The position numbers and the translations under genes are program-made. The notes under the pieces were generated by a model. The model was given only the letters and a program-made list of their open reading frames with translations, was not told the DNA's origin and did no database searches. Positions 1-64,000 of a stretch of 64,000 nucleotides of DNA are shown here, piece after piece (the first letter of the stretch is position 1; every line of letters starts with the position of its first letter). Location: assembly GCF_013283645.1 (NCBI RefSeq), contig NZ_JABEKV010000002.1:875798-939797 (forward strand). The letters are read 5' to 3'. This DNA is from Sinorhizobium psoraleae. Lineage in GTDB: Bacteria > Pseudomonadota > Alphaproteobacteria > Rhizobiales > Rhizobiaceae.

Positions 1-740
1 TCGAGCTCGAAGCCCGCGGCGATGTCGACATAGGCGACTGCATAGCGCGACACCCAGAGATAACCGGAAAGGCCGGCGAGCGTGCCCGAAAGGCAATAGG
101 CGAAGAAGCGCGTGCGGCCGACATCGATGCCCGTATAGACGGCGGCGTGCGGATTGCCGCCGACGGCATAAAAGGCGCGCCCGAGCGGCGTGCGGCTCAT
201 CACCAGGTACATCAGTGTGATCATCAGGAGCGAGAGCCAGGACAGCACCGGCATGCCGGCGAGCTCAAGGCGCGGCAGCGCCTTGAAGGTATCACTCATC
301 TCGTGGGCGTTGATCCATTTGCCGTCTGTCAGGAGGAAGATCAGGCCGCGATAAATCGTCAGCGTTCCGAGCGTAACGACGATCGGGGGGATGTTGAGTT
401 TCCAGACGAGCGTTCCATTGATCATGCCGAGCAGGCCGCCGAGCGCCATCGCGGCAAGAATGACCAGGGGAATCGGCAGGCCGGGAAAGGCGGTGTTCAA
501 CATGGCCGCGACCATGCCGCTCAGCGCAAGATTGGCGGCCATCGACAGATCGATGCAGCGGGTGAGGATCACCGCCATCTGTCCGAGCGCCAGAATGATC
601 AGAATGGAGGTGTCGTTGTAGACGCGGGCAAAGCTTGCCGGAGTTACGAAAGCGGGAAAGCGCAACGCGATCAGGGCGACGAGCGCGACGATGGCGACGA
701 CGAGCAGGATTTCGCGATTCTTCAGGAGCTTCGCCATCAT
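1..740 (-). CDS. rhaP: rhamnose ABC transporter permease (partial, 3' end outside window)
   Basis: Inner-membrane permease of a sugar ABC importer. The visible N-terminal ~246 residues begin MMAKLLKNRE and contain a first membrane segment followed by the RbsC/XylH-type pattern (LALGQMAVILT, DLSMAANLALSG, INGTLVWKLNIPPIVVTLGT). The ATG at 740 overlaps the stop of rhaT by 4 bases, so translation is probably coupled. The gene continues past base 1. Its place after a sugar ATPase and next to rhaD/rhaI supports L-rhamnose as substrate, matching the known rhizobial order rhaR-S-T-P-Q-U-K. Whether it is rhaP or rhaQ cannot be proved from sequence alone; the order points to rhaP. Confidence 0.85.
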   Translation of the reverse strand, partial: MMAKLLKNREILLVVAIVALVALIALRFPAFVTPASFARVYNDTSILIILALGQMAVILTRCIDLSMAANLALSGMVAAMLNTAFPGLPIPLVILAAMALGGLLGMINGTLVWKLNIPPIVVTLGTLTIYRGLIFLLTDGKWINAHEMSDTFKALPRLELAGMPVLSWLSLLMITLMYLVMSRTPLGRAFYAVGGNPHAAVYTGIDVGRTRFFAYCLSGTLAGLSGYLWVSRYAVAYVDIAAGFEL

Positions 741-2248
741 GCGGCCCTACCGTTCGATTGCGCTTCGATGCCGGCAGCCGCGCGCACCAGCTTTTCGGCG
801 GTCAGTTCGGCCCGCTCGAAGCGTCCGGCGATCCGCCCCTCGCGCATGACGATCACGCGATCCGACATGCCCATGATCTCGGGAATTTCCGAGGATACCA
901 TGATGACGCTCAGGCCTTCGGCCGCAAGTTCGCTCATGAAGGCGTGGACGGCGGCCTTGGAGCCGATATCGATGCCCTTGGTCGGTTCGTCGAGGATGAT
1001 GACCTTCGGCTTGGTCGCGAGCCATTTGGCGATCACGACCTTCTGCTGGTTGCCGCCGGAAAGCGTGCCGACGTCCTGGTCGAGCGAGGCGGCGCGGAGA
1101 TCAAGCCGGGAGGTGTAATCGCGTGCGAGCGCGAATTCGTTGGCGAGCTTCAAGAACCCGGAGCGCGATGTTTGCGACAGCGAGGGCAAGGTGACGTTCT
1201 GGAAGATCGGCATGCCGATGATCGCACCCTGCCGTCCCCGCTCTTCCGGCACATAAACGATGCCCGCGCGGATTGCCTCGGCCGGGCTGCGGATAACCAG
1301 CACCTGCCCGCCCAGCTTGATCGCGCCGGCCGACGGCCGGGTGATGCCGATGAGCGACTGCATGAATTCCGACCGCCCGGCGCCCACGAGGCCGTAGAAG
1401 CCGAGGATTTCGCCGCGCCTCAGTTCAAAGTTGATGTCCTCGAATTCGGTCGGGTGGCGATAGCCGGAGACGGTCAGCACCGGCTCACCGATCTGGACCT
1501 CCTTCTTCGGATAGACGGAGCCGACGGCGCGGCCGACCATCATGCGCACGAGATCGTCCTGGCTAACGTCAGCGATCAAGCCCTCGCCGACCATCGTGCC
1601 GTCGCGGAAAACCGTATAGCGGTCTGCGATCCGGAAGATCTCGTCGAACTTGTGGCTGATGAAGAGGATGGCCTTGCCATCGGCTTTCAGCCGCTCGATC
1701 AGGGCGTAGAGCTCGTGGATTTCCTTGTGCGACAGGGCGGCTGTCGGCTCGTCCATGATGACGACGCGCGCATCGACCGAGAGCGCACGGGCGATTGCCA
1801 CCAAATGCTTCCTGGCGATGCCGAGGTCCCGCAGCCGGATCGTCGGATCGAAATCCGCGCCGGCGCGATGCAGCAAGGCCCGCGCATCGGCATTGAGCTT
1901 CTTCCAGTCGATGAAGCCGAAGCGATTGCGCGGCGCATGGCCGAGGAAGATGTTTTCGGCAACGGAGAGTTCGTCGAAAAGGACCGTCTCCTGGTGGATT
2001 GCGGTCACACCGGCGCGGGCGGCGGCAAGCGCGGTCGGAAACGTCGTTTCCGCGTCCCCCACCCGAATTGCGCCTGCATCCGGCTGATAAATGCCGGTCA
2101 GGATCTTGACGAGGGTCGACTTCCCGGCACCGTTCTCGCCGACAAGCGCCGTCACCGAACCGGGATAGAGCGCGAGCGAAACATCCGAAAGGGCGCGCAC
2201 GCCGGGAAAGGACTTCGATATGCCCTCGAGCGCGACGGCGGGCTTCAT
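737..2248 (-). CDS. rhaT: rhamnose ABC transporter, duplicated ATP-binding protein
   Basis: About 503 residues with two tandem ABC ATPase halves, the RbsA/XylG/AraG architecture for monosaccharide import. The first half has Walker A GENGAGKST and Walker B VVIMDEPTAAL. The second half has a degenerate Walker A (GLVGAGRSE), the signature LSGGNQQKV and Walker B VIILDEPTKG. Degeneracy of the second Walker A is normal in this family. I take the ATG at 2248 (MKPAVALEG); an in-frame TTG at 2290 would add 14 residues with no family similarity. It is coupled to rhaP downstream and separated from rhaS upstream by a palindromic repeat. This is the energising subunit of the L-rhamnose importer. Confidence 0.9.
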   Translation of the reverse strand: MKPAVALEGISKSFPGVRALSDVSLALYPGSVTALVGENGAGKSTLVKILTGIYQPDAGAIRVGDAETTFPTALAAARAGVTAIHQETVLFDELSVAENIFLGHAPRNRFGFIDWKKLNADARALLHRAGADFDPTIRLRDLGIARKHLVAIARALSVDARVVIMDEPTAALSHKEIHELYALIERLKADGKAILFISHKFDEIFRIADRYTVFRDGTMVGEGLIADVSQDDLVRMMVGRAVGSVYPKKEVQIGEPVLTVSGYRHPTEFEDINFELRRGEILGFYGLVGAGRSEFMQSLIGITRPSAGAIKLGGQVLVIRSPAEAIRAGIVYVPEERGRQGAIIGMPIFQNVTLPSLSQTSRSGFLKLANEFALARDYTSRLDLRAASLDQDVGTLSGGNQQKVVIAKWLATKPKVIILDEPTKGIDIGSKAAVHAFMSELAAEGLSVIMVSSEIPEIMGMSDRVIVMREGRIAGRFERAELTAEKLVRAAAGIEAQSNGRAA

Positions 2249-2363
2249 CCGCGATGTGGTTGTGTCCTGCAACAAAAGAGGGTCCACCAATTCAGTCGTT
2301 TCTATAAGCGGGCGGCCGCTCGGCCCGTGCGGTCCTCATATGAGGCAGTTCCCAGGTGAGGCC

Positions 2364-2467
2364 GCCCCTCACTCGTTCCCTCTCCCCGCTCGCGGGGAGA
2401 GGGAACGAGAGCGTATCTCCTTCTCCCCGCAGGCGGGGAGAAGGAGTCGGCAGGCCGGATGAGGGGC
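2364..2467. repeat. RIME-like double-palindrome element between rhaS and rhaT
   Basis: About 104 bp bounded by an 8-bp inverted repeat (2364-2371 and 2460-2467, GCCCCTCA/TGAGGGGC). Inside are two near-loopless hairpins: 2372-2409 with perfect 18-bp arms and a 2-nt loop, and 2417-2446 with perfect 14-bp arms and a 2-nt loop. The two hairpins share the CTCCCCGC core. Size and two-palindrome layout fit the rhizobial intergenic mosaic elements called RIME. It lies inside the transcription unit after rhaS, where it may protect the rhaS message or attenuate read-through into rhaT-rhaP. Confidence 0.75.
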
Positions 2468-2489
2468 AAATGCCGCTCCTCTGCGCAGA

Positions 2490-3479
2490 TCAGAAGATCT
2501 TCGCGAATTCCTCGACGTTCGAAGCATCATAGACGAACGGATCGGCCATGGCGCCTTCGTTGTTTTCGTCGAGCTTGACCGTGCCCATGCGGCCCATCTT
2601 CAGTTCCGCACCCGGCTTGGCTTCGGCGCCGTTGACGAGACCATAGGCGATCATCGTTGCCGAGTAGCCGAGATCGATCGGGTTCCAGATCGCGAAGGAT
2701 TTCGATGCGCCGGACTTCACGTGGCCCGCCATTTCGGAGGGCAGACCGAGACCGGTGACGTTGATCTGGCCGATCTTGCCGGCGTCGGTCACCGCCTGCG
2801 CGGCCGCAACGATGCCGACGGACGTCGGCGCGATGATCGCCTTCAGGTTCGGATAGGACTGAATGAGGCCTTGTGTTTCGCGATAGGACTTGTCGGCGAG
2901 GTCGTCACCATAGACCGTGGTCACGACGTTGATGCTCTTGTAGTTGCCCTGGACCTTCTTCATTTCCGCGATCCAGGTGTTCTGGTTGGTCGCCGTCGCC
3001 GAGGCCGAGAGCACCGCGACGTCGCCGCCTTCAGGCAGGTTGTCGGCCGCAAGCTTGATGATCATGTTGCCGATGAGCGGGCTCGAGGACGGATTAAGGT
3101 GCATCAGGCGGCCTTCCTTGGCGACGCCCGAATCCCACGAGATGACCTTGATGCCCCGATCCATCGCCTTCTTGAGAGCCGGCACCAGCGCATCGGTGTC
3201 GTTGGCGGAAACGGCGATCGCATCCACCTTCTGGGCAATCAGCGAATTGATCACCTCGATCTGGCCTTCCGCAGTCGTCGAGGTCGGGCCGGTATAGATC
3301 ACCTCGACATCGCCCAACTCCTTGGCGGCTTCCTGCGCACCCTTGTTGGCGGCTTCGAAGAATCCGATGCCGAGCGCCTTGACGACGAGCGCGATCTTCT
3401 TGTTTTCCGCGTGCGCGGCATTGGCCATGAGCGCCACCGCAACGGCGGCCGTGACCATCAATGATTTCATAAGCTTCAT
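2490..3479 (-). CDS. rhaS: rhamnose ABC transporter substrate-binding protein
   Basis: Periplasmic sugar-binding protein of the RbsB/Peripla_BP_4 type, 329 residues from the ATG at 3479, which is preceded by a strong GGAGGAG site. A longer open frame reaching 3602 has no signal peptide and is rejected. The N-terminus is a clear Sec signal (MKLMKSLMVTAAVAVALM, probable cleavage after AHA). The mature part has the expected hinge-domain motifs, including VDAIAVSANDTDALVPAL, a DSG segment and GLGLPSEMAGHVKSG. It delivers L-rhamnose to RhaT/RhaP. It sits just downstream of rhaR on the same strand. Confidence 0.92.
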   Translation of the reverse strand: MKLMKSLMVTAAVAVALMANAAHAENKKIALVVKALGIGFFEAANKGAQEAAKELGDVEVIYTGPTSTTAEGQIEVINSLIAQKVDAIAVSANDTDALVPALKKAMDRGIKVISWDSGVAKEGRLMHLNPSSSPLIGNMIIKLAADNLPEGGDVAVLSASATATNQNTWIAEMKKVQGNYKSINVVTTVYGDDLADKSYRETQGLIQSYPNLKAIIAPTSVGIVAAAQAVTDAGKIGQINVTGLGLPSEMAGHVKSGASKSFAIWNPIDLGYSATMIAYGLVNGAEAKPGAELKMGRMGTVKLDENNEGAMADPFVYDASNVEEFAKIF

Positions 3480-3601
3480 GACTTTCTCCTCCCTTTGGCC
3501 GCGCGCATTCAGTATGAATACATCGGTCCGGCCCCTATCTGCGACCTGCCCCGGCCATGCCCGGGATGCCGCAACGTCCCACTCCCTCTCCTCCGCCCGC
3601 A

Positions 3602-4414
3602 TCAGGCGGACGATGAAGCACTTTCCGCGTCAACGACGGGCCTCGCCTTGGCGATGACCAGATTGACGCCCGCGCCTTCGAGCATTGCGGCATGCCTGTC
3701 CTCGATGCCCGAATCCGTGATCACAGTAGCGATGCGCTTGAGTCCGCAAAGAATGAGGCTCGAGCGCCTGTGAAATTTCGAGGAATCGACCAGCACGACC
3801 AATTCGTCGGCCTGATCGATCAGTTTCTGTTCGGCCTGGATCAAAAGCGGATCCGCCTCCATCAGCCCGAGGGGTCCGAGCCCCTGTGCCCCCATGAACA
3901 TGCGGCGCGCATAGAAGTTGCGCGTCACGTCGTTGTCGAAGGGGCTCAAGATGATGTTCTGCTCGCGGTAGATCGTGCCTCCCGAAAGCATCACGGTGTT
4001 CTTCGAATGCTTGAGCAGGTGTTCGGCGATCGGGAAGGAATTGGTGAAGACCTGCATTCGGCGGTTTGCGAGAAAATGCACCATCTGAAAGGTCGTGGTG
4101 CCGCCGTTGATGATGATCGGCTCTCCGTCCGCGCAAAGCGCCACCGCCTCCTTGGCGATCGCCTGCTTCTCGCGGGCATGCAGGCCCTCATTGACGCTGA
4201 ACGGCCGGCCGGCGAGGCCGACGAATTGGGGCGGATTGATCGCCTCGGCGCCACCGCGCACCCGGCGCAAGCGTTTCTGCACGTGAAGAGCGGCGATATC
4301 GCGCCGGATCGTCGCCTCGGAGCTGTCGGTCAACTCGACGAGTTCGGGCACCGTCACGACCGGCTTTTCCTGAACGGCCGACAGGATGACCCTATGTCTT
4401 TCTTTTTCGTGCAT
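3602..4414 (-). CDS. rhaR: DeoR-family transcriptional regulator of rhamnose genes
   Basis: 270 residues from the ATG at 4414 (MHEKERHRVILSAV), preceded by GGAGGAG; the open frame extends to 4444 without support. The N-terminal DeoR helix-turn-helix spans residues ~5-60 (VTVPELVELTDSSEATIRRD, then LRRVRGGA). A C-terminal sugar-phosphate sensor domain (ISOCOT-like fold) has the family's IINGGTTT and QVFTNSFPIAEHL motifs. It is divergent from rhaDI and heads the transporter operon. In rhizobia this regulator represses the rha genes and responds to a pathway intermediate; the ligand is not visible here. Paired candidate operators lie at 4461-4527. Confidence 0.88.
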   Translation of the reverse strand: MHEKERHRVILSAVQEKPVVTVPELVELTDSSEATIRRDIAALHVQKRLRRVRGGAEAINPPQFVGLAGRPFSVNEGLHAREKQAIAKEAVALCADGEPIIINGGTTTFQMVHFLANRRMQVFTNSFPIAEHLLKHSKNTVMLSGGTIYREQNIILSPFDNDVTRNFYARRMFMGAQGLGPLGLMEADPLLIQAEQKLIDQADELVVLVDSSKFHRRSSLILCGLKRIATVITDSGIEDRHAAMLEGAGVNLVIAKARPVVDAESASSSA

Positions 4415-4460
4415 TCGCTCCTCCGATGGCTCGCATGCTTCCATCAGTCCCGAGCATTGT

Positions 4461-4530
4461 CAATCAGTATCGATCATGTTTTTTCACTGTGCAGCGCAGT
4501 ATGAACGATTTTGATCGTTTTTGATTGACA
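4461..4530. promoter_or_regulatory. rhaR/rhaD divergent promoter with paired candidate RhaR operators
   Basis: Two copies of the motif CAATCA-N4-CGATCA occur in inverted orientation: plus strand 4461-4476 and minus strand 4527-4512. They match at all 12 fixed positions and are 35 bp apart. The second overlaps a TTGACA hexamer (4525-4530), with TGATCT 17 bp downstream at 4548-4553, a plausible -35/-10 pair for rhaD. AT-rich DNA with T-runs lies between the copies. The location between a DeoR gene and its catabolic target, plus symmetry, support operator function; binding is inferred. Confidence 0.6.
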
Positions 4531-4614
4531 TTCGCGCACCGACCGTGTGATCTGATGCCAATCATGTCGCCACGGCCTCAGTGCCGGCGGATAGCTGACC
4601 GGGAGGAATTCAAC

Positions 4615-6714
4615 ATGCTCGACAAGCAACGGGGCGCACGCCTGGCCAATCTCTGGGACGAGGGCAAGGCAGCAGAAATGACCGAGCCGGAGAAGCTCCT
4701 CTACCGCTCGAATCTCCTTGGATCGGACAAGCGGATCACCAACTACGGCGGCGGCAATACCTCGGCCAAGGTCATGGAAAAAGATCCGCTGACGGGCGAA
4801 ATGGTCGAGGTCCTCTGGGTCAAGGGATCGGGCGGCGACGTCGGCACCATCAAGCTCGACGGCTTCGCGACCCTTTACATGGACAAGCTCCGCGCCCTGA
4901 AGGGCATTTACCGGGGTGTCGAGTTCGAAGACGAGATGGTCGGCTACCTGCCGCATTGCACGTTCAATCTCAATCCGCGCGCCGCTTCGATCGACACGCC
5001 GCTACACGCCTATGTGCCGAAGACCCACGTCGATCACATGCATCCGGACGCGATCATCGCGATCGCCGCTTCCTCGAACAGCAAGGAACTGACGCAGAAA
5101 ATCTTCGGCGACGACATCGGCTGGCTGCCGTGGAAACGGCCGGGCTACGAGCTCGGCCTGTGGCTCGAAAAATTCTGCCTCGAAAACCCGAAGGCGCGCG
5201 GCGTTGTGCTCGAAAGCCACGGTCTTTTCACCTGGGGCGATACGGCCAAGGAAGCCTACGAGACGACGATCGAAATCATCAACCGCGCAATTGCCTGGTT
5301 CGAAACGGAAAACACTGCACCAGCCTTCGGCAGGGCCGTAAAGCCGACGCTCGACGCCGCCGAGCGCGCCGTCGTCGCCAAGCGACTGATGCCGGTGATC
5401 CGCGGGCTCATCAGCGTGGAGGAGAAAAAGGTCGGACACTTCGACGACAGCCAGGCCGTCCTCGATTTCGTGACGTCCAAGGATCTCGAACCGCTCGCCG
5501 CACTCGGAACGAGCTGCCCCGACCACTTCCTCAGGACGAAGATCCGCCCGCTGGTCGTCGATTTCGACCCGGCCAATCCCGATATCGACAAGACACTTGC
5601 TGGGCTTTCCGAGGCGATCGCCGCCTATCGCGCCGACTATGCCGCCTACTACGAACGCTGCAAGCGCGCCGACAGCCCGGCGATGCGCGACCCGAACGCC
5701 GTCGTCTATCTCGTCCCGGGCGTCGGCATGATCACCTTCGCCAAGGACAAGGCGACGGCCCGCATCTCCGGCGAATTCTACGTCAATGCAATCAATGTCA
5801 TGCGTGGCGCCTCCGGCGTGTCGACCTATGTTGGCCTGCCCGAGCAGGAAGCCTTCGACATCGAATACTGGCTTCTGGAGGAAGCCAAGCTCCAGCGCAT
5901 GCCGAAGCCGAAGAGCCTCGCCGGCCGCATCGCGCTCGTCACTGGCGGCGCCGGTGGCATCGGCAAGGCGACGGCCAACCGGCTGATGCAGGAAGGCGCT
6001 TGCGTCGTTCTCGCGGATATCGACCAAACGGCGCTCGAGGCGGCGCAAACCGAACTGGCTGGCCGCTACGGCAAGGACTTCGTCCGCGCGGTCAATATGA
6101 ATGTAACGAGCGAAGCGGCGGTCGAAGCCGGTTTCGGTGACGCTCTGCTTGCCTTCGGCGGTCTCGACATCCTCGTCTCCAATGCCGGGCTCGCCTCGTC
6201 GGCGGCGATCGAGGATACGACCCTCGCCCTCTGGAACAAGAACATCGACATCCTCACGACGGGCTATTTCCTCGTCTCGCGTGAAGCCTTCCGCATCTTC
6301 CGCAACCAGAAGGCCGGCGGCAATGTCGTGTTCGTCGCCTCGAAGAACGGCCTTGCCGCCTCGCCCGGGGCGTCCGCCTACTGCACGGCGAAAGCGGCGG
6401 AGATTCATCTTGCCCGCTGCCTCGCGCTCGAAGGAGCGTCGGCGCAGATCCGCGTCAACGTCGTCAATCCGGACGCGGTGCTGCGCGGTTCCAAGATCTG
6501 GACCGGCGAATGGAAGGAGCAGCGCGCAGCCGCCTACAAGATGGACGTGGACGACCTGGAGGCCCATTATCGCGAACGGTCGATGCTGAAGCTCAGCGTC
6601 TTCCCGGAAGACATTGCCGAGGCGATCTACTTCCTCGCTTCCGACATGTCGGCAAAATCGACCGGCAACATCGTCAATGTCGACGCGGGCAACGCCCAGT
6701 CGTTCACGCGCTGA
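4615..6714 (+). CDS. rhaD: bifunctional rhamnulose-1-phosphate aldolase / short-chain alcohol dehydrogenase
   Basis: 699 residues from the ATG at 4615, preceded by GGGAGGAATT. Two domains are fused. Residues ~1-430 are a class II aldolase/adducin-type domain with a zinc-ligand region (THVDHMHPDAI) and ESHGLFTWG. Residues ~440-699 are an SDR with the nucleotide motif TGGAGGIGKATA, the NAG motif (LVSNAGLAS) and a catalytic YCTAK. The aldolase half cleaves L-rhamnulose-1-phosphate to DHAP and L-lactaldehyde; the SDR half probably oxidises or reduces the lactaldehyde. This fusion is known from rhizobial and Bacillus-type RhaD proteins. rhaI follows after 13 bp. Confidence 0.92.
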   Translation: MLDKQRGARLANLWDEGKAAEMTEPEKLLYRSNLLGSDKRITNYGGGNTSAKVMEKDPLTGEMVEVLWVKGSGGDVGTIKLDGFATLYMDKLRALKGIYRGVEFEDEMVGYLPHCTFNLNPRAASIDTPLHAYVPKTHVDHMHPDAIIAIAASSNSKELTQKIFGDDIGWLPWKRPGYELGLWLEKFCLENPKARGVVLESHGLFTWGDTAKEAYETTIEIINRAIAWFETENTAPAFGRAVKPTLDAAERAVVAKRLMPVIRGLISVEEKKVGHFDDSQAVLDFVTSKDLEPLAALGTSCPDHFLRTKIRPLVVDFDPANPDIDKTLAGLSEAIAAYRADYAAYYERCKRADSPAMRDPNAVVYLVPGVGMITFAKDKATARISGEFYVNAINVMRGASGVSTYVGLPEQEAFDIEYWLLEEAKLQRMPKPKSLAGRIALVTGGAGGIGKATANRLMQEGACVVLADIDQTALEAAQTELAGRYGKDFVRAVNMNVTSEAAVEAGFGDALLAFGGLDILVSNAGLASSAAIEDTTLALWNKNIDILTTGYFLVSREAFRIFRNQKAGGNVVFVASKNGLAASPGASAYCTAKAAEIHLARCLALEGASAQIRVNVVNPDAVLRGSKIWTGEWKEQRAAAYKMDVDDLEAHYRERSMLKLSVFPEDIAEAIYFLASDMSAKSTGNIVNVDAGNAQSFTR

Positions 6715-6727
6715 TCCGGAGGCTGCC

Positions 6728-8020
<1,293 letters not shown>

Positions 8021-8029
8021 TCAACAGAG

Positions 8030-8050
8030 GAGCGGCCGGTGCGGCCGCTC
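8030..8050 (+). terminator. GC-rich stem after rhaI
   Basis: A perfect 9-bp inverted repeat (GAGCGGCCG/CGGCCGCTC) with a 3-nt loop starts ten bases after the rhaI stop. There is no T-tract, so it is either a weak intrinsic terminator or a 3'-end stabilising stem. Confidence 0.45.
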
Positions 8051-8188
8051 CCGATCTCCATCGTGGAACCGTATTCTTAGCGGCCGCGCGAAATCGGTGC
8101 AAAATCGTCGCGCGATAAAATTGCCCCCTATCTGATTTCAAATCCTGATCTATCTTTTCCTTATGGATCCAACGGAGAGGAGCGATGC

Positions 8189-8443
8189 ATGGGTATAGAA
8201 AGCCTACTGGTGTTCCTGATTGTCGGGGCTGTCGCCGGCTGGCTTGCCGGTCTGATCGTCAGCGGTTTCGGTTTTGGCCTGATCGGCAACATCGTGGTCG
8301 GTATCCTCGGGGCCTTCATCGCCGGCTTTCTCTTTCCCGCAATCGGTATCAGCCTGGGCAGCGGCATTCTTTCCGCGATCATTCACTCGACGATCGGCGC
8401 GATCATCCTTCTGGTGCTGATCCGCATCGTCAAACAGGCATAA
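8189..8443 (+). CDS. GlsB/YeaQ/YmgE-family small membrane protein
   Basis: 84 residues, almost entirely hydrophobic, with three predicted membrane segments separated by glycines (GAVAGWLAGLIVSG, IGNIVVGILGAFIAG, IIHSTIGAIILLVLI). This is the length and pattern of the transglycosylase-associated/GlsB-YeaQ-YmgE family, linked to general stress in several bacteria; its biochemical role is unknown. A GAGAGGAG site precedes the start. It stands alone after the rha operon. Confidence 0.85.
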   Translation: MGIESLLVFLIVGAVAGWLAGLIVSGFGFGLIGNIVVGILGAFIAGFLFPAIGISLGSGILSAIIHSTIGAIILLVLIRIVKQA

Positions 8444-8517
8444 GCCCGCTGAAGAAACATCTGCGATCCGCGCCGACAACGCGGACCGCCTCTCGCAAGA
8501 AACAAGCGGAGGCAACC

Positions 8518-8706
8518 ATGACTGAACTCTACGCCGCAAAGATCGAGACGGCGCTCAAATCCTTCATCACCGACCATCGAGGTATGCTGACGCGAGAACA
8601 GGCGATCTCGACAATTCTCGAGAACTGGTTCGCGAGCCACGGCTATCTGCCGCCGCAGCAGGAGGGTCGCCGCCCCGAAGATCTTGACGCTTCGAACGAC
8701 GATTGA
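8518..8706 (+). CDS. small conserved hypothetical protein (62 aa)
   Basis: 62 residues starting MTELYAAKIETALKSF after a GCGGAGG site. The protein is charged and helical with no signal or membrane segment. The ending (HGYLPPQQEGRRPEDLDASNDD) is acidic and probably flexible. The strong ribosome site and clean codon bias support a real gene. I do not recognise a function. It lies 74 bp after the GlsB-like gene and could share its transcript. Confidence 0.6.
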   Translation: MTELYAAKIETALKSFITDHRGMLTREQAISTILENWFASHGYLPPQQEGRRPEDLDASNDD

Positions 8707-8799
8707 AACATTGCTGTCTACAGCAGGCGCCACGCTGCAGTCCCGGCCTTGTCGGCGCAGCTTTGTTCTCGACAACCTTTCTCGGTATAGATCGCACCT

Positions 8800-9261
8800 A
8801 TGAGTCTTGCTTCCGTCAAACAGTTCTTTTCCGAACACGCTCCCGACATCGATGTCATCGAACTTGCACAGAGCACCGCCACCGTGGAGCTCGCCGCCAA
8901 GGGCCACGGCGTCGAACCGGCGCAGATTGCCAAGACATTGGCACTCAAGGTCGGCGACGACGTGATCCTGATCGTCACGCGCGGTGACGCCCGGCTCGAC
9001 AACAAGAAGTACAAGGCACGCTTCGGAACGAAGGCACGCATGCTCGGCTTCGACGAAGTAGAAGCCGAGACGGGCCACCCGGTTGGCGGCGTCTGCCCGT
9101 TCGGCCTTGCCAAGCCGCACAATATCTATTGCGACGAGTCGCTGAAGGCCTACGACGTCGTCGTTCCCGCCGCCGGCGCGACCAACGCCGCCGTCCATAT
9201 CAGCCCTGAACGCATCGCGAAGTTGACCGGAGCGGAATGGGTCGATGTTTCGGCAACCTGA
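8800..9261 (+). CDS. YbaK/ProX-family aminoacyl-tRNA editing protein
   Basis: 153 residues, the usual size of the free-standing YbaK/EbsC editing domain. Typical features are the N-terminal AKTLALKVGDDVILIVTRGDARLD segment, the KKYKARFG lysines and the VGGVCPFGL loop that forms the hydrolytic pocket. Proteins of this group deacylate mischarged tRNAs such as Cys- or Ala-tRNA(Pro). The exact substrate cannot be assigned here. The gene is monocistronic. Confidence 0.85.
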   Translation: MSLASVKQFFSEHAPDIDVIELAQSTATVELAAKGHGVEPAQIAKTLALKVGDDVILIVTRGDARLDNKKYKARFGTKARMLGFDEVEAETGHPVGGVCPFGLAKPHNIYCDESLKAYDVVVPAAGATNAAVHISPERIAKLTGAEWVDVSAT

Positions 9262-9342
9262 CCATTCTGCCCGGAATAGCCCTGACGGGGTGCGCAAAAT
9301 ACGCCCGCCGGTCGTCTCGAGCGTCCACTCGGGGCCGAAAGC

Positions 9343-9438
9343 TTAAAGAACTGCAATGAGGAACATCAGCGAGCCGAGCGAAAGCGCGGCCATGATGCTC
9401 ATCAACACTTTCATCATGTGTTCGGTCATTTCGTACAT
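9343..9438 (-). CDS. possible 31-residue membrane peptide
   Basis: A short frame starting MYEMTEHMMKVLMS with a single hydrophobic helix (IMAALSLGSLMFLIAVL). An AAGG site lies five bases before the ATG. The frame stays open upstream to 9588, but the extension has no membrane-protein character. There is no recognised family, so the call rests on the ribosome site and hydrophobicity only. The rest of 9262-9760 shows no other gene. Confidence 0.3.
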   Translation of the reverse strand: MYEMTEHMMKVLMSIMAALSLGSLMFLIAVL

Positions 9439-9760
9439 CCCAGCCTTATCCCCCAGATGAACGAACGTGATGCCGGCCAGACCGGCGAAACGAAGGCGTC
9501 CGGCGCCAGCCCCGACTCGATTGACACTTTCGACCAGTCCGATACGTCGAGCCGGCGTGCTTATCGGACATCGACAATTTTCTGACAAAACGGTTAATAA
9601 ATCATCATATCAATGGGGATTAGCCCGCTTCCGGTGAAGACGGCACTGACGAGAACATCGCTGCCAGCCAACTCGGGGACGCGGGCGATCTACCTATAAC
9701 TCGTGGCGCTTGGTATTATGCCCTTGCCGCGGTTGCATACGGCCCTCGCCGCCAACAGGA

Positions 9761-10810
9761 ATGGATCGCATCGCATTGGAAACGACTCTTACAAAAACAA
9801 AGACCGCCGCGAGAAGACATCCCGTCGGTCAAGGGGTGCTTCGCGTCGGGTTCATTCTTGCACGGAGCTTTACGCTCAGCGCCTTTTCCCTGTTCGCTGA
9901 TGCCTTGAGATTGGGAAGCGATGTCGAGGACAAGTCGGGGCGCGTGAACTGCGACTGGGAGGTGCTCGGCAGCACGAGAAACTTCGTTATGTCCAGTTGC
10001 GGCATACAGGTGGCGCCCACGGCGTCGCTTCGCCCGCCGACGGAATTCAGCTACATCGCCGTCGTCGGCGGTCGGCTCAATGTGGAAGAACCGATCGATC
10101 GGGAAACGGTCAACTACCTTCACCAGGCCGTACGCGCGGGTGTACCGATCATCGGCGTGTGCACGGGAAGCTTCATCCTGGCCGAGGCGGGTGTGCTGGA
10201 TGGACATGCCGCCTGCGTCAGCTGGCTCCATCACAATGAATTCCGATCGCGCTTCCCCGAAATCAATGTCACATCCAAGCGTATTTTCGTCGAGGACGGC
10301 AATGTGATCACCTGCGCCGGCGGCAGCAGCGTGGCCGACCTCGCCACCTACCTGATCCGCAGACATGTCGGCGAGGAGGCAGAGCGCAATGCGCTCGAAA
10401 TCATGCAGATCACGCGCCGCAGAGACGCCACCGAAATGCAGACGCGCAATCCGCTCGGCGCGGTCACCGTGCAGGACAGACGGATCAGTCTCGCGCTGAT
10501 GGTGATGGAACAGCATCTCGAGGACATCATCGGCATAGACGACGTGGCGAACGCGCTCGGCATATCGCGCAGGCAACTCGAACGCCTGTTTCAGAACGAG
10601 TTGGGCGCCACCCCGGTTTCAGTCTATCTCAAGCTTCGCCTCGATGCGGCGATGCGACTGGTTGCATCCACCGAAAAGCCCTTGATCGACATTGCCTTGG
10701 AAACCGGCTTTGAAAACGTGTCTCACTTCATCCGGAAATTCAGGGAGGCGTTTTCTCTCACCCCTGGCGCGGCGCGCAAGCAGCTTGCAGCGGCGGCGCC
10801 CCGCCACTGA
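9761..10810 (+). CDS. GATase1-like / AraC-family transcriptional regulator
   Basis: 349 residues from the ATG at 9761. Residues ~25-200 form a DJ-1/PfpI-like domain with the conserved nucleophile-elbow cysteine in GVCTGSFILAEAGVLDG. Residues ~240-340 carry two AraC helix-turn-helix motifs (IDDVANALGISRRQLERLF and PLIDIALETGFENVSHFIRKF). This is the GlxA/GbdR/ArgR-like class that often activates catabolism of choline derivatives, carnitine or arginine. No adjacent catabolic operon is visible, so the regulon is unknown. The start is uncertain; upstream in-frame codons to 9710 exist. Confidence 0.85.
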   Translation: MDRIALETTLTKTKTAARRHPVGQGVLRVGFILARSFTLSAFSLFADALRLGSDVEDKSGRVNCDWEVLGSTRNFVMSSCGIQVAPTASLRPPTEFSYIAVVGGRLNVEEPIDRETVNYLHQAVRAGVPIIGVCTGSFILAEAGVLDGHAACVSWLHHNEFRSRFPEINVTSKRIFVEDGNVITCAGGSSVADLATYLIRRHVGEEAERNALEIMQITRRRDATEMQTRNPLGAVTVQDRRISLALMVMEQHLEDIIGIDDVANALGISRRQLERLFQNELGATPVSVYLKLRLDAAMRLVASTEKPLIDIALETGFENVSHFIRKFREAFSLTPGAARKQLAAAAPRH

Positions 10811-10827
10811 CGCCTGAGAATTGCCTT

Positions 10828-10921
10828 AGATCATTGCACCGTTTCATCAGTGCAATGATCTGACACTTTTGAAACTACGCAATTCCGGACGGAAAACCGC
10901 TACACACTTTTCCTGGAATTG
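10828..10921. repeat. two-hairpin intergenic repeat
   Basis: Hairpin A has perfect 12-bp arms at 10828-10839 and 10850-10861 (AGATCATTGCAC/GTGCAATGATCT). Hairpin B has 7-bp arms at 10880-10886 and 10915-10921 around the core GGAAAACCGCTACACACTTT. The same two hairpins in reverse order and strand occur at 55897-55995. The element lies between converging genes and may double as a terminator. Confidence 0.65.
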
Positions 10922-10923
10922 GC

Positions 10924-11151
10924 CTAGCCGAAAAGCAAAAGGACGGCACCGATTGCCATCAGAGCCATACCGGGCCAGTTCCGCGCCAAGCCGAGAAAGC
11001 CTAAGCCCTGCCGCGCGGGCTCCAGTGTCGGTCCGGTTCCGCTCTGTGTAGCGCGCGACGGACCGCTCAGGCGCCGGCGGCCGAGTGCCTCCCGCACCAT
11101 GAGAAGCAAGCCGCAGACAATCAGAAACACGCCGACCAGAACTGTCCACAC
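10924..11151 (-). CDS. small two-helix membrane protein (75 aa)
   Basis: 75 residues from a GTG start at 11151, with GGAGGAG six bases upstream, which decides the start. An N-terminal membrane helix (VLVGVFLIVCGLLLMV) and a C-terminal one (GMALMAIGAVLLLF) flank a basic, proline- and glycine-containing middle. The family is unknown to me. It is flanked by repeats and small genes. Confidence 0.6.
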   Translation of the reverse strand: MWTVLVGVFLIVCGLLLMVREALGRRRLSGPSRATQSGTGPTLEPARQGLGFLGLARNWPGMALMAIGAVLLLFG

Positions 11152-11302
11152 GTGGGTCTCCTCCGGCGTTCCTCACGCTACAGCGCCGGGCGTCGCGATC
11201 AGACGCGAAAGGTCGCTATAGCATTTGGAAATTTCAGCATGAATCCTTAAACCGGTTCCGATTTAAGCAATCGTGCTCGTATTTGCGCCCCAGATTTACC
11301 GG

Positions 11303-11491
11303 TCAGCGGACGCGGCTGTGATGCCGAATGATGTTCATCTGCAGTTCGTGACTTGATGCATACCTGCCGAGCACTTTGATCAAGCGCTTTTCCTCGGATT
11401 TCTGTATGCCGGTACGCCTGCAATATTCCGCGACGTCCCAAACATGCTTGGCACGAAACTTATCGAGCGTTCTCATATCGGCATGTGTCAT
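11303..11491 (-). CDS. small basic hypothetical protein (62 aa)
   Basis: 62 residues from the ATG at 11491, preceded by GGGAGGG. The open frame to 11659 lacks a ribosome site. The protein is basic and helical (KFRAKHVWDVAEYCRRTGIQ, EEKRLIKVLGRYAS), with no membrane segment. The helical KSEEKRLIKVLG part could bind nucleic acid or a partner protein, but I recognise no domain. tRNA-Phe lies upstream on the same strand. Confidence 0.55.
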   Translation of the reverse strand: MTHADMRTLDKFRAKHVWDVAEYCRRTGIQKSEEKRLIKVLGRYASSHELQMNIIRHHSRVR

Positions 11492-11682
11492 CCTGCGCCC
11501 TCCCGGAGTTCCTTGAAAGAACGCCGGCGGCGAGGTTTGGTTCCACTTTGCAGGGAAACTTGTGTCGATGCAGCAGGAGACCGAACGTCGGGAAACTGAG
11601 CGGCCGTTGTGCGGAAGCGAAGGCAGCGGAACACCACAGCTTACGCGCTGAAAATTCAAGGCGGGAAATCGTTATTGGAGAA

Positions 11683-11758
11683 TGGTGCCCGGAGGCGGAT
11701 TTGAACCACCGACACGCGGATTTTCAATCCGCTGCTCTACCAACTGAGCTATCCGGGC
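11683..11758 (-). tRNA. tRNA-Phe (GAA)
   Basis: On the minus strand the sequence folds as a full cloverleaf. The acceptor is GCCCGGA paired with TCCGGGC, the D-arm contains AGCTCAGTTGGTAGAGC, the anticodon loop TTGAAAA carries GAA, and the T-loop is GGTTCAAATCC. The 3' CCA is encoded (11685-11683). Confidence 0.97.
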
Positions 11759-11995
11759 ATCCTGCCTTGACGGCAGCGGCTCCTCTCAGAGCCATCGGGG
11801 CGATGTGTTCGCCCCGGAAGCGAGCGGGGTTATAACATCTTGTTCGGCCGTGTCCAGCGCCAAATGACTCTTTTTTGAAAGGAAATTGGCGCGCAGTGGA
11901 AAAGGCCGAAAAGTTGAGGCTATTCAGCAGGATCGCGCCGGGACAGCAACGATTTCGGCGGCTCCAAGCAGGAATCCCCAGGTCCGGCTTCTACG

Positions 11996-12085
11996 GCATG
12001 TTTCCTTGAATCGTAGCCGATTCAAGGAAAAAACATGCAGCAATTCAAAATGCTACAGCGCCTGATTAGACGCGCGGCGTTGGAG
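11996..12085 (-). repeat. dispersed two-hairpin repeat, copy 1
   Basis: Hairpin GCATGTTTCCTTGAATCG with near-perfect return arm (11996-12038), then CAGCAATTCAAAATGCTACAGCG and a weak second stem. It is the same unit, on the minus strand, as the copies at 16270, 23681, 39106, 50263, 53251 and 60695. It occupies most of the ~320-bp gene-free gap between tRNA-Phe and yacG, in which I see nothing else. Confidence 0.7.
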
Positions 12086-12142
12086 TGCGGATATGCGTGA
12101 TGCAGCGGAAAGCGACGCAGCGAGCGGACGCGCCAGGAGGCG

Positions 12143-12352
12143 TTACTGATCCTCGTCGTCGGCCTTCGACTCGTCATCGGCGACAGGGATCGCATAGGAA
12201 CCGGAAAGCCAGCGATTGAGGTCTACGTTGCGGCAGCGCTCGGAACAGAACGGATAGTGCTCGCGCACGGACGGGCGGCCGCACTCCGGGCAAGGTCGCG
12301 TCGCGCGCAGGGGTTCGACATTCGAACCGCTCTTTTTGCCTTCATCGCTCAA
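12143..12352 (-). CDS. yacG: YacG-type zinc-binding DNA gyrase inhibitor
   Basis: 69 residues with the family's four-cysteine zinc site: CPEC followed by FCSERC (C-x2-C, then C-x3-C), and then VDLNRWLSGSYAIP, the signature helix. The acidic tail (DDESKADDEDQ) is typical. In E. coli YacG binds GyrB and inhibits gyrase. It lies immediately after maf on the same strand, the common alphaproteobacterial arrangement. Confidence 0.9.
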   Translation of the reverse strand: MSDEGKKSGSNVEPLRATRPCPECGRPSVREHYPFCSERCRNVDLNRWLSGSYAIPVADDESKADDEDQ

Positions 12353-12358
12353 TTCTCT

Positions 12359-12979
12359 TCAGCCTTCCAGCCAACGATTATGGACGTCATATCCTTCACC
12401 GATGAGAAGATTGACGGTTTCGTAGAGCGGCAAGCCTACCACATTGGTGTAGGAACCGACGAGCTTGACGACGAAACTGCCGGCAATACCCTGGATACCA
12501 TAGCCGCCCGCCTTGCCGCGCCACTGACCGGAGGCGAGATAGCTTTCGATATCCTGGCCGGAAAGACGCTTGAAGCGCACCTTCGTATCAATGACTTTCT
12601 GGCGGAAGGTGCGGTCGGGGGTGACGAGACAGATGCCGGTATAGACGCGATGACTGCGCCCGGACAGGAGATGCAGCGCGCTCGACGCCTCGCTGACCAG
12701 CTCCGGCTTCGGGACAATGCGGCGGCCGACGCAGACGACGGTGTCGGCGGCGAGAATATAGCTGCCGTCCCAGCCGGGTTCGCCCTTGATCGCCGCCAAC
12801 GCCGCTTTCGCCTTCTCGGCTGACAGGCGCCGCGCCAATGAACGGGGATGTTCCGCGCGCTTCGGCGTCTCATCGAGGTCCATCGGCAACAGCCGCGCAG
12901 GTTCGATGCCCGCCTGCGCCAGAAGCTCCACGCGACGCGGCGATCCGGATGCCAGTATCAGTTTTTGGGTCACTGCCAT
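12359..12979 (-). CDS. maf: Maf-family nucleotide pyrophosphatase
   Basis: 206 residues beginning [20 protein letters not shown], the Maf phosphate-binding signature. It also has the RRLSAEKA motif, the metal-site segment YILAADTVV and a conserved [12 protein letters not shown] block. Maf proteins hydrolyse non-canonical or canonical NTPs to monophosphates and have been linked to septum control. It sits between infA and yacG, as in related genomes. Confidence 0.92.
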
Positions 12980-13031
12980 CGAAGCGAGCCGTTATTTCCC
13001 GGGGTTGTAAGCGCTGCCGTCGCCGGGGGGC

Positions 13032-13250
13032 CTACTTGAAGCGGTAGGTGATGCGGCCCTTCGTCAGATCGTAGGGGGTCATTTCGACGAGCACCTTGTC
13101 GCCGGCGAGAACGCGAATGCGGTTCTTGCGCATGCGGCCCGCCGTATGAGCGATAATCTCATGCTCGTTTTCGAGCTTCACACGAAAGGTCGCGTTGGGA
13201 AGCAATTCGGTGACCACGCCCGGAAATTCGAGGACTTCTTCTTTCGCCAT
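13032..13250 (-). CDS. infA: translation initiation factor IF-1
   Basis: 72 residues from the ATG at 13250 ([13 protein letters not shown]), the invariant IF-1 length and S1/OB-fold pattern: [21 protein letters not shown], the basic [16 protein letters not shown] and [11 protein letters not shown]. The open frame extends to 13295, but homologues all start at MAKE. It is essential for 30S initiation complex formation. Confidence 0.97.
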
Positions 13251-13441
13251 GCAGGATTGTTCTTTCTCGTGTTCATTCGCGGATGCGCCACGCATCTTCG
13301 AAAAATTTGCCGGAAACTACACAATCGGCGAGGGTTTGTGAACCGCTTAGATCCGGCTTTTTCTGCAATTGTGCGGCATGCATCTCTAATCGGCATCATT
13401 GCGTTCGCCGCTTGGAACAAACGGGCAGTATCTTGGACGGA

Positions 13442-13912
13442 TCAGGCTTCCTTGCGGCGCACCTGCTCGGCAGCCAAGCGGCTGGTGATCAGGGCCGCCA
13501 GATGATCGCGAACAGCACGATAGGCCGCAACGATCTGCTCCCGCGTTCCCGTCGCAACCGTCGGATCCGGCGTCGGCCAGTAGACGACATCGACCGCCAT
13601 GGACCGGGTCAATTCAAGCGCCACGTGATGAGCTTCCGGCGCAAGCGTCACGATGATGTCGAAGTAATCGTCCTCGAGTTCATCGAGGGTGCGCGGCTGA
13701 TGGCGACCGATCGTCAGCCCGACTTCAGCGAGAACCACATCGACGAAGGGATCCCGCTCGCCTTGCCGCACGCCGGCGGATGCAACATAAGTCCCTTTCG
13801 GCAGCGCTGCCTTGGCGAGCGCTTCCGCCATTGGCGAGCGGATGGCGTTCATGCCGCACATGAAGAGTATCGAGCGGGGCGTCTTCGATTGCGGCAAGGC
13901 GGTACCGGTCAT
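13442..13912 (-). CDS. low-molecular-weight phosphotyrosine phosphatase-like protein
   Basis: 156 residues from the ATG at 13912. The N-terminal P-loop ILFMCGMNAIRSPMAEA has the C-x5-R-S catalytic signature of LMW-PTP/arsenate-reductase folds. The general acid is probably the Asp in YWPTPDPT. It lies 10 bases after the UPF0262 gene in the hisD-infA block. An in-frame start at 13945 overlapping that gene is possible. Substrate unknown; in this context it is usually annotated as protein-tyrosine phosphatase. Confidence 0.85.
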   Translation of the reverse strand: MTGTALPQSKTPRSILFMCGMNAIRSPMAEALAKAALPKGTYVASAGVRQGERDPFVDVVLAEVGLTIGRHQPRTLDELEDDYFDIIVTLAPEAHHVALELTRSMAVDVVYWPTPDPTVATGTREQIVAAYRAVRDHLAALITSRLAAEQVRRKEA

Positions 13913-13922
13913 ATCGCCCCCG

Positions 13923-14399
13923 TCAACCACGCCAATAGAGCACACAGACCAATGTGAAGAGTCGCCGCGCCGTGTCGAAATCCAGCCTGATCTTGCCGGA
14001 CAGGCGATCCATCAGCGTCTGCGACCCTTCGTTGTGGATGCCGCGGCGGCCCATGTCTATCGCTTCGATCTGGCTCGGCGTCGCCGAGCGGATCGCTGCG
14101 TAATAGCTTTCGCAAATCATGAAATAGTCCTTCACGATTCGCCGAAACGGCGTCAGCGACAGGATATGCGTGGCGACATCCTCTCCGCCATCCGTAGAAA
14201 TCGCAAAGACGAGTTTCGAGTCCATCAGCGACAGGTTCAGCCGATAGGGACCACCGGGATGGCCGACGGGCTCGAAGAGATTTTCCTCGAGCAGGTCGAA
14301 GATCGCAACCGCACGCTCGTGCTCCACGTCCGGCGTCGAGCGGCCGATCGTCTCGTCCAGCACGACATCGCAGAGACGCAGGTTGCGATCTGCTTTCAT
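13923..14399 (-). CDS. UPF0262 family protein
   Basis: 158 residues matching the rhizobial UPF0262 family in length and position. Its motifs are [23 protein letters not shown], the central [21 protein letters not shown] and [16 protein letters not shown]. The function is unknown. Its ATG overlaps the hisD stop by 4 bases (14396-14399), so it is translationally coupled to hisD. Confidence 0.88.
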
Positions 14400-15700
14400 C
14401 CCTCGCCCCCAAGATTGAGGCGGATGGCGACGGATCGGGCATGGGCCTCGAGCCCTTCCGATCGCGCGAGCGCAATGGCTGCGGGACCGAGGGCGCGCAA
14501 CTGATCCGCACCAAGCCGCAAGATCGAGGTGCGCTTCATGTAGTCAAGCACGCCGAGACCGGAAGAAAAGCGCGCCGAGCGCGCCGTCGGCAGCACATGG
14601 TTGGAGCCGCCGACATAGTCGCCGATGACCTCCGGCGTGTGGCGGCCGATGAAGATGGCACCGGCGTTGCGGATCTTCGGAACCATCGCGTCCGCATCCA
14701 CCATCGCCAACTCCAGGTGCTCGGCGGCGATACGGTTGGCAAGCGGCACTGCCTTATCAAGGTCCGGAACCTCTATGATGGCGCCGAAATCACGCCAGCT
14801 TGCGGCCGCGGTTTCGGCGCGCGGCAACGTCTTCAACTGCCGCTCGACCGCGGCTTCCACCGCAGCCCCGAAGGCCGCATCATCGGTAATCAGGATTGCC
14901 TGCGCCCCGGCATCGTGCTCGGCCTGCGCCAGGAGATCGGCCGCGATCCAGTCGGGGTCATTGCCGCCATCGGCGATCACCAGCACTTCCGAGGGGCCGG
15001 CGATCATGTCGATGCCGACAGTGCCGAAGACCTGCCGCTTGGCGGCCGCGACGTAGGCGTTGCCCGGACCGACGATCTTCGCCACCGGCGCGATGGTCTC
15101 GGTCCCGTAAGCAAGGGCTGCGACGGCCTGGGCGCCGCCGACGCGATAGATTTCCTCGACGCCGGCGAGACGCGCGGCCGCGAGCACCGCCGGGTTGATC
15201 GCGCCGCCGCTTGCGGGCACGACCATGACGATGCGTGGCACGCCGGCCACCTTGGCAGGCAGCGCATTCATGAGAACCGAACTCGGATAGCTTGCCGTGC
15301 CGCCCGGCACGTACAGCCCAACCGCGTCGATCGCCGTCCAGCGCGATCCGAGCCCGACGCCCATCCCATCCTCGTAGATATCGTCCTTCGGCAATTGCCT
15401 GCGGTGATGCGACTCGATCCGGGTCGCGGCAATCTTGAGGGCGCCGAGAACCTCCGGCGCGACTGCGTCGATCGCCGCATCGATCTCGGCCGGGCTGACG
15501 GCCATGGCAGTCGTGCCGAAATCGATGCCATCGAAGCGAGCCGAGTATTCGGCCAGCGCCGCATCGCCCCGCGCGCGAACATCATCGATAATCGCGCGCA
15601 CGGCAGCATTGACGTCTTCCGAAACTTCCCGCTTGGTTGTCAAAAACGCGGCAAATGCCTGTTCGAAGCCGCTGTCGAGATAGTTCAGCCTGATTGCCAA
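14396..15700 (-). CDS. hisD: histidinol dehydrogenase
   Basis: 434 residues, the full length of the family. Signature regions are [21 protein letters not shown], the [12 protein letters not shown] stretch, [10 protein letters not shown], the [12 protein letters not shown] zinc-binding region and the catalytic AAEHLEL (Glu-His pair). It catalyses the last two steps of histidine synthesis, L-histidinol to L-histidine with two NAD+. The rest of the his pathway is not here; hisD in this isolated position is normal for Rhizobiales. Confidence 0.96.
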
Positions 15701-15736
15701 TGCGAGATTTCCTTTTGGTGATGGCCGGTAAGGTGC

Positions 15737-16186
15737 TCAAGCGCCTTCGGGATGCCGGGGCTTGAATGCGGTTTCCCACGCCCCGCCCGTGTCGGCAAGT
15801 TGCGCCTCGATGCATTCCACATCGAGCATGATCGATGCCTCGCCGGCCAGCACCAGTTCGATCGTGCCCTCCGGCCCTTCGTCCTTGACCGAGAAGCGCA
15901 GAGCCAGGAGGTCGAGAACCGCTTCCGCGTCCGCTCGGTCGAAACCAATGGAACGCACGGCGATCACGCGCTTGAACGAGAGCACGGCCCGGCGCCGCTC
16001 GAAGTTACGGCGCTTGCCTTCCGTATTCTCCCAGACGAACCGGTTGATGACCAGGAAGAGCTGCCCGCGACGGGCGTCATAGGAAATGCCCGCCACCTTG
16101 AAGACTGCGTCCTGCACATGCGCGGAAACGACGCCAAGGTCTTCCTCGTCGAGTGCCAGCAGCTTCAGAGCGTCCATGCGAGCCAT
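15737..16186 (-). CDS. DUF2948 family protein
   Basis: About 149 residues beginning MARMDALKLLALDEEDLGVVSA. Also visible are the KRRNFERRRAVLSFKRV block and an acidic C-terminal part, typical of the DUF2948 proteins encoded before hisD in Rhizobiales. No signal or membrane segment. Function unknown. In-frame ATGs at 16204 and 16177 are alternative starts; the frame upstream to 16303 runs through a repeat and is not likely coding. The stop is 36 bp from hisD. Confidence 0.8.
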   Translation of the reverse strand: MARMDALKLLALDEEDLGVVSAHVQDAVFKVAGISYDARRGQLFLVINRFVWENTEGKRRNFERRRAVLSFKRVIAVRSIGFDRADAEAVLDLLALRFSVKDEGPEGTIELVLAGEASIMLDVECIEAQLADTGGAWETAFKPRHPEGA

Positions 16187-16269
16187 CCTGTAATTTCCCG
16201 TCATATTTTGCGCTGCAATCGCAATGGACATAAGACGTTGCGCCCGAAACCGCAACGGTTTCAGGCGCG

Positions 16270-16376
16270 CTACAGAGACCTTTGTGCGTCTTTTCATACG
16301 CACAAAGGTCTCTGTAGTACTTTGAATTACTGCATGTTTTTATCCCTGTCTCGGCTCCGATTGAGGAAACATGCAG
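16270..16376 (+). repeat. dispersed two-hairpin repeat, copy 2 (perfect 20-bp stem)
   Basis: The first hairpin has perfect 20-bp arms (16270-16289 and 16298-16317) with an 8-nt loop. ACTTTGAATTACTGCATG follows, then a decayed second hairpin ending in ACATGCAG. Plus-strand orientation. It lies between murA and the DUF2948 gene. It is the best-preserved example of the first hairpin in the window. Confidence 0.75.
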
Positions 16377-16482
16377 CAGAGCGAGACGAAGAAGCGCGGG
16401 AAGCGGTTTTCCACCCGCGTCCCGCGCCAGTTGCCTGAAATCGACCCCGTCTCATGATCCTGCATAAGACCGCCCGTGAAGG

Positions 16483-17775
16483 TCAGTCGCTGACGCGCTC
16501 GACATGCGCACCGCAACGGGTGAGTTTTGCTTCCAGCCGTTCGAAGCCGCGATCAAGATGATAGACGCGCGAAACCATCGTTTCGCCCTCGGCCGCGAGC
16601 CCGGCGATGACCAGTGAGACGGAGGCACGCAGATCCGTCGCCATCACGGGCGCACCCTTCAACCGGCCAACCCCTTCGATCTTCGCCGTCTGCCCGGAGA
16701 GCGAGATCTTCGCACCGAGCCGTGCCAGTTCCTGCACGTGCATGAATCGGTTTTCGAAGATCGTTTCGGTGATGTGGGAAACACCGCTCGACTTGGTCAT
16801 CAGCCCCATGAACTGGGCCTGCAGGTCGGTCGGGAAGCCCGGGAAAGGATCGGTCACGATGTCCACCGGCTTGATGCCGGCACCGTTGCGAACGACGCGA
16901 ATGCCACTGTTCGTCTGGCTGATCTCCGCACCCGCCCGGCGGATCGCCTCGAGTGCCGTTTCGAGAAGCGAGACGTCGGTATCCTCGAGAATGACGTCGC
17001 CGCCGGTCATCGCGACAGCCATGGCGTAAGTGCCGGTTTCGATGCGGTCAGGCAGCACGCGATGGCGGGCACCGGAAAGCGAGCGCACACCCTCGATGGT
17101 GATCGTGCTCGTGCCCTGTCCGCTGATCTTCGCACCCATGGTGTTGAGGCACTTGGCGAGATCGACGACCTCCGGCTCGCGCGCGGCATTGCCGAGCACC
17201 GTCGTGCCATTGGCAAGCGTCGCGGCCATCATCAATACATGTGTCGCACCGACAGAGACCTTTGGAAAGACATAGCGCGCACCGATCAGCCCGCCTTCGG
17301 GGGCCTTCGCGTTGACATAGCCGCCGTCGATCTCGATATTGGCACCGAGCGCGGCCAATCCCTCGATAAAGAGATCGACAGGTCTGGTGCCAATGGCGCA
17401 GCCGCCCGGCAGGGACACGCGCGCCTTGCCTTCGCGGGCAAGCAGCGGCCCGATGACCCAGAAACTCGCGCGCATCTTCGACACGAGTTCATAGGGTGCG
17501 GTCGTGTCGACAATGTTGCGGCTCGTAAAGTGGATCGTGCGCGCATAGCTTTCGCCCTGGCGCTCGCGTCGGCCGTTGACCGAAATATCGGCGCCATGAT
17601 TGCCGAGGATGCGGATCAGCTGCTCGACATCGGCCAGGTGCGGCACGTTTTCCAGCGTCAGCGTATCGTCGGTGAGCAGCGATGCGATCATCAGCGGCAG
17701 GGCCGCATTCTTGGCGCCGGAAATGGGGATGACCCCACGAAGTTCGTTACCGCCTACAATCCTGATGCGATCCAT
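16483..17775 (-). CDS. murA: UDP-N-acetylglucosamine 1-carboxyvinyltransferase
   Basis: 430 residues, full length. It starts [29 protein letters not shown], with the Lys-Asn substrate motif, and has the active-site loop [14 protein letters not shown], whose cysteine binds PEP and is the fosfomycin target. [17 protein letters not shown] and [16 protein letters not shown] are further family blocks. It transfers enolpyruvate to UDP-GlcNAc, the first committed peptidoglycan step, in the cytoplasm. Confidence 0.97.
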
Positions 17776-17941
17776 GAGGCCTCTTGAACGGGCTCAAGCC
17801 CGCCTTTCCAAAAATTCAGTGTTGTTTGAAGGCGTCTCTTTATTGGAGATGCCGTGAAATTAGAAGTGCCTTGAATGTGCGGGTCCACGGGAGACAACCA
17901 AGGAATCCCGGAAGAAACCGCGACTATCGTCCCATCCCTCT

Positions 17942-18157
17942 CTAATCGTCCGATTCGTCCGTTTTTGCGGCAGGCAATCCGGACGTCTCGTCGGCCGCGC
18001 CCGCGCGGCGCGCGCGCATCTGCTGCTTGCGGCGCTGGAGATTGTCGCGCAAGTTCTTTGCCAGCCGAGACCGCTTGGCATCTGCCTCGGCGGTGCGCCC
18101 GGCGCCCTTTCCTGGGTTCGGCCCGTGCTGCCTGTCGTCATCGTTCTGCATGGCCAT
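17942..18157 (-). CDS. small highly basic hypothetical protein upstream of murA
   Basis: 71 residues (69 if the second ATG at 18151 is used). The middle is a basic helix (ADAKRSRLAKNLRDNLQRRK) and the rest is Gly/Ala-rich and probably disordered. No known domain is visible. The gene is co-directional with murA, 166 bp upstream. The amphipathic basic helix suggests RNA or ribosome association, but that is a guess. Confidence 0.65.
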   Translation of the reverse strand: MAMQNDDDRQHGPNPGKGAGRTAEADAKRSRLAKNLRDNLQRRKQQMRARRAGAADETSGLPAAKTDESDD

Positions 18158-18306
18158 GCATTAGCGCAAAATCGGGCGCTTCGAAAGCAGCAGCGCGATT
18201 TCCGAGGGATCGGGCCAAAAACTTCGCAATGCGGCTTGCGCTTGCCCCAAAGCTATGGCAATAGGCGCCTCGCTTGATGCGGCTTGTCACGAACCGGCCG
18301 CCGGAT

Positions 18307-18381
18307 GCTGCTATAGCTCAGGGGTAGAGCACTCCCTTGGTAAGGGAGAGGCCGAGAGTTCAAATCTCTCTAGCAGCACCA
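18307..18381 (+). tRNA. tRNA-Thr (GGT)
   Basis: Full cloverleaf: acceptor GCTGCTA with TAGCAGC, D-arm AGCTCAGGGGTAGAGC, anticodon stem CTCCC/GGGAG with loop TTGGTAA (anticodon GGT), T-loop AGTTCAAATCT, and encoded CCA at 18379-18381. It marks the left edge of a small-gene accessory region. Confidence 0.97.
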
Positions 18382-18433
18382 GTTTTCAAGACTTTCAATC
18401 AGTAACTGTGATAACAATCTGTGGCACGGCCCC

Positions 18434-18487
18434 TTAGGATTGTCCCTACAGCCGCTGATTTGTCCGATTGCCCTTTAGATTTGTCCC
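18434..18487. repeat. three phased GAT(T)TGTCC repeats next to tRNA-Thr
   Basis: GATTGTCC (18438-18445), GATTTGTCC (18457-18465) and GATTTGTCC (18478-18486) recur every ~20-21 bp, the outer two preceded by TTAG or TTAGG. Iterated sites spaced by two helix turns are typical of transposase-binding ends or of iterons. No transposase gene is nearby, so this may be a remnant. Confidence 0.4.
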
Positions 18488-18594
18488 GGGCGCGATTTCA
18501 CGCGGGGGCGCTATTGGAAAGCACATGAATTCGGTCAATCGACGGAACTAGGCGATGAGTCCGTCCGATATCGACCCGACAGGCTTTTCGGCCC

Positions 18595-18990
18595 TCAGGA
18601 ATTAGGCCAGCGCCGTCTGGGCTCTTGAACTGCGATTGCAATGCTGTTCGCGTCCCGCTTATCGATGTTGATGACGTGACGGGCCTCGAAAGGCAACTCG
18701 ATGCCGCTCCAGAACTCCTCGTTTTCTTCGATAGCTTCTGGATTGTTGTCCAAGATGCCGAGATAGCCGCCGGGGACACGCTCTCGAACAATCACCCACA
18801 TGCGCTCTACCGAAACAGGTGCTTCCGGATCATCGACGCTAATGCGGAATATCAGCTTGACCAGGTCGCCCGGCTGTAGCCCTTCCCGAGCCTCAAGATC
18901 AGGAATCCAAAACCTCTCTGGTGCTGCGCGATGGTATTCCTCGCCATCGTCTAAGCACCAACCGTCCGTGTCGAAATCAGGTTTTCGCAT
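18595..18990 (-). CDS. hypothetical protein, DUF2314-like (131 aa)
   Basis: 131 residues, acidic and soluble, with no signal. The segment VERMWVIVRERVPGGYLGILDNNPEAI, followed by IELPFEARHVINID, resembles the DUF2314/YegJ-type fold, which carries such a Trp-Val...Gly...Leu-x-Asn-x-Pro core. The assignment is tentative. It is the first gene after tRNA-Thr, on the opposite strand, at the start of a region of small unclassified genes. Confidence 0.6.
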   Translation of the reverse strand: MRKPDFDTDGWCLDDGEEYHRAAPERFWIPDLEAREGLQPGDLVKLIFRISVDDPEAPVSVERMWVIVRERVPGGYLGILDNNPEAIEENEEFWSGIELPFEARHVINIDKRDANSIAIAVQEPRRRWPNS

Positions 18991-19311
18991 GGAGATGAGC
19001 TACCGCATCGGTCGAAGGACTGCAATCCACCGTTGCGGACTACCGCAATCTGCACGATAAAAGCCAACGGGGAGGTGCAACTGTGTTTCGGTTCAAATGT
19101 GCGGTTTGTGATGAGTGGCATGAAGGAACGCCGGGTTTTGGGCCGACGCCCCTGTTTACTACTATTACATTCCAGAAGAGGAGCGAGCCACGCGATGCGA
19201 GCTAACCTCCGACTCTGGACTGCTTTCAGCAGCAGACCGGCACAGATCCGCCATAGCCTGTTCTGCAGGTCCTCATGCGGGCGGGATCAAGCCCGCGCGC
19301 CATCCACACGC

Positions 19312-19434
19312 CTAAAAGATGCGTCCGAACAAAGCGGAATAGACAATCACGGCTATCGCAAGCGTAAATGCAAGCGACACGTACAGGCGTGTGAAATCGT
19401 ATGTATAGAATCGAGCGGGGATAAGGTTTTTCAT
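19312..19434 (-). CDS. 40-residue small membrane protein, paralogue 1
   Basis: A short frame from the ATG at 19434, with an AGGAG site seven bases upstream, ending at TAG 19312. The protein starts MKNLIPARFYTYDF and has one membrane helix (SLAFTLAIAVIVYSALFG) near the C-terminus. It has the same length as the plus-strand gene at 20771-20893. Ungapped identities are Met1, Lys2, Ile5, Tyr10, Ile30, Tyr32 and Gly37, with matched hydrophobic positions, which suggests one small-protein family. Function unknown. The surrounding DNA is AT-richer than average. Confidence 0.6.
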   Translation of the reverse strand: MKNLIPARFYTYDFTRLYVSLAFTLAIAVIVYSALFGRIF

Positions 19435-20073
19435 AGCGATCTCCTAATTTCCATTTGGATTGGCGCGGCAAAGGTCCCCACGACAAAACCGATCGCACAG
19501 GCTCTTTTCATTCGAGAATTTGGTCGAATGTCATGATTTCATTTCGGTTAATCTGATGACTATCGGGATCGTTGCGGGCCCGCCCCCTTGGATCATGAGC
19601 CAATGGCAATCCAGGTTTTTCATTCTGCGCTTCAAAATAATTATTGTAAATAAACAATCCCCAAAGCCATCCGAATAATACATTCCCTTTAATCGACGTG
19701 CCTTGTATTTAGTGTAAATCCGACATTAGCAGAACATTATTAGATTTGTGGATTTACGTCGCCACATCCTATCGTATCTTTTTTTACATCGCCCGATTTT
19801 CTTGTCGGATCATCTCAGTAAAGCCTTAATCTTTGGATATATGGATTCAACATCGTCCTTGGCCAGCTTGGCTTGTCACCTCGTCAGAGGCTTCACACTC
19901 GTCAAACTCACCGATCATCGATCTTTCAATTCTCCAAAAGCCAGCAAGCCGTGGTGGTCTTCCGTCCCGCTTGAAGGTGCCAGGGCCCTCGCGGCAGCCG
20001 TCCGCGCTCCAACAGGCCCAACCGGCCCGATTTTGGCTTAATCTTGCGAACCGCGTTCGCAAAAGGAGGCAAC
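19435..20073. other. AT-rich gene-free stretch
   Basis: No convincing gene on either strand. The DNA around 19620-19760 is distinctly AT-rich against the GC-rich background. It contains an 8-bp inverted repeat GTAAATCC/GGATTTAC (19714-19721 and 19750-19757). Open frames here lack ribosome sites and normal codon use. Confidence 0.5.
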
Positions 20074-20361
20074 ATGTTTGCCCGAACGAAATCTCGAACT
20101 GTCCATTTCGATGAACCATTTAGAGTTCCCGATATCGACCAGGTGGTGCCGCCCGGCGACTACGAGATCGACGAGGACGAGGAACTGATCGAAGGCATTT
20201 CCTGGCTCGCCTACCGCCGCGTGGCAACCTTCATCAAGTTGCCGGCGACGATTGAGAACAAATTCCAAATGCGCCTGATTGCGATCGATCCTGAGGAACT
20301 TGAACGCCTCATCACAGCAGATCGCCGCAAACACGAAACCTCCTCGCCACCCAAACCGTAA
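20074..20361 (+). CDS. conserved small hypothetical protein (95 aa)
   Basis: 95 residues from the ATG at 20074, with AAAAGGAGGCAAC directly upstream, which decides the start. The protein begins MFARTKSRTVHFDEPFRVPD and continues with an acidic turn (PPGDYEIDEDEELIEG) and WLAYRRVATFIKLPA. It looks like a small beta-rich soluble protein. No family recognised. It probably forms a transcript with the 67-residue gene 12 bp downstream. Confidence 0.65.
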   Translation: MFARTKSRTVHFDEPFRVPDIDQVVPPGDYEIDEDEELIEGISWLAYRRVATFIKLPATIENKFQMRLIAIDPEELERLITADRRKHETSSPPKP

Positions 20362-20373
20362 AGGCAACAGTCG

Positions 20374-20577
20374 ATGCGCAACCATCGCTTCCCAATTGGC
20401 TTGTCCGTTCGCCTCAGAGACCGACGGAATCTCTCACCCCTTGCAGCTGAGACCTATCGCATCACCGCCAAGCTCCCACTGAGGGACAACTGGCCTCAAT
20501 ATCGCATCCAGAATGATGAACTCGGGCAGGAGCGCGTGAGCACAGAGGACAATCTCGAGCCAATAGAATCGGCATGA
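20374..20577 (+). CDS. small hypothetical protein (67 aa)
   Basis: 67 residues starting MRNHRFPIGLSVRLRDR, 12 bp after the previous stop, with AAAGGCAAC upstream. The core YRITAKLPLRDNWPQYRI followed by NDELGQERV looks like a compact beta domain. Basic first half, acidic second half. No function recognised; tight spacing with its neighbour suggests an operon. Confidence 0.5.
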   Translation: MRNHRFPIGLSVRLRDRRNLSPLAAETYRITAKLPLRDNWPQYRIQNDELGQERVSTEDNLEPIESA

Positions 20578-20770
20578 CGCCTCATCCGCGAGGCCAATGC
20601 GTACATTCGCTCTTGCGAAGCATTTCAGCGAGGCGGACGGCTCTGAAACATTGGAGCACAGAAGAATGCAGCGCGAGCTCTGCACGCGCTCAACAGGCAT
20701 GAGTTGGCGGCAGATGTTTAGCAGCTGCGGCCAGCATAGTCGGCAGCAAAACGAAAAAGGGAGAAAACCC

Positions 20771-20893
20771 ATGAAATGGTATATCGGAAGTTTCGGATAT
20801 CAATTCAGGCTTGTTGAATTCATGATCCGATCATCGCTTGCAGTTTCGCTGGGGATCATCGCCTATGTCACGTTCTATGGAGTTTTCTGGTAA
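20771..20893 (+). CDS. 40-residue small membrane protein, paralogue 2
   Basis: A 40-residue product starting MKWYIGSFGYQFRL, with a membrane helix (SSLAVSLGIIAYVTFYG) in the C-terminal half. AAAGGGAGAAAACCC precedes the ATG and supports this internal start over the longer frame from 20597. It pairs with the minus-strand gene at 19312-19434 in exact length, topology and seven ungapped identical positions. Function unknown; a membrane-stress or regulatory peptide is possible but not shown. Confidence 0.6.
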   Translation: MKWYIGSFGYQFRLVEFMIRSSLAVSLGIIAYVTFYGVFW

Positions 20894-21033
20894 CAGCCCG
20901 TCGCTGACCGCGGGTGAATCCGGATGATCTTGCCTAATGACTCGCGCTTCTGTCGAATAAGCGTAGACTATTCCCACCATCGGCTTAGTGATACGGGCAC
21001 CGATGGCCGGAAGATCATAGCGCTTTCGCCCCG

Positions 21034-21264
21034 ATGAGTAAGGGCGCCATGCTTGCTCTTGAAATCCCAATCACACGATCCCCCATTTATCCCGCTCAGC
21101 TGGTGCAACTGCGGAGGGTCTTTGACGACGAACTTATGCGCCGTGGATGGCCGCGGCGTGGCGACCGCGCGGAGAACCTCGCAAGCCGGATCTTTCACCT
21201 TTACCAATCAGGGGTTCGTTCGACACACGCGCTTCACGAGAGGCTTAGGGAAAACGAGCCGTGA
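21034..21264 (+). CDS. small hypothetical protein (76 aa)
   Basis: 76 residues with a well-defined helical core: QLVQLRRVFDDELMRRGW, then RAENLASRIFHLYQSG and a C-terminal HALHERLRENEP. The pattern is soluble and amphipathic. The codon use looks coding, but the ribosome site is weak. A later ATG at 21049 (MLALEIPIT) is an alternative start. No function recognised. Confidence 0.5.
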   Translation: MSKGAMLALEIPITRSPIYPAQLVQLRRVFDDELMRRGWPRRGDRAENLASRIFHLYQSGVRSTHALHERLRENEP

Positions 21265-21353
21265 TTTGCAAGCGCCGCTTCATGCCCCCGAGAACGCGAT
21301 GACCTTTCATGTCGGCGGGGTTGCTTCTCTGATACAACAATAGGCGGACGAAC

Positions 21354-21482
21354 ATGGTCTACGGTAGGGTCGGCAGACGCTCGCGACGCTTCCATGTCGT
21401 AAGATTCCTCGTGGCGCTGCTGGTGCCAGTGATCTTGCTCGGATCCGCGATTGCGGCCGCCGAATGGGTATCCACCATGTAG
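21354..21482 (+). CDS. 42-residue Arg-rich single-pass membrane peptide
   Basis: Short frame from 21354 to TAG 21482. The product starts MVYGRVGRRSRRFHVV and continues with one hydrophobic helix (FLVALLVPVILLGSAIAAA), giving a strong positive-inside signature or an uncleaved signal peptide. The upstream site GGCGGACG is weak. It is the third tiny membrane protein in this region; it shares no clear identity with the 40-residue pair. Confidence 0.4.
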   Translation: MVYGRVGRRSRRFHVVRFLVALLVPVILLGSAIAAAEWVSTM

Positions 21483-21579
21483 CGAGCACTCCCGCGGCGC
21501 ACGAGCGCCCGTTGCGTTCACGCGCTCCCCTTTGAGAAACCTCTACCAAACGCTCCGCGCGTCGCTTAAGCTTCTTCTT

Positions 21580-21786
21580 ATGGACGCTCAGAGATACGAT
21601 CTGAAAGAGGAAGCGGACGGCTCCTGGACGGTGATCGACAAGGAGACCGGGCAGACGGCGGAGCTGAACGGTGAACGGCTTGCGCACCTCAGCCTTCACC
21701 TGGCGAACGAATACCTGCCGCTCTTGAAACTGCGGGATACCGTTTCCGGCTTGATCAGGAAACCCGGTGACGAGGGGCCGGCCTGA
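21580..21786 (+). CDS. small hypothetical protein (68 aa)
   Basis: 68 residues from the ATG at 21580, starting MDAQRYDLKEEADGSW. A two-strand pattern (WTVIDKETGQTAELNG) is followed by a helix (RLAHLSLHLANEYLPLLKLRD). It is acidic and soluble. It converges with and overlaps the minus-strand gene at 21755-22012 by 32 bp. No family recognised. Confidence 0.5.
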   Translation: MDAQRYDLKEEADGSWTVIDKETGQTAELNGERLAHLSLHLANEYLPLLKLRDTVSGLIRKPGDEGPA

Positions 21787-22012
21787 AATCGGCTAGCTGC
21801 GCCAGAAGCTGGTCGCAGGTGCACTTTTTCCTGCCCATCAGGTCCAGGATACGACGGGCGGCCTCGTTGGCCTCCACACCGTCCCTTCCGACGTTATGCA
21901 GAGCGCACCAGACATCCAGCGCCCCGCGCATGACATCGACATCATCCGGTGAATAGGCTTGACGCACGAACCCCTCCCAAGGTGGTACCTCAATCCGCTC
22001 ATCATGGGGCAT
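21755..22012 (-). CDS. small hypothetical protein (85 aa)
   Basis: 85 residues, soluble and acidic in its first half (MPHDERIEVPPWEGFVRQAY, then DDVDVMRGALDVWCALHN). A helical segment (GVEANEAARRILDLMG) and a KKCTCDQLL motif near the C-terminus follow. The two closely spaced cysteines could bind metal or form a disulphide. Codon use fits a gene. It overlaps its convergent neighbour by 32 bp. Function unknown. The 22013-22310 stretch beyond it shows no supported gene. Confidence 0.55.
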   Translation of the reverse strand: MPHDERIEVPPWEGFVRQAYSPDDVDVMRGALDVWCALHNVGRDGVEANEAARRILDLMGRKKCTCDQLLAQLADFRPAPRHRVS

Positions 22013-22310
22013 TTCCGGGTAAATTCAAGAAAATAGTGAGGTACCCCAATAAGTCATACCAATGGGGAGAGCGAGTTCACTCTCGACGTGCAACCATGAC
22101 CTTAAAGCACTCGCTGGAAGGGCAACTGAGGCAACTTGAGAACGTGGTGCGAACCCCTGTTTTCACCACGTGTCGACGCCCCAATCATCAATCGAGAATT
22201 CAGCCGCGTAACCTCTCGGAACGCTGCGACCTTAACGCAAGCTTAAGATTCTATCGCTAGATCTGACAATGCGATGATGGACAATCGCAATGCCTAAATC
22301 CCCTTTTTGA

Positions 22311-22338
22311 AAACCGGCGCTTGCCGGTTTCTTTTTTT
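22311..22338. terminator. bidirectional intrinsic terminator
   Basis: Stem AAACCGGC/GCCGGTTT (22311-22318 and 22323-22330) with a 4-nt loop, followed on the plus strand by C and seven T. On the minus strand it is followed by TTTTCAAAAAG. It lies just after the pncB stop and can end transcription from that side. Confidence 0.75.
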
Positions 22339-22346
22339 GGGCGAGA

Positions 22347-23651
22347 TCAGACCTTGACGGTCTGTTCGACGAAATCCTCGGTTCCGAAGAATTTCAGATA
22401 TCGCTGCACTTCGGCAGGGTCTCCGGTCGCCTTGCGCGGATTGTCCGAAAGTTTGACCGCGGGCCGGCCATTGGCTTCGCTCACCTTGCAGACAATCGAT
22501 ATCGGGTTGAGGCCGCTGATTTCCGTCGGCGCGCAGCCGGCGAAATCGTTGGTGAGGTTGGTTCCCCAGCCGAAACTCATGCGTACGCGACCCTCGAAAT
22601 GGCGATAGGTCTTGATGATCGTGTCGACGTCGAGGCCGTCGGAGAAGATCAGCAGCTTTTCCCGCGGGTCGCGCCCCATCTTCTTCCACCAGGCGATGAT
22701 CTTCTCGCCGCCTTCGATCGGCGGTGCGCTATCCGGGCGAAAGCCGGTCCAGTTCGCCACCCAATTCGGCGCATTGCGCAGGAATGCCGCCGTGCCGAAG
22801 GAATCCGGCAGCACGATCAGCAAATTGCCGCCGTAGAGCTGATTCCAGTCCTGCAGGACCTTGTAGGGTGCGGCGGCAAGCTCCTTGTCGTTGCGGGCAA
22901 GAGCCGCCGCCACCATCGGCAGTTCGTGCGCATTGGTACCGAGCGCCTCGAGATCCGTATCCATGGCGAGCAGCACGTTACTGGAGCCGGAGAACGAGCC
23001 GCCGATCCCCTCCTTCAGCGCCTCCACACACCACCGCTGCCACAGAAAACTATGCCGCCGGCGCGTGCCGAAATCGGAAATGCGCAGGTCGGGATATTGC
23101 CGCAACTGCTCGACCTTCGACCACATCTTCGCCTTGGCGCGCGCATAGAGCACGTCCAGCGTGAACGGACCGAGACCCTTCATCGCGGCGCGAGAGCGCA
23201 GCTCGTTGATGATCGCCAGCGCCGGGATTTCCCACATCGTCGTCTCGACCCAGCGGCCGCGAAAGATCAGTTCGAACTGACCGTCGCGGCGCGACAGCTC
23301 GTATTCGGGCAGACGGAACTTGGCGAGCCAGGCGAGGAATTCTGGCGAGAAGATCTGCTTGCGCCCGTAGAACGTGTTACCGGCAAGCCAGATCATTTCT
23401 TTCTTGGTGAAACGCAGGGTCCGCGCGTGATCGAGCTGGTCGCGCAGTTCCTGTTCGTCAATTTCCTCGGCGAGCCGCACGGTCTTGGTGCGGTTGATCA
23501 GCGAAAATGTGGCGTCGACATCCCGATAGAGCTGCCAGATCATCTGCAGCATCAGGAGCTTGTAGAAATCCGTATCCAAAAGACTGCGGATGATCGGATC
23601 GAGCTTCCAGGTATGGTTATAGACCCGCCGCGCGATATCGGTCTTTGGCAT
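22347..23651 (-). CDS. pncB: nicotinate phosphoribosyltransferase
   Basis: 434 residues, full length. Blocks typical of PncB include [16 protein letters not shown] at the N-terminus, [14 protein letters not shown], the [10 protein letters not shown] stretch carrying the phosphorylated histidine, and [34 protein letters not shown]. It makes nicotinate mononucleotide from nicotinate and PRPP with ATP. It lies downstream of pncA in the same direction, so together they recycle nicotinamide to NAD. Confidence 0.96.
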
Positions 23652-23680
23652 CTGCGACTACGCTCCTTCTGGATCACTCC

Positions 23681-23781
23681 TGCATGTTTCCTTAAATCGA
23701 AACCGATTCAAGGGTAAAAACATGCGACAATTCAAAGTGCTACAGCGACCCTGTGCGTCTCGAAAACGCATGGAGCTGTAG
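23681..23781 (-). repeat. dispersed two-hairpin repeat, copy 3
   Basis: TGCATGTTTCCTTAAATCG with return arm CGATTCAAGGGTAAAAACATGC, then ATTCAAAGTGCTACAGCG and a decayed TGCGTCT...ACGCA stem ending CTGTAG. Minus-strand orientation. It fills the gap between pncA and pncB. Confidence 0.7.
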
Positions 23782-23836
23782 TGGACTCCGCCCAAGCAAC
23801 CTTCTGATCGATTTTGCAAGTCGGGCTCCGGTGCGG

Positions 23837-24436
23837 CTAGATCAGCGCAACGCCCGCATCGCGCATGCGCTGGGTCATCGCAGCGAGTGATCCGCTCAGA
23901 TCGATGCCGCGACAGGCGTCAAGCACGACGGAGGCCGAAAAGCCCTGGGCCACGGCATCGAGGGCTGAGAAGGCAACGCAGAAATCGGTCGCGAGCCCGC
24001 AAAGCGTCACTCTGCCGATGCCGCGCTCGCGCAAGTAGCCGCCGAGGCCGGTCGGCGTGCGGTGATCGTTCTCGAAAAAGGCGGAGTAGCTGTCGATGTC
24101 CCTACGGAACCCTTTGCGGACCACCAATTCCGCCGTCGTCCATTCGAGACCGGGATGGAATTCAGCGCCCGGACTGCCCTGAATGCAATGATCCGGCCAG
24201 AGGGTCTGCTCGCCGTAAGGCATCGTCACGGTCGCAAAGGGAGCCTTGCCGGGATGGCTGGAGGCGAGGCTGGAGTGCCCGGCCGGGTGCCAGTCCTGAG
24301 TGAGGATGACATGGGCGGATTGCTGAATGAGGCGATTGACGACCGGTATGATTTCATCGCCGCCGGCAACCGCAAGGGCGCCGCCGGGGCAGAAATCGTT
24401 CTGCACATCGATGACGATCAGGGCTTCGTCAGCCAT
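23837..24436 (-). CDS. pncA: nicotinamidase
   Basis: 199 residues of the isochorismatase-like hydrolase fold. The N-terminal MADEALIVIDVQNDFCPGG contains the catalytic Asp. QDWHPAGHSS carries metal-binding His residues, DHCIQGSPGAEFHP is the usual third block, and the nucleophilic Cys is in GLATDFCVAFSALDA. It deamidates nicotinamide to nicotinate. It feeds PncB downstream. The start MADEALIVID matches family length. Confidence 0.94.
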   Translation of the reverse strand: MADEALIVIDVQNDFCPGGALAVAGGDEIIPVVNRLIQQSAHVILTQDWHPAGHSSLASSHPGKAPFATVTMPYGEQTLWPDHCIQGSPGAEFHPGLEWTTAELVVRKGFRRDIDSYSAFFENDHRTPTGLGGYLRERGIGRVTLCGLATDFCVAFSALDAVAQGFSASVVLDACRGIDLSGSLAAMTQRMRDAGVALI

Positions 24437-24551
24437 TGGCCCTCCTCGCGTCCGATCGGCCTGCGCCGACCATCAGCAAAACCGATTTAAACCGAAGATC
24501 AATCACAGAATTTGCTCGACAGCAAGCAGCTTCGCTTCCCGCCGAGCTTCG

Positions 24552-25739
24552 TCAGTTCTGCAGATCGTCCAGGTTGTCCGCGAGGTTGACGCCGGTATTC
24601 GCGATGCCGATCGGCCGCGCCACGAAGTCGAGGAATTTCGCAATGTCGACGGAGGGATGACGCGACGCGTAGATCACGTCACGATTCTTGATCGGGAAGG
24701 TCTGCCCGACGATCAGGCTATCCGGATTGGTCATGTTGAAACGATAGACGATCGGATAGCGGCCGACGCTGTCGGGCTTCATGCCCTTGCTCAGCATCGT
24801 GTTGAACCGCTCCCTTCCGAGCAGGCTCATGACGATATCCGGCTCTTCGTAACGGAAGACGAAATAGCCCTTCGCATCGACTGTCCGGTCGGCGCCGCCA
24901 CCCGCAAGTGCCACGGCTTCGAGGAGGTTCAGGTCGTTGGCGCCGAACTCGACGCGCTGGTTCGCCCTCACCTGGCCGAGGATCGTGAAGGTGCGCGGAT
25001 CGCGGGTCACAAAGACCTGGTCGCCCGGCTTGACGTGAATGTTTTCCGACGGGTTTTCGATGATCGATTTCAAGAGGACCGTACCGGTCTTCTTGCCGCG
25101 CACGAGTGTGACGTAGGTCTCGTAAGGCTGTGCCGACGGACCGCCGGCCTTGGCGATGACTTCGTTTATCGACTCGCTGACGAGATTCAAGGGCACGACC
25201 GACGGACGACCGACGGCGCCGGAAACCGTGACGATGCGCGATGCCGTGGACGTGCTCGTCACGATCACATCGGGCTCCACGGCCTTCTGCTTCAGCGCTT
25301 CGAGAATCGCCTGGCGTGCCTGTTCCAGCGTCAAGCCGGCAAAGCGGACCGGACCGACATAGGGAATGGCCGCCTTACCGTCAGGCTGGACGACCAGATC
25401 GATGTTGGTCTGCTTCGATTCCGTGGTGGAAAACAGGCCGTCGCTGCCCGCCTCGAAGATCGACACCTTCAGCTGGTCGCCAACACCGATGACGACCTGG
25501 CCGACGCCTCCACCAATGCCAAAGCGTCGGCTGAGCGTCGTCGAGACATAGTCAGAAACCAACCGTGCGGATTGGCCATCAACGTCGACGATATCAAAGA
25601 CGGTCGCATTCTTCCTGCCGATCTGCGCACCGGATTGCCCGGCATCCGCGACGATATCGGTTGTCAGAGGGCCTTCTCCCGGCACGGCCTGACATCCCGC
25701 AAGCGCGGTGCAAAGCAGAAGGGCAGTCACTCGTTTCAC
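24552..25739 (-). CDS. rkpU: capsular polysaccharide export outer-membrane lipoprotein (Wza/KpsD-like)
   Basis: 395 residues from a GTG at 25739 with a GGAG site upstream. That start gives a lipoprotein signal (KRVTALLLCTALAGC) with the lipobox cysteine, whereas the frame upstream to 25904 does not. A Poly_export domain (VVIGVGDQLKVSIFEAG, then QPDGKAAIPYVGPVRFAGLTLEQA) is followed by SLBB-type repeats (VTVSGAVGRPSVVPL, FTILGQVRANQRVEFG). This is the translocon class that carries capsule across the outer membrane. It is divergent from rkpA. The inner-membrane ABC exporter and periplasmic adaptor are not in the window. Confidence 0.88.
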   Translation of the reverse strand: MKRVTALLLCTALAGCQAVPGEGPLTTDIVADAGQSGAQIGRKNATVFDIVDVDGQSARLVSDYVSTTLSRRFGIGGGVGQVVIGVGDQLKVSIFEAGSDGLFSTTESKQTNIDLVVQPDGKAAIPYVGPVRFAGLTLEQARQAILEALKQKAVEPDVIVTSTSTASRIVTVSGAVGRPSVVPLNLVSESINEVIAKAGGPSAQPYETYVTLVRGKKTGTVLLKSIIENPSENIHVKPGDQVFVTRDPRTFTILGQVRANQRVEFGANDLNLLEAVALAGGGADRTVDAKGYFVFRYEEPDIVMSLLGRERFNTMLSKGMKPDSVGRYPIVYRFNMTNPDSLIVGQTFPIKNRDVIYASRHPSVDIAKFLDFVARPIGIANTGVNLADNLDDLQN

Positions 25740-26076
25740 TACGACACTCCATATTCGGCACAGCAATGACTCTAATACTGATCTGCACCGTATGTTTTCC
25801 CGGCAGGGAATCCGCCGGTCACTGCAAAGCACAATCGCCGTTCCACAACAAGCCACCTCACCGCCGGGCAGCCAAAATATTCGGCACTGCGCCTTTCCGG
25901 TCATACCTCCTCGACATTGGTTACGATCCGTCGCCGTAATTGTCTGGATGGGCCCTCACGACCTGTGTATCTAAGCCTTTGGGGTTGAAAGCTAGGTACT
26001 TTGAGTTAAAAGCTCACTAATACAGCGGGGACGGCTGGACGAATAAATTCGGGGAAAATAACAAATCGGTAATCTT

Positions 26077-26111
26077 GCCAATTGCAATTTATGTTTGGCA
26101 CGGCAATTGGC
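26077..26111 (+). promoter_or_regulatory. rkpA upstream inverted repeat with sigma-54-like element
   Basis: A 9-bp inverted repeat GCCAATTGC/GCAATTGGC (26077-26085 and 26103-26111) lies ~40 bp before the rkpA ATG in AT-rich DNA. Its right half overlaps TGGCACG-N4-TTGG (26096-26110). That matches the sigma-54 consensus TGGCACG-N4-TTGC except the final base, with correct -24/-12 spacing. It could be a regulator site, an RpoN promoter or both. The remaining 25740-26076 intergenic DNA shows no gene. Confidence 0.4.
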
Positions 26112-26151
26112 TAGGACAATTTTAACGGCAGTTTAGAGCGTTCGATCATAC

Positions 26152-29100
26152 ATGACTGTTGAAATCATAGGGCGTGCATGCCTCGCCCCCGGAGCGAAAT
26201 CGCCTGAGGCGCTGTTTAAGGTTCTTCGTCAGGGCAAATGCACCGTGTCCAGCGTTCCCTCGGACCGTTGGGACTTGGCGCGTTTTTGGCATCCCGTCAT
26301 GGGCGTGCAGGGCAAGACCTATTCTTTTGCTGCCGGCGTGCTTGATGAAATCTATGATTTCGATCCTGCTGTCTTCGGCATGTCCCAGCGCGAAGCCATG
26401 TATATGGATCCGCAACAGCGTGTGCTGCTGCAACTCGCCTGGCGCGCACTCGAGGATGCCAATATCTCCATTGCATCCCTCCATGGCGAGAATGTCGGCG
26501 TTTATGTCGGCGCGTCGAGCCTCGACCACGCCAACCTGACGGTCGAAGATCCGGCCGCCGCCGGTCCATATTTCATGACCGGCAACACGCTGTCGATCGT
26601 TTCCAACCGCATTTCCCACATCTTCGGGTTGAGCGGCCCGAGCATGACGGTGGACACCGCCTGCTCCTCTTCTCTCGTTGCGCTCGATCAGGCGATGCGG
26701 GCGCTCAACGCCGGCGAGATCGACACAGCGATCGTCGGCGGCGTCAATATTCTTGCCCATCCCCTTCCCTTCGTCGGCTTCGCCCAGGCGCGGATGCTGT
26801 CGCCGGAAGGTCTCTGCCGGGCCTATGACAATGACGGCGCGGGCTACGTGCGCGCCGAGGGCGGCGTCGTCTTCGTCCTTCGCCGCTCGGATCGGGCGCG
26901 CCGCGAACGCGACCGGAGCTACGCCAGGATCGTCGCTACCGGGGTCAACTCGGCCGGCCGGACCAACGGCATCTCGCTACCCTCGCGCGAGGCGCAGGCC
27001 AATTTGCTCAGGGCCATCTACGAAGGCAACGGAATCGACGCCAACCAGGTCGCCTTTGTCGAAGGCCATGGCACGGGCACCAAAGTGGGCGACCCGGCGG
27101 AAGTGTGGTCCATCGGCACGGTCATTGGCGCCAAGCGCCGGGCGCCGGTGCCGATCGGCTCCATCAAGTCGAATATCGGTCACACCGAGCCGGCCTCCGG
27201 CCTCTTCGGCATGATGAAGGCCGTTCTGGCGCTCGAGCACAACTACCTGCCGGCATCGCTGCATTTCGATACGCCGAACGAGCACATCGATTTCGACGGA
27301 CTGAACGTCCGCGTCACAGCCAACCCGATCGAACTGCTCAAGGGCAAGCGTGCACGCCTTGCCGGCATCAACTCCTTCGGCTTCGGCGGCGCCAATGCGC
27401 ACGTGGTCATCAGCGACCCGGAGGCGATACAGGAAGAAAAGGCGGCGCCTGCATCGGCTGGTCACGTGTTTCTGGCAAGCGCCCACACACTTTCGAGCCT
27501 CGAGAGCCTCCTGAAGGAATACAAGGCGAGCTTTGCGAGCGCCTCGAAGGAAGAGGCGCGCGCAATCATCGCCGCCTCCGGCGCCAACCGTACCCATATG
27601 CGCCATCGCTTCGCCGCGCGCAGCGATCACCCAGAAGATATCGTGCGGGCGATTGCCAGCCATCTGGAGAAGCCTGGCTCCGACATCGGCGAATTGGGCG
27701 AAGCCCCGGTGAAGGATGCTAAAGTCGCATTCGTCTTCTCGGGCAACGGCTCTCAGTGGGCCGGCATGGGCGTCGAAGCCTTCCGCGAGAACCTGCATTT
27801 CCGTCAGTCCTTCACTTCCGTCAGCGCGCTCTTCAAGTTCCACTCCGACATTGTCCTGACGGATCTGCTGACGGATCCAGACCTCGACAAGAAGCTCTCG
27901 GATACGAAAATCGCGCAGCCGCTGCTTTTTGCCGTGCAGGCTGCTCTTTCCGACTCGCTCGTCGCGATGGGGATCAAGCCGCTGGCGGTATTCGGCCACT
28001 CGGTTGGCGAGATTGCCGCCGCCTATGCAGCCGGTGCCTTGTCGCTCGTCGACGCCGTGTCGATCGTGGCCAAACGCTCGCTGCATCAGGATCTCCTGGC
28101 AGGCCAGGGAACGATGGCGGCCGTCATGCTCGGCGAGGAGGCGGCCCAGGCCTTCGCGCAGGCCCGCGGCCTCAACGAACTCTGCGTCGCAGCCGTCAAC
28201 GCGCATAATTCGGTCACGATGTCCGGTCCGGCGCACGAAATTGCAGCCTTCCGCGACGCCGCACGCAAGGCCAAGATCCCGGTCCAGATCCTCGATATCA
28301 ACTATCCGTTTCACCATCCGGTCATCGACCAGGCAAAGCAGGCCTTCCTTTCCGATATCCCGGACATCGCCCCGCGGCGTACGGAGCTGACGTATCTCTC
28401 CACCGTAACGGGCGCTGCACTCGACGGAACGGAACTCGACCCGGACTATTGGTGGAAAAATGTCCGTGAACCCGTTCGCTTCCAAGCTGCCGCGGAGGCG
28501 GCGCTGGAACTCGGCTGCCGGCTCTTCATCGAAATTTCCCCGCGCCCGATCCTGGCATCCTATGTCAAGGAAACGATCAAGCAGGCGGCCCTCCCGGCAG
28601 CGGTCGTGCCAACATTGCTCCGGGACGTCGGCCAGAGCGGTCACGATCCGATTTCCGCGTCGATGGCGCGCGCCGTCGCGCACGGTGCGGCTGTTGACCG
28701 GCCGCGCGTTTACGGGAAGCGCAACGCTTTCGTCGAATTGCCGATTCTGCCCTTCGAACCGGTCGAACTGCGGCCCGCGACCACCACTGATGCCACCGAC
28801 CTCTTCGGCCGTTCCGCCAAGCCTTTTCGTTTGACGGGCTGGCGCAGCGACCCCAACAGCGGGAGCTGGAAGAACCACGTCGATGCGCATCTCTTCCCCG
28901 ACCTTGCCGAGCATGTCGTCGACGGCAAGCCGATCCTGCCGGGCAGCGGCTTCATTGAGGTGGCAGTCTCCGCCGCGCAGCAATATTACGGCAGTGACGA
29001 GGTCGAGATCACCAATCTGGAGATCGTTCGTCCGCTGGAGCTTGCCGACAGCCGCATCATGGAGCTCTCGACCATCCTGTCCCCCGAGACAGGCGACATC

Positions 29101-32100
29101 GAAATCCGCTCGCGCGAGCGCCTCTCGGAGGACGACTGGACGGTCCACGCCGTTGCGCGAAGCCGCAAGCCCGTTCCCGGAAAGAACAATGCCTCACGTT
29201 CCCTCGCCGGCATGGCGAAAACGGCCAGCGTGGATCCGTCGAAAGCCTACGAGACGGCGAAGCAATTCGGGCTCGACTATGGCCCGAGCTTCCAGTTGCT
29301 TTCAAAGGCTGTGGCCTATGGTGACCGGATCATCGACGTCGAGCTGAAGGCGCCGGGCACGACGGGACATCCGCTTGTCACCTATGCCCTTCATCCAATA
29401 TCCGTCGACGCCACGTTCCACGGGCTCGTCGCGCTCTTCGACCGCTTTACGGGCGACAAGGGTGGCGCGCCTTACATTCCGGTACGCTTCGGTTCGGTGC
29501 ACGTCGTCAACGCCGGACGGCCGATCGCCCGCGCCACGATCGAGATCGAGCGCGTCAGCGCCAACTCGATCAAGGCGAGATTCCACTTCTTCGACAAGTC
29601 GGGCGAAGCCATCGCACATTTCAACGATTGTCGTTTCCGCCGCACTTATTTGCGCAAGCACAAGACGCTCGACGGGCTTTCCTTCCACTACGAGACGGTG
29701 CTCTCGGACACGGTGCTGCCCAACATGCAGCCGCCCGCGCCGATGCCGCCCCTGCTGACGATGCCTGCCGGTGCCGAACACAGCGTGGACAATGCGACCT
29801 TGCTGTTCAATGCTGCGATCTACCGCGCCTGCCAGGAAATCGCGCTGAAGCTCGCAAGGGGAGGCACGACCATCCGCGGCGATGCTCTGCCCGGTGATTT
29901 CGCCTTCCAGTGTTTCCTGACAAGCTGCCTCTACGTACTGGAGGATGCCGGCCTCAGCGAACATCACAATGGTATCTGGACAGTTGCACGAGAGTTCAGC
30001 CTTCCCGCTGTGGCGGAAATCCTCGGCGAGCTCTATGGCGAGCGTCCCGATCGCGCGGTCGAAGCCGTGCTCATCAACAATGCCTACGCCGAAGCCCTAA
30101 GCCGGCTCGACGCGCTTTTCGCGGCGGCGCCGGATGGCGACCACATACCCTCCTCCGGCGCGGGCTTCATCAGCGACGCCACGCTCGACCACCAGGCCGT
30201 TCATTCCGTCGCGAGCCGGCTGCGCATGGAGCAGGTCCTCGGCGCGGCTGAACGAGCACTGGCTGCGCAAACGACAGGCATCCCCTTACGCATTGTCGAG
30301 TTCGGAAGCGTTTCGACCGGCTTCACGCGTCGGCTCGCCGACCTGGCAGCTCGTCACGGAGCGGGCCTGATCGTTGCCGAACCGCGTGACAATGCCCAGC
30401 GCAACCTTGAGATCGCATTCGAGAACGATGCTCACGTGCGCATTCTCAAGAAAAGCGACTTCGTGGCGATCGCGCCCTTCGATCTCGCCGTCAGCGCCTC
30501 CGACAACCTTTACCATCTGATCGAAGACGAAGTCGCGCTTCGCACGGCGTTGCGCTCAGCGCTGCGCGAGGGCGGTGCCCTCGCCGCCGCCGTGAGCGCG
30601 CCCTCGATCTTCGGCGACTTCGCTCTCGGGCTGTCCGATGGCTGGTTTGCTCGCAGCCAGACGGCCGAGTTCCCCATCGGCAATCTTGCTGCCGTACCGC
30701 ATTGGCAGAAATGCCTGACGGATCTCGGACTGCGCGACATCAACGTCGCGGACCATGAGTGCGCACACGGCAACATCATTCTGCTCGAAGCCCGCGGCGC
30801 GGCCGCGATGACAATGCCGGCCGAGCCGGCGCAGCAGGCAAGCAGGACCGTTGCGGGTCCCTATCTGGTCCTCCAGGCAGAAGGCGCGCCACGAGCGGCA
30901 TCGATGCCTGCACTTGCCGTACCTGTTTCGCTGGCAGGCGACATGGCGGCCGACGTTGCAACACTGCGGATGGCCCTCAGCGCGCTCGGCCAGAATCCTG
31001 TTCGTGCAGTGCTCGTTTCGCCGACGACGCATCACGCGAGTGACACTGATTCGGCCTCGCTGCAAGCTCATGTGCTTGCGCTTAGCGCCTTCGCCGAAGC
31101 GCTGAGGCAACATGTCGGAGACACCGACCCGTCCGCCGACGACCGCCCTCGCCTGGTGCTCGTTGCCCCCGGCGGCGCGCCGGTTACCTCCCCGGCCGAT
31201 GGCGTCGCCTTCAGTTCCGGCCTGAATTCCGGCCTGTGGGCGTTCGCTCGCGTTCTGCAGAACGAATACGAATTCCTCGACGTCCATTCGCTCGATCTTG
31301 CCGGCCACAAGGCCGGCCCCGAGAATGGCATCGCGTCGGCGCTGTCTCTGTTGACGGTCTCCGGTTCAAATCGCGAATGGTTGCTCGACGGGGCCACTGG
31401 ATTGCTCTCGGAAATCCGCGCCGTTCCCGGTCCCGCCATCAGCACCGAAGGCAAGACGAGCGCCTTTGCAGCGGCGACCATCCGCCAGCGCGTCAGCTCT
31501 CAGGTTGCCAGCATCGCCTGGGAAGAGAGTGATGTACCGCAAGCCGGACGGGGCGAGATCGTCGTCGCGGTCGCTGCTACCGGCCTGAACTTCCGCGACG
31601 TGATGTGGGCGATGGGCCTTCTTCCCGAGGAAGCGCTCGAAGATGGTTTTGCCGGCGCAACGATCGGCATGGAGCTTTCCGGCCATGTCGTCGCGGTCGG
31701 CGAAGGCGTCGACGACCTCACGGTCGGCGACGCGGTCATGGCAATTGCACCTTCGGCATTCTCGACGCACGCGGTCGTTTCCCGGGCGGGCGTTGCCAAG
31801 CTGCCGCGGACCATCAGCCCCGTAGCAGCAGCCACCGTGCCCGTCGCCTTCCTTACGGCCTATTATGCGATGGTCGAGCTCGGACGCATCCAGGCGGGAG
31901 AGACGATCCTCATCCACGGCGCTGCCGGCGGCGTCGGTCTGGCTGCCCTCCAGGTCGCCAAGCTCAAGGGCGCCAAGGTCATAGCGACAGCTGGAACACG
32001 TGAAAAACGGCGCTTCCTTGCGATGCTCGGAGCCGATCACGTCTTCGATTCGCGGTCGCTCGGTTTCGTCAACGATGTGCGCGCCGTCACCGACGGTCAG

Positions 32101-33693
32101 GGCGTCGACCTCGTGCTGAACTCGCTTTTCGCCGAGGCGATGGAGCAAAGCCTCGCTCTGGTGAAGCCGTTCGGCCGGTTCCTGGAGCTTGGCAAGCGCG
32201 ACTATTACGCCGACAGCAAGATCGGTTTGCGGCCGTTCCGACGGAACGTCAGCTATTTCGGCATCGATGCCGACCAGCTTCTCGTCAATGCGCCCGAGCT
32301 CACCAAGCGCATCTTCATGGAAATCGGAGCTCTTTTCGAGGAAGGCAAGCTGACGCCGCTTCCTTACCGCGCGTTCGATTTCGACGAAATCGGCAACGCA
32401 TTCCGGCTGATGCAGAATGCCGGCCACATCGGCAAGATCGTCGTGCTGCCGCCGGTCGCCGGCAAGCACGAGATTGCCGCGAAGACGCACAAGGGCGTGA
32501 AGGTCGATCCGGACGGCATGCATCTCGTTGTCGGCGGCATTGGCGGTTTCGGTCTCGCAGCCGCCAACTGGCTGGTTGAGAAGGGTGCACGCAGGATTGC
32601 GTTGTGCTCCCGCCGCGGTCAGCCGGACGCGGAAACGAGTGCGATGATCGCGCGGTGGAAGAAGGCGGGCGTATCTGCCTCGCTTCACGCCTGTGACATC
32701 ACCGACGCTGCCGCAGTGGCGGGGCTTCTCGCGGCGCTTCGCGCCGAGGCGCCGCTGCGTTCCGTCGTCCATGCTGCGATGGTGCTGGACGACGCCCTGA
32801 TCAGCAATCTCAACCGTGAACGCAACCGCCCGGTGATAGACACGAAGGCCAAGGGTGCCGCGATCCTCGACCGGCTGACGCGTGGCGACCAGCTCGACAA
32901 CTTTATCCTGTTTTCCTCGGCAACGACGCTCGTCGGCAACCCGGGGCAGGCCAACTACGTCGCTGCCAACGGCTATCTCGAAGGCCTTGCCCGCGCCCGA
33001 CGCGCAGAGGGCCTCGCAGGCCTGGCGGTCGGCTTCGGCGCGATCGCGGATGCCGGTTATCTCGTGCAGAACACCGATGTGAACGATCTTCTGGCAAAAC
33101 GCATCGGCAAGACCGCTTTGAAGGCTCAGGTGGCGCTGGACATGGTCGAAAGCCACATCGCCTCGGATCCGGGCACCGTCGATGCCGCAGTCGTGATGAT
33201 TTCGGAGATCGACTGGGCGGCCGCGCGCAACCTGCCGGTTGCCCGCAATGCGCTCTTCGAGGTAATCCTGCGCAGTGCGGATCAGCATTCTTCCGGCGCC
33301 GAGGGCATGCAGATGGACCTCGTTGCGATGATCGAAGGGAAGTCGCCGCAGGAAGCAGAGGACATTCTGTTCGACCTGGTGGCAGGCGAGATCGCCGCAA
33401 TCCTTCGGGTTTCGAAGGACACGGTGACCCGCAGCAAGATCCTGAAGGAAATCGGCCTGGACAGCCTCATGGCGGTGGAACTCGGCATGAGCTTCCAGCA
33501 GAACACCGGTTTCGACATGCCTTTGAGCGGCGTCGCCGACAATACGACGGTGGGCGATGTTGCGCGCAAGCTCCATGAAAAGGTAAGCAAGCGCGACCAG
33601 GGTGACGATAGCGAGGCAGCCGACGACCGGCTCGTAAGCGAACTTGCGCAGCGCCATGCCGGGACCGACAGGGAAAAAGCACTGAGCCAATGA
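26152..33693 (+). CDS. rkpA: multidomain type I fatty-acid/polyketide synthase of the rkp capsule region
   Basis: 2513 residues in one frame. KS ~1-425 has Cys171 (DTACSSSL), His306 (EGHGTGTKVGD) and His344 (SNIGHTEPASG). AT ~520-830 has Ser617 in GHSVGEIAA. DH ~890-1180 has His921 in HVVDGKPILPG. A methyltransferase-like region ~1370-1500 has a poor SAM motif (EFGSVSTGFT). ER ~1770-2090 contains HGAAGGVGLAALQ. KR ~2120-2330 has GGIGGFG and Tyr2269 (NPGQANYVAANGY). ACP has phosphopantetheine Ser2438 (LDSLMA). This complete reducing module should build a saturated chain iteratively. There is no thioesterase, so release must use another protein, most simply RkpG, whose start overlaps this stop. 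Confidence 0.93.
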   Translation: MTVEIIGRACLAPGAKSPEALFKVLRQGKCTVSSVPSDRWDLARFWHPVMGVQGKTYSFAAGVLDEIYDFDPAVFGMSQREAMYMDPQQRVLLQLAWRALEDANISIASLHGENVGVYVGASSLDHANLTVEDPAAAGPYFMTGNTLSIVSNRISHIFGLSGPSMTVDTACSSSLVALDQAMRALNAGEIDTAIVGGVNILAHPLPFVGFAQARMLSPEGLCRAYDNDGAGYVRAEGGVVFVLRRSDRARRERDRSYARIVATGVNSAGRTNGISLPSREAQANLLRAIYEGNGIDANQVAFVEGHGTGTKVGDPAEVWSIGTVIGAKRRAPVPIGSIKSNIGHTEPASGLFGMMKAVLALEHNYLPASLHFDTPNEHIDFDGLNVRVTANPIELLKGKRARLAGINSFGFGGANAHVVISDPEAIQEEKAAPASAGHVFLASAHTLSSLESLLKEYKASFASASKEEARAIIAASGANRTHMRHRFAARSDHPEDIVRAIASHLEKPGSDIGELGEAPVKDAKVAFVFSGNGSQWAGMGVEAFRENLHFRQSFTSVSALFKFHSDIVLTDLLTDPDLDKKLSDTKIAQPLLFAVQAALSDSLVAMGIKPLAVFGHSVGEIAAAYAAGALSLVDAVSIVAKRSLHQDLLAGQGTMAAVMLGEEAAQAFAQARGLNELCVAAVNAHNSVTMSGPAHEIAAFRDAARKAKIPVQILDINYPFHHPVIDQAKQAFLSDIPDIAPRRTELTYLSTVTGAALDGTELDPDYWWKNVREPVRFQAAAEAALELGCRLFIEISPRPILASYVKETIKQAALPAAVVPTLLRDVGQSGHDPISASMARAVAHGAAVDRPRVYGKRNAFVELPILPFEPVELRPATTTDATDLFGRSAKPFRLTGWRSDPNSGSWKNHVDAHLFPDLAEHVVDGKPILPGSGFIEVAVSAAQQYYGSDEVEITNLEIVRPLELADSRIMELSTILSPETGDIEIRSRERLSEDDWTVHAVARSRKPVPGKNNASRSLAGMAKTASVDPSKAYETAKQFGLDYGPSFQLLSKAVAYGDRIIDVELKAPGTTGHPLVTYALHPISVDATFHGLVALFDRFTGDKGGAPYIPVRFGSVHVVNAGRPIARATIEIERVSANSIKARFHFFDKSGEAIAHFNDCRFRRTYLRKHKTLDGLSFHYETVLSDTVLPNMQPPAPMPPLLTMPAGAEHSVDNATLLFNAAIYRACQEIALKLARGGTTIRGDALPGDFAFQCFLTSCLYVLEDAGLSEHHNGIWTVAREFSLPAVAEILGELYGERPDRAVEAVLINNAYAEALSRLDALFAAAPDGDHIPSSGAGFISDATLDHQAVHSVASRLRMEQVLGAAERALAAQTTGIPLRIVEFGSVSTGFTRRLADLAARHGAGLIVAEPRDNAQRNLEIAFENDAHVRILKKSDFVAIAPFDLAVSASDNLYHLIEDEVALRTALRSALREGGALAAAVSAPSIFGDFALGLSDGWFARSQTAEFPIGNLAAVPHWQKCLTDLGLRDINVADHECAHGNIILLEARGAAAMTMPAEPAQQASRTVAGPYLVLQAEGAPRAASMPALAVPVSLAGDMAADVATLRMALSALGQNPVRAVLVSPTTHHASDTDSASLQAHVLALSAFAEALRQHVGDTDPSADDRPRLVLVAPGGAPVTSPADGVAFSSGLNSGLWAFARVLQNEYEFLDVHSLDLAGHKAGPENGIASALSLLTVSGSNREWLLDGATGLLSEIRAVPGPAISTEGKTSAFAAATIRQRVSSQVASIAWEESDVPQAGRGEIVVAVAATGLNFRDVMWAMGLLPEEALEDGFAGATIGMELSGHVVAVGEGVDDLTVGDAVMAIAPSAFSTHAVVSRAGVAKLPRTISPVAAATVPVAFLTAYYAMVELGRIQAGETILIHGAAGGVGLAALQVAKLKGAKVIATAGTREKRRFLAMLGADHVFDSRSLGFVNDVRAVTDGQGVDLVLNSLFAEAMEQSLALVKPFGRFLELGKRDYYADSKIGLRPFRRNVSYFGIDADQLLVNAPELTKRIFMEIGALFEEGKLTPLPYRAFDFDEIGNAFRLMQNAGHIGKIVVLPPVAGKHEIAAKTHKGVKVDPDGMHLVVGGIGGFGLAAANWLVEKGARRIALCSRRGQPDAETSAMIARWKKAGVSASLHACDITDAAAVAGLLAALRAEAPLRSVVHAAMVLDDALISNLNRERNRPVIDTKAKGAAILDRLTRGDQLDNFILFSSATTLVGNPGQANYVAANGYLEGLARARRAEGLAGLAVGFGAIADAGYLVQNTDVNDLLAKRIGKTALKAQVALDMVESHIASDPGTVDAAVVMISEIDWAAARNLPVARNALFEVILRSADQHSSGAEGMQMDLVAMIEGKSPQEAEDILFDLVAGEIAAILRVSKDTVTRSKILKEIGLDSLMAVELGMSFQQNTGFDMPLSGVADNTTVGDVARKLHEKVSKRDQGDDSEAADDRLVSELAQRHAGTDREKALSQ

Positions 33694-35105
33694 GCAACGA
33701 CGGAAACGGCCAGACCTTCTCCAAGATGAACAGCAGCCTCAAGGAGAACCTGCTGGACAGGATGAGGAACACGCACCAATCGTCCGAGCGCAACCGCATG
33801 GCGCGCTCGGAACGGGAGTTGCCGGCCGCTCCCCGCCGCCGACAGGCCCGCTTCGAGGATCTTCCCGAATATAAGCAGGTGCTCACGCAAAAATTCGCGA
33901 GCGAGCAACTGGGTATCGCCAATCCTTTCTATCGGGCACACCAGGCGGCCGCCGGCGCAACCACCGTGATCGACGGCCGCAAGCTGATCAACTTCGCCTC
34001 CTACGATTACCTCGGTTTGAACCGGCACGCCCACGTGCTGGACAGGGCACGCGACACGATCGAGTCGTTCGGGATCTCCGCTTCGGCGAGCAGGCTCGTT
34101 GCCGGCGAGCGGCCCGTGCATGTCGAACTCGAGGAAAAGATCGCGCGCTTCTATGGCGTCGAAGCGGCGGTTTGCTTCGTCAGCGGCTATCTCACCAACG
34201 TTGCCGCCATCAGCTGCCTGATGGGCCCCAAGGATCTCGTCATCCACGACGAGTTCATCCACAACAGCGCGCTCGCCGGCATCAAGCTTTCCGGCGCGAC
34301 GCGCCGCCTCTTCAAGCACAACGACACCGCGGATCTCGAACACGTACTGCGTACCGTTTCCGGCGACTATCGTCACATCATGGTCATCGTCGAAGGCATC
34401 TACTCGATGGACGGCGATGTCGCGAATCTTCCTGCACTGCTGAAGCTCAAGGCCGAATATGGCTTCTGGCTGATGGTCGACGAGGCTCATTCGCTCGGCG
34501 TTCTCGGGCGGCACGGCAAGGGGCTGGCCGAACACTTCGGTGTCGATCCCCACGAGATCGACATCTGGATGGGAACGTTGTCGAAAACCACGTCGAGCTG
34601 CGGCGGTTATATTGCCGGCAGCGAGGCATTGGCGGCGGTGCTCAAGGCATCCGCCGGCGGCTTCGTCTACAGTGTCGGTCTGGCACCGGTGCTCGGAGCA
34701 TCGGCGGTCGCCAGCCTCGATATCCTCGAACGCGAGCCCGAACGCACCGCGGCGCTGAGGCGCAACGGCAGCCTGTTCCTCAAGCTCGCGAAAGAGGCCG
34801 GCCTCGACACCGGTCTGAGCGGCGGCTTCTCGGTCGTTCCCGTCATCGTCGGCGATTCGCTCCGCGCCGTGCAGCTCTCCAACGATCTGCTGGCGGCGGG
34901 CGTCAACGTGCTGCCGATCATCCATCCCGCCGTGCCCGAAGGATTGGCGCGACTGCGCTTCTTCATCACCAGCGACCACACCGAAGAACAGATCCGCCGG
35001 ACCGTCGCGCTCACCGCCGAGCGCCTCAAGGATTTGACCGAACGAAATTTCGGGCTTGGCGGCGTCGACATCGAGCAGATGTTGAAGGCGCTCTCGGCGC
35101 GTTAG
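33690..35105 (+). CDS. rkpG: PLP-dependent alpha-oxoamine synthase (AONS/SPT/KBL family)
   Basis: 471 residues. The ATG overlaps the rkpA stop (ATGA), so the two are translationally coupled. After a ~90-residue charged N-terminal extension comes the fold-type I catalytic domain: NFASYDYLGLNRH, CFVSGYLTNVAA, the Asp-Glu-Ala-His motif in MVDEAHSLGVLGRHGKG and the PLP lysine K299 in TLSKTTSSCGGYIAG. The family condenses an acyl thioester with an amino acid and releases CO2. Coupling to an ACP-ended synthase suggests the acyl donor is RkpA-bound and that this step off-loads the chain. The amino-acid substrate is unknown. Confidence 0.9.
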   Translation: MSNDGNGQTFSKMNSSLKENLLDRMRNTHQSSERNRMARSERELPAAPRRRQARFEDLPEYKQVLTQKFASEQLGIANPFYRAHQAAAGATTVIDGRKLINFASYDYLGLNRHAHVLDRARDTIESFGISASASRLVAGERPVHVELEEKIARFYGVEAAVCFVSGYLTNVAAISCLMGPKDLVIHDEFIHNSALAGIKLSGATRRLFKHNDTADLEHVLRTVSGDYRHIMVIVEGIYSMDGDVANLPALLKLKAEYGFWLMVDEAHSLGVLGRHGKGLAEHFGVDPHEIDIWMGTLSKTTSSCGGYIAGSEALAAVLKASAGGFVYSVGLAPVLGASAVASLDILEREPERTAALRRNGSLFLKLAKEAGLDTGLSGGFSVVPVIVGDSLRAVQLSNDLLAAGVNVLPIIHPAVPEGLARLRFFITSDHTEEQIRRTVALTAERLKDLTERNFGLGGVDIEQMLKALSAR

Positions 35106-35144
35106 GCCGGACGGAAATCCGTTATACACCTCTCCTGGAAGCGC
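35106..35144. repeat. decayed conserved-loop palindrome between rkpG and rkpH
   Basis: GCCGGACGGAAATCCGTTATACACCTCTCCTGGAAGCGCC resembles hairpin B at 10880-10921, with the same GGAAA-CCG-TA-ACAC core. The outer arms are degraded. It splits an otherwise tight operon by 80 bp. Confidence 0.5.
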
Positions 35145-35185
35145 CCTGGAAACCTCTGCCCCCAAGCCGCAGGCGGAAACTGAGA

Positions 35186-35989
35186 ATGACCCATGTGATC
35201 ATCACCGGTGGCTCCAGCGGCATAGGCCTGGAACTTGCATTGATCTACGCAAGCCGCGGCGCGCGACTTTCACTCATTGCGCGCTCCCGCGATCTTCTGG
35301 AACAGGCCAGGCGAAAGCTCATCTCGGAGCACGGCGCAGAGGCCGGAGAGATCCGCGTCGAGGCGGCCGATGTTGCCCAGGAGGAAGAGATCGAGGCTGC
35401 CGTTCGGCGTTGCGTCGAAGCCTTCGGCCCGTGCGATATTCTCGTGACCTCGGCCGGCATCGTCGAACCGGCTCCTTTCGAGGAACAGCAAAGCGCGGCC
35501 TTTCGCCGCCAGATGGAAACGAATTTTTCGGGCACGGTCCACACGGTGCGCGCCGTCTATGCGGACATGAAGCGACGGCGCAGGGGAAAGATCATGATGA
35601 TCTCATCGGGCGCCGGCCTCATCGGCATTTATGGCTATTCCGCCTATTGCGCGTCGAAATTCGCGCTCCACGGTTTTGCCCAGGCGCTGCGCAGCGAGGC
35701 GCGAAGACACGATGTGCAGATATCGGTAAGCTTCCCGCCGGATACGGAAACGCCGCAGTTCGAGCGCGAGCTCTCCCTGCGTCCGCGCGAGGCGAATGTC
35801 ATAATGGGGACCGTCCGGCCATGGGCGGCCGATGCCGTCGCCCGCAGGATCGCCGCAAGCATCGACCAGCAGCGCTTCGAGGTTTACTTCGGCACAACCC
35901 TGTTTCTGCTCGGCCGGTTCGCCCCTGCCGTAAGGCCGCTTATCAACTGGTGGCTCGATCGGGCGATCGCACGCGGTAGTGGACGGTGA
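35186..35989 (+). CDS. rkpH: short-chain dehydrogenase resembling 3-ketosphinganine reductase
   Basis: 267 residues from the ATG at 35186. NAD(P) motif TGGSSGIG (residues ~7-14), TSAGIV as the NAG motif, and catalytic Tyr154/Lys158 (YCASK). Residues 184-190 read PPDTETP, a segment characteristic of eukaryotic 3-ketodihydrosphingosine reductases rather than generic FabG enzymes. The C-terminus (FLLGRFAPAVRPLINWW) is hydrophobic, consistent with membrane association as in that group. It most likely reduces the beta-keto product of RkpG. The name follows the known rkp-1 order; the reaction is inferred. Confidence 0.85.
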   Translation: MTHVIITGGSSGIGLELALIYASRGARLSLIARSRDLLEQARRKLISEHGAEAGEIRVEAADVAQEEEIEAAVRRCVEAFGPCDILVTSAGIVEPAPFEEQQSAAFRRQMETNFSGTVHTVRAVYADMKRRRRGKIMMISSGAGLIGIYGYSAYCASKFALHGFAQALRSEARRHDVQISVSFPPDTETPQFERELSLRPREANVIMGTVRPWAADAVARRIAASIDQQRFEVYFGTTLFLLGRFAPAVRPLINWWLDRAIARGSGR

Positions 35990-36093
35990 CGCCCCATATG
36001 CCGGACCGCGCTTGTGCCGGCCCGAGATAGGATTTAAGTGTCAGGCGATCGCCGTGCTGCCGAGGCGCGACCGAATGGCCTGAAGGTAACCGT

Positions 36094-37686
36094 TTGCCGC
36101 AACTTTCCTTTCATCTCCATGATTATCCGGCAGCGCTGACCCTCTTTTGCTACGTCCTGTCCTGCGGCGTAATCTTCTTCACGGATCGCTTCGCCCTGCC
36201 GGCGCGCGAGCGCAGGAGGAACAGGCCTCGCTATGGGCGTAATCAGGATATTATCGACGTCTTCGCGCGGCTGCCGGTCATAGCGCTCGTCTTTGCCGGC
36301 TTCTTCGCGATCTCCTGGCGCCCCCTCTATGCGGCTGCCGGGGTCATGAGCTTCTTCATCATTTTCACCGGCATTTCCCGCGCCAAGTTCAAGTTCATCC
36401 GTGAACCCTTGGTGTTCTCGGACATCGCCCTCATTGCCGACGTCTTCAAATACAAGACGATCTTCTACGCGACCTCGCTGAATATCCTGTTCTGGATCGT
36501 CGCTTTCCTCTACGTATTCGGCGTTTCCGCGCTCTACATGTATTTCGAGCCGACCATCTTGCCGGAGCAAGGCAAGTTGTTCTGGGTTCTGCTGATGATC
36601 CTCGTTGCCGCCGCGCCCTGGGGCTTGCTTTTCTACGGTCCGGTGAACCGGCCGACTGCAGCCCTCGTCCAGAAGCTCGTCAGGGCCATCAACGTCAAGA
36701 TGAATACGGTGCGCTTCGGGACCTTCGCCTCCGTCGTCTTCCACTTCATCATATGGCTGGGCGTGAAGCGTGAAAAAATCGTCGCCGAACTCTCGGAGCG
36801 GCTTCGCGCCGCCGTGCAGGACCTTATCGGCCACGAGGAAGCCCCGCTGATCGTCGTCTGGCAATCAGAGTCCTTTATCGACATGCGCCACTTCGGCGTC
36901 GACACGATCAAGCTGCCGACGATCGACCGGCTGCGCAAACAGGCGGTGCAGTGGGGCCGCCTCAGCAACGTGTTCGAGGGCGGTTATACGCTGCGTACCG
37001 AGTTCGCCGTGCTGAGCGGCCTCTTGCCTGATGATATCCATGTCGATGCCAGCTACCCCTATCTTCGCGCCTCGCATTACGCCGACGTCGTGTGGCCGGG
37101 GAAATTGAAACGCGCTGGCTGGCATACGCACTTCATTCATCCCTATGACCGGACGTTCTTCCTCCGGCACAAGGCGATGCCGCAGCTCGGCTTCGACAAG
37201 CTCACCATGCTGGACGCCTTCGATCACAAACCCGAGCGCGACGGGCTCTATGTCTCCGACGCGGCGCTGACGTCGCGGGTAATTGCCGAAGTGGAGAAGC
37301 TGCCGGAAGACGAAAGCGGCTTCTTCTTCGTCGCCTCCATGGCCAATCATGGCCCGTGGGAGCCCGGCCGCGTGGGCACGCTCACGAACCCGGTCGACAT
37401 CTACATGGCAATTCTGCAGCAATCGGATGCCGCGCTCAAAGAACTGATCGACAAGCTCAACAAGCTCGAGCGTCCTGTCTGGCTGGTCTTCTACGGCGAC
37501 CATGCGCCTCTTCTGAAGTCCTTCGCAGACCCGTTCCCGGACCCCCGCACGGACTACTTCATCGTGCCGCTCGCCAAGGCGCGCCCGGCTCAGCCCGGTG
37601 CAAAAGGTCCTCAGGACGAGGACCCGTGGAACCTGATACGGTCCCTGCTCCGATATGCAAACCTGCAAAAGGATGCGCTGCAATAG
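36094..37686 (+). CDS. rkpI: membrane LtaS/sulfatase-fold phosphoglycerol- or phosphoethanolamine-transferase-like protein
   Basis: 530 residues from a TTG start with GAAGG upstream; no in-frame ATG or GTG precedes it. About five membrane helices fill residues 1-180. A periplasmic alkaline-phosphatase-superfamily domain follows: VWQSESFIDMRHF (metal site), GGYTLRTEFAVLSGLL (probable nucleophile Thr), FVASMANHGPWEPG and YGDHAPLL (metal ligands). Relatives move phosphoglycerol or phosphoethanolamine from lipids to polymers. A capsule or lipid-anchor modification is plausible. It lies in the rkp operon 105 bp after rkpH. Confidence 0.82.
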   Translation: MPQLSFHLHDYPAALTLFCYVLSCGVIFFTDRFALPARERRRNRPRYGRNQDIIDVFARLPVIALVFAGFFAISWRPLYAAAGVMSFFIIFTGISRAKFKFIREPLVFSDIALIADVFKYKTIFYATSLNILFWIVAFLYVFGVSALYMYFEPTILPEQGKLFWVLLMILVAAAPWGLLFYGPVNRPTAALVQKLVRAINVKMNTVRFGTFASVVFHFIIWLGVKREKIVAELSERLRAAVQDLIGHEEAPLIVVWQSESFIDMRHFGVDTIKLPTIDRLRKQAVQWGRLSNVFEGGYTLRTEFAVLSGLLPDDIHVDASYPYLRASHYADVVWPGKLKRAGWHTHFIHPYDRTFFLRHKAMPQLGFDKLTMLDAFDHKPERDGLYVSDAALTSRVIAEVEKLPEDESGFFFVASMANHGPWEPGRVGTLTNPVDIYMAILQQSDAALKELIDKLNKLERPVWLVFYGDHAPLLKSFADPFPDPRTDYFIVPLAKARPAQPGAKGPQDEDPWNLIRSLLRYANLQKDALQ

Positions 37687-37701
37687 CGGCGGCGACTGAC
37701 A

Positions 37702-39015
37702 ATGACAGCGGGCACGACAATCAATCGCTTGGCACCACGGACGTTCCTGTTTCTGCAGGGCCCCTCGTCGCCGATCTTCGCCAAGATCGCAGCCGGGCTC
37801 GAGGAATTGGGCCATACCTGCCTTCGCATCAATCTCAACGTCGGCGACCAGATCTTCTGGCGACGTCGCGGCGCCGATAATTATCGCGGCTCCATGTCCG
37901 CATGGCCGGCCTATGTCGAGGCCTTTATCCGTCGCCACGCCGTCAGCGACCTGGTGCTGCTTGGCGAAGAGCGCCCCTATCACAAAGCCGCGATCGCGGC
38001 TGCCCGCGAGAGAGGCGTTGCCGTCTTCATCGTCGAGATGGGCTATCTCAGGCCCGACTGGCTGACGCTGGAACGTGGCGGCATGTCGTCCAACTCGCAC
38101 TTTCCGGCTGAAGCAGACCAGATCCTGCGGGCGGCGGCCGACCTGCCGGAACCGGACTGGCGGCGGCTTTACGAACAGTCTTTCCTCGCCGAAGCGGTCT
38201 ACGACCTGCTGTACAATCTTCCGAACGTCTTCCTCTGGATTCTTTTCCCCGGTTACCGCCGGCACGGGATCTTTCATCCGCTAGCGGAATATGCGGGGTG
38301 GCTGTTGCGCTTGACCACGCAAGGGCGGCGGCAACGCGCGGCCGACGCCCTTATCCGCTCGCTGACCTCGGAAGGGACCGGCTACTTCGTCTATCCGCTG
38401 CAGTTGGAGACCGACTATCAACTGCGTGCGCACTCGCCGTTCAACAGCCAGAAGGAAGCGATCCGCGCGATCCTTGCCTCCTTCGCGCGCCACGCCCCCG
38501 CGGACAGCACACTGGCGATCAAGACCCACCCCCTCGACAACGGCCTCATCCGCTGGCGCAAGATCATCTTCGAAGAAGCAGCCAAGGCTGGAGTTGCAGA
38601 CCGCGTCGCCTATCTCGACGGCGGCAATCTGGATGTCCTGGTACAGGGAAGTGCCGGTGTGGTTACGGTCAACTCGACCGCCGGGCTGCATGCCTTGAGA
38701 CAGGGCAAGCCGGTAAAAGTACTCGGCAGTGCCGTATTCGACGTTGCGGGCCTCACCGACCAGCAGCCGTTGGACTTGTTCTGGCAAGGGCCGCAAGCGC
38801 CGGATCCGGCCTTAAGCGCGGCCTTGTTCAGGTTGATGGCTGCCGCCATCCAGGTTCGTGGAAATTTCTATTCAAGCGCAGGCACGAGCGCCGGCGCGAA
38901 GGCGATCGCGGAGCGTTTGCATCGGCGCGTCGTCAATGAACCCGGGGCTTTCGTAAACCCTCCGCCTCGTCGAAAGCCGGCGAAGATCACACCGGCTGGC
39001 GCTGACCTTGCGTAA
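37702..39015 (+). CDS. rkpJ: KpsS-like capsule biosynthesis protein
   Basis: 437 residues, soluble, starting 15 bp after rkpI. It is related to the KpsS/LipB capsule proteins: LFLQGPSSPIFAKIAAGLEELGH at the N-terminus, NVGDQIFWRRRGADNYRG, LGEERPYHKAA, and the C-terminal KTHPLDNG and TVNSTAGLHALRQGKPV blocks. In E. coli, KpsS and KpsC are beta-Kdo transferases that build the linker on a phospholipid. By family, RkpJ probably starts or extends such a linker on the rkp lipid. Acceptor not known. Confidence 0.87.
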   Translation: MTAGTTINRLAPRTFLFLQGPSSPIFAKIAAGLEELGHTCLRINLNVGDQIFWRRRGADNYRGSMSAWPAYVEAFIRRHAVSDLVLLGEERPYHKAAIAAARERGVAVFIVEMGYLRPDWLTLERGGMSSNSHFPAEADQILRAAADLPEPDWRRLYEQSFLAEAVYDLLYNLPNVFLWILFPGYRRHGIFHPLAEYAGWLLRLTTQGRRQRAADALIRSLTSEGTGYFVYPLQLETDYQLRAHSPFNSQKEAIRAILASFARHAPADSTLAIKTHPLDNGLIRWRKIIFEEAAKAGVADRVAYLDGGNLDVLVQGSAGVVTVNSTAGLHALRQGKPVKVLGSAVFDVAGLTDQQPLDLFWQGPQAPDPALSAALFRLMAAAIQVRGNFYSSAGTSAGAKAIAERLHRRVVNEPGAFVNPPPRRKPAKITPAGADLA

Positions 39016-39166
39016 CTGCGCGGATCCGGCGGAAACACACGTTTCCTGGGCGACGCTTCCTTTGCGCGTCTTATAGACACGCGCGCCGTAGCAATCCCTG
39101 AAGTCCTACAGCGCCGTGCGTCTTTTCAGACGCACAAAGGACGCCATGGCACTTTGAATTGCTGCG
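39016..39166. repeat. repeat cluster between rkpJ and kpsF, including copy 4
   Basis: 39016-39060 is a degraded conserved-loop palindrome (CCGGCGGAAACACACGTTTCCTGG). 39061-39100 is a partial stem, and 39106-39166 is the first hairpin of the dispersed two-hairpin repeat (CTACAGCGCCGTGCGTCTTTTCAGACGCACAAAGG..., then ACTTTGAATTGCTGC). The cluster separates the convergent rkpJ and kpsF and may end both transcripts. Confidence 0.6.
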
Positions 39167-39171
39167 ATCGA

Positions 39172-40182
39172 TCACGCCACGCCGGCGCGCAAAAGGTCGT
39201 GGATGTGCAGGATGCCGGCCGGAAGTCCGGCGTCGTCTATGAGGAACAGGACCGTAACCTTGTGTTCCTGCATGAACTCCATGGCGGCACTGGCAAGCAC
39301 ATCGCCTTTGATGACCCTCGGATTGTGCGACATCACCGCCTCGACCGGCTGAAGGAGCAGGTCGCCCGTCATGTGGCGGCGCAGGTCGCCGTCGGTAATC
39401 ACGCCGACCAGCGTGCCGCCGTCGTCGACGATACCGACGACGCCAAATCCCTTCGACGACATCTCGATAACCGCTTCGCTCATCGGCCGACCGACGGCGA
39501 GCAGCGGCACTTGCTCCGCCACATGCGCCAGCTCATGCACCAGGCGCAGCTGCGCGCCGAGCTTGCCGCCGGGATGGAATGTCTTGAAATCTTCAGCCGA
39601 GAAGCCGCGCCGCTCCAGGAGCGCAATCGCTAAGGCGTCTCCGATAGCGAGCTGCAGCATGGCCGACGTCGTGGGGGCGAGTCCATGCGGGCAGGCTTCC
39701 TGCACCTTCGGCAGCACCAGGGCAACCTCGGAGTTGCGGGCAAGAATGCTGTCGCGGTTGGCGCAGATCGAGATGATCGGCACCTTGAAGCGCTTGGCGT
39801 AGGTGAGCATGTTGCCAAGTTCGGCCGTCTCTCCCGACCAGGACAGCAGAATCAGGACATCCTGCGAGGTAACCATGCCGAGATCGCCGTGGCTCGCCTC
39901 CGTCGGATGAACGAAATAGGCGGAGGTGCCGGTGGACGCCATGGTCGCCGCGATCTTGCGGCCGATATGGCCGCTCTTGCCGACCCCGGAAACGACGACC
40001 CGGCCCTCGCTGTCGCCGATCAATTCGACCGCATCGACAAGGCTGCGCGCAAAGGCTTCATCCGTCGTCAGGTGATCGGCAAGAGCCTTGATCCCATTGG
40101 TTGCCTTCGTCAGCGTTCTGCCGATCGAATCCAGCATGGCGGAACGGGACTGCCCATCCGCTTTTACCTGTCTCAAGCCCAT
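39172..40182 (-). CDS. kpsF: arabinose-5-phosphate isomerase (KpsF/GutQ family)
   Basis: 336 residues from the ATG at 40182, with AGGATCG upstream; the frame to 40284 is not supported. The N-terminal SIS domain (GRVVVSGVGKSGHIGRKIAATMASTG, FVHPTEASHGDLGM, LLSWSGETAEL, APTTSAMLQLAIGDALA) is followed by two CBS domains (AHVAEQVPLLAVG to the end). It interconverts ribulose-5-phosphate and arabinose-5-phosphate, the first step toward Kdo. Position after rkpJ fits Kdo or Kdo-like sugar supply for capsule. Other Kdo genes are not in the window. Confidence 0.93.
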   Translation of the reverse strand: MGLRQVKADGQSRSAMLDSIGRTLTKATNGIKALADHLTTDEAFARSLVDAVELIGDSEGRVVVSGVGKSGHIGRKIAATMASTGTSAYFVHPTEASHGDLGMVTSQDVLILLSWSGETAELGNMLTYAKRFKVPIISICANRDSILARNSEVALVLPKVQEACPHGLAPTTSAMLQLAIGDALAIALLERRGFSAEDFKTFHPGGKLGAQLRLVHELAHVAEQVPLLAVGRPMSEAVIEMSSKGFGVVGIVDDGGTLVGVITDGDLRRHMTGDLLLQPVEAVMSHNPRVIKGDVLASAAMEFMQEHKVTVLFLIDDAGLPAGILHIHDLLRAGVA

Positions 40183-40328
40183 TGTCGATCCTAGTTCCCG
40201 CGACGAAATTGCCCGACACCCCGCCGTTTCAGCGGTAAACGAAGCACGTAGAAGCCAGATAAGCGCTTTTTCTTGGCAAACCAAGTCTATTTGCGCCTGT
40301 TTGCACCAAAACAGACTTGTTCGATCCG

Positions 40329-40784
40329 TCAGCCGGCGCGTTTTTCCTCAAGAGCTTCCTGCGGCAGAACACCATCGCCGGCAAACTCTGCAAGCGTCAT
40401 CGAATCGAGAATCGATGCCATCGCATCGCGAACCGTCGTCATCGATATGCGCACACGACAGGTCTCGGGGTCGCTGCAATCCTCGCAGACCTCATAGGCG
40501 GTGCGACTGGCGCAACGGATCGGCGCAAGGGGGCCGTCAAGCGTGCGAATGACATGGCCGATGCGAATCTCCGACGCGGGGCGGGAAAGCGAATAGCCGC
40601 CACCAGGCCCCTTCTTGGAACGGAGCATTCCCGCGTTGCGCAATTCGAGCAGAATCGTGTCGAGAAATTTTTTGGGGATGTTGTTGCGCAGAGCGATTTC
40701 ATTGATGAAGGCGGTTTCGCCGGGTTCGAGGCGCGCCAGATCGACGAGGGCCTTGAGGCCGTATTTTCCCTTCTTCGTCAGCAT
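40329..40784 (-). CDS. Rrf2-family transcriptional regulator with four cysteines
   Basis: 151 residues from the ATG at 40784 (MLTKKGKYGLKALVDLARLE). The winged helix contains NEIALRNNIPKKFLDTILLELRNAGMLRSKKG and the GGGYSLSRP wing. Cys91, Cys100, Cys103 and Cys109 (RCASRTAYEVCEDCSDPETC) could bind an Fe-S cluster as in IscR/RirA, although spacing differs from IscR. It is upstream of kpsF on the same strand, so it could control kpsF or a distant iron- or redox-linked regulon. The longer frame to 40895 is not supported. Confidence 0.85.
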   Translation of the reverse strand: MLTKKGKYGLKALVDLARLEPGETAFINEIALRNNIPKKFLDTILLELRNAGMLRSKKGPGGGYSLSRPASEIRIGHVIRTLDGPLAPIRCASRTAYEVCEDCSDPETCRVRISMTTVRDAMASILDSMTLAEFAGDGVLPQEALEEKRAG

Positions 40785-40955
40785 TCCGAGAAATTCTCCT
40801 CCCGGTCCCCGGATGCTGGGGACCGTTCGCAACGACACAACCTGTCTTGGCATAGCACAAGAAACGTGTCGCCAATACACAATTATGGTCGACAATCGGG
40901 GAGGACGAACTTCGGATTTGATCGATCTATTGCTGACGTTGCGGCGGACGCGAGG

Positions 40956-41165
40956 TCACGCCGCCGCAATGCCAATCTGATGGTTTCGGGCGCCTTGGCC
41001 GGCGAGCAGGTTGCGGATGGCTGCACGCGCCTCATCGGCCGAGCGGAAACGCTGAGCGTCCAGATCCCAGACATGATACTTCACGGCCAAAAACTTCAAC
41101 CGGTCTTCGTCAGGGACAACGACGCCGACGGCTTCGCCGTCATATTCGATAACTTGCTTGCTCAT
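40956..41165 (-). CDS. small hypothetical protein (69 aa)
   Basis: 69 residues from the ATG at 41165, with GAGGAG upstream. It begins MSKQVIEYDGEAVGVVVPDE, followed by LKFLAVKYHVWDLDAQRF and a helix (ADEARAAIRNLLAG). It is an alpha-beta soluble protein of a kind common in Rhizobiales, with no assigned role that I recognise. It lies upstream of the Rrf2 gene on the same strand. Confidence 0.6.
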   Translation of the reverse strand: MSKQVIEYDGEAVGVVVPDEDRLKFLAVKYHVWDLDAQRFRSADEARAAIRNLLAGQGARNHQIGIAAA

Positions 41166-41242
41166 GTAATAACGCTCCTCCACGCCTCGCGGCGCGGATC
41201 ATTCGATTCTCGGCAAAAGGTGAATTCGGTAAGTTTGGACGG

Positions 41243-41338
41243 TCACATTCGGCGAAGCGCGCGAAGGTGACGTTTCACAGTTGCACGACAATAGGAACGC
41301 GAGCCGCAGAAAGCGGCGGTCGAGACGATTCCGGACAT
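41243..41338 (-). CDS. possible 31-residue basic peptide
   Basis: Frame from the ATG at 41338 with a strong AAAGGAGAG site five bases upstream, ending TGA at 41243. The product starts MSGIVSTAAFCGSRSYCRA and ends with an Arg-rich tail (KRHLRALRRM). It has two cysteines and no membrane helix. Only the ribosome site and position support it. The rest of 41339-41619 shows no gene; 41420-41460 is AT-rich. Confidence 0.35.
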   Translation of the reverse strand: MSGIVSTAAFCGSRSYCRATVKRHLRALRRM

Positions 41339-41619
41339 GTCACTCTCCTTTGGCTGGCCCGGCGCATCGCGCGCCGCGGCGGTCATGAACAATACGAGAC
41401 GGATTCCCTCCGCCTCGCGAGTTGCAAACTAGAATAATCTACCAAATTAGTCAATTCCAAAAGCGATCAGGAGAAAAATAATTCTCCATATTTCCGTCTT
41501 GAACCGCCCATGGCGACAATTCTGTTTGGTCGTCCCGGTGAGGACTCCCCCACCCATCTAGGTAGCGGCGAATCAACCTGCAAGGGACAGTTCACATAAA
41601 AGACGGCACTTTCAGACGA

Positions 41620-41650
41620 AAAAGGGGCAGCCCGCCGGACTGCCCCTTTT
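41620..41650 (-). terminator. intrinsic terminator after secDF
   Basis: Stem AAAAGGGGCA/TGCCCCTTTT (41620-41629 and 41641-41650), GC-rich with an 11-nt loop. On the minus strand the stem ends in a run of five T. It lies 24 bp past the secDF stop. Confidence 0.75.
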
Positions 41651-41673
41651 GGTTTCCTCACTGGTGGCCCCGA

Positions 41674-44208
41674 TCAGGCCGTCGGGGTGCCTGCCTGCGT
41701 TGCGCCGGAACGGCTGGCTTCGCGGTCCTTCCACCAGCGGCTCAGGAACAGAAGGATCGGGCCGCCGATATAGATCGACGAGGTTGTCGCGACGATGACG
41801 CCGAAGATCATCGGCCAGGCGAAGCTGCGTACCGCGTCACCACCCCAGATCGCCATCGGCACCAGCGAGAGAGCCGTTGCCATCGAGGTGAAGATGCATC
41901 GTGCGATCACCTGGTTGATGCTCATGTCGATCAGATCCGAGAAGGGCATCGACTTGTACTTGCGCAGGTTTTCGCGCATGCGGTCGTAGACCACCACCTT
42001 GTCGTTCACCGAGTAGCCGATCATCGTCAGCAACGCGGCGATCGCCGTCAGGTTGAAATCGATCCCGGTCAAGGCAAAGAAGCCGATCGTCTTGGTGATG
42101 TCGAGCAGGAGCACCGCGATCGCGCCGACGGCGAAATGCCATTCGAAGCGGAACCAGATGTAAAGCAGGATCGCCATCATCGCGAGGCCTACGGCCAGGA
42201 AGCCCGACCGTGCCAGTTCGCTACTGATGGTCGGCCCGACGACCTCGGTGCGCTCCAGGCTCGCCCCCGGAACAGAAGTCGTCACCGCATCCTTGATGCG
42301 GTTCAGCGCCGCCGTCTGCTCCTGCTCGCCACCCGGCTGGCGCTGGACGCGGATCAAGACCGATTGCCCGCCACCGAAATCCTGGATTGCCACCTCACCG
42401 AGATTAAGCGATTCGAGCCCATGGCGCAGCGTCGGCAGGTCTATCCTTTCCTTGGACGCCGCTTCGACCTGGATGCCGCCGACGAAATCGATGCCGTAGT
42501 TCAGGCCCGGCGTGAAGAACAGGATGACCGAGCTTATCGACAGGAAGGCGGACATGCCGATCGCCTGGAAGCGACGCTTCATGAAGGAGAAGGTCGGCAG
42601 ATGAGGCACGCGGCCGAAGAGCGACGGGATCTCGAGCTTCTTCATCTTGCGGCGAACGACGACTTCGCGCATCAGCAGACGCACGACCGTCACCGAGGTG
42701 AACATCGAGATGATAATGCCGAGCATCATCGTGACGGCGAAACCCTTGACCGGGCCGCTGCCGAACCAGAACAGGAGAATCGTCCCGGCGAGCGTCGTGA
42801 CGTTGGAGTCGATGATAGTCGCGTAGGCCTTGTTGAAGCCGACATCCAGCGCCTTCATCGCGCCGGCGCCCGCCTCCGTTTCTTCGCGGATACGCGCATT
42901 GATGAGGATGTTGGCGTCAACGGCCATACCGATGCCGAGAATGATACCGGCAATACCAGGTAGCGTCAGCGTCGAGCCGATCATGCCGAGCACACCGATC
43001 GTCATGATGGTGTGCAACAGCAGTCCGACGTTGGCGATGATGCCCCAGGCGCCGTAAAGGACGATCATGAGGGCCACGACGAGGCCGAAGCCGGCAAGGC
43101 CGGTGTAGAGACCGATGCGGATCGAGTCGCTGCCGAGGTTGGGGCCAACCGAGCGCTCTTCGATGATCGTCAGCGGTGCCGGCAAGGCGCCGGAGCGCAA
43201 GAGCGCCGAGAGGACCGTCGCCTCCTGAGCGGTGAAATTGCCGCTGATCTGACCGCGACCACCCAGGATCGGTTCGTTGATCACCGGTGCCGTCAGCACC
43301 TTGCCGTCGAGAACGATCGCAAACGGACGGCCGACGTTTTCGCGGGTGATTTCCGCAAACTGGCGGGCACCGAGCGAATCGAAGGTGAAGTCGACGACCG
43401 GCTGGTTGGTCCGCTGATCGAAGCCAACCTTCGCATCGTCGAGCCGCTCGCCTGAAATTGCGACACGACTTTCGACGGGATACCGGTTGCCATCATTGGC
43501 GCCCGGAAGAATATCCACGCCGCGCGGCGGTGGCTGAGTCACATCCGCGGTCTGGTCGAGCATATGGAAGCTCATCTGCGCGGTCGAGCCGAGAAGTTCG
43601 CGAAGACGCGTCGGGTCCTGGAGACCTGGGAGCTGGACGAGGATGCGGTTCGAGCCGATGCGCTGGATGAGAGGCTCCGCGACGCCGACCTGATCGACGC
43701 GGTTGCGGATGATCTCCAGGCTCTGCTCGACCGCCTTTGTCATGCGATCGGCAAGACCCGCCTCGGTCATCGCGAGCGTGACGACATTGCCATCGCTCGT
43801 GACATCGACTTCCGGAGCGGCACCGCCAAAGCCGATCGTGCTGACGGGTGCCGCCAGCTCCTGAAGCTTCGGCAGGACCTTCTCCCGGTCGGCAGCATCC
43901 TCGATGTCCACCATCACGGCGTTGCCGCTGATGCGCGCCGAAGAAGCCGAAACGCGTTCGCCGCGCAGAACGCGGCGGGTATCGTCGAGCAGCGTGTTGA
44001 GCCGCGCCTTCTGAAGGCCGGCACCGTCGACCTCGAGCACGAGATGCGAGCCGCCCTTGAGGTCGAGGCCGAGCGTGACGGGCTTGAACGGCAGAACAGC
44101 CGCAAACTGTTCGCGCATGGCCGGCGTCAGAACGCTGGGAAGCGCCGCGAGGCATCCGAAGATAATGATCGCGACATAGGCGAGAACCGCCCATTTGGAT
44201 GTACGCAT
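41674..44208 (-). CDS. secDF: fused protein-export membrane protein SecD-SecF
   Basis: 844 residues from the ATG at 44208 (MRTSKWAVLAYVAII). The SecD half has the first membrane helix, the LGLDLKGGSHLVLEVD motif, P1 domain repeats and the GIGMAVDANILINARIREE helix. The SecF half begins ~520 with FMKRRFQAIGMSAFL and has GIDFVGGIQVE, a DITKTIGFFAL helix and MIGYSVNDKVVVYDRMREN. Together these give twelve helices with two large periplasmic loops. It uses the proton-motive force to help SecYEG translocation. The D-F fusion is common in Rhizobiales. Confidence 0.95.
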   Translation of the reverse strand: MRTSKWAVLAYVAIIIFGCLAALPSVLTPAMREQFAAVLPFKPVTLGLDLKGGSHLVLEVDGAGLQKARLNTLLDDTRRVLRGERVSASSARISGNAVMVDIEDAADREKVLPKLQELAAPVSTIGFGGAAPEVDVTSDGNVVTLAMTEAGLADRMTKAVEQSLEIIRNRVDQVGVAEPLIQRIGSNRILVQLPGLQDPTRLRELLGSTAQMSFHMLDQTADVTQPPPRGVDILPGANDGNRYPVESRVAISGERLDDAKVGFDQRTNQPVVDFTFDSLGARQFAEITRENVGRPFAIVLDGKVLTAPVINEPILGGRGQISGNFTAQEATVLSALLRSGALPAPLTIIEERSVGPNLGSDSIRIGLYTGLAGFGLVVALMIVLYGAWGIIANVGLLLHTIMTIGVLGMIGSTLTLPGIAGIILGIGMAVDANILINARIREETEAGAGAMKALDVGFNKAYATIIDSNVTTLAGTILLFWFGSGPVKGFAVTMMLGIIISMFTSVTVVRLLMREVVVRRKMKKLEIPSLFGRVPHLPTFSFMKRRFQAIGMSAFLSISSVILFFTPGLNYGIDFVGGIQVEAASKERIDLPTLRHGLESLNLGEVAIQDFGGGQSVLIRVQRQPGGEQEQTAALNRIKDAVTTSVPGASLERTEVVGPTISSELARSGFLAVGLAMMAILLYIWFRFEWHFAVGAIAVLLLDITKTIGFFALTGIDFNLTAIAALLTMIGYSVNDKVVVYDRMRENLRKYKSMPFSDLIDMSINQVIARCIFTSMATALSLVPMAIWGGDAVRSFAWPMIFGVIVATTSSIYIGGPILLFLSRWWKDREASRSGATQAGTPTA

Positions 44209-44319
44209 GTGGAAATTCCATGAACGCCTGAACACGCCTGTCTGGCATCATCCGGGCTAGGTTTCATCAATGGGAACGGCGGAACGTAGAGCGCCGACCA
44301 CTCGTATTCTCAAAGCCGA

Positions 44320-44742
44320 TCACGCCGTGGGAGGCGCGCGGATTCGTTGCCCTTGTGCTATCGGGCCATGCACATGAGCGAGCCGCGAAATCGCGCCCCG
44401 TTTATGGCTTCCCAGGTCGAAAAAGCGGACCTCCGCAACGAGAAGAGCCGGTGAAAGGTCTTGCCCACTCGTCGACTTCGCATCCTTGCGCTCGCCGGTA
44501 AAGCGGAGGTCGGGGTGTGGAACGGCCCTGGAGATCTGACGGGCGATCGAATGATCGGCAGAGCCGTTGTCGCGCGTCGACGCATCGCCAGCCTGCGTTC
44601 CCGCCGACGCACGCGCCGAGACACCTTGCCCGACCGCGACGATCTGCATGGCAAAGGACGCACAGAGCAGCCATACCGCGGCCAAGAGCCGACCGGCCTG
44701 CATGCTCTTGCTGCCACCACCCAACAGGTCCATTGAGGACAC
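44320..44742 (-). CDS. hypothetical secreted protein (140 aa)
   Basis: 140 residues from a GTG at 44742 with AAAGGG upstream; the in-frame ATG at 44703 (MQAGRLLAAVWLLCASFAM) gives a cleaner Sec signal peptide. The mature part is Ser/Thr/Ala-rich and low-complexity, followed by VAEVRFFDLGSHKRG. No domain is recognised. Codon bias is less convincing than in neighbours, so the gene call is moderate. It lies between secDF and the decarboxylase gene. Confidence 0.45.
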   Translation of the reverse strand: MSSMDLLGGGSKSMQAGRLLAAVWLLCASFAMQIVAVGQGVSARASAGTQAGDASTRDNGSADHSIARQISRAVPHPDLRFTGERKDAKSTSGQDLSPALLVAEVRFFDLGSHKRGAISRLAHVHGPIAQGQRIRAPPTA

Positions 44743-44887
44743 TATCCCTTTCTCTCGACGCGGGACGCGCCGGCGAGACGAAATTCAGCCCGATTGCCTG
44801 AGCCTAGCGAAAGAACATGGCCGGATTCGAGCTTGCGGCGCTCTTAACACCATTCCGAGCCGGAAAAGTCAAATCCGGCCCGCTTTG

Positions 44888-46498
44888 TCAGGCGGAGACG
44901 CCGGCGGTTTTTGCCTGATGGATTTCAATCAGCGAAGGCCCCGATCGCCCAGCGGCTTGCGCCAACGCGCCCGGCAGCTCCCGCACGTCCGCCAGCCGCT
45001 CCGCCGGCACGCCATAGGCTCTGGCGGTCATCGGGAAGTCCGGCGCCGAGGGCTTCACGCCTTCGGGTGTGATGCCGGAATCGACCATGTAGGTTTCGAT
45101 TTCCTGGTAACCGTCGTTGTTCCAGACGAGGAAGATCACCTGGGCCCCGGCATCGGCCGCCGAGCCGATCTCGGCCAACGAAAACTGGAAACCGCCATCA
45201 CCGACGACGCAGACGACGGGCTTGCCGCCATCAGCCACGGCGGCGCCAACCGCCGCCGGCGGCGCGTAGCCCAGCGCACCGTAACCGGTCGCGGAATTGA
45301 ACCAGCTCCGTTGCCGAGGCGCGTCGCAATAGAGATTGCCGGCATAGACGGCCTGCGTAGAGTCTCCGACGATGGTACAATTCGGCAGCGCCTTGTAGAT
45401 CATGTCGATCACGGCGATTTCGGCCTGCATCTTCGCCGACAGTCCCTTCAGCGCCGCTTTGCGGGCTGCTTCCGCGCGCTCTGCTCCGCCCTTTGCAGCC
45501 GCATGGCCGGGCAGGAAAGCCAGCATGCCCGCCGTCGCCGTCTTCGCGCTGGACAGGATAGACAGTGCCGCCTGCGGTCCGCGGGCGAGCTGCGCCGCAT
45601 CGATGTCGGTGCGGATGAGATTGCAGAGCGCCGGAAAACCACCGTCGGCATAGAGGTCGTAGTCCGTCTGACCCATTTCGGTGCCAAGCGCCAGCACGAG
45701 ATCCGCGTCGCGCAGCAAGGCGCGCACTGCCTTGAGACTCGGGCTTGCCGGCACTCTGAGAGGGTGGCCCGCGAGCATGCCCCGGGCGTTGACGGTCGTG
45801 ACGACCGGTGCGCCGATCTGTTCGGCGAGCTGCCATATTTCCACCTCCGCCGTCAATGCGCCGCCCCCGCATATGATCACCGGCCGGGCGGCATCGGCGC
45901 ACAGGATCGCCGCCTTCTGCAAGGTTTCGCTGTCGGAGCGCGGGCGGGTCGCCGCAGCGGGCCTGCCGGGGCGGCTCTCTATCGGCAAAGCCATGACATC
46001 GGTTGGAATCTCGATGTGAACCGGTCCGGGTCGGCCGGAAAGCAGGACTGCGAAAGCGCGATCTACCACAAGCGGCAAATCGATGGGGTTGAGCAGCGTG
46101 TGGGAATAGAGCGCCAATGTCTTCATCATGCCGTGCTGATCCGGCAGTTCATGCAGCAGACCGCGGCCATGGCCGAGCGAATCGCGGCGGTTGACACCGG
46201 AAATGACCAGCATAGGGATCGAATCCTGGCGAGCCTGCGCCATCGCCGTGATCGTATTTGTCAGGCCCGGGCCGGTGATGACGAGCGCAACGCCAGGCTT
46301 GCCGCTGACGCGGGCGTACCCGTCGGCCATGAACCCGGCGCCTTGCTCGTGCCGTGGCGTGACATGGCGAATCTTCGATGTCGCCAGCCCGCGATAGAGC
46401 TCGACCGTATGCACGCCGGGAATGCCGAACACGACTTCGACACCGTTTGCCTCAAGGAGATCGACGAGGACCTCGCCCACGGTTTTCATTTCGGTCAT
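44888..46498 (-). CDS. ThDP-dependent decarboxylase, AruI-like (5-guanidino-2-oxopentanoate decarboxylase)
   Basis: 536 residues of the acetolactate-synthase-like superfamily. Activating Glu51 lies in RHEQGAGFMADGYAR, and the ThDP/Mg motif is GDGGFQFSLAEIGSAADAG followed by VWNNDGY. It lacks the hallmarks of a true biosynthetic AHAS with a regulatory subunit nearby. The ATG overlaps the upstream aminotransferase stop by 4 bases. A coupled AruH-like transaminase and AruI-like decarboxylase match the arginine transaminase pathway of Pseudomonas (2-ketoarginine to 4-guanidinobutanal). Assignment is by similarity and context; a related oxo-acid substrate is possible. Confidence 0.78.
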   Translation of the reverse strand: MTEMKTVGEVLVDLLEANGVEVVFGIPGVHTVELYRGLATSKIRHVTPRHEQGAGFMADGYARVSGKPGVALVITGPGLTNTITAMAQARQDSIPMLVISGVNRRDSLGHGRGLLHELPDQHGMMKTLALYSHTLLNPIDLPLVVDRAFAVLLSGRPGPVHIEIPTDVMALPIESRPGRPAAATRPRSDSETLQKAAILCADAARPVIICGGGALTAEVEIWQLAEQIGAPVVTTVNARGMLAGHPLRVPASPSLKAVRALLRDADLVLALGTEMGQTDYDLYADGGFPALCNLIRTDIDAAQLARGPQAALSILSSAKTATAGMLAFLPGHAAAKGGAERAEAARKAALKGLSAKMQAEIAVIDMIYKALPNCTIVGDSTQAVYAGNLYCDAPRQRSWFNSATGYGALGYAPPAAVGAAVADGGKPVVCVVGDGGFQFSLAEIGSAADAGAQVIFLVWNNDGYQEIETYMVDSGITPEGVKPSAPDFPMTARAYGVPAERLADVRELPGALAQAAGRSGPSLIEIHQAKTAGVSA

Positions 46499-47685
46499 GC
46501 GCGGCGCTCCTTACGGGCGATCAGGCGTTCGGCAAGAGAACTGATGCGGCGGCATGCTTCATCGATATCTGCATCTGGGACCGTGAGGCTCACGCGCAGG
46601 AAATTCTGCGCTTGCTGGCCGAAGGAAGAACCCGGCATCACTGCCACGCCCTCCTCTTCGAGAAGAGCCCAGGCGAAGGCCTCGCCGGAAAGGCCGGTAC
46701 CGAAGACGTCGATCAGCGTGAACATCCCCGCTTCCGGCGGCAGAACAAGAACACCCGGTGCATAGGCAAGGCGGTCGGCGATCCGACCAGCGCGCCGCTT
46801 GTAGGTTTCGCGCATCCGCTTCGCCGTCTCGATTTCGTGCGTCAGCGCATAGGCCGTCATGTCGGCGATGAAGGGCTGCACGCCGAAGAGCATGGTTTCC
46901 GAGATCGGCAGCAGACGATTCGTGAATTCGACAGGACCGACCGCCCAGCCGCTGCGAAAACCGGGGGCCGCATGCGACTTGGAAATGGACGAGACGACGA
47001 CCGTGCGCTCTGCGAGATCGGGATTATCGAAGGGCGACGCGAATTCGGCATCGAAGACGAGTTCTTCATAGACTTCGTCGCAGACGATCCAGAGGTCGTG
47101 ACGACGGGCAACTTCGCCGATGGCGGCAATCTCCGCGGCGGTCAGCACGGCGCCCGTCGGATTGTGCGGTGTGTTCAAAAGCAGCACGCGGCATTCCGGC
47201 GTGATTGCCTTTTCCAAGTCCTCCGCCCGCATGTGAAAGCCGAATTCGGGTTTCAGCGGAACGAGGACTTGGTGGGCGCCGGTGGAACGAATGACGCCTT
47301 CGTAGGTGGCATAGAGCGGGTCCCCGACGAGCACTGCATCGCCGGCCTCTACAAGGCCCAGCATGGCGGCAAAGAGTGCCGTCTGAGTGCCCGGAAAACA
47401 CAGGACGTTTTCCGCAGTCACATCGGCCCGGCGACGCCGGTATTTTTCCGCAAGAGCAGCAACGACGGCCGGTTCACCGCGACCATTCGAGTAGCGGTAC
47501 CGCCCCGCATTCAGGGCACGCTGGCATTCGTCCAGCAGCGAGCGGTCCGGCGGCAGGTCCGGCTCCCCGATCGTCAGCTCGATGATATCGGCTCCGCTTG
47601 CCTTCAATTGGCGCGCGCGGATGTGCAGTGTCCATTTCCCGGAACCGAGATCGGCGAGGCGTGAGGTGATCGACGCGTAGCGCAA
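46495..47685 (-). CDS. class I/II aminotransferase, AruH-like (arginine:pyruvate transaminase)
   Basis: 396 residues, fold-type I PLP enzyme. It has TIGEPDLPPD near the N-terminus, LLNTPHNPTGAVL (cofactor Asn), CDEVYEEL (Asp-Glu-Val-Tyr), the PLP lysine in SSISKSHAAPGFRSGW and the C-terminal FLRVSLTVPD arginine. It resembles Pseudomonas AruH over the whole length, including MRY at the start, and is coupled to an AruI-like gene. With the basic amino-acid importer on the opposite strand, arginine or a relative is the likely substrate. Aspartate/aromatic aminotransferase activity cannot be excluded. Confidence 0.8.
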   Translation of the reverse strand: MRYASITSRLADLGSGKWTLHIRARQLKASGADIIELTIGEPDLPPDRSLLDECQRALNAGRYRYSNGRGEPAVVAALAEKYRRRRADVTAENVLCFPGTQTALFAAMLGLVEAGDAVLVGDPLYATYEGVIRSTGAHQVLVPLKPEFGFHMRAEDLEKAITPECRVLLLNTPHNPTGAVLTAAEIAAIGEVARRHDLWIVCDEVYEELVFDAEFASPFDNPDLAERTVVVSSISKSHAAPGFRSGWAVGPVEFTNRLLPISETMLFGVQPFIADMTAYALTHEIETAKRMRETYKRRAGRIADRLAYAPGVLVLPPEAGMFTLIDVFGTGLSGEAFAWALLEEEGVAVMPGSSFGQQAQNFLRVSLTVPDADIDEACRRISSLAERLIARKERRA

Positions 47686-47714
47686 ATGTTTGCTCCCTTT
47701 TGGTTCTTTGTTTT

Positions 47715-47760
47715 ATGCATGTCGTTATCCCAAAACCGCTGCACACTTTTGGGCGACATA
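47715..47760. repeat. conserved-loop palindrome downstream of the TetR gene
   Basis: ATGTCGTTATCCCAAAA and TTTTGGGCGACAT form the arms around CCGCTGCACAC. The loop core CAAAACCGCTGCACACTTTTG is nearly identical to that at 10890-10912, but the arms differ and still pair. It lies between the TetR stop and the aminotransferase start. Confidence 0.65.
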
Positions 47761-47761
47761 T

Positions 47762-48391
47762 TTAGTTTTCTATCGGCAGGCCGATCAGCGCCTCGACAGA
47801 GGCCATGGCGATGCTGACCAACTCGCCGTCGCGAAAGAGGTCGCCGGCAAGGCAGCCTTCGACCCAAAGCCCGTCCACCAAACCGTTGATCGCAATCGCA
47901 TGCCGGCGACATTCGTCGGCGCTTGCGGTTCTGCCCTTCGCGGCGAGAAATTCGCTCAGCAATTCCTGCAACGTGTTGCGGAAGGCGAGATAGCCTTCGC
48001 GGTGAATCTCGGCGAGCACCGGATCGACCCGCACCTGGCTGATGAAGGCCGCCCAGAGCGAGACGCTGCGGCTATCGGCAACAGGTTCGGTGAAGTTGAC
48101 GGCGATGAATTCCTTGAGCCGTGTCGCAGGATCGCCTTCGACATTCTTCGCCTTCTCCGTAAGCGACGCGATGACGGCGCGGTAGGCTTCGGCGACCATC
48201 TGGTCCTTCGAGTCGAAATAGTGGCGGACGAGCCCCGCCGTGACGCCAGCCCGGATAGCTATCTGCCGGACCGTCGCGCCCTTCAGACCGAATTCCGAGA
48301 TGCAATCGAGCGTGGCCTCGATCAACTCCTGGCGGCGCTCCCCCTCGGGAGCGCGGTGAAACGTGCGACGGTTCACGGCAGCCTCCGGCAT
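47762..48391 (-). CDS. TetR-family regulator (BetI-like)
   Basis: 209 residues from the ATG at 48391. The N-terminal helix-turn-helix spans ~20-65 (RRQELIEATLDCISEFGLKGA, then VRQIAIRAGVTAGLVRHYFDSKDQMV). The C-terminal ligand domain includes VSLWAAFISQVRVDPVLAEIH and AINGLVDGLWVEGCLAGDLF, a pattern typical of BetI-type members. It is upstream of and co-directional with the aminotransferase-decarboxylase pair and divergent from the ABC importer, so it probably controls both through the site at 48498-48521. Confidence 0.87.
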   Translation of the reverse strand: MPEAAVNRRTFHRAPEGERRQELIEATLDCISEFGLKGATVRQIAIRAGVTAGLVRHYFDSKDQMVAEAYRAVIASLTEKAKNVEGDPATRLKEFIAVNFTEPVADSRSVSLWAAFISQVRVDPVLAEIHREGYLAFRNTLQELLSEFLAAKGRTASADECRRHAIAINGLVDGLWVEGCLAGDLFRDGELVSIAMASVEALIGLPIEN

Positions 48392-48497
48392 GCAGGGCGG
48401 CGGGACCAGATCGTCAGTGCCAGCGAACCGGATGGGCTCATGCGCTACTCCTGCAGGGATTTTCGGTGATGCCACGCGGCCAAAAAACCGAGATGGA

Positions 48498-48521
48498 GCT
48501 ATTATACGCTTGAATAATAGC
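48498..48521. promoter_or_regulatory. candidate TetR operator in divergent promoter
   Basis: Perfect 8-bp inverted repeat GCTATTAT/ATAATAGC with an 8-nt spacer, AT-rich against GC-rich surroundings, between the divergent tetR-like gene and the transporter operon. Size (24 bp) and symmetry suit a TetR dimer. No other obvious dyad lies in 48392-48649. Confidence 0.5.
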
Positions 48522-48649
48522 GACACAAGTGCAACATTCCCCCTCATGAAACAGCGTGACAAGCCGAAGATGCTGCACGAGAGAACAAACAGGGGAACTG
48601 TTTTCATGGCTTCAAAGAAAGCTCGTCGAGCCATCGGAGCGGCGCGTCG

Positions 48650-49423
48650 ATGACGGATGCGGCCCAGGCAATCGCGGTCACTGACCTGCACAAGCGTTTC
48701 GGGCCATTGGAAGTGCTGAAAGGTGTGTCGCTTACGGCTCGACAGGGCGACGTGATCGCGATCATCGGCGGCAGCGGCTCCGGCAAGTCCACCCTTCTTC
48801 GCTGCATCAACATGCTGGAATTGCCGTCGGCCGGACGCGTCAGCGTTCACGGCGAGGAGATCCGCATGAAGTCCGACGGGCATGGCGGGCTGATGCCCGC
48901 CGACCGCAAGCAAGTGCAACGAATCCGCACCCAGCTCGGCATGGTCTTCCAGAGTTTCAATCTCTGGCAGCACATGACCATTCTTCAAAACGTCATCGAA
49001 GTGCCGGTGCATGTGCTCGGCAAATCCAAGGGCGAAGCGATCGAAACGGCCGAGACGCTGCTGCGCCGGGTCGGCCTCTACGAGAAACGCGACGCCTATC
49101 CGGCCTTCCTTTCCGGCGGCCAGCAGCAGCGGGCGGCGATCGCCCGGGCGTTGGCGATCCAGCCGCTGGTGATGCTCTTCGACGAACCGACCTCGGCGCT
49201 TGATCCGGAGCTCGTCGGCGAAGTGCTCTCCGTCATCGGCGATCTTGCGCGCGAGAAGCGCACGATGATCCTCGTCACCCACGAGATGAAATTCGCCCGT
49301 GACGTCGCCAACCACATCGTCTTCCTGCACAACGGCGTCATCGAAGAACAGGGGCCGCCTGCGGCGATCTTCGGCGCGCCGAGATCCGAGAGGCTCAAGA
49401 AGTTCATCAGCTCCATTCACTGA
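48650..49423 (+). CDS. polar amino-acid ABC transporter ATP-binding protein (HisP-like)
   Basis: 257 residues with Walker A GGSGSGKSTLLRC, Q-loop LGMVFQSFNLWQHMT, signature LSGGQQQRAA, Walker B VMLFDEPTSALD and switch His in VTHEMKFARDV. The extended insert GEEIRMKSDGHGGLMPADR is typical of HisP/OccP proteins for basic amino acids. First gene of a five-gene plus-strand operon. Confidence 0.92.
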   Translation: MTDAAQAIAVTDLHKRFGPLEVLKGVSLTARQGDVIAIIGGSGSGKSTLLRCINMLELPSAGRVSVHGEEIRMKSDGHGGLMPADRKQVQRIRTQLGMVFQSFNLWQHMTILQNVIEVPVHVLGKSKGEAIETAETLLRRVGLYEKRDAYPAFLSGGQQQRAAIARALAIQPLVMLFDEPTSALDPELVGEVLSVIGDLAREKRTMILVTHEMKFARDVANHIVFLHNGVIEEQGPPAAIFGAPRSERLKKFISSIH

Positions 49424-49459
49424 ATTCCGCAATGCTCAACAACCAAAAAAGGGAACAGC

Positions 49460-50242
49460 ATGAAGAAGACATTGAAACTCCTGGCGGTCGCGGCCGCTTT
49501 GTCGATCACCGGCGCCGTCGCCGCACAGGCGGAAACGGTCAAGGTCGGTTTTGCCGCCGAGCCTTACCCGCCCTTCACCTCGCCTGACGCCAGCGGCAAT
49601 TGGGAAGGCTGGGAAGTGGAATTCATGAAGGCGATCTGCGCCGAGGCGAAACTCGACTGCGTGATCACCCCGGTCGCCTGGGACGGCATCATCCCGGCGC
49701 TGACTTCCAAGAAGATCGACATGATCATCGGCTCGATGTCGATCACGGAAGAGCGCCTGAAGACGATCGATTTTTCGGACAAATACTACAACACGCCGAC
49801 CGGTATCATCGGCACCAAGGGCGTGGACATGAAGCCGACGCCGGAAGGCCTCTCCGGCAAGACGCTTGGCGTGCAGGTCTCGACCGTGCACCAGGCCTAT
49901 GCAACCAAGCACTTCGCCCCGGCGGGCGTGGAGGTCAAGGAGTATCAGACGCAGGACGAGGCGAACCAGGATCTGGCCGCGGGCCGCGTCGACGCGGTGC
50001 AGGCCGATGCGATCGCTCTCGATGCCTTCCTGAAGAGCGACCAGGGCAAGGAGTGCTGCGATTACAAGGGCGACGTTGCCCAGGACCTCGCCATCCTCGG
50101 CCCGGGCGTCGGTGTCGGCCTGCGCAAGGGCGAAACGGAGCTCAAGGACAAGATCAACGCGGCGATCAAGGCGATCCGCGAGAACGGCACTTACGATGCC
50201 TTCTCGAAGAAGTATTTCGACTTCGACATCTACGGCGGCTGA
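49460..50242 (+). CDS. basic amino-acid-type periplasmic binding protein
   Basis: 260 residues with a Sec signal (MKKTLKLLAVAAALSITGAV, cleavage after AQA) and the SBP family 3 fold: VGFAAEPYPPFTSPD, GWEVEFMKAICAEAKL, MSITEERLKTIDFSDKYY, and the ligand-binding region LSGKTLGVQVSTVHQAY followed by DAVQADAIALDAF. It is closest in pattern to HisJ/ArgT/OccT proteins that bind arginine, ornithine, octopine or lysine. A GGGAACAGC site precedes the start. A dispersed repeat separates it from the permeases. Confidence 0.9.
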   Translation: MKKTLKLLAVAAALSITGAVAAQAETVKVGFAAEPYPPFTSPDASGNWEGWEVEFMKAICAEAKLDCVITPVAWDGIIPALTSKKIDMIIGSMSITEERLKTIDFSDKYYNTPTGIIGTKGVDMKPTPEGLSGKTLGVQVSTVHQAYATKHFAPAGVEVKEYQTQDEANQDLAAGRVDAVQADAIALDAFLKSDQGKECCDYKGDVAQDLAILGPGVGVGLRKGETELKDKINAAIKAIRENGTYDAFSKKYFDFDIYGG

Positions 50243-50262
50243 AGCGCCTCCGGCCGGCAGTC

Positions 50263-50359
50263 CTACAGCGCCTCGCGTCTTACCAGACGCGCAAAGGACG
50301 CCGTAGCACTTTGAATTGCTGCATTTCCTCAGCTCGATTCCGAGCTGGGGAATATGCAG
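50263..50359 (+). repeat. dispersed two-hairpin repeat, copy 5
   Basis: CTACAGCGCCTCGCGTCTTACCAGACGCGCAAAGG..., then CACTTTGAATTGCTGCAT and a second hairpin built on CTCAGCTCGATTCCGAGCTGGGG. Plus-strand orientation. It lies inside the operon between the binding-protein and first permease genes, where it may cap the binding-protein message. Confidence 0.7.
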
Positions 50360-50377
50360 AAGGAGCATGAAGTCGCC

Positions 50378-51103
50378 ATGGCTGCGGATTCCATCATCAA
50401 CTGGAGCCTGCTCTCGCTCTCGGCGCCCGGCTGGGGCGGCGTATTGTTGCAAGGCTTTTTCAATTCGATCCAGATCGCGGTCGGAGGGTACGCGCTTGGC
50501 CTGCTGCTCGGCGTCGGCGGCGCCTTCGGCAAGCTCTATGGCGGGCCGGTAACGCGCGATCTTCTCGAATGCTACACCACCATCGTTCGGGCTGTGCCCG
50601 AACTCGTCCTCATCCTTCTCCTCTACTATGCCGGGACCGACCTCTTGAACCAGCTTCTGGGCGCCGTCGGCTTCGGCACTGTCGATATCAGCGGCCTGAT
50701 AGCAGGCATCTTCGTCATTGGAGTGGTCCAGGGTGCCTATTCGACGGAGGTGTTGCGCGGCGCGATCAAGGCGGTACCCGCCGGACAGATCGAAGCGGCG
50801 CGTGCCTATGGCATGTCGCCGGGGAAAGTGCTGCGACGTGTCACCCTCCCGGCGATGCTGCCCTATGCCATTCCGGGTCTTGCCAATCTCTGGCTGATCG
50901 CAACGAAGGATACTGCCCTGCTCGCCGTCGTCGGCTTCAGCGAACTGACCCTGATGACCCGCCAGGCGGCCGGCGCGACCAAGGCCTATTTGCTTTTCTT
51001 CTGTGCGGCCGGCGCGCTCTACCTTGCGCTGACGCTCGTTTCCAACATCTTCATCGGTGCCTTGGAAAAGCATGCCAGACGCGGTTTCGTGGAGCAGCGA
51101 TGA
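50378..51103 (+). CDS. polar amino-acid ABC transporter permease (HisQ-like)
   Basis: About 241 residues from the ATG at 50378. An earlier in-frame ATG at 50354 lies inside the repeat; AGAAGGAG is 13 bases from 50378, so the start is uncertain. Five membrane helices; the HisMQ signature FNSIQIAVGGYALGL at the start and the EAA loop EAARAYGMSPGKVLRRVTLPAMLPYAIPG. Coupled by a 4-base overlap to the next permease, with which it forms the channel. Confidence 0.9.
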   Translation: MAADSIINWSLLSLSAPGWGGVLLQGFFNSIQIAVGGYALGLLLGVGGAFGKLYGGPVTRDLLECYTTIVRAVPELVLILLLYYAGTDLLNQLLGAVGFGTVDISGLIAGIFVIGVVQGAYSTEVLRGAIKAVPAGQIEAARAYGMSPGKVLRRVTLPAMLPYAIPGLANLWLIATKDTALLAVVGFSELTLMTRQAAGATKAYLLFFCAAGALYLALTLVSNIFIGALEKHARRGFVEQR

Positions 51104-51924
51104 CCGACGAAACGACCCATGCTCTCGCGTTCACCCCCGAGGACCTGCCGAATGGCAAGAGTTTCCTCAAGCCTCACCGCGTCGCTCTCATCCTCATCGC
51201 CGTCGCAGTCATCGTCGCCGTCGCCGTCCTGATGCGTTGGGACTGGCTGCCGCGCTACCTGCCGAGGCTCGGCTGGGGCATTCTTGTCAGCATGGTGATG
51301 CTGTTCAGCACCTCGATCCTCGGATTCCTGTTTGCCGTGCCGCTGGGCCTCGTCCAGGTCACCGGCCCGTGGTACCTGAAGGGTCTTGCCCGGATCTTCT
51401 GCACGATCATTCGCGGGACGCCGCTGCTCCTGCAGCTCTGGCTGCTATATTACGGGCTCGGCTCGCTGTTTCCGCAATTTCCGGCAATCCGCCAGTCGTT
51501 TCTCTGGCCCTATCTGCGCGAGGCCTGGCCCTATGGCGTGGCGGCGCTCACGATCTCCTTTGCGGCCTACGAGGGCGAGGTGATGCGCGGCGCCTTTGCG
51601 GGTGTTCCCGCCGGCGAGTTGGAGGCCGCCCGAGCCTATGGCATGAGCCGCTGGACGATGTTCCGGCGCATCTGGCTGCCGCGCGCGATCCACCGCGCGC
51701 TCCCGACGCTCAACGGCGAGACCGTATTGCAGCTCAAGTCGACGCCGCTGGTCGCAACGATCACCGTCGTCGACGTCTATGCGGTCATCTCGAAGGTGCG
51801 GCAGGAAACCTTTCTCACCTACGAACCGCTCCTGCTGCTTGCGCTGATCTACTTGTGCCTCACGGGCATACTGGTCGTCGCTTTCCGCTATTTCGAAAAC
51901 CGCATACCGACACGTGGTGCCTGA
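51100..51924 (+). CDS. polar amino-acid ABC transporter permease (HisM-like)
   Basis: 274 residues; ATG overlaps the previous stop. A ~30-residue cytoplasmic leader precedes the first helix (ALILIAVAVIVAVAVLM). Family blocks are FCTIIRGTPLLLQLWLLYYGLG and the EAA loop EAARAYGMSRWTMFRRIWLPRAIHRALP. The following amidohydrolase gene starts two bases after the stop. Together with the ATPase, binding protein and HisQ-like permease it makes a complete importer. Confidence 0.9.
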   Translation: MTDETTHALAFTPEDLPNGKSFLKPHRVALILIAVAVIVAVAVLMRWDWLPRYLPRLGWGILVSMVMLFSTSILGFLFAVPLGLVQVTGPWYLKGLARIFCTIIRGTPLLLQLWLLYYGLGSLFPQFPAIRQSFLWPYLREAWPYGVAALTISFAAYEGEVMRGAFAGVPAGELEAARAYGMSRWTMFRRIWLPRAIHRALPTLNGETVLQLKSTPLVATITVVDVYAVISKVRQETFLTYEPLLLLALIYLCLTGILVVAFRYFENRIPTRGA

Positions 51925-51925
51925 C

Positions 51926-53095
51926 ATGAAGCTCCCCGCATCGATCGACAACGCCATGCCGGAACTGGTGGCTATCCGCCGTGACCTGCATGCACACCCG
52001 GAACTCGGTCTCGCGGAAACGCGAACGTCCGCCTTCATCGCGCGCCATCTGGAGGCGCTTGGCTATGCGGTGACAACCGGACTTGCGAAGACCGGTGTTG
52101 TCGGCACGCTGAGGAATGGCACCGGTTCGCGCTCGATCGGCATCCGCGCCGACATCGATGCCTTGCCGATCCACGAAGAGACCGGTCTCGACTATGCCAG
52201 CAGGACGCCCGGCCTGATGCATGCCTGCGGGCATGACGGCCACACGGCGATGCTGCTTGGTGCCGCCCGCGCACTTGCCGAACGGAGGAACTTCGACGGT
52301 ACCATCCACCTCATATTCCAGCCGGCGGAAGAGAATTTCGGCGGCGCGAAGATCATGGTGGATGAGGGCCTGTTCGACAGATTTCCATGCGACGCGGTGT
52401 TCGCACTCCACAATGAGCCGAACCTCCCCTTCGGCCAGTTCGCCTTGCGCGAAGGCCCGATCATGGCGGCCGTCGACGAAGCACGGATCACCGTCCACGG
52501 CCGTGGCGGCCATGGCGCCGAACCGCAGGAGACCGCCGACCCGATCGTCTGTGGCGCCAGCATCGTCATGGCGCTGCAGACGATCGTCTCGCGCAACATC
52601 CATCCCATGGACCCGGCCGTCGTCACGGTCGGCGCCTTCCACGCCGGCTCCGCGAGCAGCATCATCCCGGAGCGGGCCGAGATCGTCGTCGGCATCCGCT
52701 CCTTCGATTCCGCCGTTCGTGACGCGTTGGAGCGCCGCATCCGCATGATCGCGGAAGCGCAGGCAGCAAGCTTCGGCATGCGTGTCACGGTCGACTACGA
52801 GCGAAGCTACGACGCGACGATCAACCACCAGGCCGAGACCGATTTCGTGCGCGACCTTGCGATCCGCTTCGCCGGTGCCGACAAGGTCGTCGATCTTGCC
52901 CGTCCGTTCATGGGCAGTGAAGATTTTGCCTACATGCTGAAAGAGCGACCGGGCAGCTATTTCTTCCTCGGATCGAGGGCGACAGGCGACGAAAAGCCGC
53001 TCCACCATCCGGGCTATAACTTCAACGACGATCTGCTGCCGATCGGCGCTGCCTTCTGGACTGAACTGGCAGAGGCTTATCTCGCGCGAAGCTGA
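51926..53095 (+). CDS. M20-family amidohydrolase (hippurate hydrolase-like)
   Basis: 389 residues from the ATG at 51926. Dinuclear-metal motifs of the M20D group: RADIDALPIHEETGL, CGHDGHTAML, QPAEENFGGAKIM, ALHNEPNLPFGQ and GSEDFAYML near the C-terminus. Such enzymes remove acyl groups from N-acyl amino acids or hydrolyse amides. As the last gene of an amino-acid importer operon it may release a free amino acid from an imported conjugate. It could also be an amidinohydrolase-like step for guanidino compounds, but no arginase-fold motif is present. Cytoplasmic, no signal. Confidence 0.88.
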   Translation: MKLPASIDNAMPELVAIRRDLHAHPELGLAETRTSAFIARHLEALGYAVTTGLAKTGVVGTLRNGTGSRSIGIRADIDALPIHEETGLDYASRTPGLMHACGHDGHTAMLLGAARALAERRNFDGTIHLIFQPAEENFGGAKIMVDEGLFDRFPCDAVFALHNEPNLPFGQFALREGPIMAAVDEARITVHGRGGHGAEPQETADPIVCGASIVMALQTIVSRNIHPMDPAVVTVGAFHAGSASSIIPERAEIVVGIRSFDSAVRDALERRIRMIAEAQAASFGMRVTVDYERSYDATINHQAETDFVRDLAIRFAGADKVVDLARPFMGSEDFAYMLKERPGSYFFLGSRATGDEKPLHHPGYNFNDDLLPIGAAFWTELAEAYLARS

Positions 53096-53250
53096 GAGCA
53101 GCGGACCTGCAAAATGCCGCAGGCGAAACATTGCCGCAGTGTGACAACGTGGCGATCCGCCTGTCATTGACCTTTGCCAATTTTGCGTCAGATTCAATCA
53201 CACGATGAAATGACGGCTCCGGCTGACAGGCGGGCGCCTGGCTCTCGCTA

Positions 53251-53353
53251 CTGTATGTTTTCCTAAATCGAGGCGATTTGAGGAGAAGGACATGCAGCAA
53301 CTCAAAGTGTTACTGCGTCCCGTGTGCAGCTGAAACGACGCACGGCGCTGTAG
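53251..53353 (-). repeat. dispersed two-hairpin repeat, copy 6
   Basis: CTGTATGTTTTCCTAAATCG, return arm CGATTTGAGGAGAAGGACATGCAG, then CAACTCAAAGTGTTACTGCG and a short CGTGTGC.../ACGCACGGCGCTGTAG stem. Minus-strand orientation, just upstream of the cytochrome bd genes. Confidence 0.7.
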
Positions 53354-53372
53354 TGCCCAAGAGGATCACGTC

Positions 53373-54788
53373 TTGTTTGAATCCTTCGACGCAACCATGC
53401 TTGCCCGCATGCAGTTTGCCTTTACCGTCTCGTTCCACATCATCTTTCCGGCCTTCTCTATCGGCCTCGCCAGCTATCTCGCCGTCCTCGAAGCCCTCTG
53501 GCTCTGGAAGAAGGATGAGGTCTACCTGGAGCTCTTCAACTTCTGGAAGACGATTTTTGCGGTCGCCTTCGGCATGGGCGTCGTTTCCGGGATCGTGATG
53601 TCCTATCAGTTCGGCACCAACTGGAGCGTGTTCTCCGACAAGGCCGGGCCGATCATCGGTCCGTTGATGGGCTATGAGGTGCTGACGGCTTTCTTCCTGG
53701 AAGCCGGCTTTCTCGGCGTGATGCTTTTCGGCCTGAACCGTGTGGGTCCAAGATTGCATTTTCTCGCAACGGCAATGGTCGCCATCGGCACGCTGATTTC
53801 GGCCACCTGGATCCTGTCCGCCAACTCCTGGATGCAGACCCCGGCAGGTTTTGCCGTGAACGAAGCCGGACAGTTCATTCCGGTCGACTGGTGGGCGATC
53901 ATCTTCAATCCCTCGTTCCCCTATCGTCTGGTCCACATGGTGCTTGCCGCCTATCTGACGACGGCGCTCGTCGTCGGCGCCTGCGGCGCCTGGCATCTCT
54001 TGCGAAAGACGGCGCCACGCCGCGCCCGTACCATGTTCTCGATGGCGATGTGGATGGCGGCCATCGTCGCCCCGATCCAGATCTTCGCCGGCGATCAGCA
54101 CGGGCTGAATACACTTGAGCACCAGCCGGCGAAGGTGATGGCGATGGAGGGCCACTTCGAAAGCCATCCCGACGGTGCTCCGCTGGTGCTCTTCGGCATC
54201 CCCAATCCGGCCGAGAAGCGCATCGACTACGCGATCGAGGTGCCAAAACTGGGGAGCCTCATCCTGAAGCACCATCTCGATGCGCCGCTTGCCGGCCTGG
54301 ACACGATCCCGGAGGAACTGCATCCGCCGGTCGCTGTGATCTTCTGGTCGTTCCGCGTCATGGTCGGCATCGGCCTGGCCATGCTCGGCATCGGGCTGTG
54401 GTCGCTCTGGTGTCGGTACCGCGGCACGCTCGACAGTGATCCCTGGCTCCACCGTGCCGCCGTGCTGATGGGCCCTGCCGGCTTCGTCGCGGTTTTGGCC
54501 GGATGGATAACCACGGAAGTCGGCCGCCAGCCATACACCGTCTACGGCCACCTGTTGACGGCCAACTCGGTCGCGCCGATCGAAGCTCCCGCCGTTTCCG
54601 CCTCGCTTCTGGCATTCATCATCGTCTACTTCTTCGTTTTCGGCGCGGGAACCTTCTACATCCTGCGGCTAATGGCGCGGTTGCCGCGCGATACCATGCC
54701 GGAACTCGACGAGGGACCGATCCGGACAGCCGGTGTCGCGCCAGGCCCGGCAAGCCCCAAATCCCATGGAGCGCATCATGGACTTTGA
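53373..54788 (+). CDS. cydA: cytochrome bd ubiquinol oxidase subunit I (cyanide-insensitive type)
   Basis: 471 residues from a TTG with GAGG upstream; no ATG fits. Heme-ligand regions are FTVSFHIIFPAFSIG (His), GYEVLTAFFLEAGFLG (Glu) and the quinol-site GWITTEVGRQPYTVYG. The Q-loop region (GDQHGLNTLEHQPAKVMAMEG onward) is short compared with E. coli CydA, as in Pseudomonas CioA. It reduces O2 to water with ubiquinol in the inner membrane without pumping. Overlaps cydB by 11 bases. Could equally be named cioA. Confidence 0.94.
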   Translation: MFESFDATMLARMQFAFTVSFHIIFPAFSIGLASYLAVLEALWLWKKDEVYLELFNFWKTIFAVAFGMGVVSGIVMSYQFGTNWSVFSDKAGPIIGPLMGYEVLTAFFLEAGFLGVMLFGLNRVGPRLHFLATAMVAIGTLISATWILSANSWMQTPAGFAVNEAGQFIPVDWWAIIFNPSFPYRLVHMVLAAYLTTALVVGACGAWHLLRKTAPRRARTMFSMAMWMAAIVAPIQIFAGDQHGLNTLEHQPAKVMAMEGHFESHPDGAPLVLFGIPNPAEKRIDYAIEVPKLGSLILKHHLDAPLAGLDTIPEELHPPVAVIFWSFRVMVGIGLAMLGIGLWSLWCRYRGTLDSDPWLHRAAVLMGPAGFVAVLAGWITTEVGRQPYTVYGHLLTANSVAPIEAPAVSASLLAFIIVYFFVFGAGTFYILRLMARLPRDTMPELDEGPIRTAGVAPGPASPKSHGAHHGL

Positions 54789-55782
54789 TCTGCCACTGAT
54801 CTGGGCGGCCATCATTGCCTTTGCCGTTCTGGCCTATGTCGTTCTCGACGGCTTCGATCTCGGCGTCGGTATCCTTTTCCCGCTCTTCCCCGAAAAGAAC
54901 GATCGCGACGTGATGATGAACTCGGTTGCCCCCGTCTGGGACGGCAACGAGACCTGGCTCGTGCTCGGCGGCGGTGGTCTGATGGCCGTCTTTCCGCTTG
55001 CCTATGCGACGGTCATGCCGGCGCTCTATGCGCCGATCATCGCAATGCTGATCGGCCTCATCTTCCGGGGCGTCGCGTTCGAATACCGCTGGCGCACGAA
55101 GCGCGCCGAATACCTGTGGAACTGGGCATTTGCCGGCGGCTCGATGCTGGCGGCCTTCGCGCAAGGAATCGCGCTTGGTGCGCTGGTCCAGGGGATACCG
55201 GTCGAAAACCGCGCCTATGCGGGCAGCTGGTGGGACTGGCTGACGCCCTTTTCCATCATGACGGGCATTGCGATCGTCGTCGGCTACGCCTTGCTCGGCG
55301 CCACCTGGCTCGTCATGAAGACGCACGGCGATCTCGCCGACCGGGCACGCGCAATCGCGCTCAAATGCTGCTTTGCGACCATCGGAGCAATGGCTGTCGT
55401 CAGCCTCTGGACGCCGTTTCTCGAGCCGGTCTATCTGCAACGCTGGTTCGGCTGGCCGACGGCGATCTTCAGCGTGATCGTGCCCCTGCTCGTCCTCGGT
55501 TGCCTTTATCTGCTCATCAAAGGCATTCGCGACCGGCATGATGTGCAGCCGTTCATTGCGGCGCTCGGCCTTTTCTTCCTCGGCTACATCGGCATCGGCA
55601 TCAGTTTCTATCCCTACATGGTGCCGCCGTCGCTCACCATCTGGGAAGCGGCCGCGCCGGAGGAAAGCCTTGCCTTCCTGCTTGCCGGCGCGCTCGTGCT
55701 CGTACCGATCATTCTTGCCTACACCGGCTACGCCTATTGGGTTTTCCGCGGCAAGGTCGATCCGGAGGAGGGCTACCATTGA
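54778..55782 (+). CDS. cydB: cytochrome bd ubiquinol oxidase subunit II
   Basis: 334 residues from the ATG at 54778, with GGAG six bases upstream, inside the 3' end of cydA. Family features: LDGFDLGVGILFP, SVAPVWDGNETWLVLGGGGLMAVFP, FRGVAFEYR, and about eight membrane helices. An alternative ATG at 54766 is in frame. It pairs with subunit I. Its stop overlaps the start of the 37-residue subunit gene. Confidence 0.94.
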   Translation: MDFDLPLIWAAIIAFAVLAYVVLDGFDLGVGILFPLFPEKNDRDVMMNSVAPVWDGNETWLVLGGGGLMAVFPLAYATVMPALYAPIIAMLIGLIFRGVAFEYRWRTKRAEYLWNWAFAGGSMLAAFAQGIALGALVQGIPVENRAYAGSWWDWLTPFSIMTGIAIVVGYALLGATWLVMKTHGDLADRARAIALKCCFATIGAMAVVSLWTPFLEPVYLQRWFGWPTAIFSVIVPLLVLGCLYLLIKGIRDRHDVQPFIAALGLFFLGYIGIGISFYPYMVPPSLTIWEAAAPEESLAFLLAGALVLVPIILAYTGYAYWVFRGKVDPEEGYH

Positions 55783-55895
55783 TGAGCGCGGATGGTACGG
55801 GCCGGAAGCTCCTTTGGTTTGTCGCGCTCTGGCTCGCAGGGGTTGCCGCCGTCAGCATTGTCGGTCTCGCGATCAAGCTTGTGCTCGGCACGTAG
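55782..55895 (+). CDS. 37-residue DUF2474/CydX-like oxidase accessory peptide
   Basis: A very short frame whose ATG shares its A with the last base of the cydB stop (TGATG), with GGAGGAG ~12 bases upstream. The product starts MSADGTGRKLLWFVALWLAG and continues with one membrane helix (VAAVSIVGLAIKLVLG). The RKLLWFVALWLAGVAAV pattern matches the DUF2474 family found after cyanide-insensitive bd oxidases, analogous to CydX, which stabilises the heme site. Assembly function here is inferred. Confidence 0.75.
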   Translation: MSADGTGRKLLWFVALWLAGVAAVSIVGLAIKLVLGT

Positions 55896-55896
55896 A

Positions 55897-55995
55897 GCAA
55901 TTCCGGGAAGAGTACTTAACGGTTTTCCGTCCGGAATTGCGTCATTTCAAAGGGTTAGATCATTTCACTGTTTTCGACGAAACAGTGAAGTGATC
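55897..55995. repeat. two-hairpin repeat, inverse of the 10828 element
   Basis: Hairpin B has arms GCAATTCCGG/CCGGAATTGC at 55897-55906 and 55931-55940. Hairpin A has 15-bp arms at 55958-55972 and 55981-55995 with one mismatch (GATCATTTCACTGTT/AACAGTGAAGTGATC). Order is reversed relative to 10828-10921. It directly follows the DUF2474-like gene and may terminate the cyd operon. Confidence 0.65.
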
Positions 55996-56056
55996 CAGGC
56001 GCAACGTGTCGATAAAAGCCTCGCTCAAGTCTTAAGGGCTAACGTCCTCGCACACA

Positions 56057-56117
56057 TCGGCAGGCGATCGCCGACGGAGACAGGACCGCACCCTCCTCCC
56101 CGGCGATCGCCTGCCGA
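56057..56117. repeat. long palindrome with 16-bp arms
   Basis: TCGGCAGGCGATCGCC (56057-56072) and GGCGATCGCCTGCCGA (56102-56117) are perfect inverted repeats around a 29-nt spacer. No gene overlaps. The rest of 55996-56259 is otherwise featureless, except for a 13-bp tandem duplication at 56236-56261. Confidence 0.6.
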
Positions 56118-56259
56118 GGTGACCACTCCGGAAAGCTGCGACCGAGATCGCTGCGGCGGTTTTACCCCTTCTCAGCCACGCTCCCGTTTGCTAGCAGTTC
56201 GGCGCAACGAACCCCCGCGTTTCGCCTCCCCGGAACTGGACAAGCGATCTGGACAAGCG

Positions 56260-56562
56260 ATGCAGAAGACACCCGCAGAATGCACGACAATGTCGGATGT
56301 GCGTGCCGAAATCGATCGGCTCGACAACGCCCTGATGAGGTTGCTTGCGGAGCGCTGGGGCTACATTGATCGTGCGGCCGAAATAAAGCGCCCGCTGAAG
56401 CTGAAAGCCGATATCCCTGCGCGCGTGGCCGAAGTGCGGGAAAACGCGCGCAGGCAAGCGAGCGAACTCGGCCTCGATCCCGATTTCTACGAGGGCATCT
56501 GGGCCCAGCTGATCGATCATGCCATCGCGCACGAGCGCAAGCTGCTCGGAGAGGACGAGTAG
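56260..56562 (+). CDS. chorismate mutase (AroQ/PchB type)
   Basis: 100 residues from the ATG at 56260, or 90 from the ATG at 56290 (MSDVRAEIDRLDNALMRLLAER). The all-helical AroQ fold is clear: RAEIDRLDNALMRLLAERWGYIDRAAEIK provides the first-helix Arg and the active-site Lys, and VRENARRQASELGLDPDFYEGIWAQLIDHAI the distal helices. It rearranges chorismate to prephenate; a PchB-like lyase role is possible but no siderophore genes are nearby. A tandem duplication overlaps the first ATG. Confidence 0.87.
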   Translation: MQKTPAECTTMSDVRAEIDRLDNALMRLLAERWGYIDRAAEIKRPLKLKADIPARVAEVRENARRQASELGLDPDFYEGIWAQLIDHAIAHERKLLGEDE

Positions 56563-56588
56563 GACGAACACCAGCCCCGGTTTGTTCC

Positions 56589-57593
56589 TTAACTCGCCTT
56601 GTCGTAGCTGTTCTTGCGGCTGAGATAGCCCTCCCAGTCGAAGGCGCTCTGGACGATGTTTTCAAGGCTTGCATGGGTTGGCACCCAGTCGAGCTTCAGC
56701 CGGGCAAGCGAGGAGTCCGCGACGACCTGCGCGGCATCGCCGGGACGCCGTGGTGCATAGTCTATGCGGAAATCACGTCCCGAGATCCGCCGCACCGCAT
56801 CGAGAACCTGCAGCACCGAGAAGCCTTTGCCGTAGCCGCAATTGGTCGTCAGCGGCTCACCGCCGGCCCTCAGATAGCGGAGCGCGTCCTTGTGTGCCGC
56901 AACCAGATCGGCAACGTGGATATAGTCCCGAATGCCGGTGCCGTCAGCGGTCGGATAATCTTTTCCGTAAACGTCGACCTTGCGGCGTCTGCCGAGCGCG
57001 GCCTCGCATGCAACCTTGATGAGATGGGTGGCGCCAGCTGTCGATTGCCCGGAGCGGCCGAGCGGATCGGCTCCTGCGACGTTGAAATAGCGCAGCACCA
57101 CATAGCGGAAATCATGAGCGGCGGCAGCATCCTGCAGCATCATTTCAGACATCAGTTTGGAGCGACCATAGGGGCTCTCGGGACGCAACGTGGCCGTTTC
57201 CTTGACCGGATCCACGGTATCCTGTGTGCCATAAACAGCCGCTGTCGAGGAAAAGACGAAGTGGCGAACACCGGCCTCTATCGTCGCGGCGATCAACGTG
57301 CATGTGCTCGCCGTGTTGTTCTCGTAGTAGGCAAGCGGATCGGCGACGGATTCCGGAACGACCGCCGATCCCGCAAAATGGATGACCGAGTCGATCTCGT
57401 TTTCGGCAAAGATCCTGGCAAGCAGCGTTCTGTTGGCGACGTCCCCGAAATAGAACTTTGCCTCCGGGGCGATCGCCCAGCGGAAGCCCGTCGACAACCT
57501 GTCGAGCACGACGACGGATTCGCCGGCATCGAGCAGCGACCATACCATGTGGCTGCCGATATAACCCGCTCCACCCGTCACCAATATCGCCAT
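56589..57593 (-). CDS. galE: UDP-glucose 4-epimerase
   Basis: 334 residues from the ATG at 57593 (MAILVTGGAGYIGSHMVW); in-frame ATGs at 57608 and 57626 are less likely. Extended SDR with GGAGYIG, the Asp for NAD ribose (VVVLDRLSTG), FSSTAAVYG and the catalytic YGRSK, then YFNVAGADP and YPTADGTGIRDYIHVADL, diagnostic of GalE. It interconverts UDP-glucose and UDP-galactose, giving galactose for surface polysaccharides. Rhizobia often have a second copy (exoB) elsewhere, so the symbol is by function only. Confidence 0.9.
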   Translation of the reverse strand: MAILVTGGAGYIGSHMVWSLLDAGESVVVLDRLSTGFRWAIAPEAKFYFGDVANRTLLARIFAENEIDSVIHFAGSAVVPESVADPLAYYENNTASTCTLIAATIEAGVRHFVFSSTAAVYGTQDTVDPVKETATLRPESPYGRSKLMSEMMLQDAAAAHDFRYVVLRYFNVAGADPLGRSGQSTAGATHLIKVACEAALGRRRKVDVYGKDYPTADGTGIRDYIHVADLVAAHKDALRYLRAGGEPLTTNCGYGKGFSVLQVLDAVRRISGRDFRIDYAPRRPGDAAQVVADSSLARLKLDWVPTHASLENIVQSAFDWEGYLSRKNSYDKAS

Positions 57594-57930
57594 CGCCCGA
57601 TTTCCCATCCGCTCAAAGATGGACACAGGAAAGACGAGATGAGCTTTCTGAATTGGTAAACTCGGGGCGCGCCAGCGGCCATCGCCACGATATTCTCGTG
57701 GCTGTGGTTAAGCCCCAATCTGTAGCTTATCAAGAATTTTATGCATCTGTACCAAATGCATACCTCCGCCCGCCGCAGCATCGGCGTGACGAGCGTTCAC
57801 GTTCGCTTTTGTCGCCTGAGATCCGCAAGATCTTCAATTTTACTAAAATGCACAGACACCTAATAACGGTTTTTGAAGCGGGCATGCATTAGCCTTTCGA
57901 AATACTGGCTTTTCCAGGGGGAAACCACGA

Positions 57931-59271
57931 ATGAGACGTGCGAAGCTCCATGCCCAATTGAGACGATTGGCCCGCGACAAGGATGGAAATTTTGCCATTC
58001 TTGGAGCAATCGCCATCGTCCCCATCATCGCCGCGGTCGGCGTGACGCTCGACTTCGTCGGCGCCTATCTGGAAGCCGAGAAAATTCAAGCCGCGCTGGA
58101 TGCCGCCGCGCTCGGTTCCGTGCGAGCCTATGGCGAAGGCGCGGATGAGACCGAAGCCTCCGAGGCGGCAAAGAAGTTCTTCTGGAGCAACTACGCGATG
58201 CCGCAAGAAAGCGTCCTCGTCGAGGGAGGCAATCTCGCGGATACGCCGACGCAGGGTGCTTTGTCCGTTGCGTTCACGCGGAACACCATTGAAGACGTCG
58301 CGGCAGCGGAATTCAGCTTCGACTATAAACCGATCTTCCTGGAACGCCTGCCGTTGGCAATCCGACGCCAAAGCGTCGCGGCGCGGGCAGCCAACGCGGA
58401 AGCCTGCATTCTGGCATTGCATCAAACCTCCGACCGTGCCTTTGACGTCAGCGGCAGCGCAGCGGTCGATCTGACCGGATGCACGGTCATCTCCAATTCC
58501 AACGACGATCAATCGATCTACGTCGGCGGCAGCGGCAAGCTCAAGGCGGAGTGTCTTTACGCCGCCGGCGCTATTTACAGCGCCCCGCTATCGGTCGAGC
58601 TTGCTTGTGACAAGGCGGTGGAAGGCGCTTCGCGCGTGCCCGACCCGTTCAAGAACAAGGTACTGCCAAAGGCAGCGGCATGGGTCGATCTCTCCGGCTG
58701 CGGGCAGGATTTCATCAGCGGCGGCGGTGGCAATGGTGATTGCAACGGCACCGGCAAGACGCCCAAGACGAACAACGAAGGCTACGTCGTCACGCTGAAG
58801 CCTGGAACCTACCAAAACCTGGACGTCAAGCGCGCCGTGAATCTCTTGCCCGGCAATTACATCATTGACGGCGGGCGTCTGGAATTCGGCGCCCAAGCCA
58901 CCGTGACCGGCGAGCGCGTGACTTTCTTTCTCGTCAATGGCGCCGAGATCAGCATCAATGGCGGTGCCACGTTCAACATTTCGCCATCACTCGAAGGCGA
59001 TTGGGCCGGGTTCTCGATCGTCGCCGAGCATGGAAATGTGGAGACCGCGATCATCAACGGAAACAGTCAGTCGTCCTTGACCGGCATCGTCTATCTCCCC
59101 GACGTCGCGGAACTGCAATATGCGGGCAATGGCGCAACGAGCGGCGAATGCATCCGGCTGATCGCCCAGGAAATCACCCTGACCGGTAACAGCACATTCA
59201 AGATGGATTGCACGACGGAGCTTGCCGACAAGGGCATCTACTACCCTGGCGCAATCCGGCTGGTGCGCTAG
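57931..59271 (+). CDS. TadG-like secreted/pilus-associated protein
   Basis: 446 residues with CAGGGGGAAA before the ATG. Residues ~15-60 (DKDGNFAILGAIAIVPIIAA, then DFVGAYLEAEKIQAALDAAAL) are the TadE/TadG N-terminal membrane domain. The rest is Asn/Gly-rich with repeated short strands (LKPGTYQNLDVKRAVNLLPG, YIIDGGRLEFGAQATVTGE, then INGGATFNIS, ITLTGNSTFKMDC), resembling a right-handed beta-helix rather than the usual von Willebrand domain. No other tad/flp gene is nearby. Role in pilus assembly or surface display is inferred. The 336-bp upstream gap holds the divergent promoters and no gene. Confidence 0.8.
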   Translation: MRRAKLHAQLRRLARDKDGNFAILGAIAIVPIIAAVGVTLDFVGAYLEAEKIQAALDAAALGSVRAYGEGADETEASEAAKKFFWSNYAMPQESVLVEGGNLADTPTQGALSVAFTRNTIEDVAAAEFSFDYKPIFLERLPLAIRRQSVAARAANAEACILALHQTSDRAFDVSGSAAVDLTGCTVISNSNDDQSIYVGGSGKLKAECLYAAGAIYSAPLSVELACDKAVEGASRVPDPFKNKVLPKAAAWVDLSGCGQDFISGGGGNGDCNGTGKTPKTNNEGYVVTLKPGTYQNLDVKRAVNLLPGNYIIDGGRLEFGAQATVTGERVTFFLVNGAEISINGGATFNISPSLEGDWAGFSIVAEHGNVETAIINGNSQSSLTGIVYLPDVAELQYAGNGATSGECIRLIAQEITLTGNSTFKMDCTTELADKGIYYPGAIRLVR

Positions 59272-59316
59272 CGCTTCCTCTATCCGGCCGCGGTCCCTTG
59301 GCCGCGGAGCGGAGCT

Positions 59317-60483
59317 CTACCGGCTCAATATGTGGCGGCGCAGGCGCTCCGCCGCCTCCGCCACCTGAGCCGGATCGCGCAGAAAGCAGGCGCGCATGAA
59401 AAGCGACCCGCCCTCGCCGAAGGCGGTTCCGGGCGCCAGTCCGACGCCGGTCCTGTCGACAATGTCGATCGCCGCTTGCCGTGAGTCGGTGACACCGTCG
59501 ATCTTCAGGAAGGCATAAAGCGCGCCATCCGGCTTAAGGGTTTCGACGCGATTGGTCGCGATCAGTGCATCGCAAAGCAGATCTCGGCTGCGTGCCGCCT
59601 TGGCGATGTTCTCGTCGACAAAGGCGTCTCCCTGATCGAGGGCCGCGACCGCGCCGCGTTGCATGAATTGCGCGACGCCGGATGTCGAATACTGGATCAG
59701 GTTTTCCAGCACCTGCCCCATGGCCGCCGGCGCAACGATCCAGCCGACGCGCCAACCGGTCATCGACCAGTTCTTGGAGAAGGAATTGACGAACAGGATC
59801 CGGTCGTCATCGTCCATGATGTCCAGGAACGATGGCGCCCGTGTGCCGGCATAGTAGTAAAGCGCATAGATCTCATCGGCGATGATCCAGAGACCGTGCT
59901 TGCGCGCAAGCGCCAGAATGGCTCTGAGATCATCCGGCGTCGCGGTCCAGCCCGTCGGATTGGAAGGCGTGTTGATGAACAGCGCCCGCGTCTTCTCGCC
60001 GACCGCGGCCTCGAGCCGGTTCATGTCAAGCTGCCATTTGCCATGCTCGAAACGCAGCGGCACCGAAACCGGCCGCGCCCCGGAGATCTCGGCGGCAGCA
60101 GCGAAATTCGGCCAGGCGGGCGTAAGGAGCACCATCTCGTCGCCGGGCGACGTCACCGCCTCGATTGCAAGCTTGATCGCCTGCATCCCCGATCCCGTGA
60201 CGTAAAAATTGTCCGGGGACAGCGCCTTCTGGAACCGGCGTTGATAATAACGCGCCAGCGCTTCGCGAAGCGGCGGGATGCCGCGCTGCCAGGTGTAGAA
60301 GGTCTCGCCGGCCACGAGCGCCTCGGCGGCGGCCCGGCTGATGAAGTCCGGCGTCGCAAGGTCTCCCTCGCCCACCCAGAGCGGGATCACGCCTTCCCGC
60401 CCACGCGCGTAGTTCACAACCTCAACGATGCCGCTTTCGGGGGCCGAAAGAGAACGGGGGCTGAGGCTGTTCATGATCGTCAC
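59317..60483 (-). CDS. class I/II PLP aminotransferase
   Basis: 388 residues from a GTG at 60483 with AGGAG six bases upstream; the ATG at 60474 is too far from that site. Motifs: IPLWVGEGDLATPDF, the cofactor-loop VTGSGMQAIKLAIEAV, FINTPSNPTGWTA, IADEIYALYYY, the PLP lysine in NSFSKNWSMTGWRVGWIV, and the C-terminal arginine in FMRACFLRD. It is the AspC/AlaC-like group; substrate not assignable. It is monocistronic and convergent with the TadG-like gene. Confidence 0.88.
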   Translation of the reverse strand: MTIMNSLSPRSLSAPESGIVEVVNYARGREGVIPLWVGEGDLATPDFISRAAAEALVAGETFYTWQRGIPPLREALARYYQRRFQKALSPDNFYVTGSGMQAIKLAIEAVTSPGDEMVLLTPAWPNFAAAAEISGARPVSVPLRFEHGKWQLDMNRLEAAVGEKTRALFINTPSNPTGWTATPDDLRAILALARKHGLWIIADEIYALYYYAGTRAPSFLDIMDDDDRILFVNSFSKNWSMTGWRVGWIVAPAAMGQVLENLIQYSTSGVAQFMQRGAVAALDQGDAFVDENIAKAARSRDLLCDALIATNRVETLKPDGALYAFLKIDGVTDSRQAAIDIVDRTGVGLAPGTAFGEGGSLFMRACFLRDPAQVAEAAERLRRHILSR

Positions 60484-60694
60484 GGGCGGCTCCTGGGATC
60501 ACGATGATCTTGGGTCCAATCGACCCAAAATCATAAACAATGAACAATTCTAATAGGTTAGAGCGACATACGCGCGGAAAACCGTAGGTTTCCTCGTCCC
60601 GCTCCAGACTGCGCACGCTTCTAGACGCTTTTGCGCGGACGATCACGCGACATTATCTGACCGGTTTATTGATTTTTGTGATGTTTCGCGGCTC

Positions 60695-60799
60695 CTACAG
60701 CGCCGTGCAGTCTTTTCAGACGCACAAAGGACGCTGCAGCACTTTGATTTGCTGCATGCATGTTTCCTTAAATCGGCTACGATTTACGGAAACATGCAG
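60695..60799 (+). repeat. dispersed two-hairpin repeat, copy 7
   Basis: Both hairpins are well preserved: CTACAGCGCCGTGCAGTCTTTTCAGACGCACAAAGGACGCTGCAG, then CACTTTGATTTGCTGCATGC, then ATGTTTCCTTAAATCG with return CGATTTACGGAAACAT. Plus-strand orientation, downstream of mscL. It lies in the 352-bp gap 60484-60835, in which I see no gene. Confidence 0.75.
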
Positions 60800-60835
60800 G
60801 AGCGAAATCGGAAGCCGCAATGCCCTTCCAGGCAA

Positions 60836-61264
60836 TCAGGCGCGCTGTTTCAACAGATCGCGAATCTCGGAAAGAAGCAGGATATCCTGCGGCGGCGGGG
60901 CGGCAGGCTCCGCTTCCTTTTTCGTTTCGATCGAAGCACGCATCCGGTTCACGGCCTTGATCATCAGGAAGATGATCCAGGCGAGGATCAGGAAATTGAT
61001 GAACACGGTAATGAAGTTACCGTACGCAAAGACGGCGCCCTGCTCGCGAGCGGCTGCAAGGGAGGGTGCGGTGACGTTTGCGGAAAGCGGAATGAAATAA
61101 TTGGAGAAGTCGAAACCGCCGCCAGTAATGGCGCCGACAATCGGCATCACGAGGTCGTTGACGACCGAGTCGACGATCTTACTGAAGGCGGCGCCAATGA
61201 TCACACCGACCGCAAGATCCATTACGTTGCCGCGGGCGATAAACTCCTTGAATTCGTTCAGCAT
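60836..61264 (-). CDS. mscL: large-conductance mechanosensitive channel
   Basis: 142 residues from the ATG at 61264 ([21 protein letters not shown]), with CGGAGAG upstream; the frame to 61321 is not supported. TM1 contains [25 protein letters not shown], the periplasmic loop ends [16 protein letters not shown]2 is [19 protein letters not shown], and the C-terminal bundle is LLSEIRDLL. It opens on membrane tension to release solutes under hypo-osmotic shock. Confidence 0.95.
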
Positions 61265-61550
61265 GCGTCTCTCCGTAAAGTCCCCGTTCAAGACAGGCAC
61301 CGCATCCGTCCCGCGCGGCAACCGTCGGTTCGGAATCTAGACCAAAGCTCGCGCTGTGGGAACTGTTCTTTGCGTTTGAGCAATTCGCATACCACCAGGC
61401 GTGTCTTGCAGGGCTTTTGTCCCGGCCAGCCCGAAAGGAGCGTGCTTTCTGCTCAAGAAAACGCTGGCCGCTTTCTTGGACTTAAGACGCATAGACGGGC
61501 AATTCTCAACCCGCTGGACTTGCCCTATGCTGCTTTCGGAGGAGTGAGGC

Positions 61551-64000
61551 ATGCTTTCAGGTTCTGTCATTTTTGCCTCGGCCTTCGCCTATCTGCTGCT
61601 GCTGTTCGCAGTCGCAAGCTATGGCGACCGGCGAGCCAGAAGAAACAGCGCTGCCAGTAAGGGCAGACCGCTGGTCTATGCGCTCAGTCTCGCGATTTAC
61701 TGCACTTCCTGGACGTATTTCGGCGGTGTGGGGCTGGCGGCCGAACGCGGGCTCGAGTTCACGGGCATCTATATCGGTCCGATCCTGATGTTCACGCTCG
61801 GCATGCCGCTGGTCCGCCGCATTATCCAGCTCGCCAAGACCGAGAAGCTGACATCCGTCGCCGATTTCATGGCGGCGCGCTACGGCAAGAACCCGGCCGT
61901 GGCGGCAATCGTGGCGCTGATTTCGCTGGTCGGGGCCATTCCCTACATCGCCCTGCAGCTCAAGGCCGTTTCGAGTTCGGTCGCCGCGATGATCGACACG
62001 AGCGACTACGGCATTGGCGCCGGGCAGACCTTCATCGACCTGCCCCTGCTCGTGACGCTCTTCCTCGCCTGTTTCGCGATCGTCTTCGGCACGCGCCACA
62101 CGGACGCGACCGAGCATCAGGACGGCCTGATCCTCGCGATCTCCATGGAATCGGTCGTGAAGCTCGTGGCGATGCTCACGATCGGCGTCTACGTCGTCTT
62201 CGTCCTGTTCGACGGGCCCGCGAACCTATGGGCGCAAGCCCAGCAAAGTCCCGCGGTTCTCTCCGCCCTCGAATACCGCACGCCGCCTGCGCGATGGATC
62301 CTGCTGATCGTGCTCTCGGCCTTTGCGATCATCATGCTGCCGCGGCAATTCCATGTGACCGTGGTCGAAAACCGCACCGAAAGCGAGTTGCGCACCGCCG
62401 GGGTTCTCTTTCCACTGTATCTCATCGCGATCAACCTCTTCGTGCTGCCGATCGCTATCGCTGGTATTCTGACTTTCTCGGGCTCCGGCGACGCAGACCT
62501 CTACTTGCTGAAGCTGCCGCTCGCCGGTGAAGTCCCCTTGCTGTCCCTGACGACGTTCATCGGCGGCTTTTCCGCCGCAACAGCCATGGTCATCGTCGCA
62601 TCGGTGGCGCTGTCGATCATGATTTCCAACGATATCGTGATGCCGATCTTCCTGCGGCGCAATCTCAGCCAGCGCGGCGGCATGCAGGAGAATGTCGCAG
62701 GCACGCTGCTCAATATCCGCCGCACCGCGATCTTCGTCGTCCTGCTGCTCGGCTACGGCTACTATCGCGCGGCCGATATCAGTGCGGGCCTTGCATCGCT
62801 GGGGTTGCTCTCCTTTGTCGCCGTATCGCAGATGGCACCCGCGCTTCTCGGTGGCCTCGTCTGGCGTCAGGCCAACGCCCGCGGGGCAATCACCGGGATG
62901 GTCTGCGGCTTTCTCGTTTGGGCATATCTGCTGTTCCTGCCGAGCCTAGGCGGCCCCGACAACTCCCATGTCGCGACGACGGTACTGAGTTTCCTTCTGC
63001 CGTTCACGGATCTCTTTTCGGGGCCGAACGCCGATCCTCTGGTCAATGCCACGGCATTGAGCCTTTTCGTCAACACGACGGCCTACGTGCTCGCGTCGCT
63101 GACCCGGACGCCGAAACCCCTGGAACGCTTCCAGGCCGGCGTGTTCATCACCCGCCGTTCGCGCACGGAAGGAACGTTCCGTGGGCGCAAGACCAAGGTG
63201 ACCGTACGCGACCTAAAGACCACGATCGCCCGCTACATGGGCGAAGAGCGGATGCAGCGCTCTTTCCATACCTACGAGCAGCAATCCGGCCGCTGGCTCG
63301 ACGAAAATGCGTCCGCCGACATGGCGCTCGTTCATTTCTCGGAACAATTGCTCGGCAGCGCCATCGGTTCATCCTCGGCCCGTCTCGTGCTTTCGCTCGT
63401 GCTGCAGCGGATGGACGACGCCTCCTCTGACACCGCCTGGCTGCTCGACCAGGCGAGCGAGGCCCTGCAATACAATCAGGATATGTTGCAAACGGCACTC
63501 TCGCAGATGGATCAGGGCATCGCCGTCTTCGACAATGCCAACAACCTGATCATCTGGAATCGCCGCTTCAGACAATTGCTCGACCTACCCGAAGCCGCAG
63601 GCCAGGTCGGCTTTCCGCTCGCCGATATCGTCGAGATCCTTACGAGGCGTGGCGAAATCCGCAAGGATCAGGAGAAGGCACTGGTCGCCAACTTCCTGAC
63701 GCTCGACAAGCCCTTCCTGCTCGAACTCGCCAACGGCGAACGCATCATCGAAGTCAGAACCAATGCCATGCCGGACAAGGGCATCGTCACGACCTATACC
63801 GACATCACGCAGCGCGTGGCAGCCGACATGGCGTTGAAACAAGCCAACGAGACGCTGGAACTGCGCGTAACCGAACGGACGGGAGAGCTGACACGGGTCA
63901 ACCGCGAGCTCGCCGAAGCGAGGGCGGCGGCGGAAGAAGCCAATATCGGCAAGACCCGCTTCTTCGCCGCCGCCGGACATGACATCCTGCAGCCATTGAA
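61551..64000 (+). CDS. SSS-transporter/PAS sensor histidine kinase (partial, 3' end outside window)
   Basis: At least 816 residues, starting at the ATG at 61551 after TCGGAGGAG. Residues ~1-490 are a sodium/solute-symporter-like domain with about thirteen helices (SLAIYCTSWTYFGGVGLAAERG, VADFMAARYGKNP). Residues ~550-620 look like the linker seen in CbrA-type kinases (IARYMGEERMQRSFHTYE). A PAS domain (~640-760, MDQGIAVFDNANNLIIWNRRF) and a coiled coil (ANETLELRVTERTGEL) precede the H-box FFAAAGHDILQPL, phospho-acceptor His810. The ATPase and any receiver domain lie beyond the window. It probably couples nutrient sensing or uptake to a response regulator. Confidence 0.9.
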   Translation, partial: MLSGSVIFASAFAYLLLLFAVASYGDRRARRNSAASKGRPLVYALSLAIYCTSWTYFGGVGLAAERGLEFTGIYIGPILMFTLGMPLVRRIIQLAKTEKLTSVADFMAARYGKNPAVAAIVALISLVGAIPYIALQLKAVSSSVAAMIDTSDYGIGAGQTFIDLPLLVTLFLACFAIVFGTRHTDATEHQDGLILAISMESVVKLVAMLTIGVYVVFVLFDGPANLWAQAQQSPAVLSALEYRTPPARWILLIVLSAFAIIMLPRQFHVTVVENRTESELRTAGVLFPLYLIAINLFVLPIAIAGILTFSGSGDADLYLLKLPLAGEVPLLSLTTFIGGFSAATAMVIVASVALSIMISNDIVMPIFLRRNLSQRGGMQENVAGTLLNIRRTAIFVVLLLGYGYYRAADISAGLASLGLLSFVAVSQMAPALLGGLVWRQANARGAITGMVCGFLVWAYLLFLPSLGGPDNSHVATTVLSFLLPFTDLFSGPNADPLVNATALSLFVNTTAYVLASLTRTPKPLERFQAGVFITRRSRTEGTFRGRKTKVTVRDLKTTIARYMGEERMQRSFHTYEQQSGRWLDENASADMALVHFSEQLLGSAIGSSSARLVLSLVLQRMDDASSDTAWLLDQASEALQYNQDMLQTALSQMDQGIAVFDNANNLIIWNRRFRQLLDLPEAAGQVGFPLADIVEILTRRGEIRKDQEKALVANFLTLDKPFLLELANGERIIEVRTNAMPDKGIVTTYTDITQRVAADMALKQANETLELRVTERTGELTRVNRELAEARAAAEEANIGKTRFFAAAGHDILQPL

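Follow-up and report, generated by a model that had tools for sequence, protein, structure and literature searches.

Rhizobial capsule genes probably make a polyketide-derived, sphinganine-type membrane anchor

We analyzed the rkp capsule genes of Sinorhizobium psoraleae and propose that they probably make a polyketide-derived lipid of the sphinganine type, which would serve as the membrane anchor of the capsule and would be unlike the anchor of E. coli. The genes, their domains and catalytic residues, the gene row, the clade of RkpG, a natural fusion, and the co-segregation of KpsS with RkpA-RkpG are read directly from DNA sequence. The synthesis of sphinganines from serine by a polyketide synthase (PKS) and an oxoamine synthase is established for the homologous pair SgaA/SgaB (in the available part of PMC12134224). 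For the window, we infer the amino acid used by RkpG, the RkpI step, and the use of the lipid as a capsule anchor.

In the proposed pathway, RkpA would work iteratively, and the long acyl chain that it builds on its own acyl carrier protein (ACP) would be saturated and probably unbranched. RkpG would then free the chain through a decarboxylative condensation, with L-serine as the most likely amino acid, yielding 3-ketosphinganine. RkpH would reduce the ketone, giving sphinganine. RkpI would most likely move phosphoglycerol, probably from phosphatidylglycerol (PG), to the 1-hydroxyl. The resulting sphinganine-1-phosphoglycerol would be a one-chain lipid with the head group of lyso-PG (a lyso-PG mimic), and because RkpI resembles phosphoglycerol transferases, we propose this lipid as the acceptor for KpsS. 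RkpJ, which is of the KpsS type, would put the first beta-Kdo on its glycerol; other enzymes would add the rest of the Kdo linker and the capsule before the finished chain is exported. An earlier note on this DNA had proposed the route from iterative PKS through off-loading and ketone reduction to a capsule lipid. It fits most of our computations, and its first two steps are those established for SgaA/SgaB, but the methyltransferase that it included looks like a relic.

If the proposal is true, then the product of the rhizobial capsule PKS is named and the giant PKS in capsule loci is explained, sphingolipids are predicted in many Gram-negative bacteria from which none are known, and a major capsule class, plant symbionts included, has a second anchor chemistry. 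The rhizobial capsule locus has a fatty-acid-synthase-like gene that was reportedly described by Petrovics in 1993; among the openly licensed papers listed in our searches, none was found in which its product is named.

The rkp genes and their predicted products

The window is the whole stretch that we analyzed, 64,000 nucleotides from a nitrogen-fixing soil bacterium. Its relevant features are:

24552..25904, minus strand: rkpU, outer-membrane polysaccharide export (OPX) protein (Poly_export/SLBB); start codon uncertain
26152..33693, plus strand: rkpA, iterative highly reducing type I PKS (one open reading frame, 2513 aa, no thioesterase)
26158..27609, plus strand: RkpA ketosynthase (KS), aa 3-486 (PF00109/PF02801/PF16197 and motifs)
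27730..28635, plus strand: RkpA acyltransferase (AT), aa 527-828 (PF00698)
28855..29643, plus strand: RkpA dehydratase (DH), aa 902-1164 (PF21089/PF14765)
30289..30801, plus strand: apparent RkpA methyltransferase (MT) relic, about aa 1380-1550, limits approximate (the L114/L106 counterpart matches PF08242)
31546..32445, plus strand: RkpA enoylreductase (ER), aa 1799-2098 (PF08240/PF00107/PF13602)
32515..33048, plus strand: RkpA ketoreductase (KR), aa 2122-2299 (PF08659)
33379..33567, plus strand: RkpA ACP, aa 2410-2472 (PF00550)
33690..35105, plus strand: rkpG, PLP-dependent alpha-oxoamine synthase with K299, predicted serine-using off-loading enzyme (PF00155, invariant residues, tree)
35186..35989, plus strand: rkpH, short-chain dehydrogenase/reductase (SDR), predicted 3-ketosphinganine reductase (PF00106, PPDTETP)
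36094..37686, plus strand: rkpI, membrane LtaS/GacH-like enzyme, predicted sphinganine phosphoglycerol transferase (PF00884, PDB match, invariant residues)
37702..39015, plus strand: rkpJ, KpsS-family beta-Kdo transferase, predicted first-Kdo enzyme on the RkpA-G-H-I lipid (PF05159, trees)
39172..40284, minus strand: KpsF/KdsD-type arabinose-5-phosphate isomerase for Kdo supply (TIGR00393, 292.5 bits, cut-off 203.7); start codon uncertain

By Pfam, the domains of RkpA run in the order KS, AT, PKS dehydratase, ER (ADH_N, ADH_zinc_N), KR, and ACP, and the scan found no thioesterase. Each of these domains has its motifs: TACSSS, EGHGTGT, and NIGHTE (KS), GHSVGE (AT), HVVDGKPILPG (DH), HGAAGGVGLA (ER), NYVAANGY (KR), and IGLDSL (ACP). 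Residues 1165-1800 had no Pfam match even at E ≤ 1, and the SAM motif there is degraded (EFGSVSTGF). For both reasons, this region looks like a methyltransferase relic that is dead in the window's protein, and we ruled out an active methyltransferase. When the same stretch was scanned in three relatives, Methyltransf_12 was above the cut-off in L114 and L106 and not in L112. The earlier note had given RkpA the order KS-AT-DH-MT-ER-KR-ACP with no thioesterase, which stands except for the MT.

The end of rkpA and the start of rkpG share 4 bases (33690-33693), and the GTLSKT motif places the PLP lysine of RkpG at K299. With the match to PF00155, these bear out the earlier description of rkpG as an alpha-oxoamine synthase that overlaps the rkpA stop. 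In an alignment of RkpG with 8 PKS-linked relatives (alignment A2), H191, D264, H267, K299, and R421 are invariant in 9 of 9 rows. RkpG did not reach any NCBIfam cut-off, including those for serine palmitoyltransferase (SPT): it scored 304, 277, and 206 bits against the classical SPT models NF047600, NF047599, and NF047603 (cut-offs 640, 500, and 670) and 363 bits against the BioF model TIGR00858 (cut-off 426).

Downstream, RkpH has PPDTETP at residue 184, in agreement with the earlier note, which had placed this segment in a gene that follows rkpG. We take PPDTxTP to be a mark of 3-ketosphinganine reductase (KDSR). It is present in 22 of 46 RkpH-like SDRs (21 rhizobial proteins and the one from L033) and absent from the Pseudomonas SDRs among those 46.

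The closest PDB match of RkpI is the phosphoglycerol transferase GacH (2e-10). Its residues E259, T299, H419, D469, and H470 are invariant in 17 rows and, going by LtaS, presumably provide the Thr nucleophile and the metal ligands. RkpI relates only weakly to LtaS/OpgB models (10.6 bits against the NCBIfam LtaS equivalog model, cut-off 970). Known members of this fold act outside the membrane, whereas KpsS acts inside. The loop charges of RkpI point to a reversed orientation (from hydropathy alone, which gives 4 to 7 segments per row), which suggests that RkpI is turned the opposite way to the known members, with its catalytic side facing the cytoplasm. An apparent KpsC-RkpI fusion in L027 (1068 aa) was rejected: its first 555 residues are a spurious open-frame extension with a net charge of +78 and no Pfam match.

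Linkage of the PKS and the oxoamine synthase

In 77 of 80 named loci (the best 80 of at least 586 relatives), the gene directly preceding the RkpG homologue is the PKS. (Adjacency was scored by an open reading frame rule for 75 loci and by match coordinates for L052 and L053.) In L100 and L117, the PKS is about 1.1 kb upstream, with an LpxC-like gene in between in L117, and L089 has no PKS in the approximately 1 kb of upstream sequence present. In L033, the PKS and the synthase are naturally fused (2611 aa), and an SDR with PPDTDTP lies within the same gene row. Similarly, a Planktothrix coding sequence that is annotated as a type I PKS has the synthase match at its end.

A tree of oxoamine synthases, with rows from 23 of the 80 named loci, 9 of 11 sample loci, and the window, places RkpG and 32 other PKS-linked synthases (33 such rows) in a single clade with support of 97/97. 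This clade is separate from the classical SPT, ALAS, KBL, and BioF-like rows; SgaB and fungal sequences are not among the rows. L116 was omitted (a stop lies within the coordinates used), and the remaining loci were redundant or unpicked. The earlier note had named a grouping of RkpG with PKS-linked synthases as support for its reading, and that is where RkpG falls. The tree position and the scores below cut-off rule out RkpG as BioF, KBL, or ALAS.

Capsule genes are often nearby. Of 59 long loci, only 26 have a relative of RkpI near the module, 35 have one of RkpJ, and 36 have an RkpH-like SDR; rhizobial near-copies make up many of the loci behind these counts. One Pseudomonas and one Paraburkholderia plasmid record each group the PKS, the synthase, an LTA-synthase-family protein, an SDR, and a KpsS-type capsule gene. 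Several Pseudomonas relatives of RkpA-RkpG have RkpI- and KpsS-type genes alongside them in a kps locus: the PKS/synthase/LTA-synthase-like/SDR/kps block was found in five of the seven Pseudomonas-genus loci with enough flank (L111, L252, L253, L254, and L257). The other two, L256 and L258, have no kps gene within the visible stretch. The L256 synthase is 88% identical to that of L111, and the region upstream of the L256 PKS is not covered.

The wcb cluster of Burkholderia (WcbR, BPSL2786-2792) has the same gene set as rkp. The available part of PMC4275268 lists an acetyltransferase, an oxoamine synthase (annotated as 8-amino-7-oxononanoate synthase), an LpxC-like protein, the PKS WcbR, a sulfatase-like protein, an SDR, and a capsule export/biosynthesis protein, and rkp and wcb are called equivalent in PMC3908369 (in part). 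Unlike rkp, wcb clusters carry additional LpxC-like and GNAT genes, which lie next to the PKS and the synthase or separate them (B. lata, Paraburkholderia).

KpsS and KpsC in genomes with and without the module

KpsS puts the first Kdo onto the lipid, and KpsC lengthens the Kdo linker. The rkp system resembles the E. coli group 2 system, in which KpsS and KpsC act on (lyso)PG, in that RkpJ belongs to PF05159 (357.5 bits, cut-off 20) as KpsS does. RkpJ is below the cut-off of the KpsS equivalog NF050054 (214 bits versus 600), which implies a separate KpsS subgroup and matches the KpsS trees below.

PF05159 was found in 7 of 10 module-positive and 24 of 189 module-negative sample genomes (Fisher p 1e-4) and in 32 of 41 named module-positive genomes. 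(The latter represent 41 of the 80 named loci, leaving out the rhizobial and most of the Methylobacterium and Stappiaceae loci.) Some genomes have the module and no PF05159 match (3 of 10 and 9 of 41), so its capsule role is not universal.

In a tree of KpsS proteins, a single branch (98/97) parts 27 module-positive from 14 module-negative rows. When labels were shuffled, the mean was 11.9 changes, and 0 of 500 shuffles were as low as observed. Of the 24 module-negative genomes in which PF05159 was found, 14 supplied rows and 10, whose matches were weak or partial, did not. The positives are 7 of 7 sample genomes, 17 of 32 named genomes (taken from the upper portion of the PF05159 matches, skipping G210, G212, G230, G234, and G245), and the window, with two rows each from G221 and G209. 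The split was reproduced with 45 rows (98/95; the L111 copy of the gene stood in for row G242), with E. coli Nissle 1917, whose capsule is presumably of the K5 type, on the negative side. Unlike the Nissle KpsS, RkpJ is in a clade with module-bearing genomes only, among the rows examined.

KpsC does not split this way; module-positive and module-negative genomes are mixed together among its relatives. The KpsC tree has 12 negatives and 23 positives, of which 11 and 19 are shared with the KpsS tree. In these same 30 genomes, the module labels fit KpsS with 1 change, a count that none of 500 shuffles matched. KpsC needs 7 changes, 4 of them imposed by branches that have support, and 46 and 37 of 500 shuffles needed as few. 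Across the larger KpsC tree, some clustering of the labels persists (13 and 6 of 500 shuffles needed as few). Discordant pairs illustrate the contrast: G082 and G227 are 74.5% identical in KpsC and 28.8% in KpsS, and Nissle and G214 are 49.7% and 34.8% identical.

The KpsS split is not mere taxonomy, as the negatives include the window's own order and class, others, and E. coli, and the positive side spans alpha-, beta-, and gammaproteobacteria. Nor is it mere linkage of the whole locus, as KpsC from the same genomes does not split. A search for a divergent module in 15 negatives with the A2 profile found only general synthases, at up to 332 bits and with none listed in G082, plus a PKS-less type of synthase in G067 (440 bits). 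(The other module-negative genomes were checked at E ≤ 1e-90 only.) That KpsS splits while KpsC does not is independent support for the anchor proposal.

Could the RkpA-G-H product instead be a free membrane lipid or a signal, with the capsule on ordinary PG and the genes adjacent for other reasons? We consider this unlikely. The module-positive genomes without PF05159 would fit it, as would L256 and L258, and the "phospholipid anchor" that a 2005 title by Fraysse reportedly gives the S. meliloti 1021 capsule could mean ordinary PG, which would count against a sphingolipid. Also, the sphingolipids of P. fluorescens MYb115 affect a worm host and are described as a secondary metabolite that protects the host, and the available part of that paper is silent on capsules (0 occurrences of "capsul"; PMC12134224). 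But the co-segregation of KpsS, and not KpsC, with the module argues against it, as does a review, seen in part, that tells of a specific lipid carrier for capsule secretion, made and modified by the rkp-1 products, and of rkp-1 mutants that are KPS-deficient (PMC4881576). The earlier note's suggestion that the product anchors the capsule for RkpJ gains from the contrast between KpsS and KpsC and loses some generality from the KpsS-less genomes. It is quite possible, though somewhat less likely than not, that a whole class of ABC-exported capsules across the Alpha-, Beta-, and Gammaproteobacteria is built on sphinganine-1-phosphoglycerol instead of PG, with a cytoplasm-facing RkpI, and that the KpsS acceptor switched once while KpsC was exchanged freely.

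The amino acid, and related systems

Sphinganine synthesis has been published for the Pseudomonas pair SgaA/SgaB. According to the available part of that paper, purified SgaB shows an SPT activity that is far higher with L-Ser than with Ala or Gly, and the strain with SgaB makes C24-C28 sphinganines and +154 Da forms that were assigned as phosphoglycerol sphingolipids (PMC12134224). If RkpG instead used Ala, Gly, or another amino acid, the anchor would be amino-alcohol-like and would have no 1-hydroxyl for phosphoglycerol, so RkpI would do another job, such as adding phosphoglycerol or phosphoethanolamine to a sugar. We find this improbable. RkpG does lie outside the classical SPT clade and under all SPT cut-offs, and sequence is an unsafe guide to the choice of amino acid, but the sole purified PKS-linked homologue uses serine almost exclusively (PMC12134224, in part), and SPTs are among the top structure matches of RkpG. 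Very improbably, RkpA could be a fatty acid synthase that feeds PG remodelling or polysaccharide acylation with RkpG as merely an acyltransferase, against which stand the intact PLP oxoamine-synthase active site of RkpG, the fusion or closeness of such synthases to the ACP end of the PKS, and the PPDTxTP reductase that comes next in rhizobia.

Fungal fumonisin and sphingofungin systems have the same domain order and release logic as RkpA-RkpG, but the MT of RkpA appears to be a relic. Against the PDB, RkpG scored 234-236 bits for bacterial SPT/oxoamine synthase structures and 118 bits for the fungal sphingofungin enzyme SphA. Because the bacterial enzymes are so much nearer, the "fumonisin-type" label of the earlier note is likely an analogy. 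RkpG shares its fold family, PLP lysine, and reaction type with classical bacterial SPT, which works with a dedicated ACP (PMC9386255, in part); it differs in its separate clade and in its predicted acyl source, a PKS rather than a free ACP.

The genes PfSgaA, SgaB, and SgaC of MYb115 resemble rkpA-G-H: an iterative one-module PKS, then directly a PLP oxoamine synthase, plus an SDR. The spacing of the sgaB and sgaC locus tags (19800 to 19775) is the same as on plasmid NZ_CP016850 (26440 to 26415), which suggests that the sga genes may sit in a kps locus too.

The rkp-1 locus and its PKS-oxoamine synthase pair

The genome that contains the window is 7.43 Mb in 67 contigs. The genes run in the order rkpU (reverse strand), rkpA, rkpG, rkpH, rkpI, rkpJ (all forward), and a KpsF-type gene (reverse), with a 4-base overlap between rkpA and rkpG. 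Sinorhizobium meliloti Ak57 has a matching gene row in its pSymB region, with 92.8% identity for RkpG (the gene table for that region is incomplete and lacks rkpI), and identity to named Ensifer loci is up to 96% among the matches listed. We therefore consider the locus to be the rkp-1 of a Sinorhizobium/Ensifer relative.

The earlier note gave RkpA, an iterative reducing polyketide synthase (PKS), the domain order KS-AT-DH-MT-ER-KR-ACP without a thioesterase. With Pfam and a motif scan, we recovered KS, AT, DH, ER, KR, and ACP, each with its motifs, and Pfam found no thioesterase. The MT assignment did not hold as a working domain: the stretch between DH and ER has no Pfam match, even at E ≤ 1. 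The homologous stretch matched Methyltransf_12 in two of the three relatives scanned (L114 and L106). In a 31-row alignment, the SAM motif has decayed in the rhizobial sequences and in the majority of the rest; a few rows, L114 among them, come closer to it. Judging by its sequence, this stretch is a methyltransferase relic.

RkpG, the alpha-oxoamine synthase, retains K299, H191, D264, H267, and R421, and falls below the NCBIfam cut-offs for BioF (363 versus 426 bits) and for serine palmitoyltransferase or SPT (304 versus 640, 277 versus 500, and 206 versus 670 bits). In a 63-row tree that included labelled reference rows, RkpG falls, as the earlier note had anticipated, into a single clade of 33 PKS-linked synthases (97/97), to which the synthase portion of a PKS-synthase fusion also belongs. 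The sister of this clade is a group without a PKS, and the classical SPTs and the Sphingobacterium enzyme 3a2b make up their own separate clade (100/96). With scores below the SPT cut-offs and a position outside that clade, RkpG may have an SPT-like mode of action but does not belong to the classical SPT family. The PKS-less sister group (L020-L022, with flanks L035-L037) has no adjoining PKS, and an RkpH-like short-chain dehydrogenase (SDR) is nearby in L037 and L036; it probably represents a different amino-ketone lipid pathway.

Gene neighborhoods and a published precedent

A PKS lies directly upstream of the RkpG homologue in 77 of the best 80 named relatives (of at least 586), 75 by an ORF rule and two (L052 and L053) by match coordinates. 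Two further loci, L100 and L117, have it at an upstream distance of about 1.1 kb, and L089 shows none within its ~1 kb of upstream DNA. In one genome (G169, locus L033), PKS and synthase are a single 2611-aa protein, and on a Planktothrix plasmid a CDS annotated as a type I PKS has the synthase match at its end. The fusion is followed on its own strand by genes for export, for an SDR that carries PPDTDTP, and for a CTP_transf_1 protein. This cluster (799-18791), with HlyD, FtsX/MacB, and OEP export genes and a myo-inositol-1-phosphate-synthase-like gene recognized by eye only, is possibly an inositol sphingolipid pathway. Of 46 RkpH-like SDRs, 22 have PPDTxTP: 21 from rhizobia and the one in the fusion cluster. 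The motif is absent from the Pseudomonas SDRs in this set.

Across 59 long loci, RkpI was near the RkpA-RkpG module in 26, RkpH in 36, and RkpJ in 35. In the genus Pseudomonas (matches in 9 of 199 genomes), the pair faces a block of KpsC, GNAT, RkpI-like, SDR, and KpsS genes in five of the seven loci with enough flank (L111, L252, L253, L254, and L257); the other two, L256 and L258, have no kps gene within the stretch fetched. On one Pseudomonas plasmid, kdsA, kdsB, and kpsF are close to this block. A single row on a Paraburkholderia plasmid reads capsule gene, SDR, LTA synthase family, PKS, LpxC-like, synthase, GNAT. The capsule genes of B. pseudomallei have the same order in a table of PMC4275268, which files the synthase (BPSL2787, a homologue of RkpG at 33690-35105) under biotin metabolism as 8-amino-7-oxononanoate synthase. 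The LpxC-like deacetylase gene separates PKS and synthase in Burkholderia lata and Paraburkholderia (L117, 8890-9804; L261, 10911-11825). The GNAT gene recurs in Pseudomonas and Burkholderia-type versions (L111, 15767-16342; L252, L253, L254, L257, L259, and L261) and could N-acylate a long-chain base.

In Pseudomonas fluorescens MYb115, SgaA and SgaB are reported to be required for C24-C28 sphinganines, and purified SgaB condenses L-serine with acyl-CoA, barely using alanine or glycine (Peters et al. 2025, PMC12134224). By the authors' count there are 6101 homologous clusters, mostly in Burkholderia, and SgaC is called a KDSR homologue. Neither "capsul" nor "rhizob" appears as a string in that paper. 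The sgaB-sgaC gap in locus tags equals the gap in the Pseudomonas plasmid kps locus, which has an LTA-synthase-family gene in between, and we infer that the sga cluster sits within a kps locus. Homology to this proven system gives good support to the earlier note's PKS and oxoamine synthase assembly line, which very probably yields a long-chain amino alcohol.

KpsS, KpsC, and a proposed capsule anchor

In E. coli K5, KpsS is described as placing the first Kdo on the glycerol of (lyso)phosphatidylglycerol, and KpsC as extending the linker (PMC7694667; PMC12220298). KpsS should follow the lipid and KpsC should not if some capsules have another lipid. The RkpA-RkpG pair is present in 10 of 199 sample genomes (the window's phylum, its own genome excluded). 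PF05159, the family of KpsS and RkpJ, has a match in 7 of the 10 pair-positive genomes versus 24 of the 189 others (Fisher p ~1e-4), and in 32 of 41 named positive genomes.

A single branch (98/97) of a 41-row KpsS tree parts 27 rows from module-positive genomes from 14 rows from negative genomes; shuffled labels needed a mean of 11.9 changes, and in 500 shuffles the count was never as low as observed. The split was kept (98/95) in 45 rows with more Pseudomonas and E. coli Nissle 1917, which fell among the negatives. A 35-row KpsC tree had 7 changes (8 in a quick tree with Nissle). A profile search of 15 negatives did not find the module. Such label patterns can be inflated by near-copies and row choice, most of which is guarded against by restricting both trees to the 30 genomes they share (19 positive and 11 negative). 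In this paired comparison, KpsS had 1 change (98/95; 0 of 500 shuffles as low), whereas KpsC had 7, at least 4 of them forced by well-supported branches (a count matched or undercut in 46 and 37 of 500 shuffles). For example, negative G082 and positive G227 (Comamonas) share 74.5% identity in KpsC versus 28.8% in KpsS, and Nissle and Paenalcaligenes G214 share 49.7% versus 34.8%; for two positives, G227 and G235, the values are 42.0% and 52.7%.

This evolutionary test, which could have failed, makes it reasonably likely that the predicted amino-alcohol lipid is the capsule anchor. As a general role, the anchor proposed in the earlier note is only partly sustained: KpsS, not KpsC, splits with the module, but 3 of the 10 sample and 9 of the 41 named positive genomes have no PF05159 match. 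Because of these genomes, and because some modules have no RkpI, RkpH, or RkpJ nearby, lipid use appears to differ between lineages; the lipid probably serves KpsS-type capsules in many and another purpose in others. In Nitrosomonas europaea (L072, 9857-15138), the genes after RkpA-RkpG are of the OPX, ABC permease, ATPase, and PCP types (KpsD/M/T/E-like), and the genome has no PF05159 match; perhaps a capsule is built there on the RkpA-RkpG lipid without a Kdo linker.

The positive genomes of L059, L061, L062, L071, and L081 each have an adjoining pair of full-length KpsS-type genes. In E. coli Nissle 1917 (L274, 33968-38052), a row annotated as fatty acyl-AMP ligase, epimerase, ACP, and serine palmitoyltransferase is ~30 kb from the kps genes.

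RkpI and a possible phosphoglycerol step

MYb115 also contains +154 Da forms, assigned as phosphoglycerol sphingolipids, and the sections of PMC12134224 cited here name no gene for the addition. By sequence, the best solved relatives of RkpI are the phosphoglycerol transferase GacH (2e-10) and a lipoteichoic acid primase (8e-5). The P. putida version reaches 34 bits with the LtaS model and 24 bits with phosphoglycerol transferase I, both far below the cut-offs, and the window's RkpI hardly matches either. That the predicted lipid receives phosphoglycerol is a specific guess, with the chances about even.

A 2005 paper by Fraysse reportedly announces a phospholipid anchor in its title; as a phosphoglycerol-sphinganine would contain phosphate, that title is compatible with both readings of the anchor. 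Among the matches listed from the open-licence literature, we found no link between capsule, sphingolipid, and PKS.

The presumed nucleophile and metal ligands of RkpI, whose roles we take from LtaS, are invariant in 17 rows. Hydropathy gives 4-7 segments per row, five of them common to most full-length rows. The charged loops hint at an outside N-terminus and an inside catalytic domain, the reverse of the single control (L263), a paralogue with five segments from the same genome. This suggests that the catalytic domain is inside, where it would lie on the leaflet at which KpsS works.
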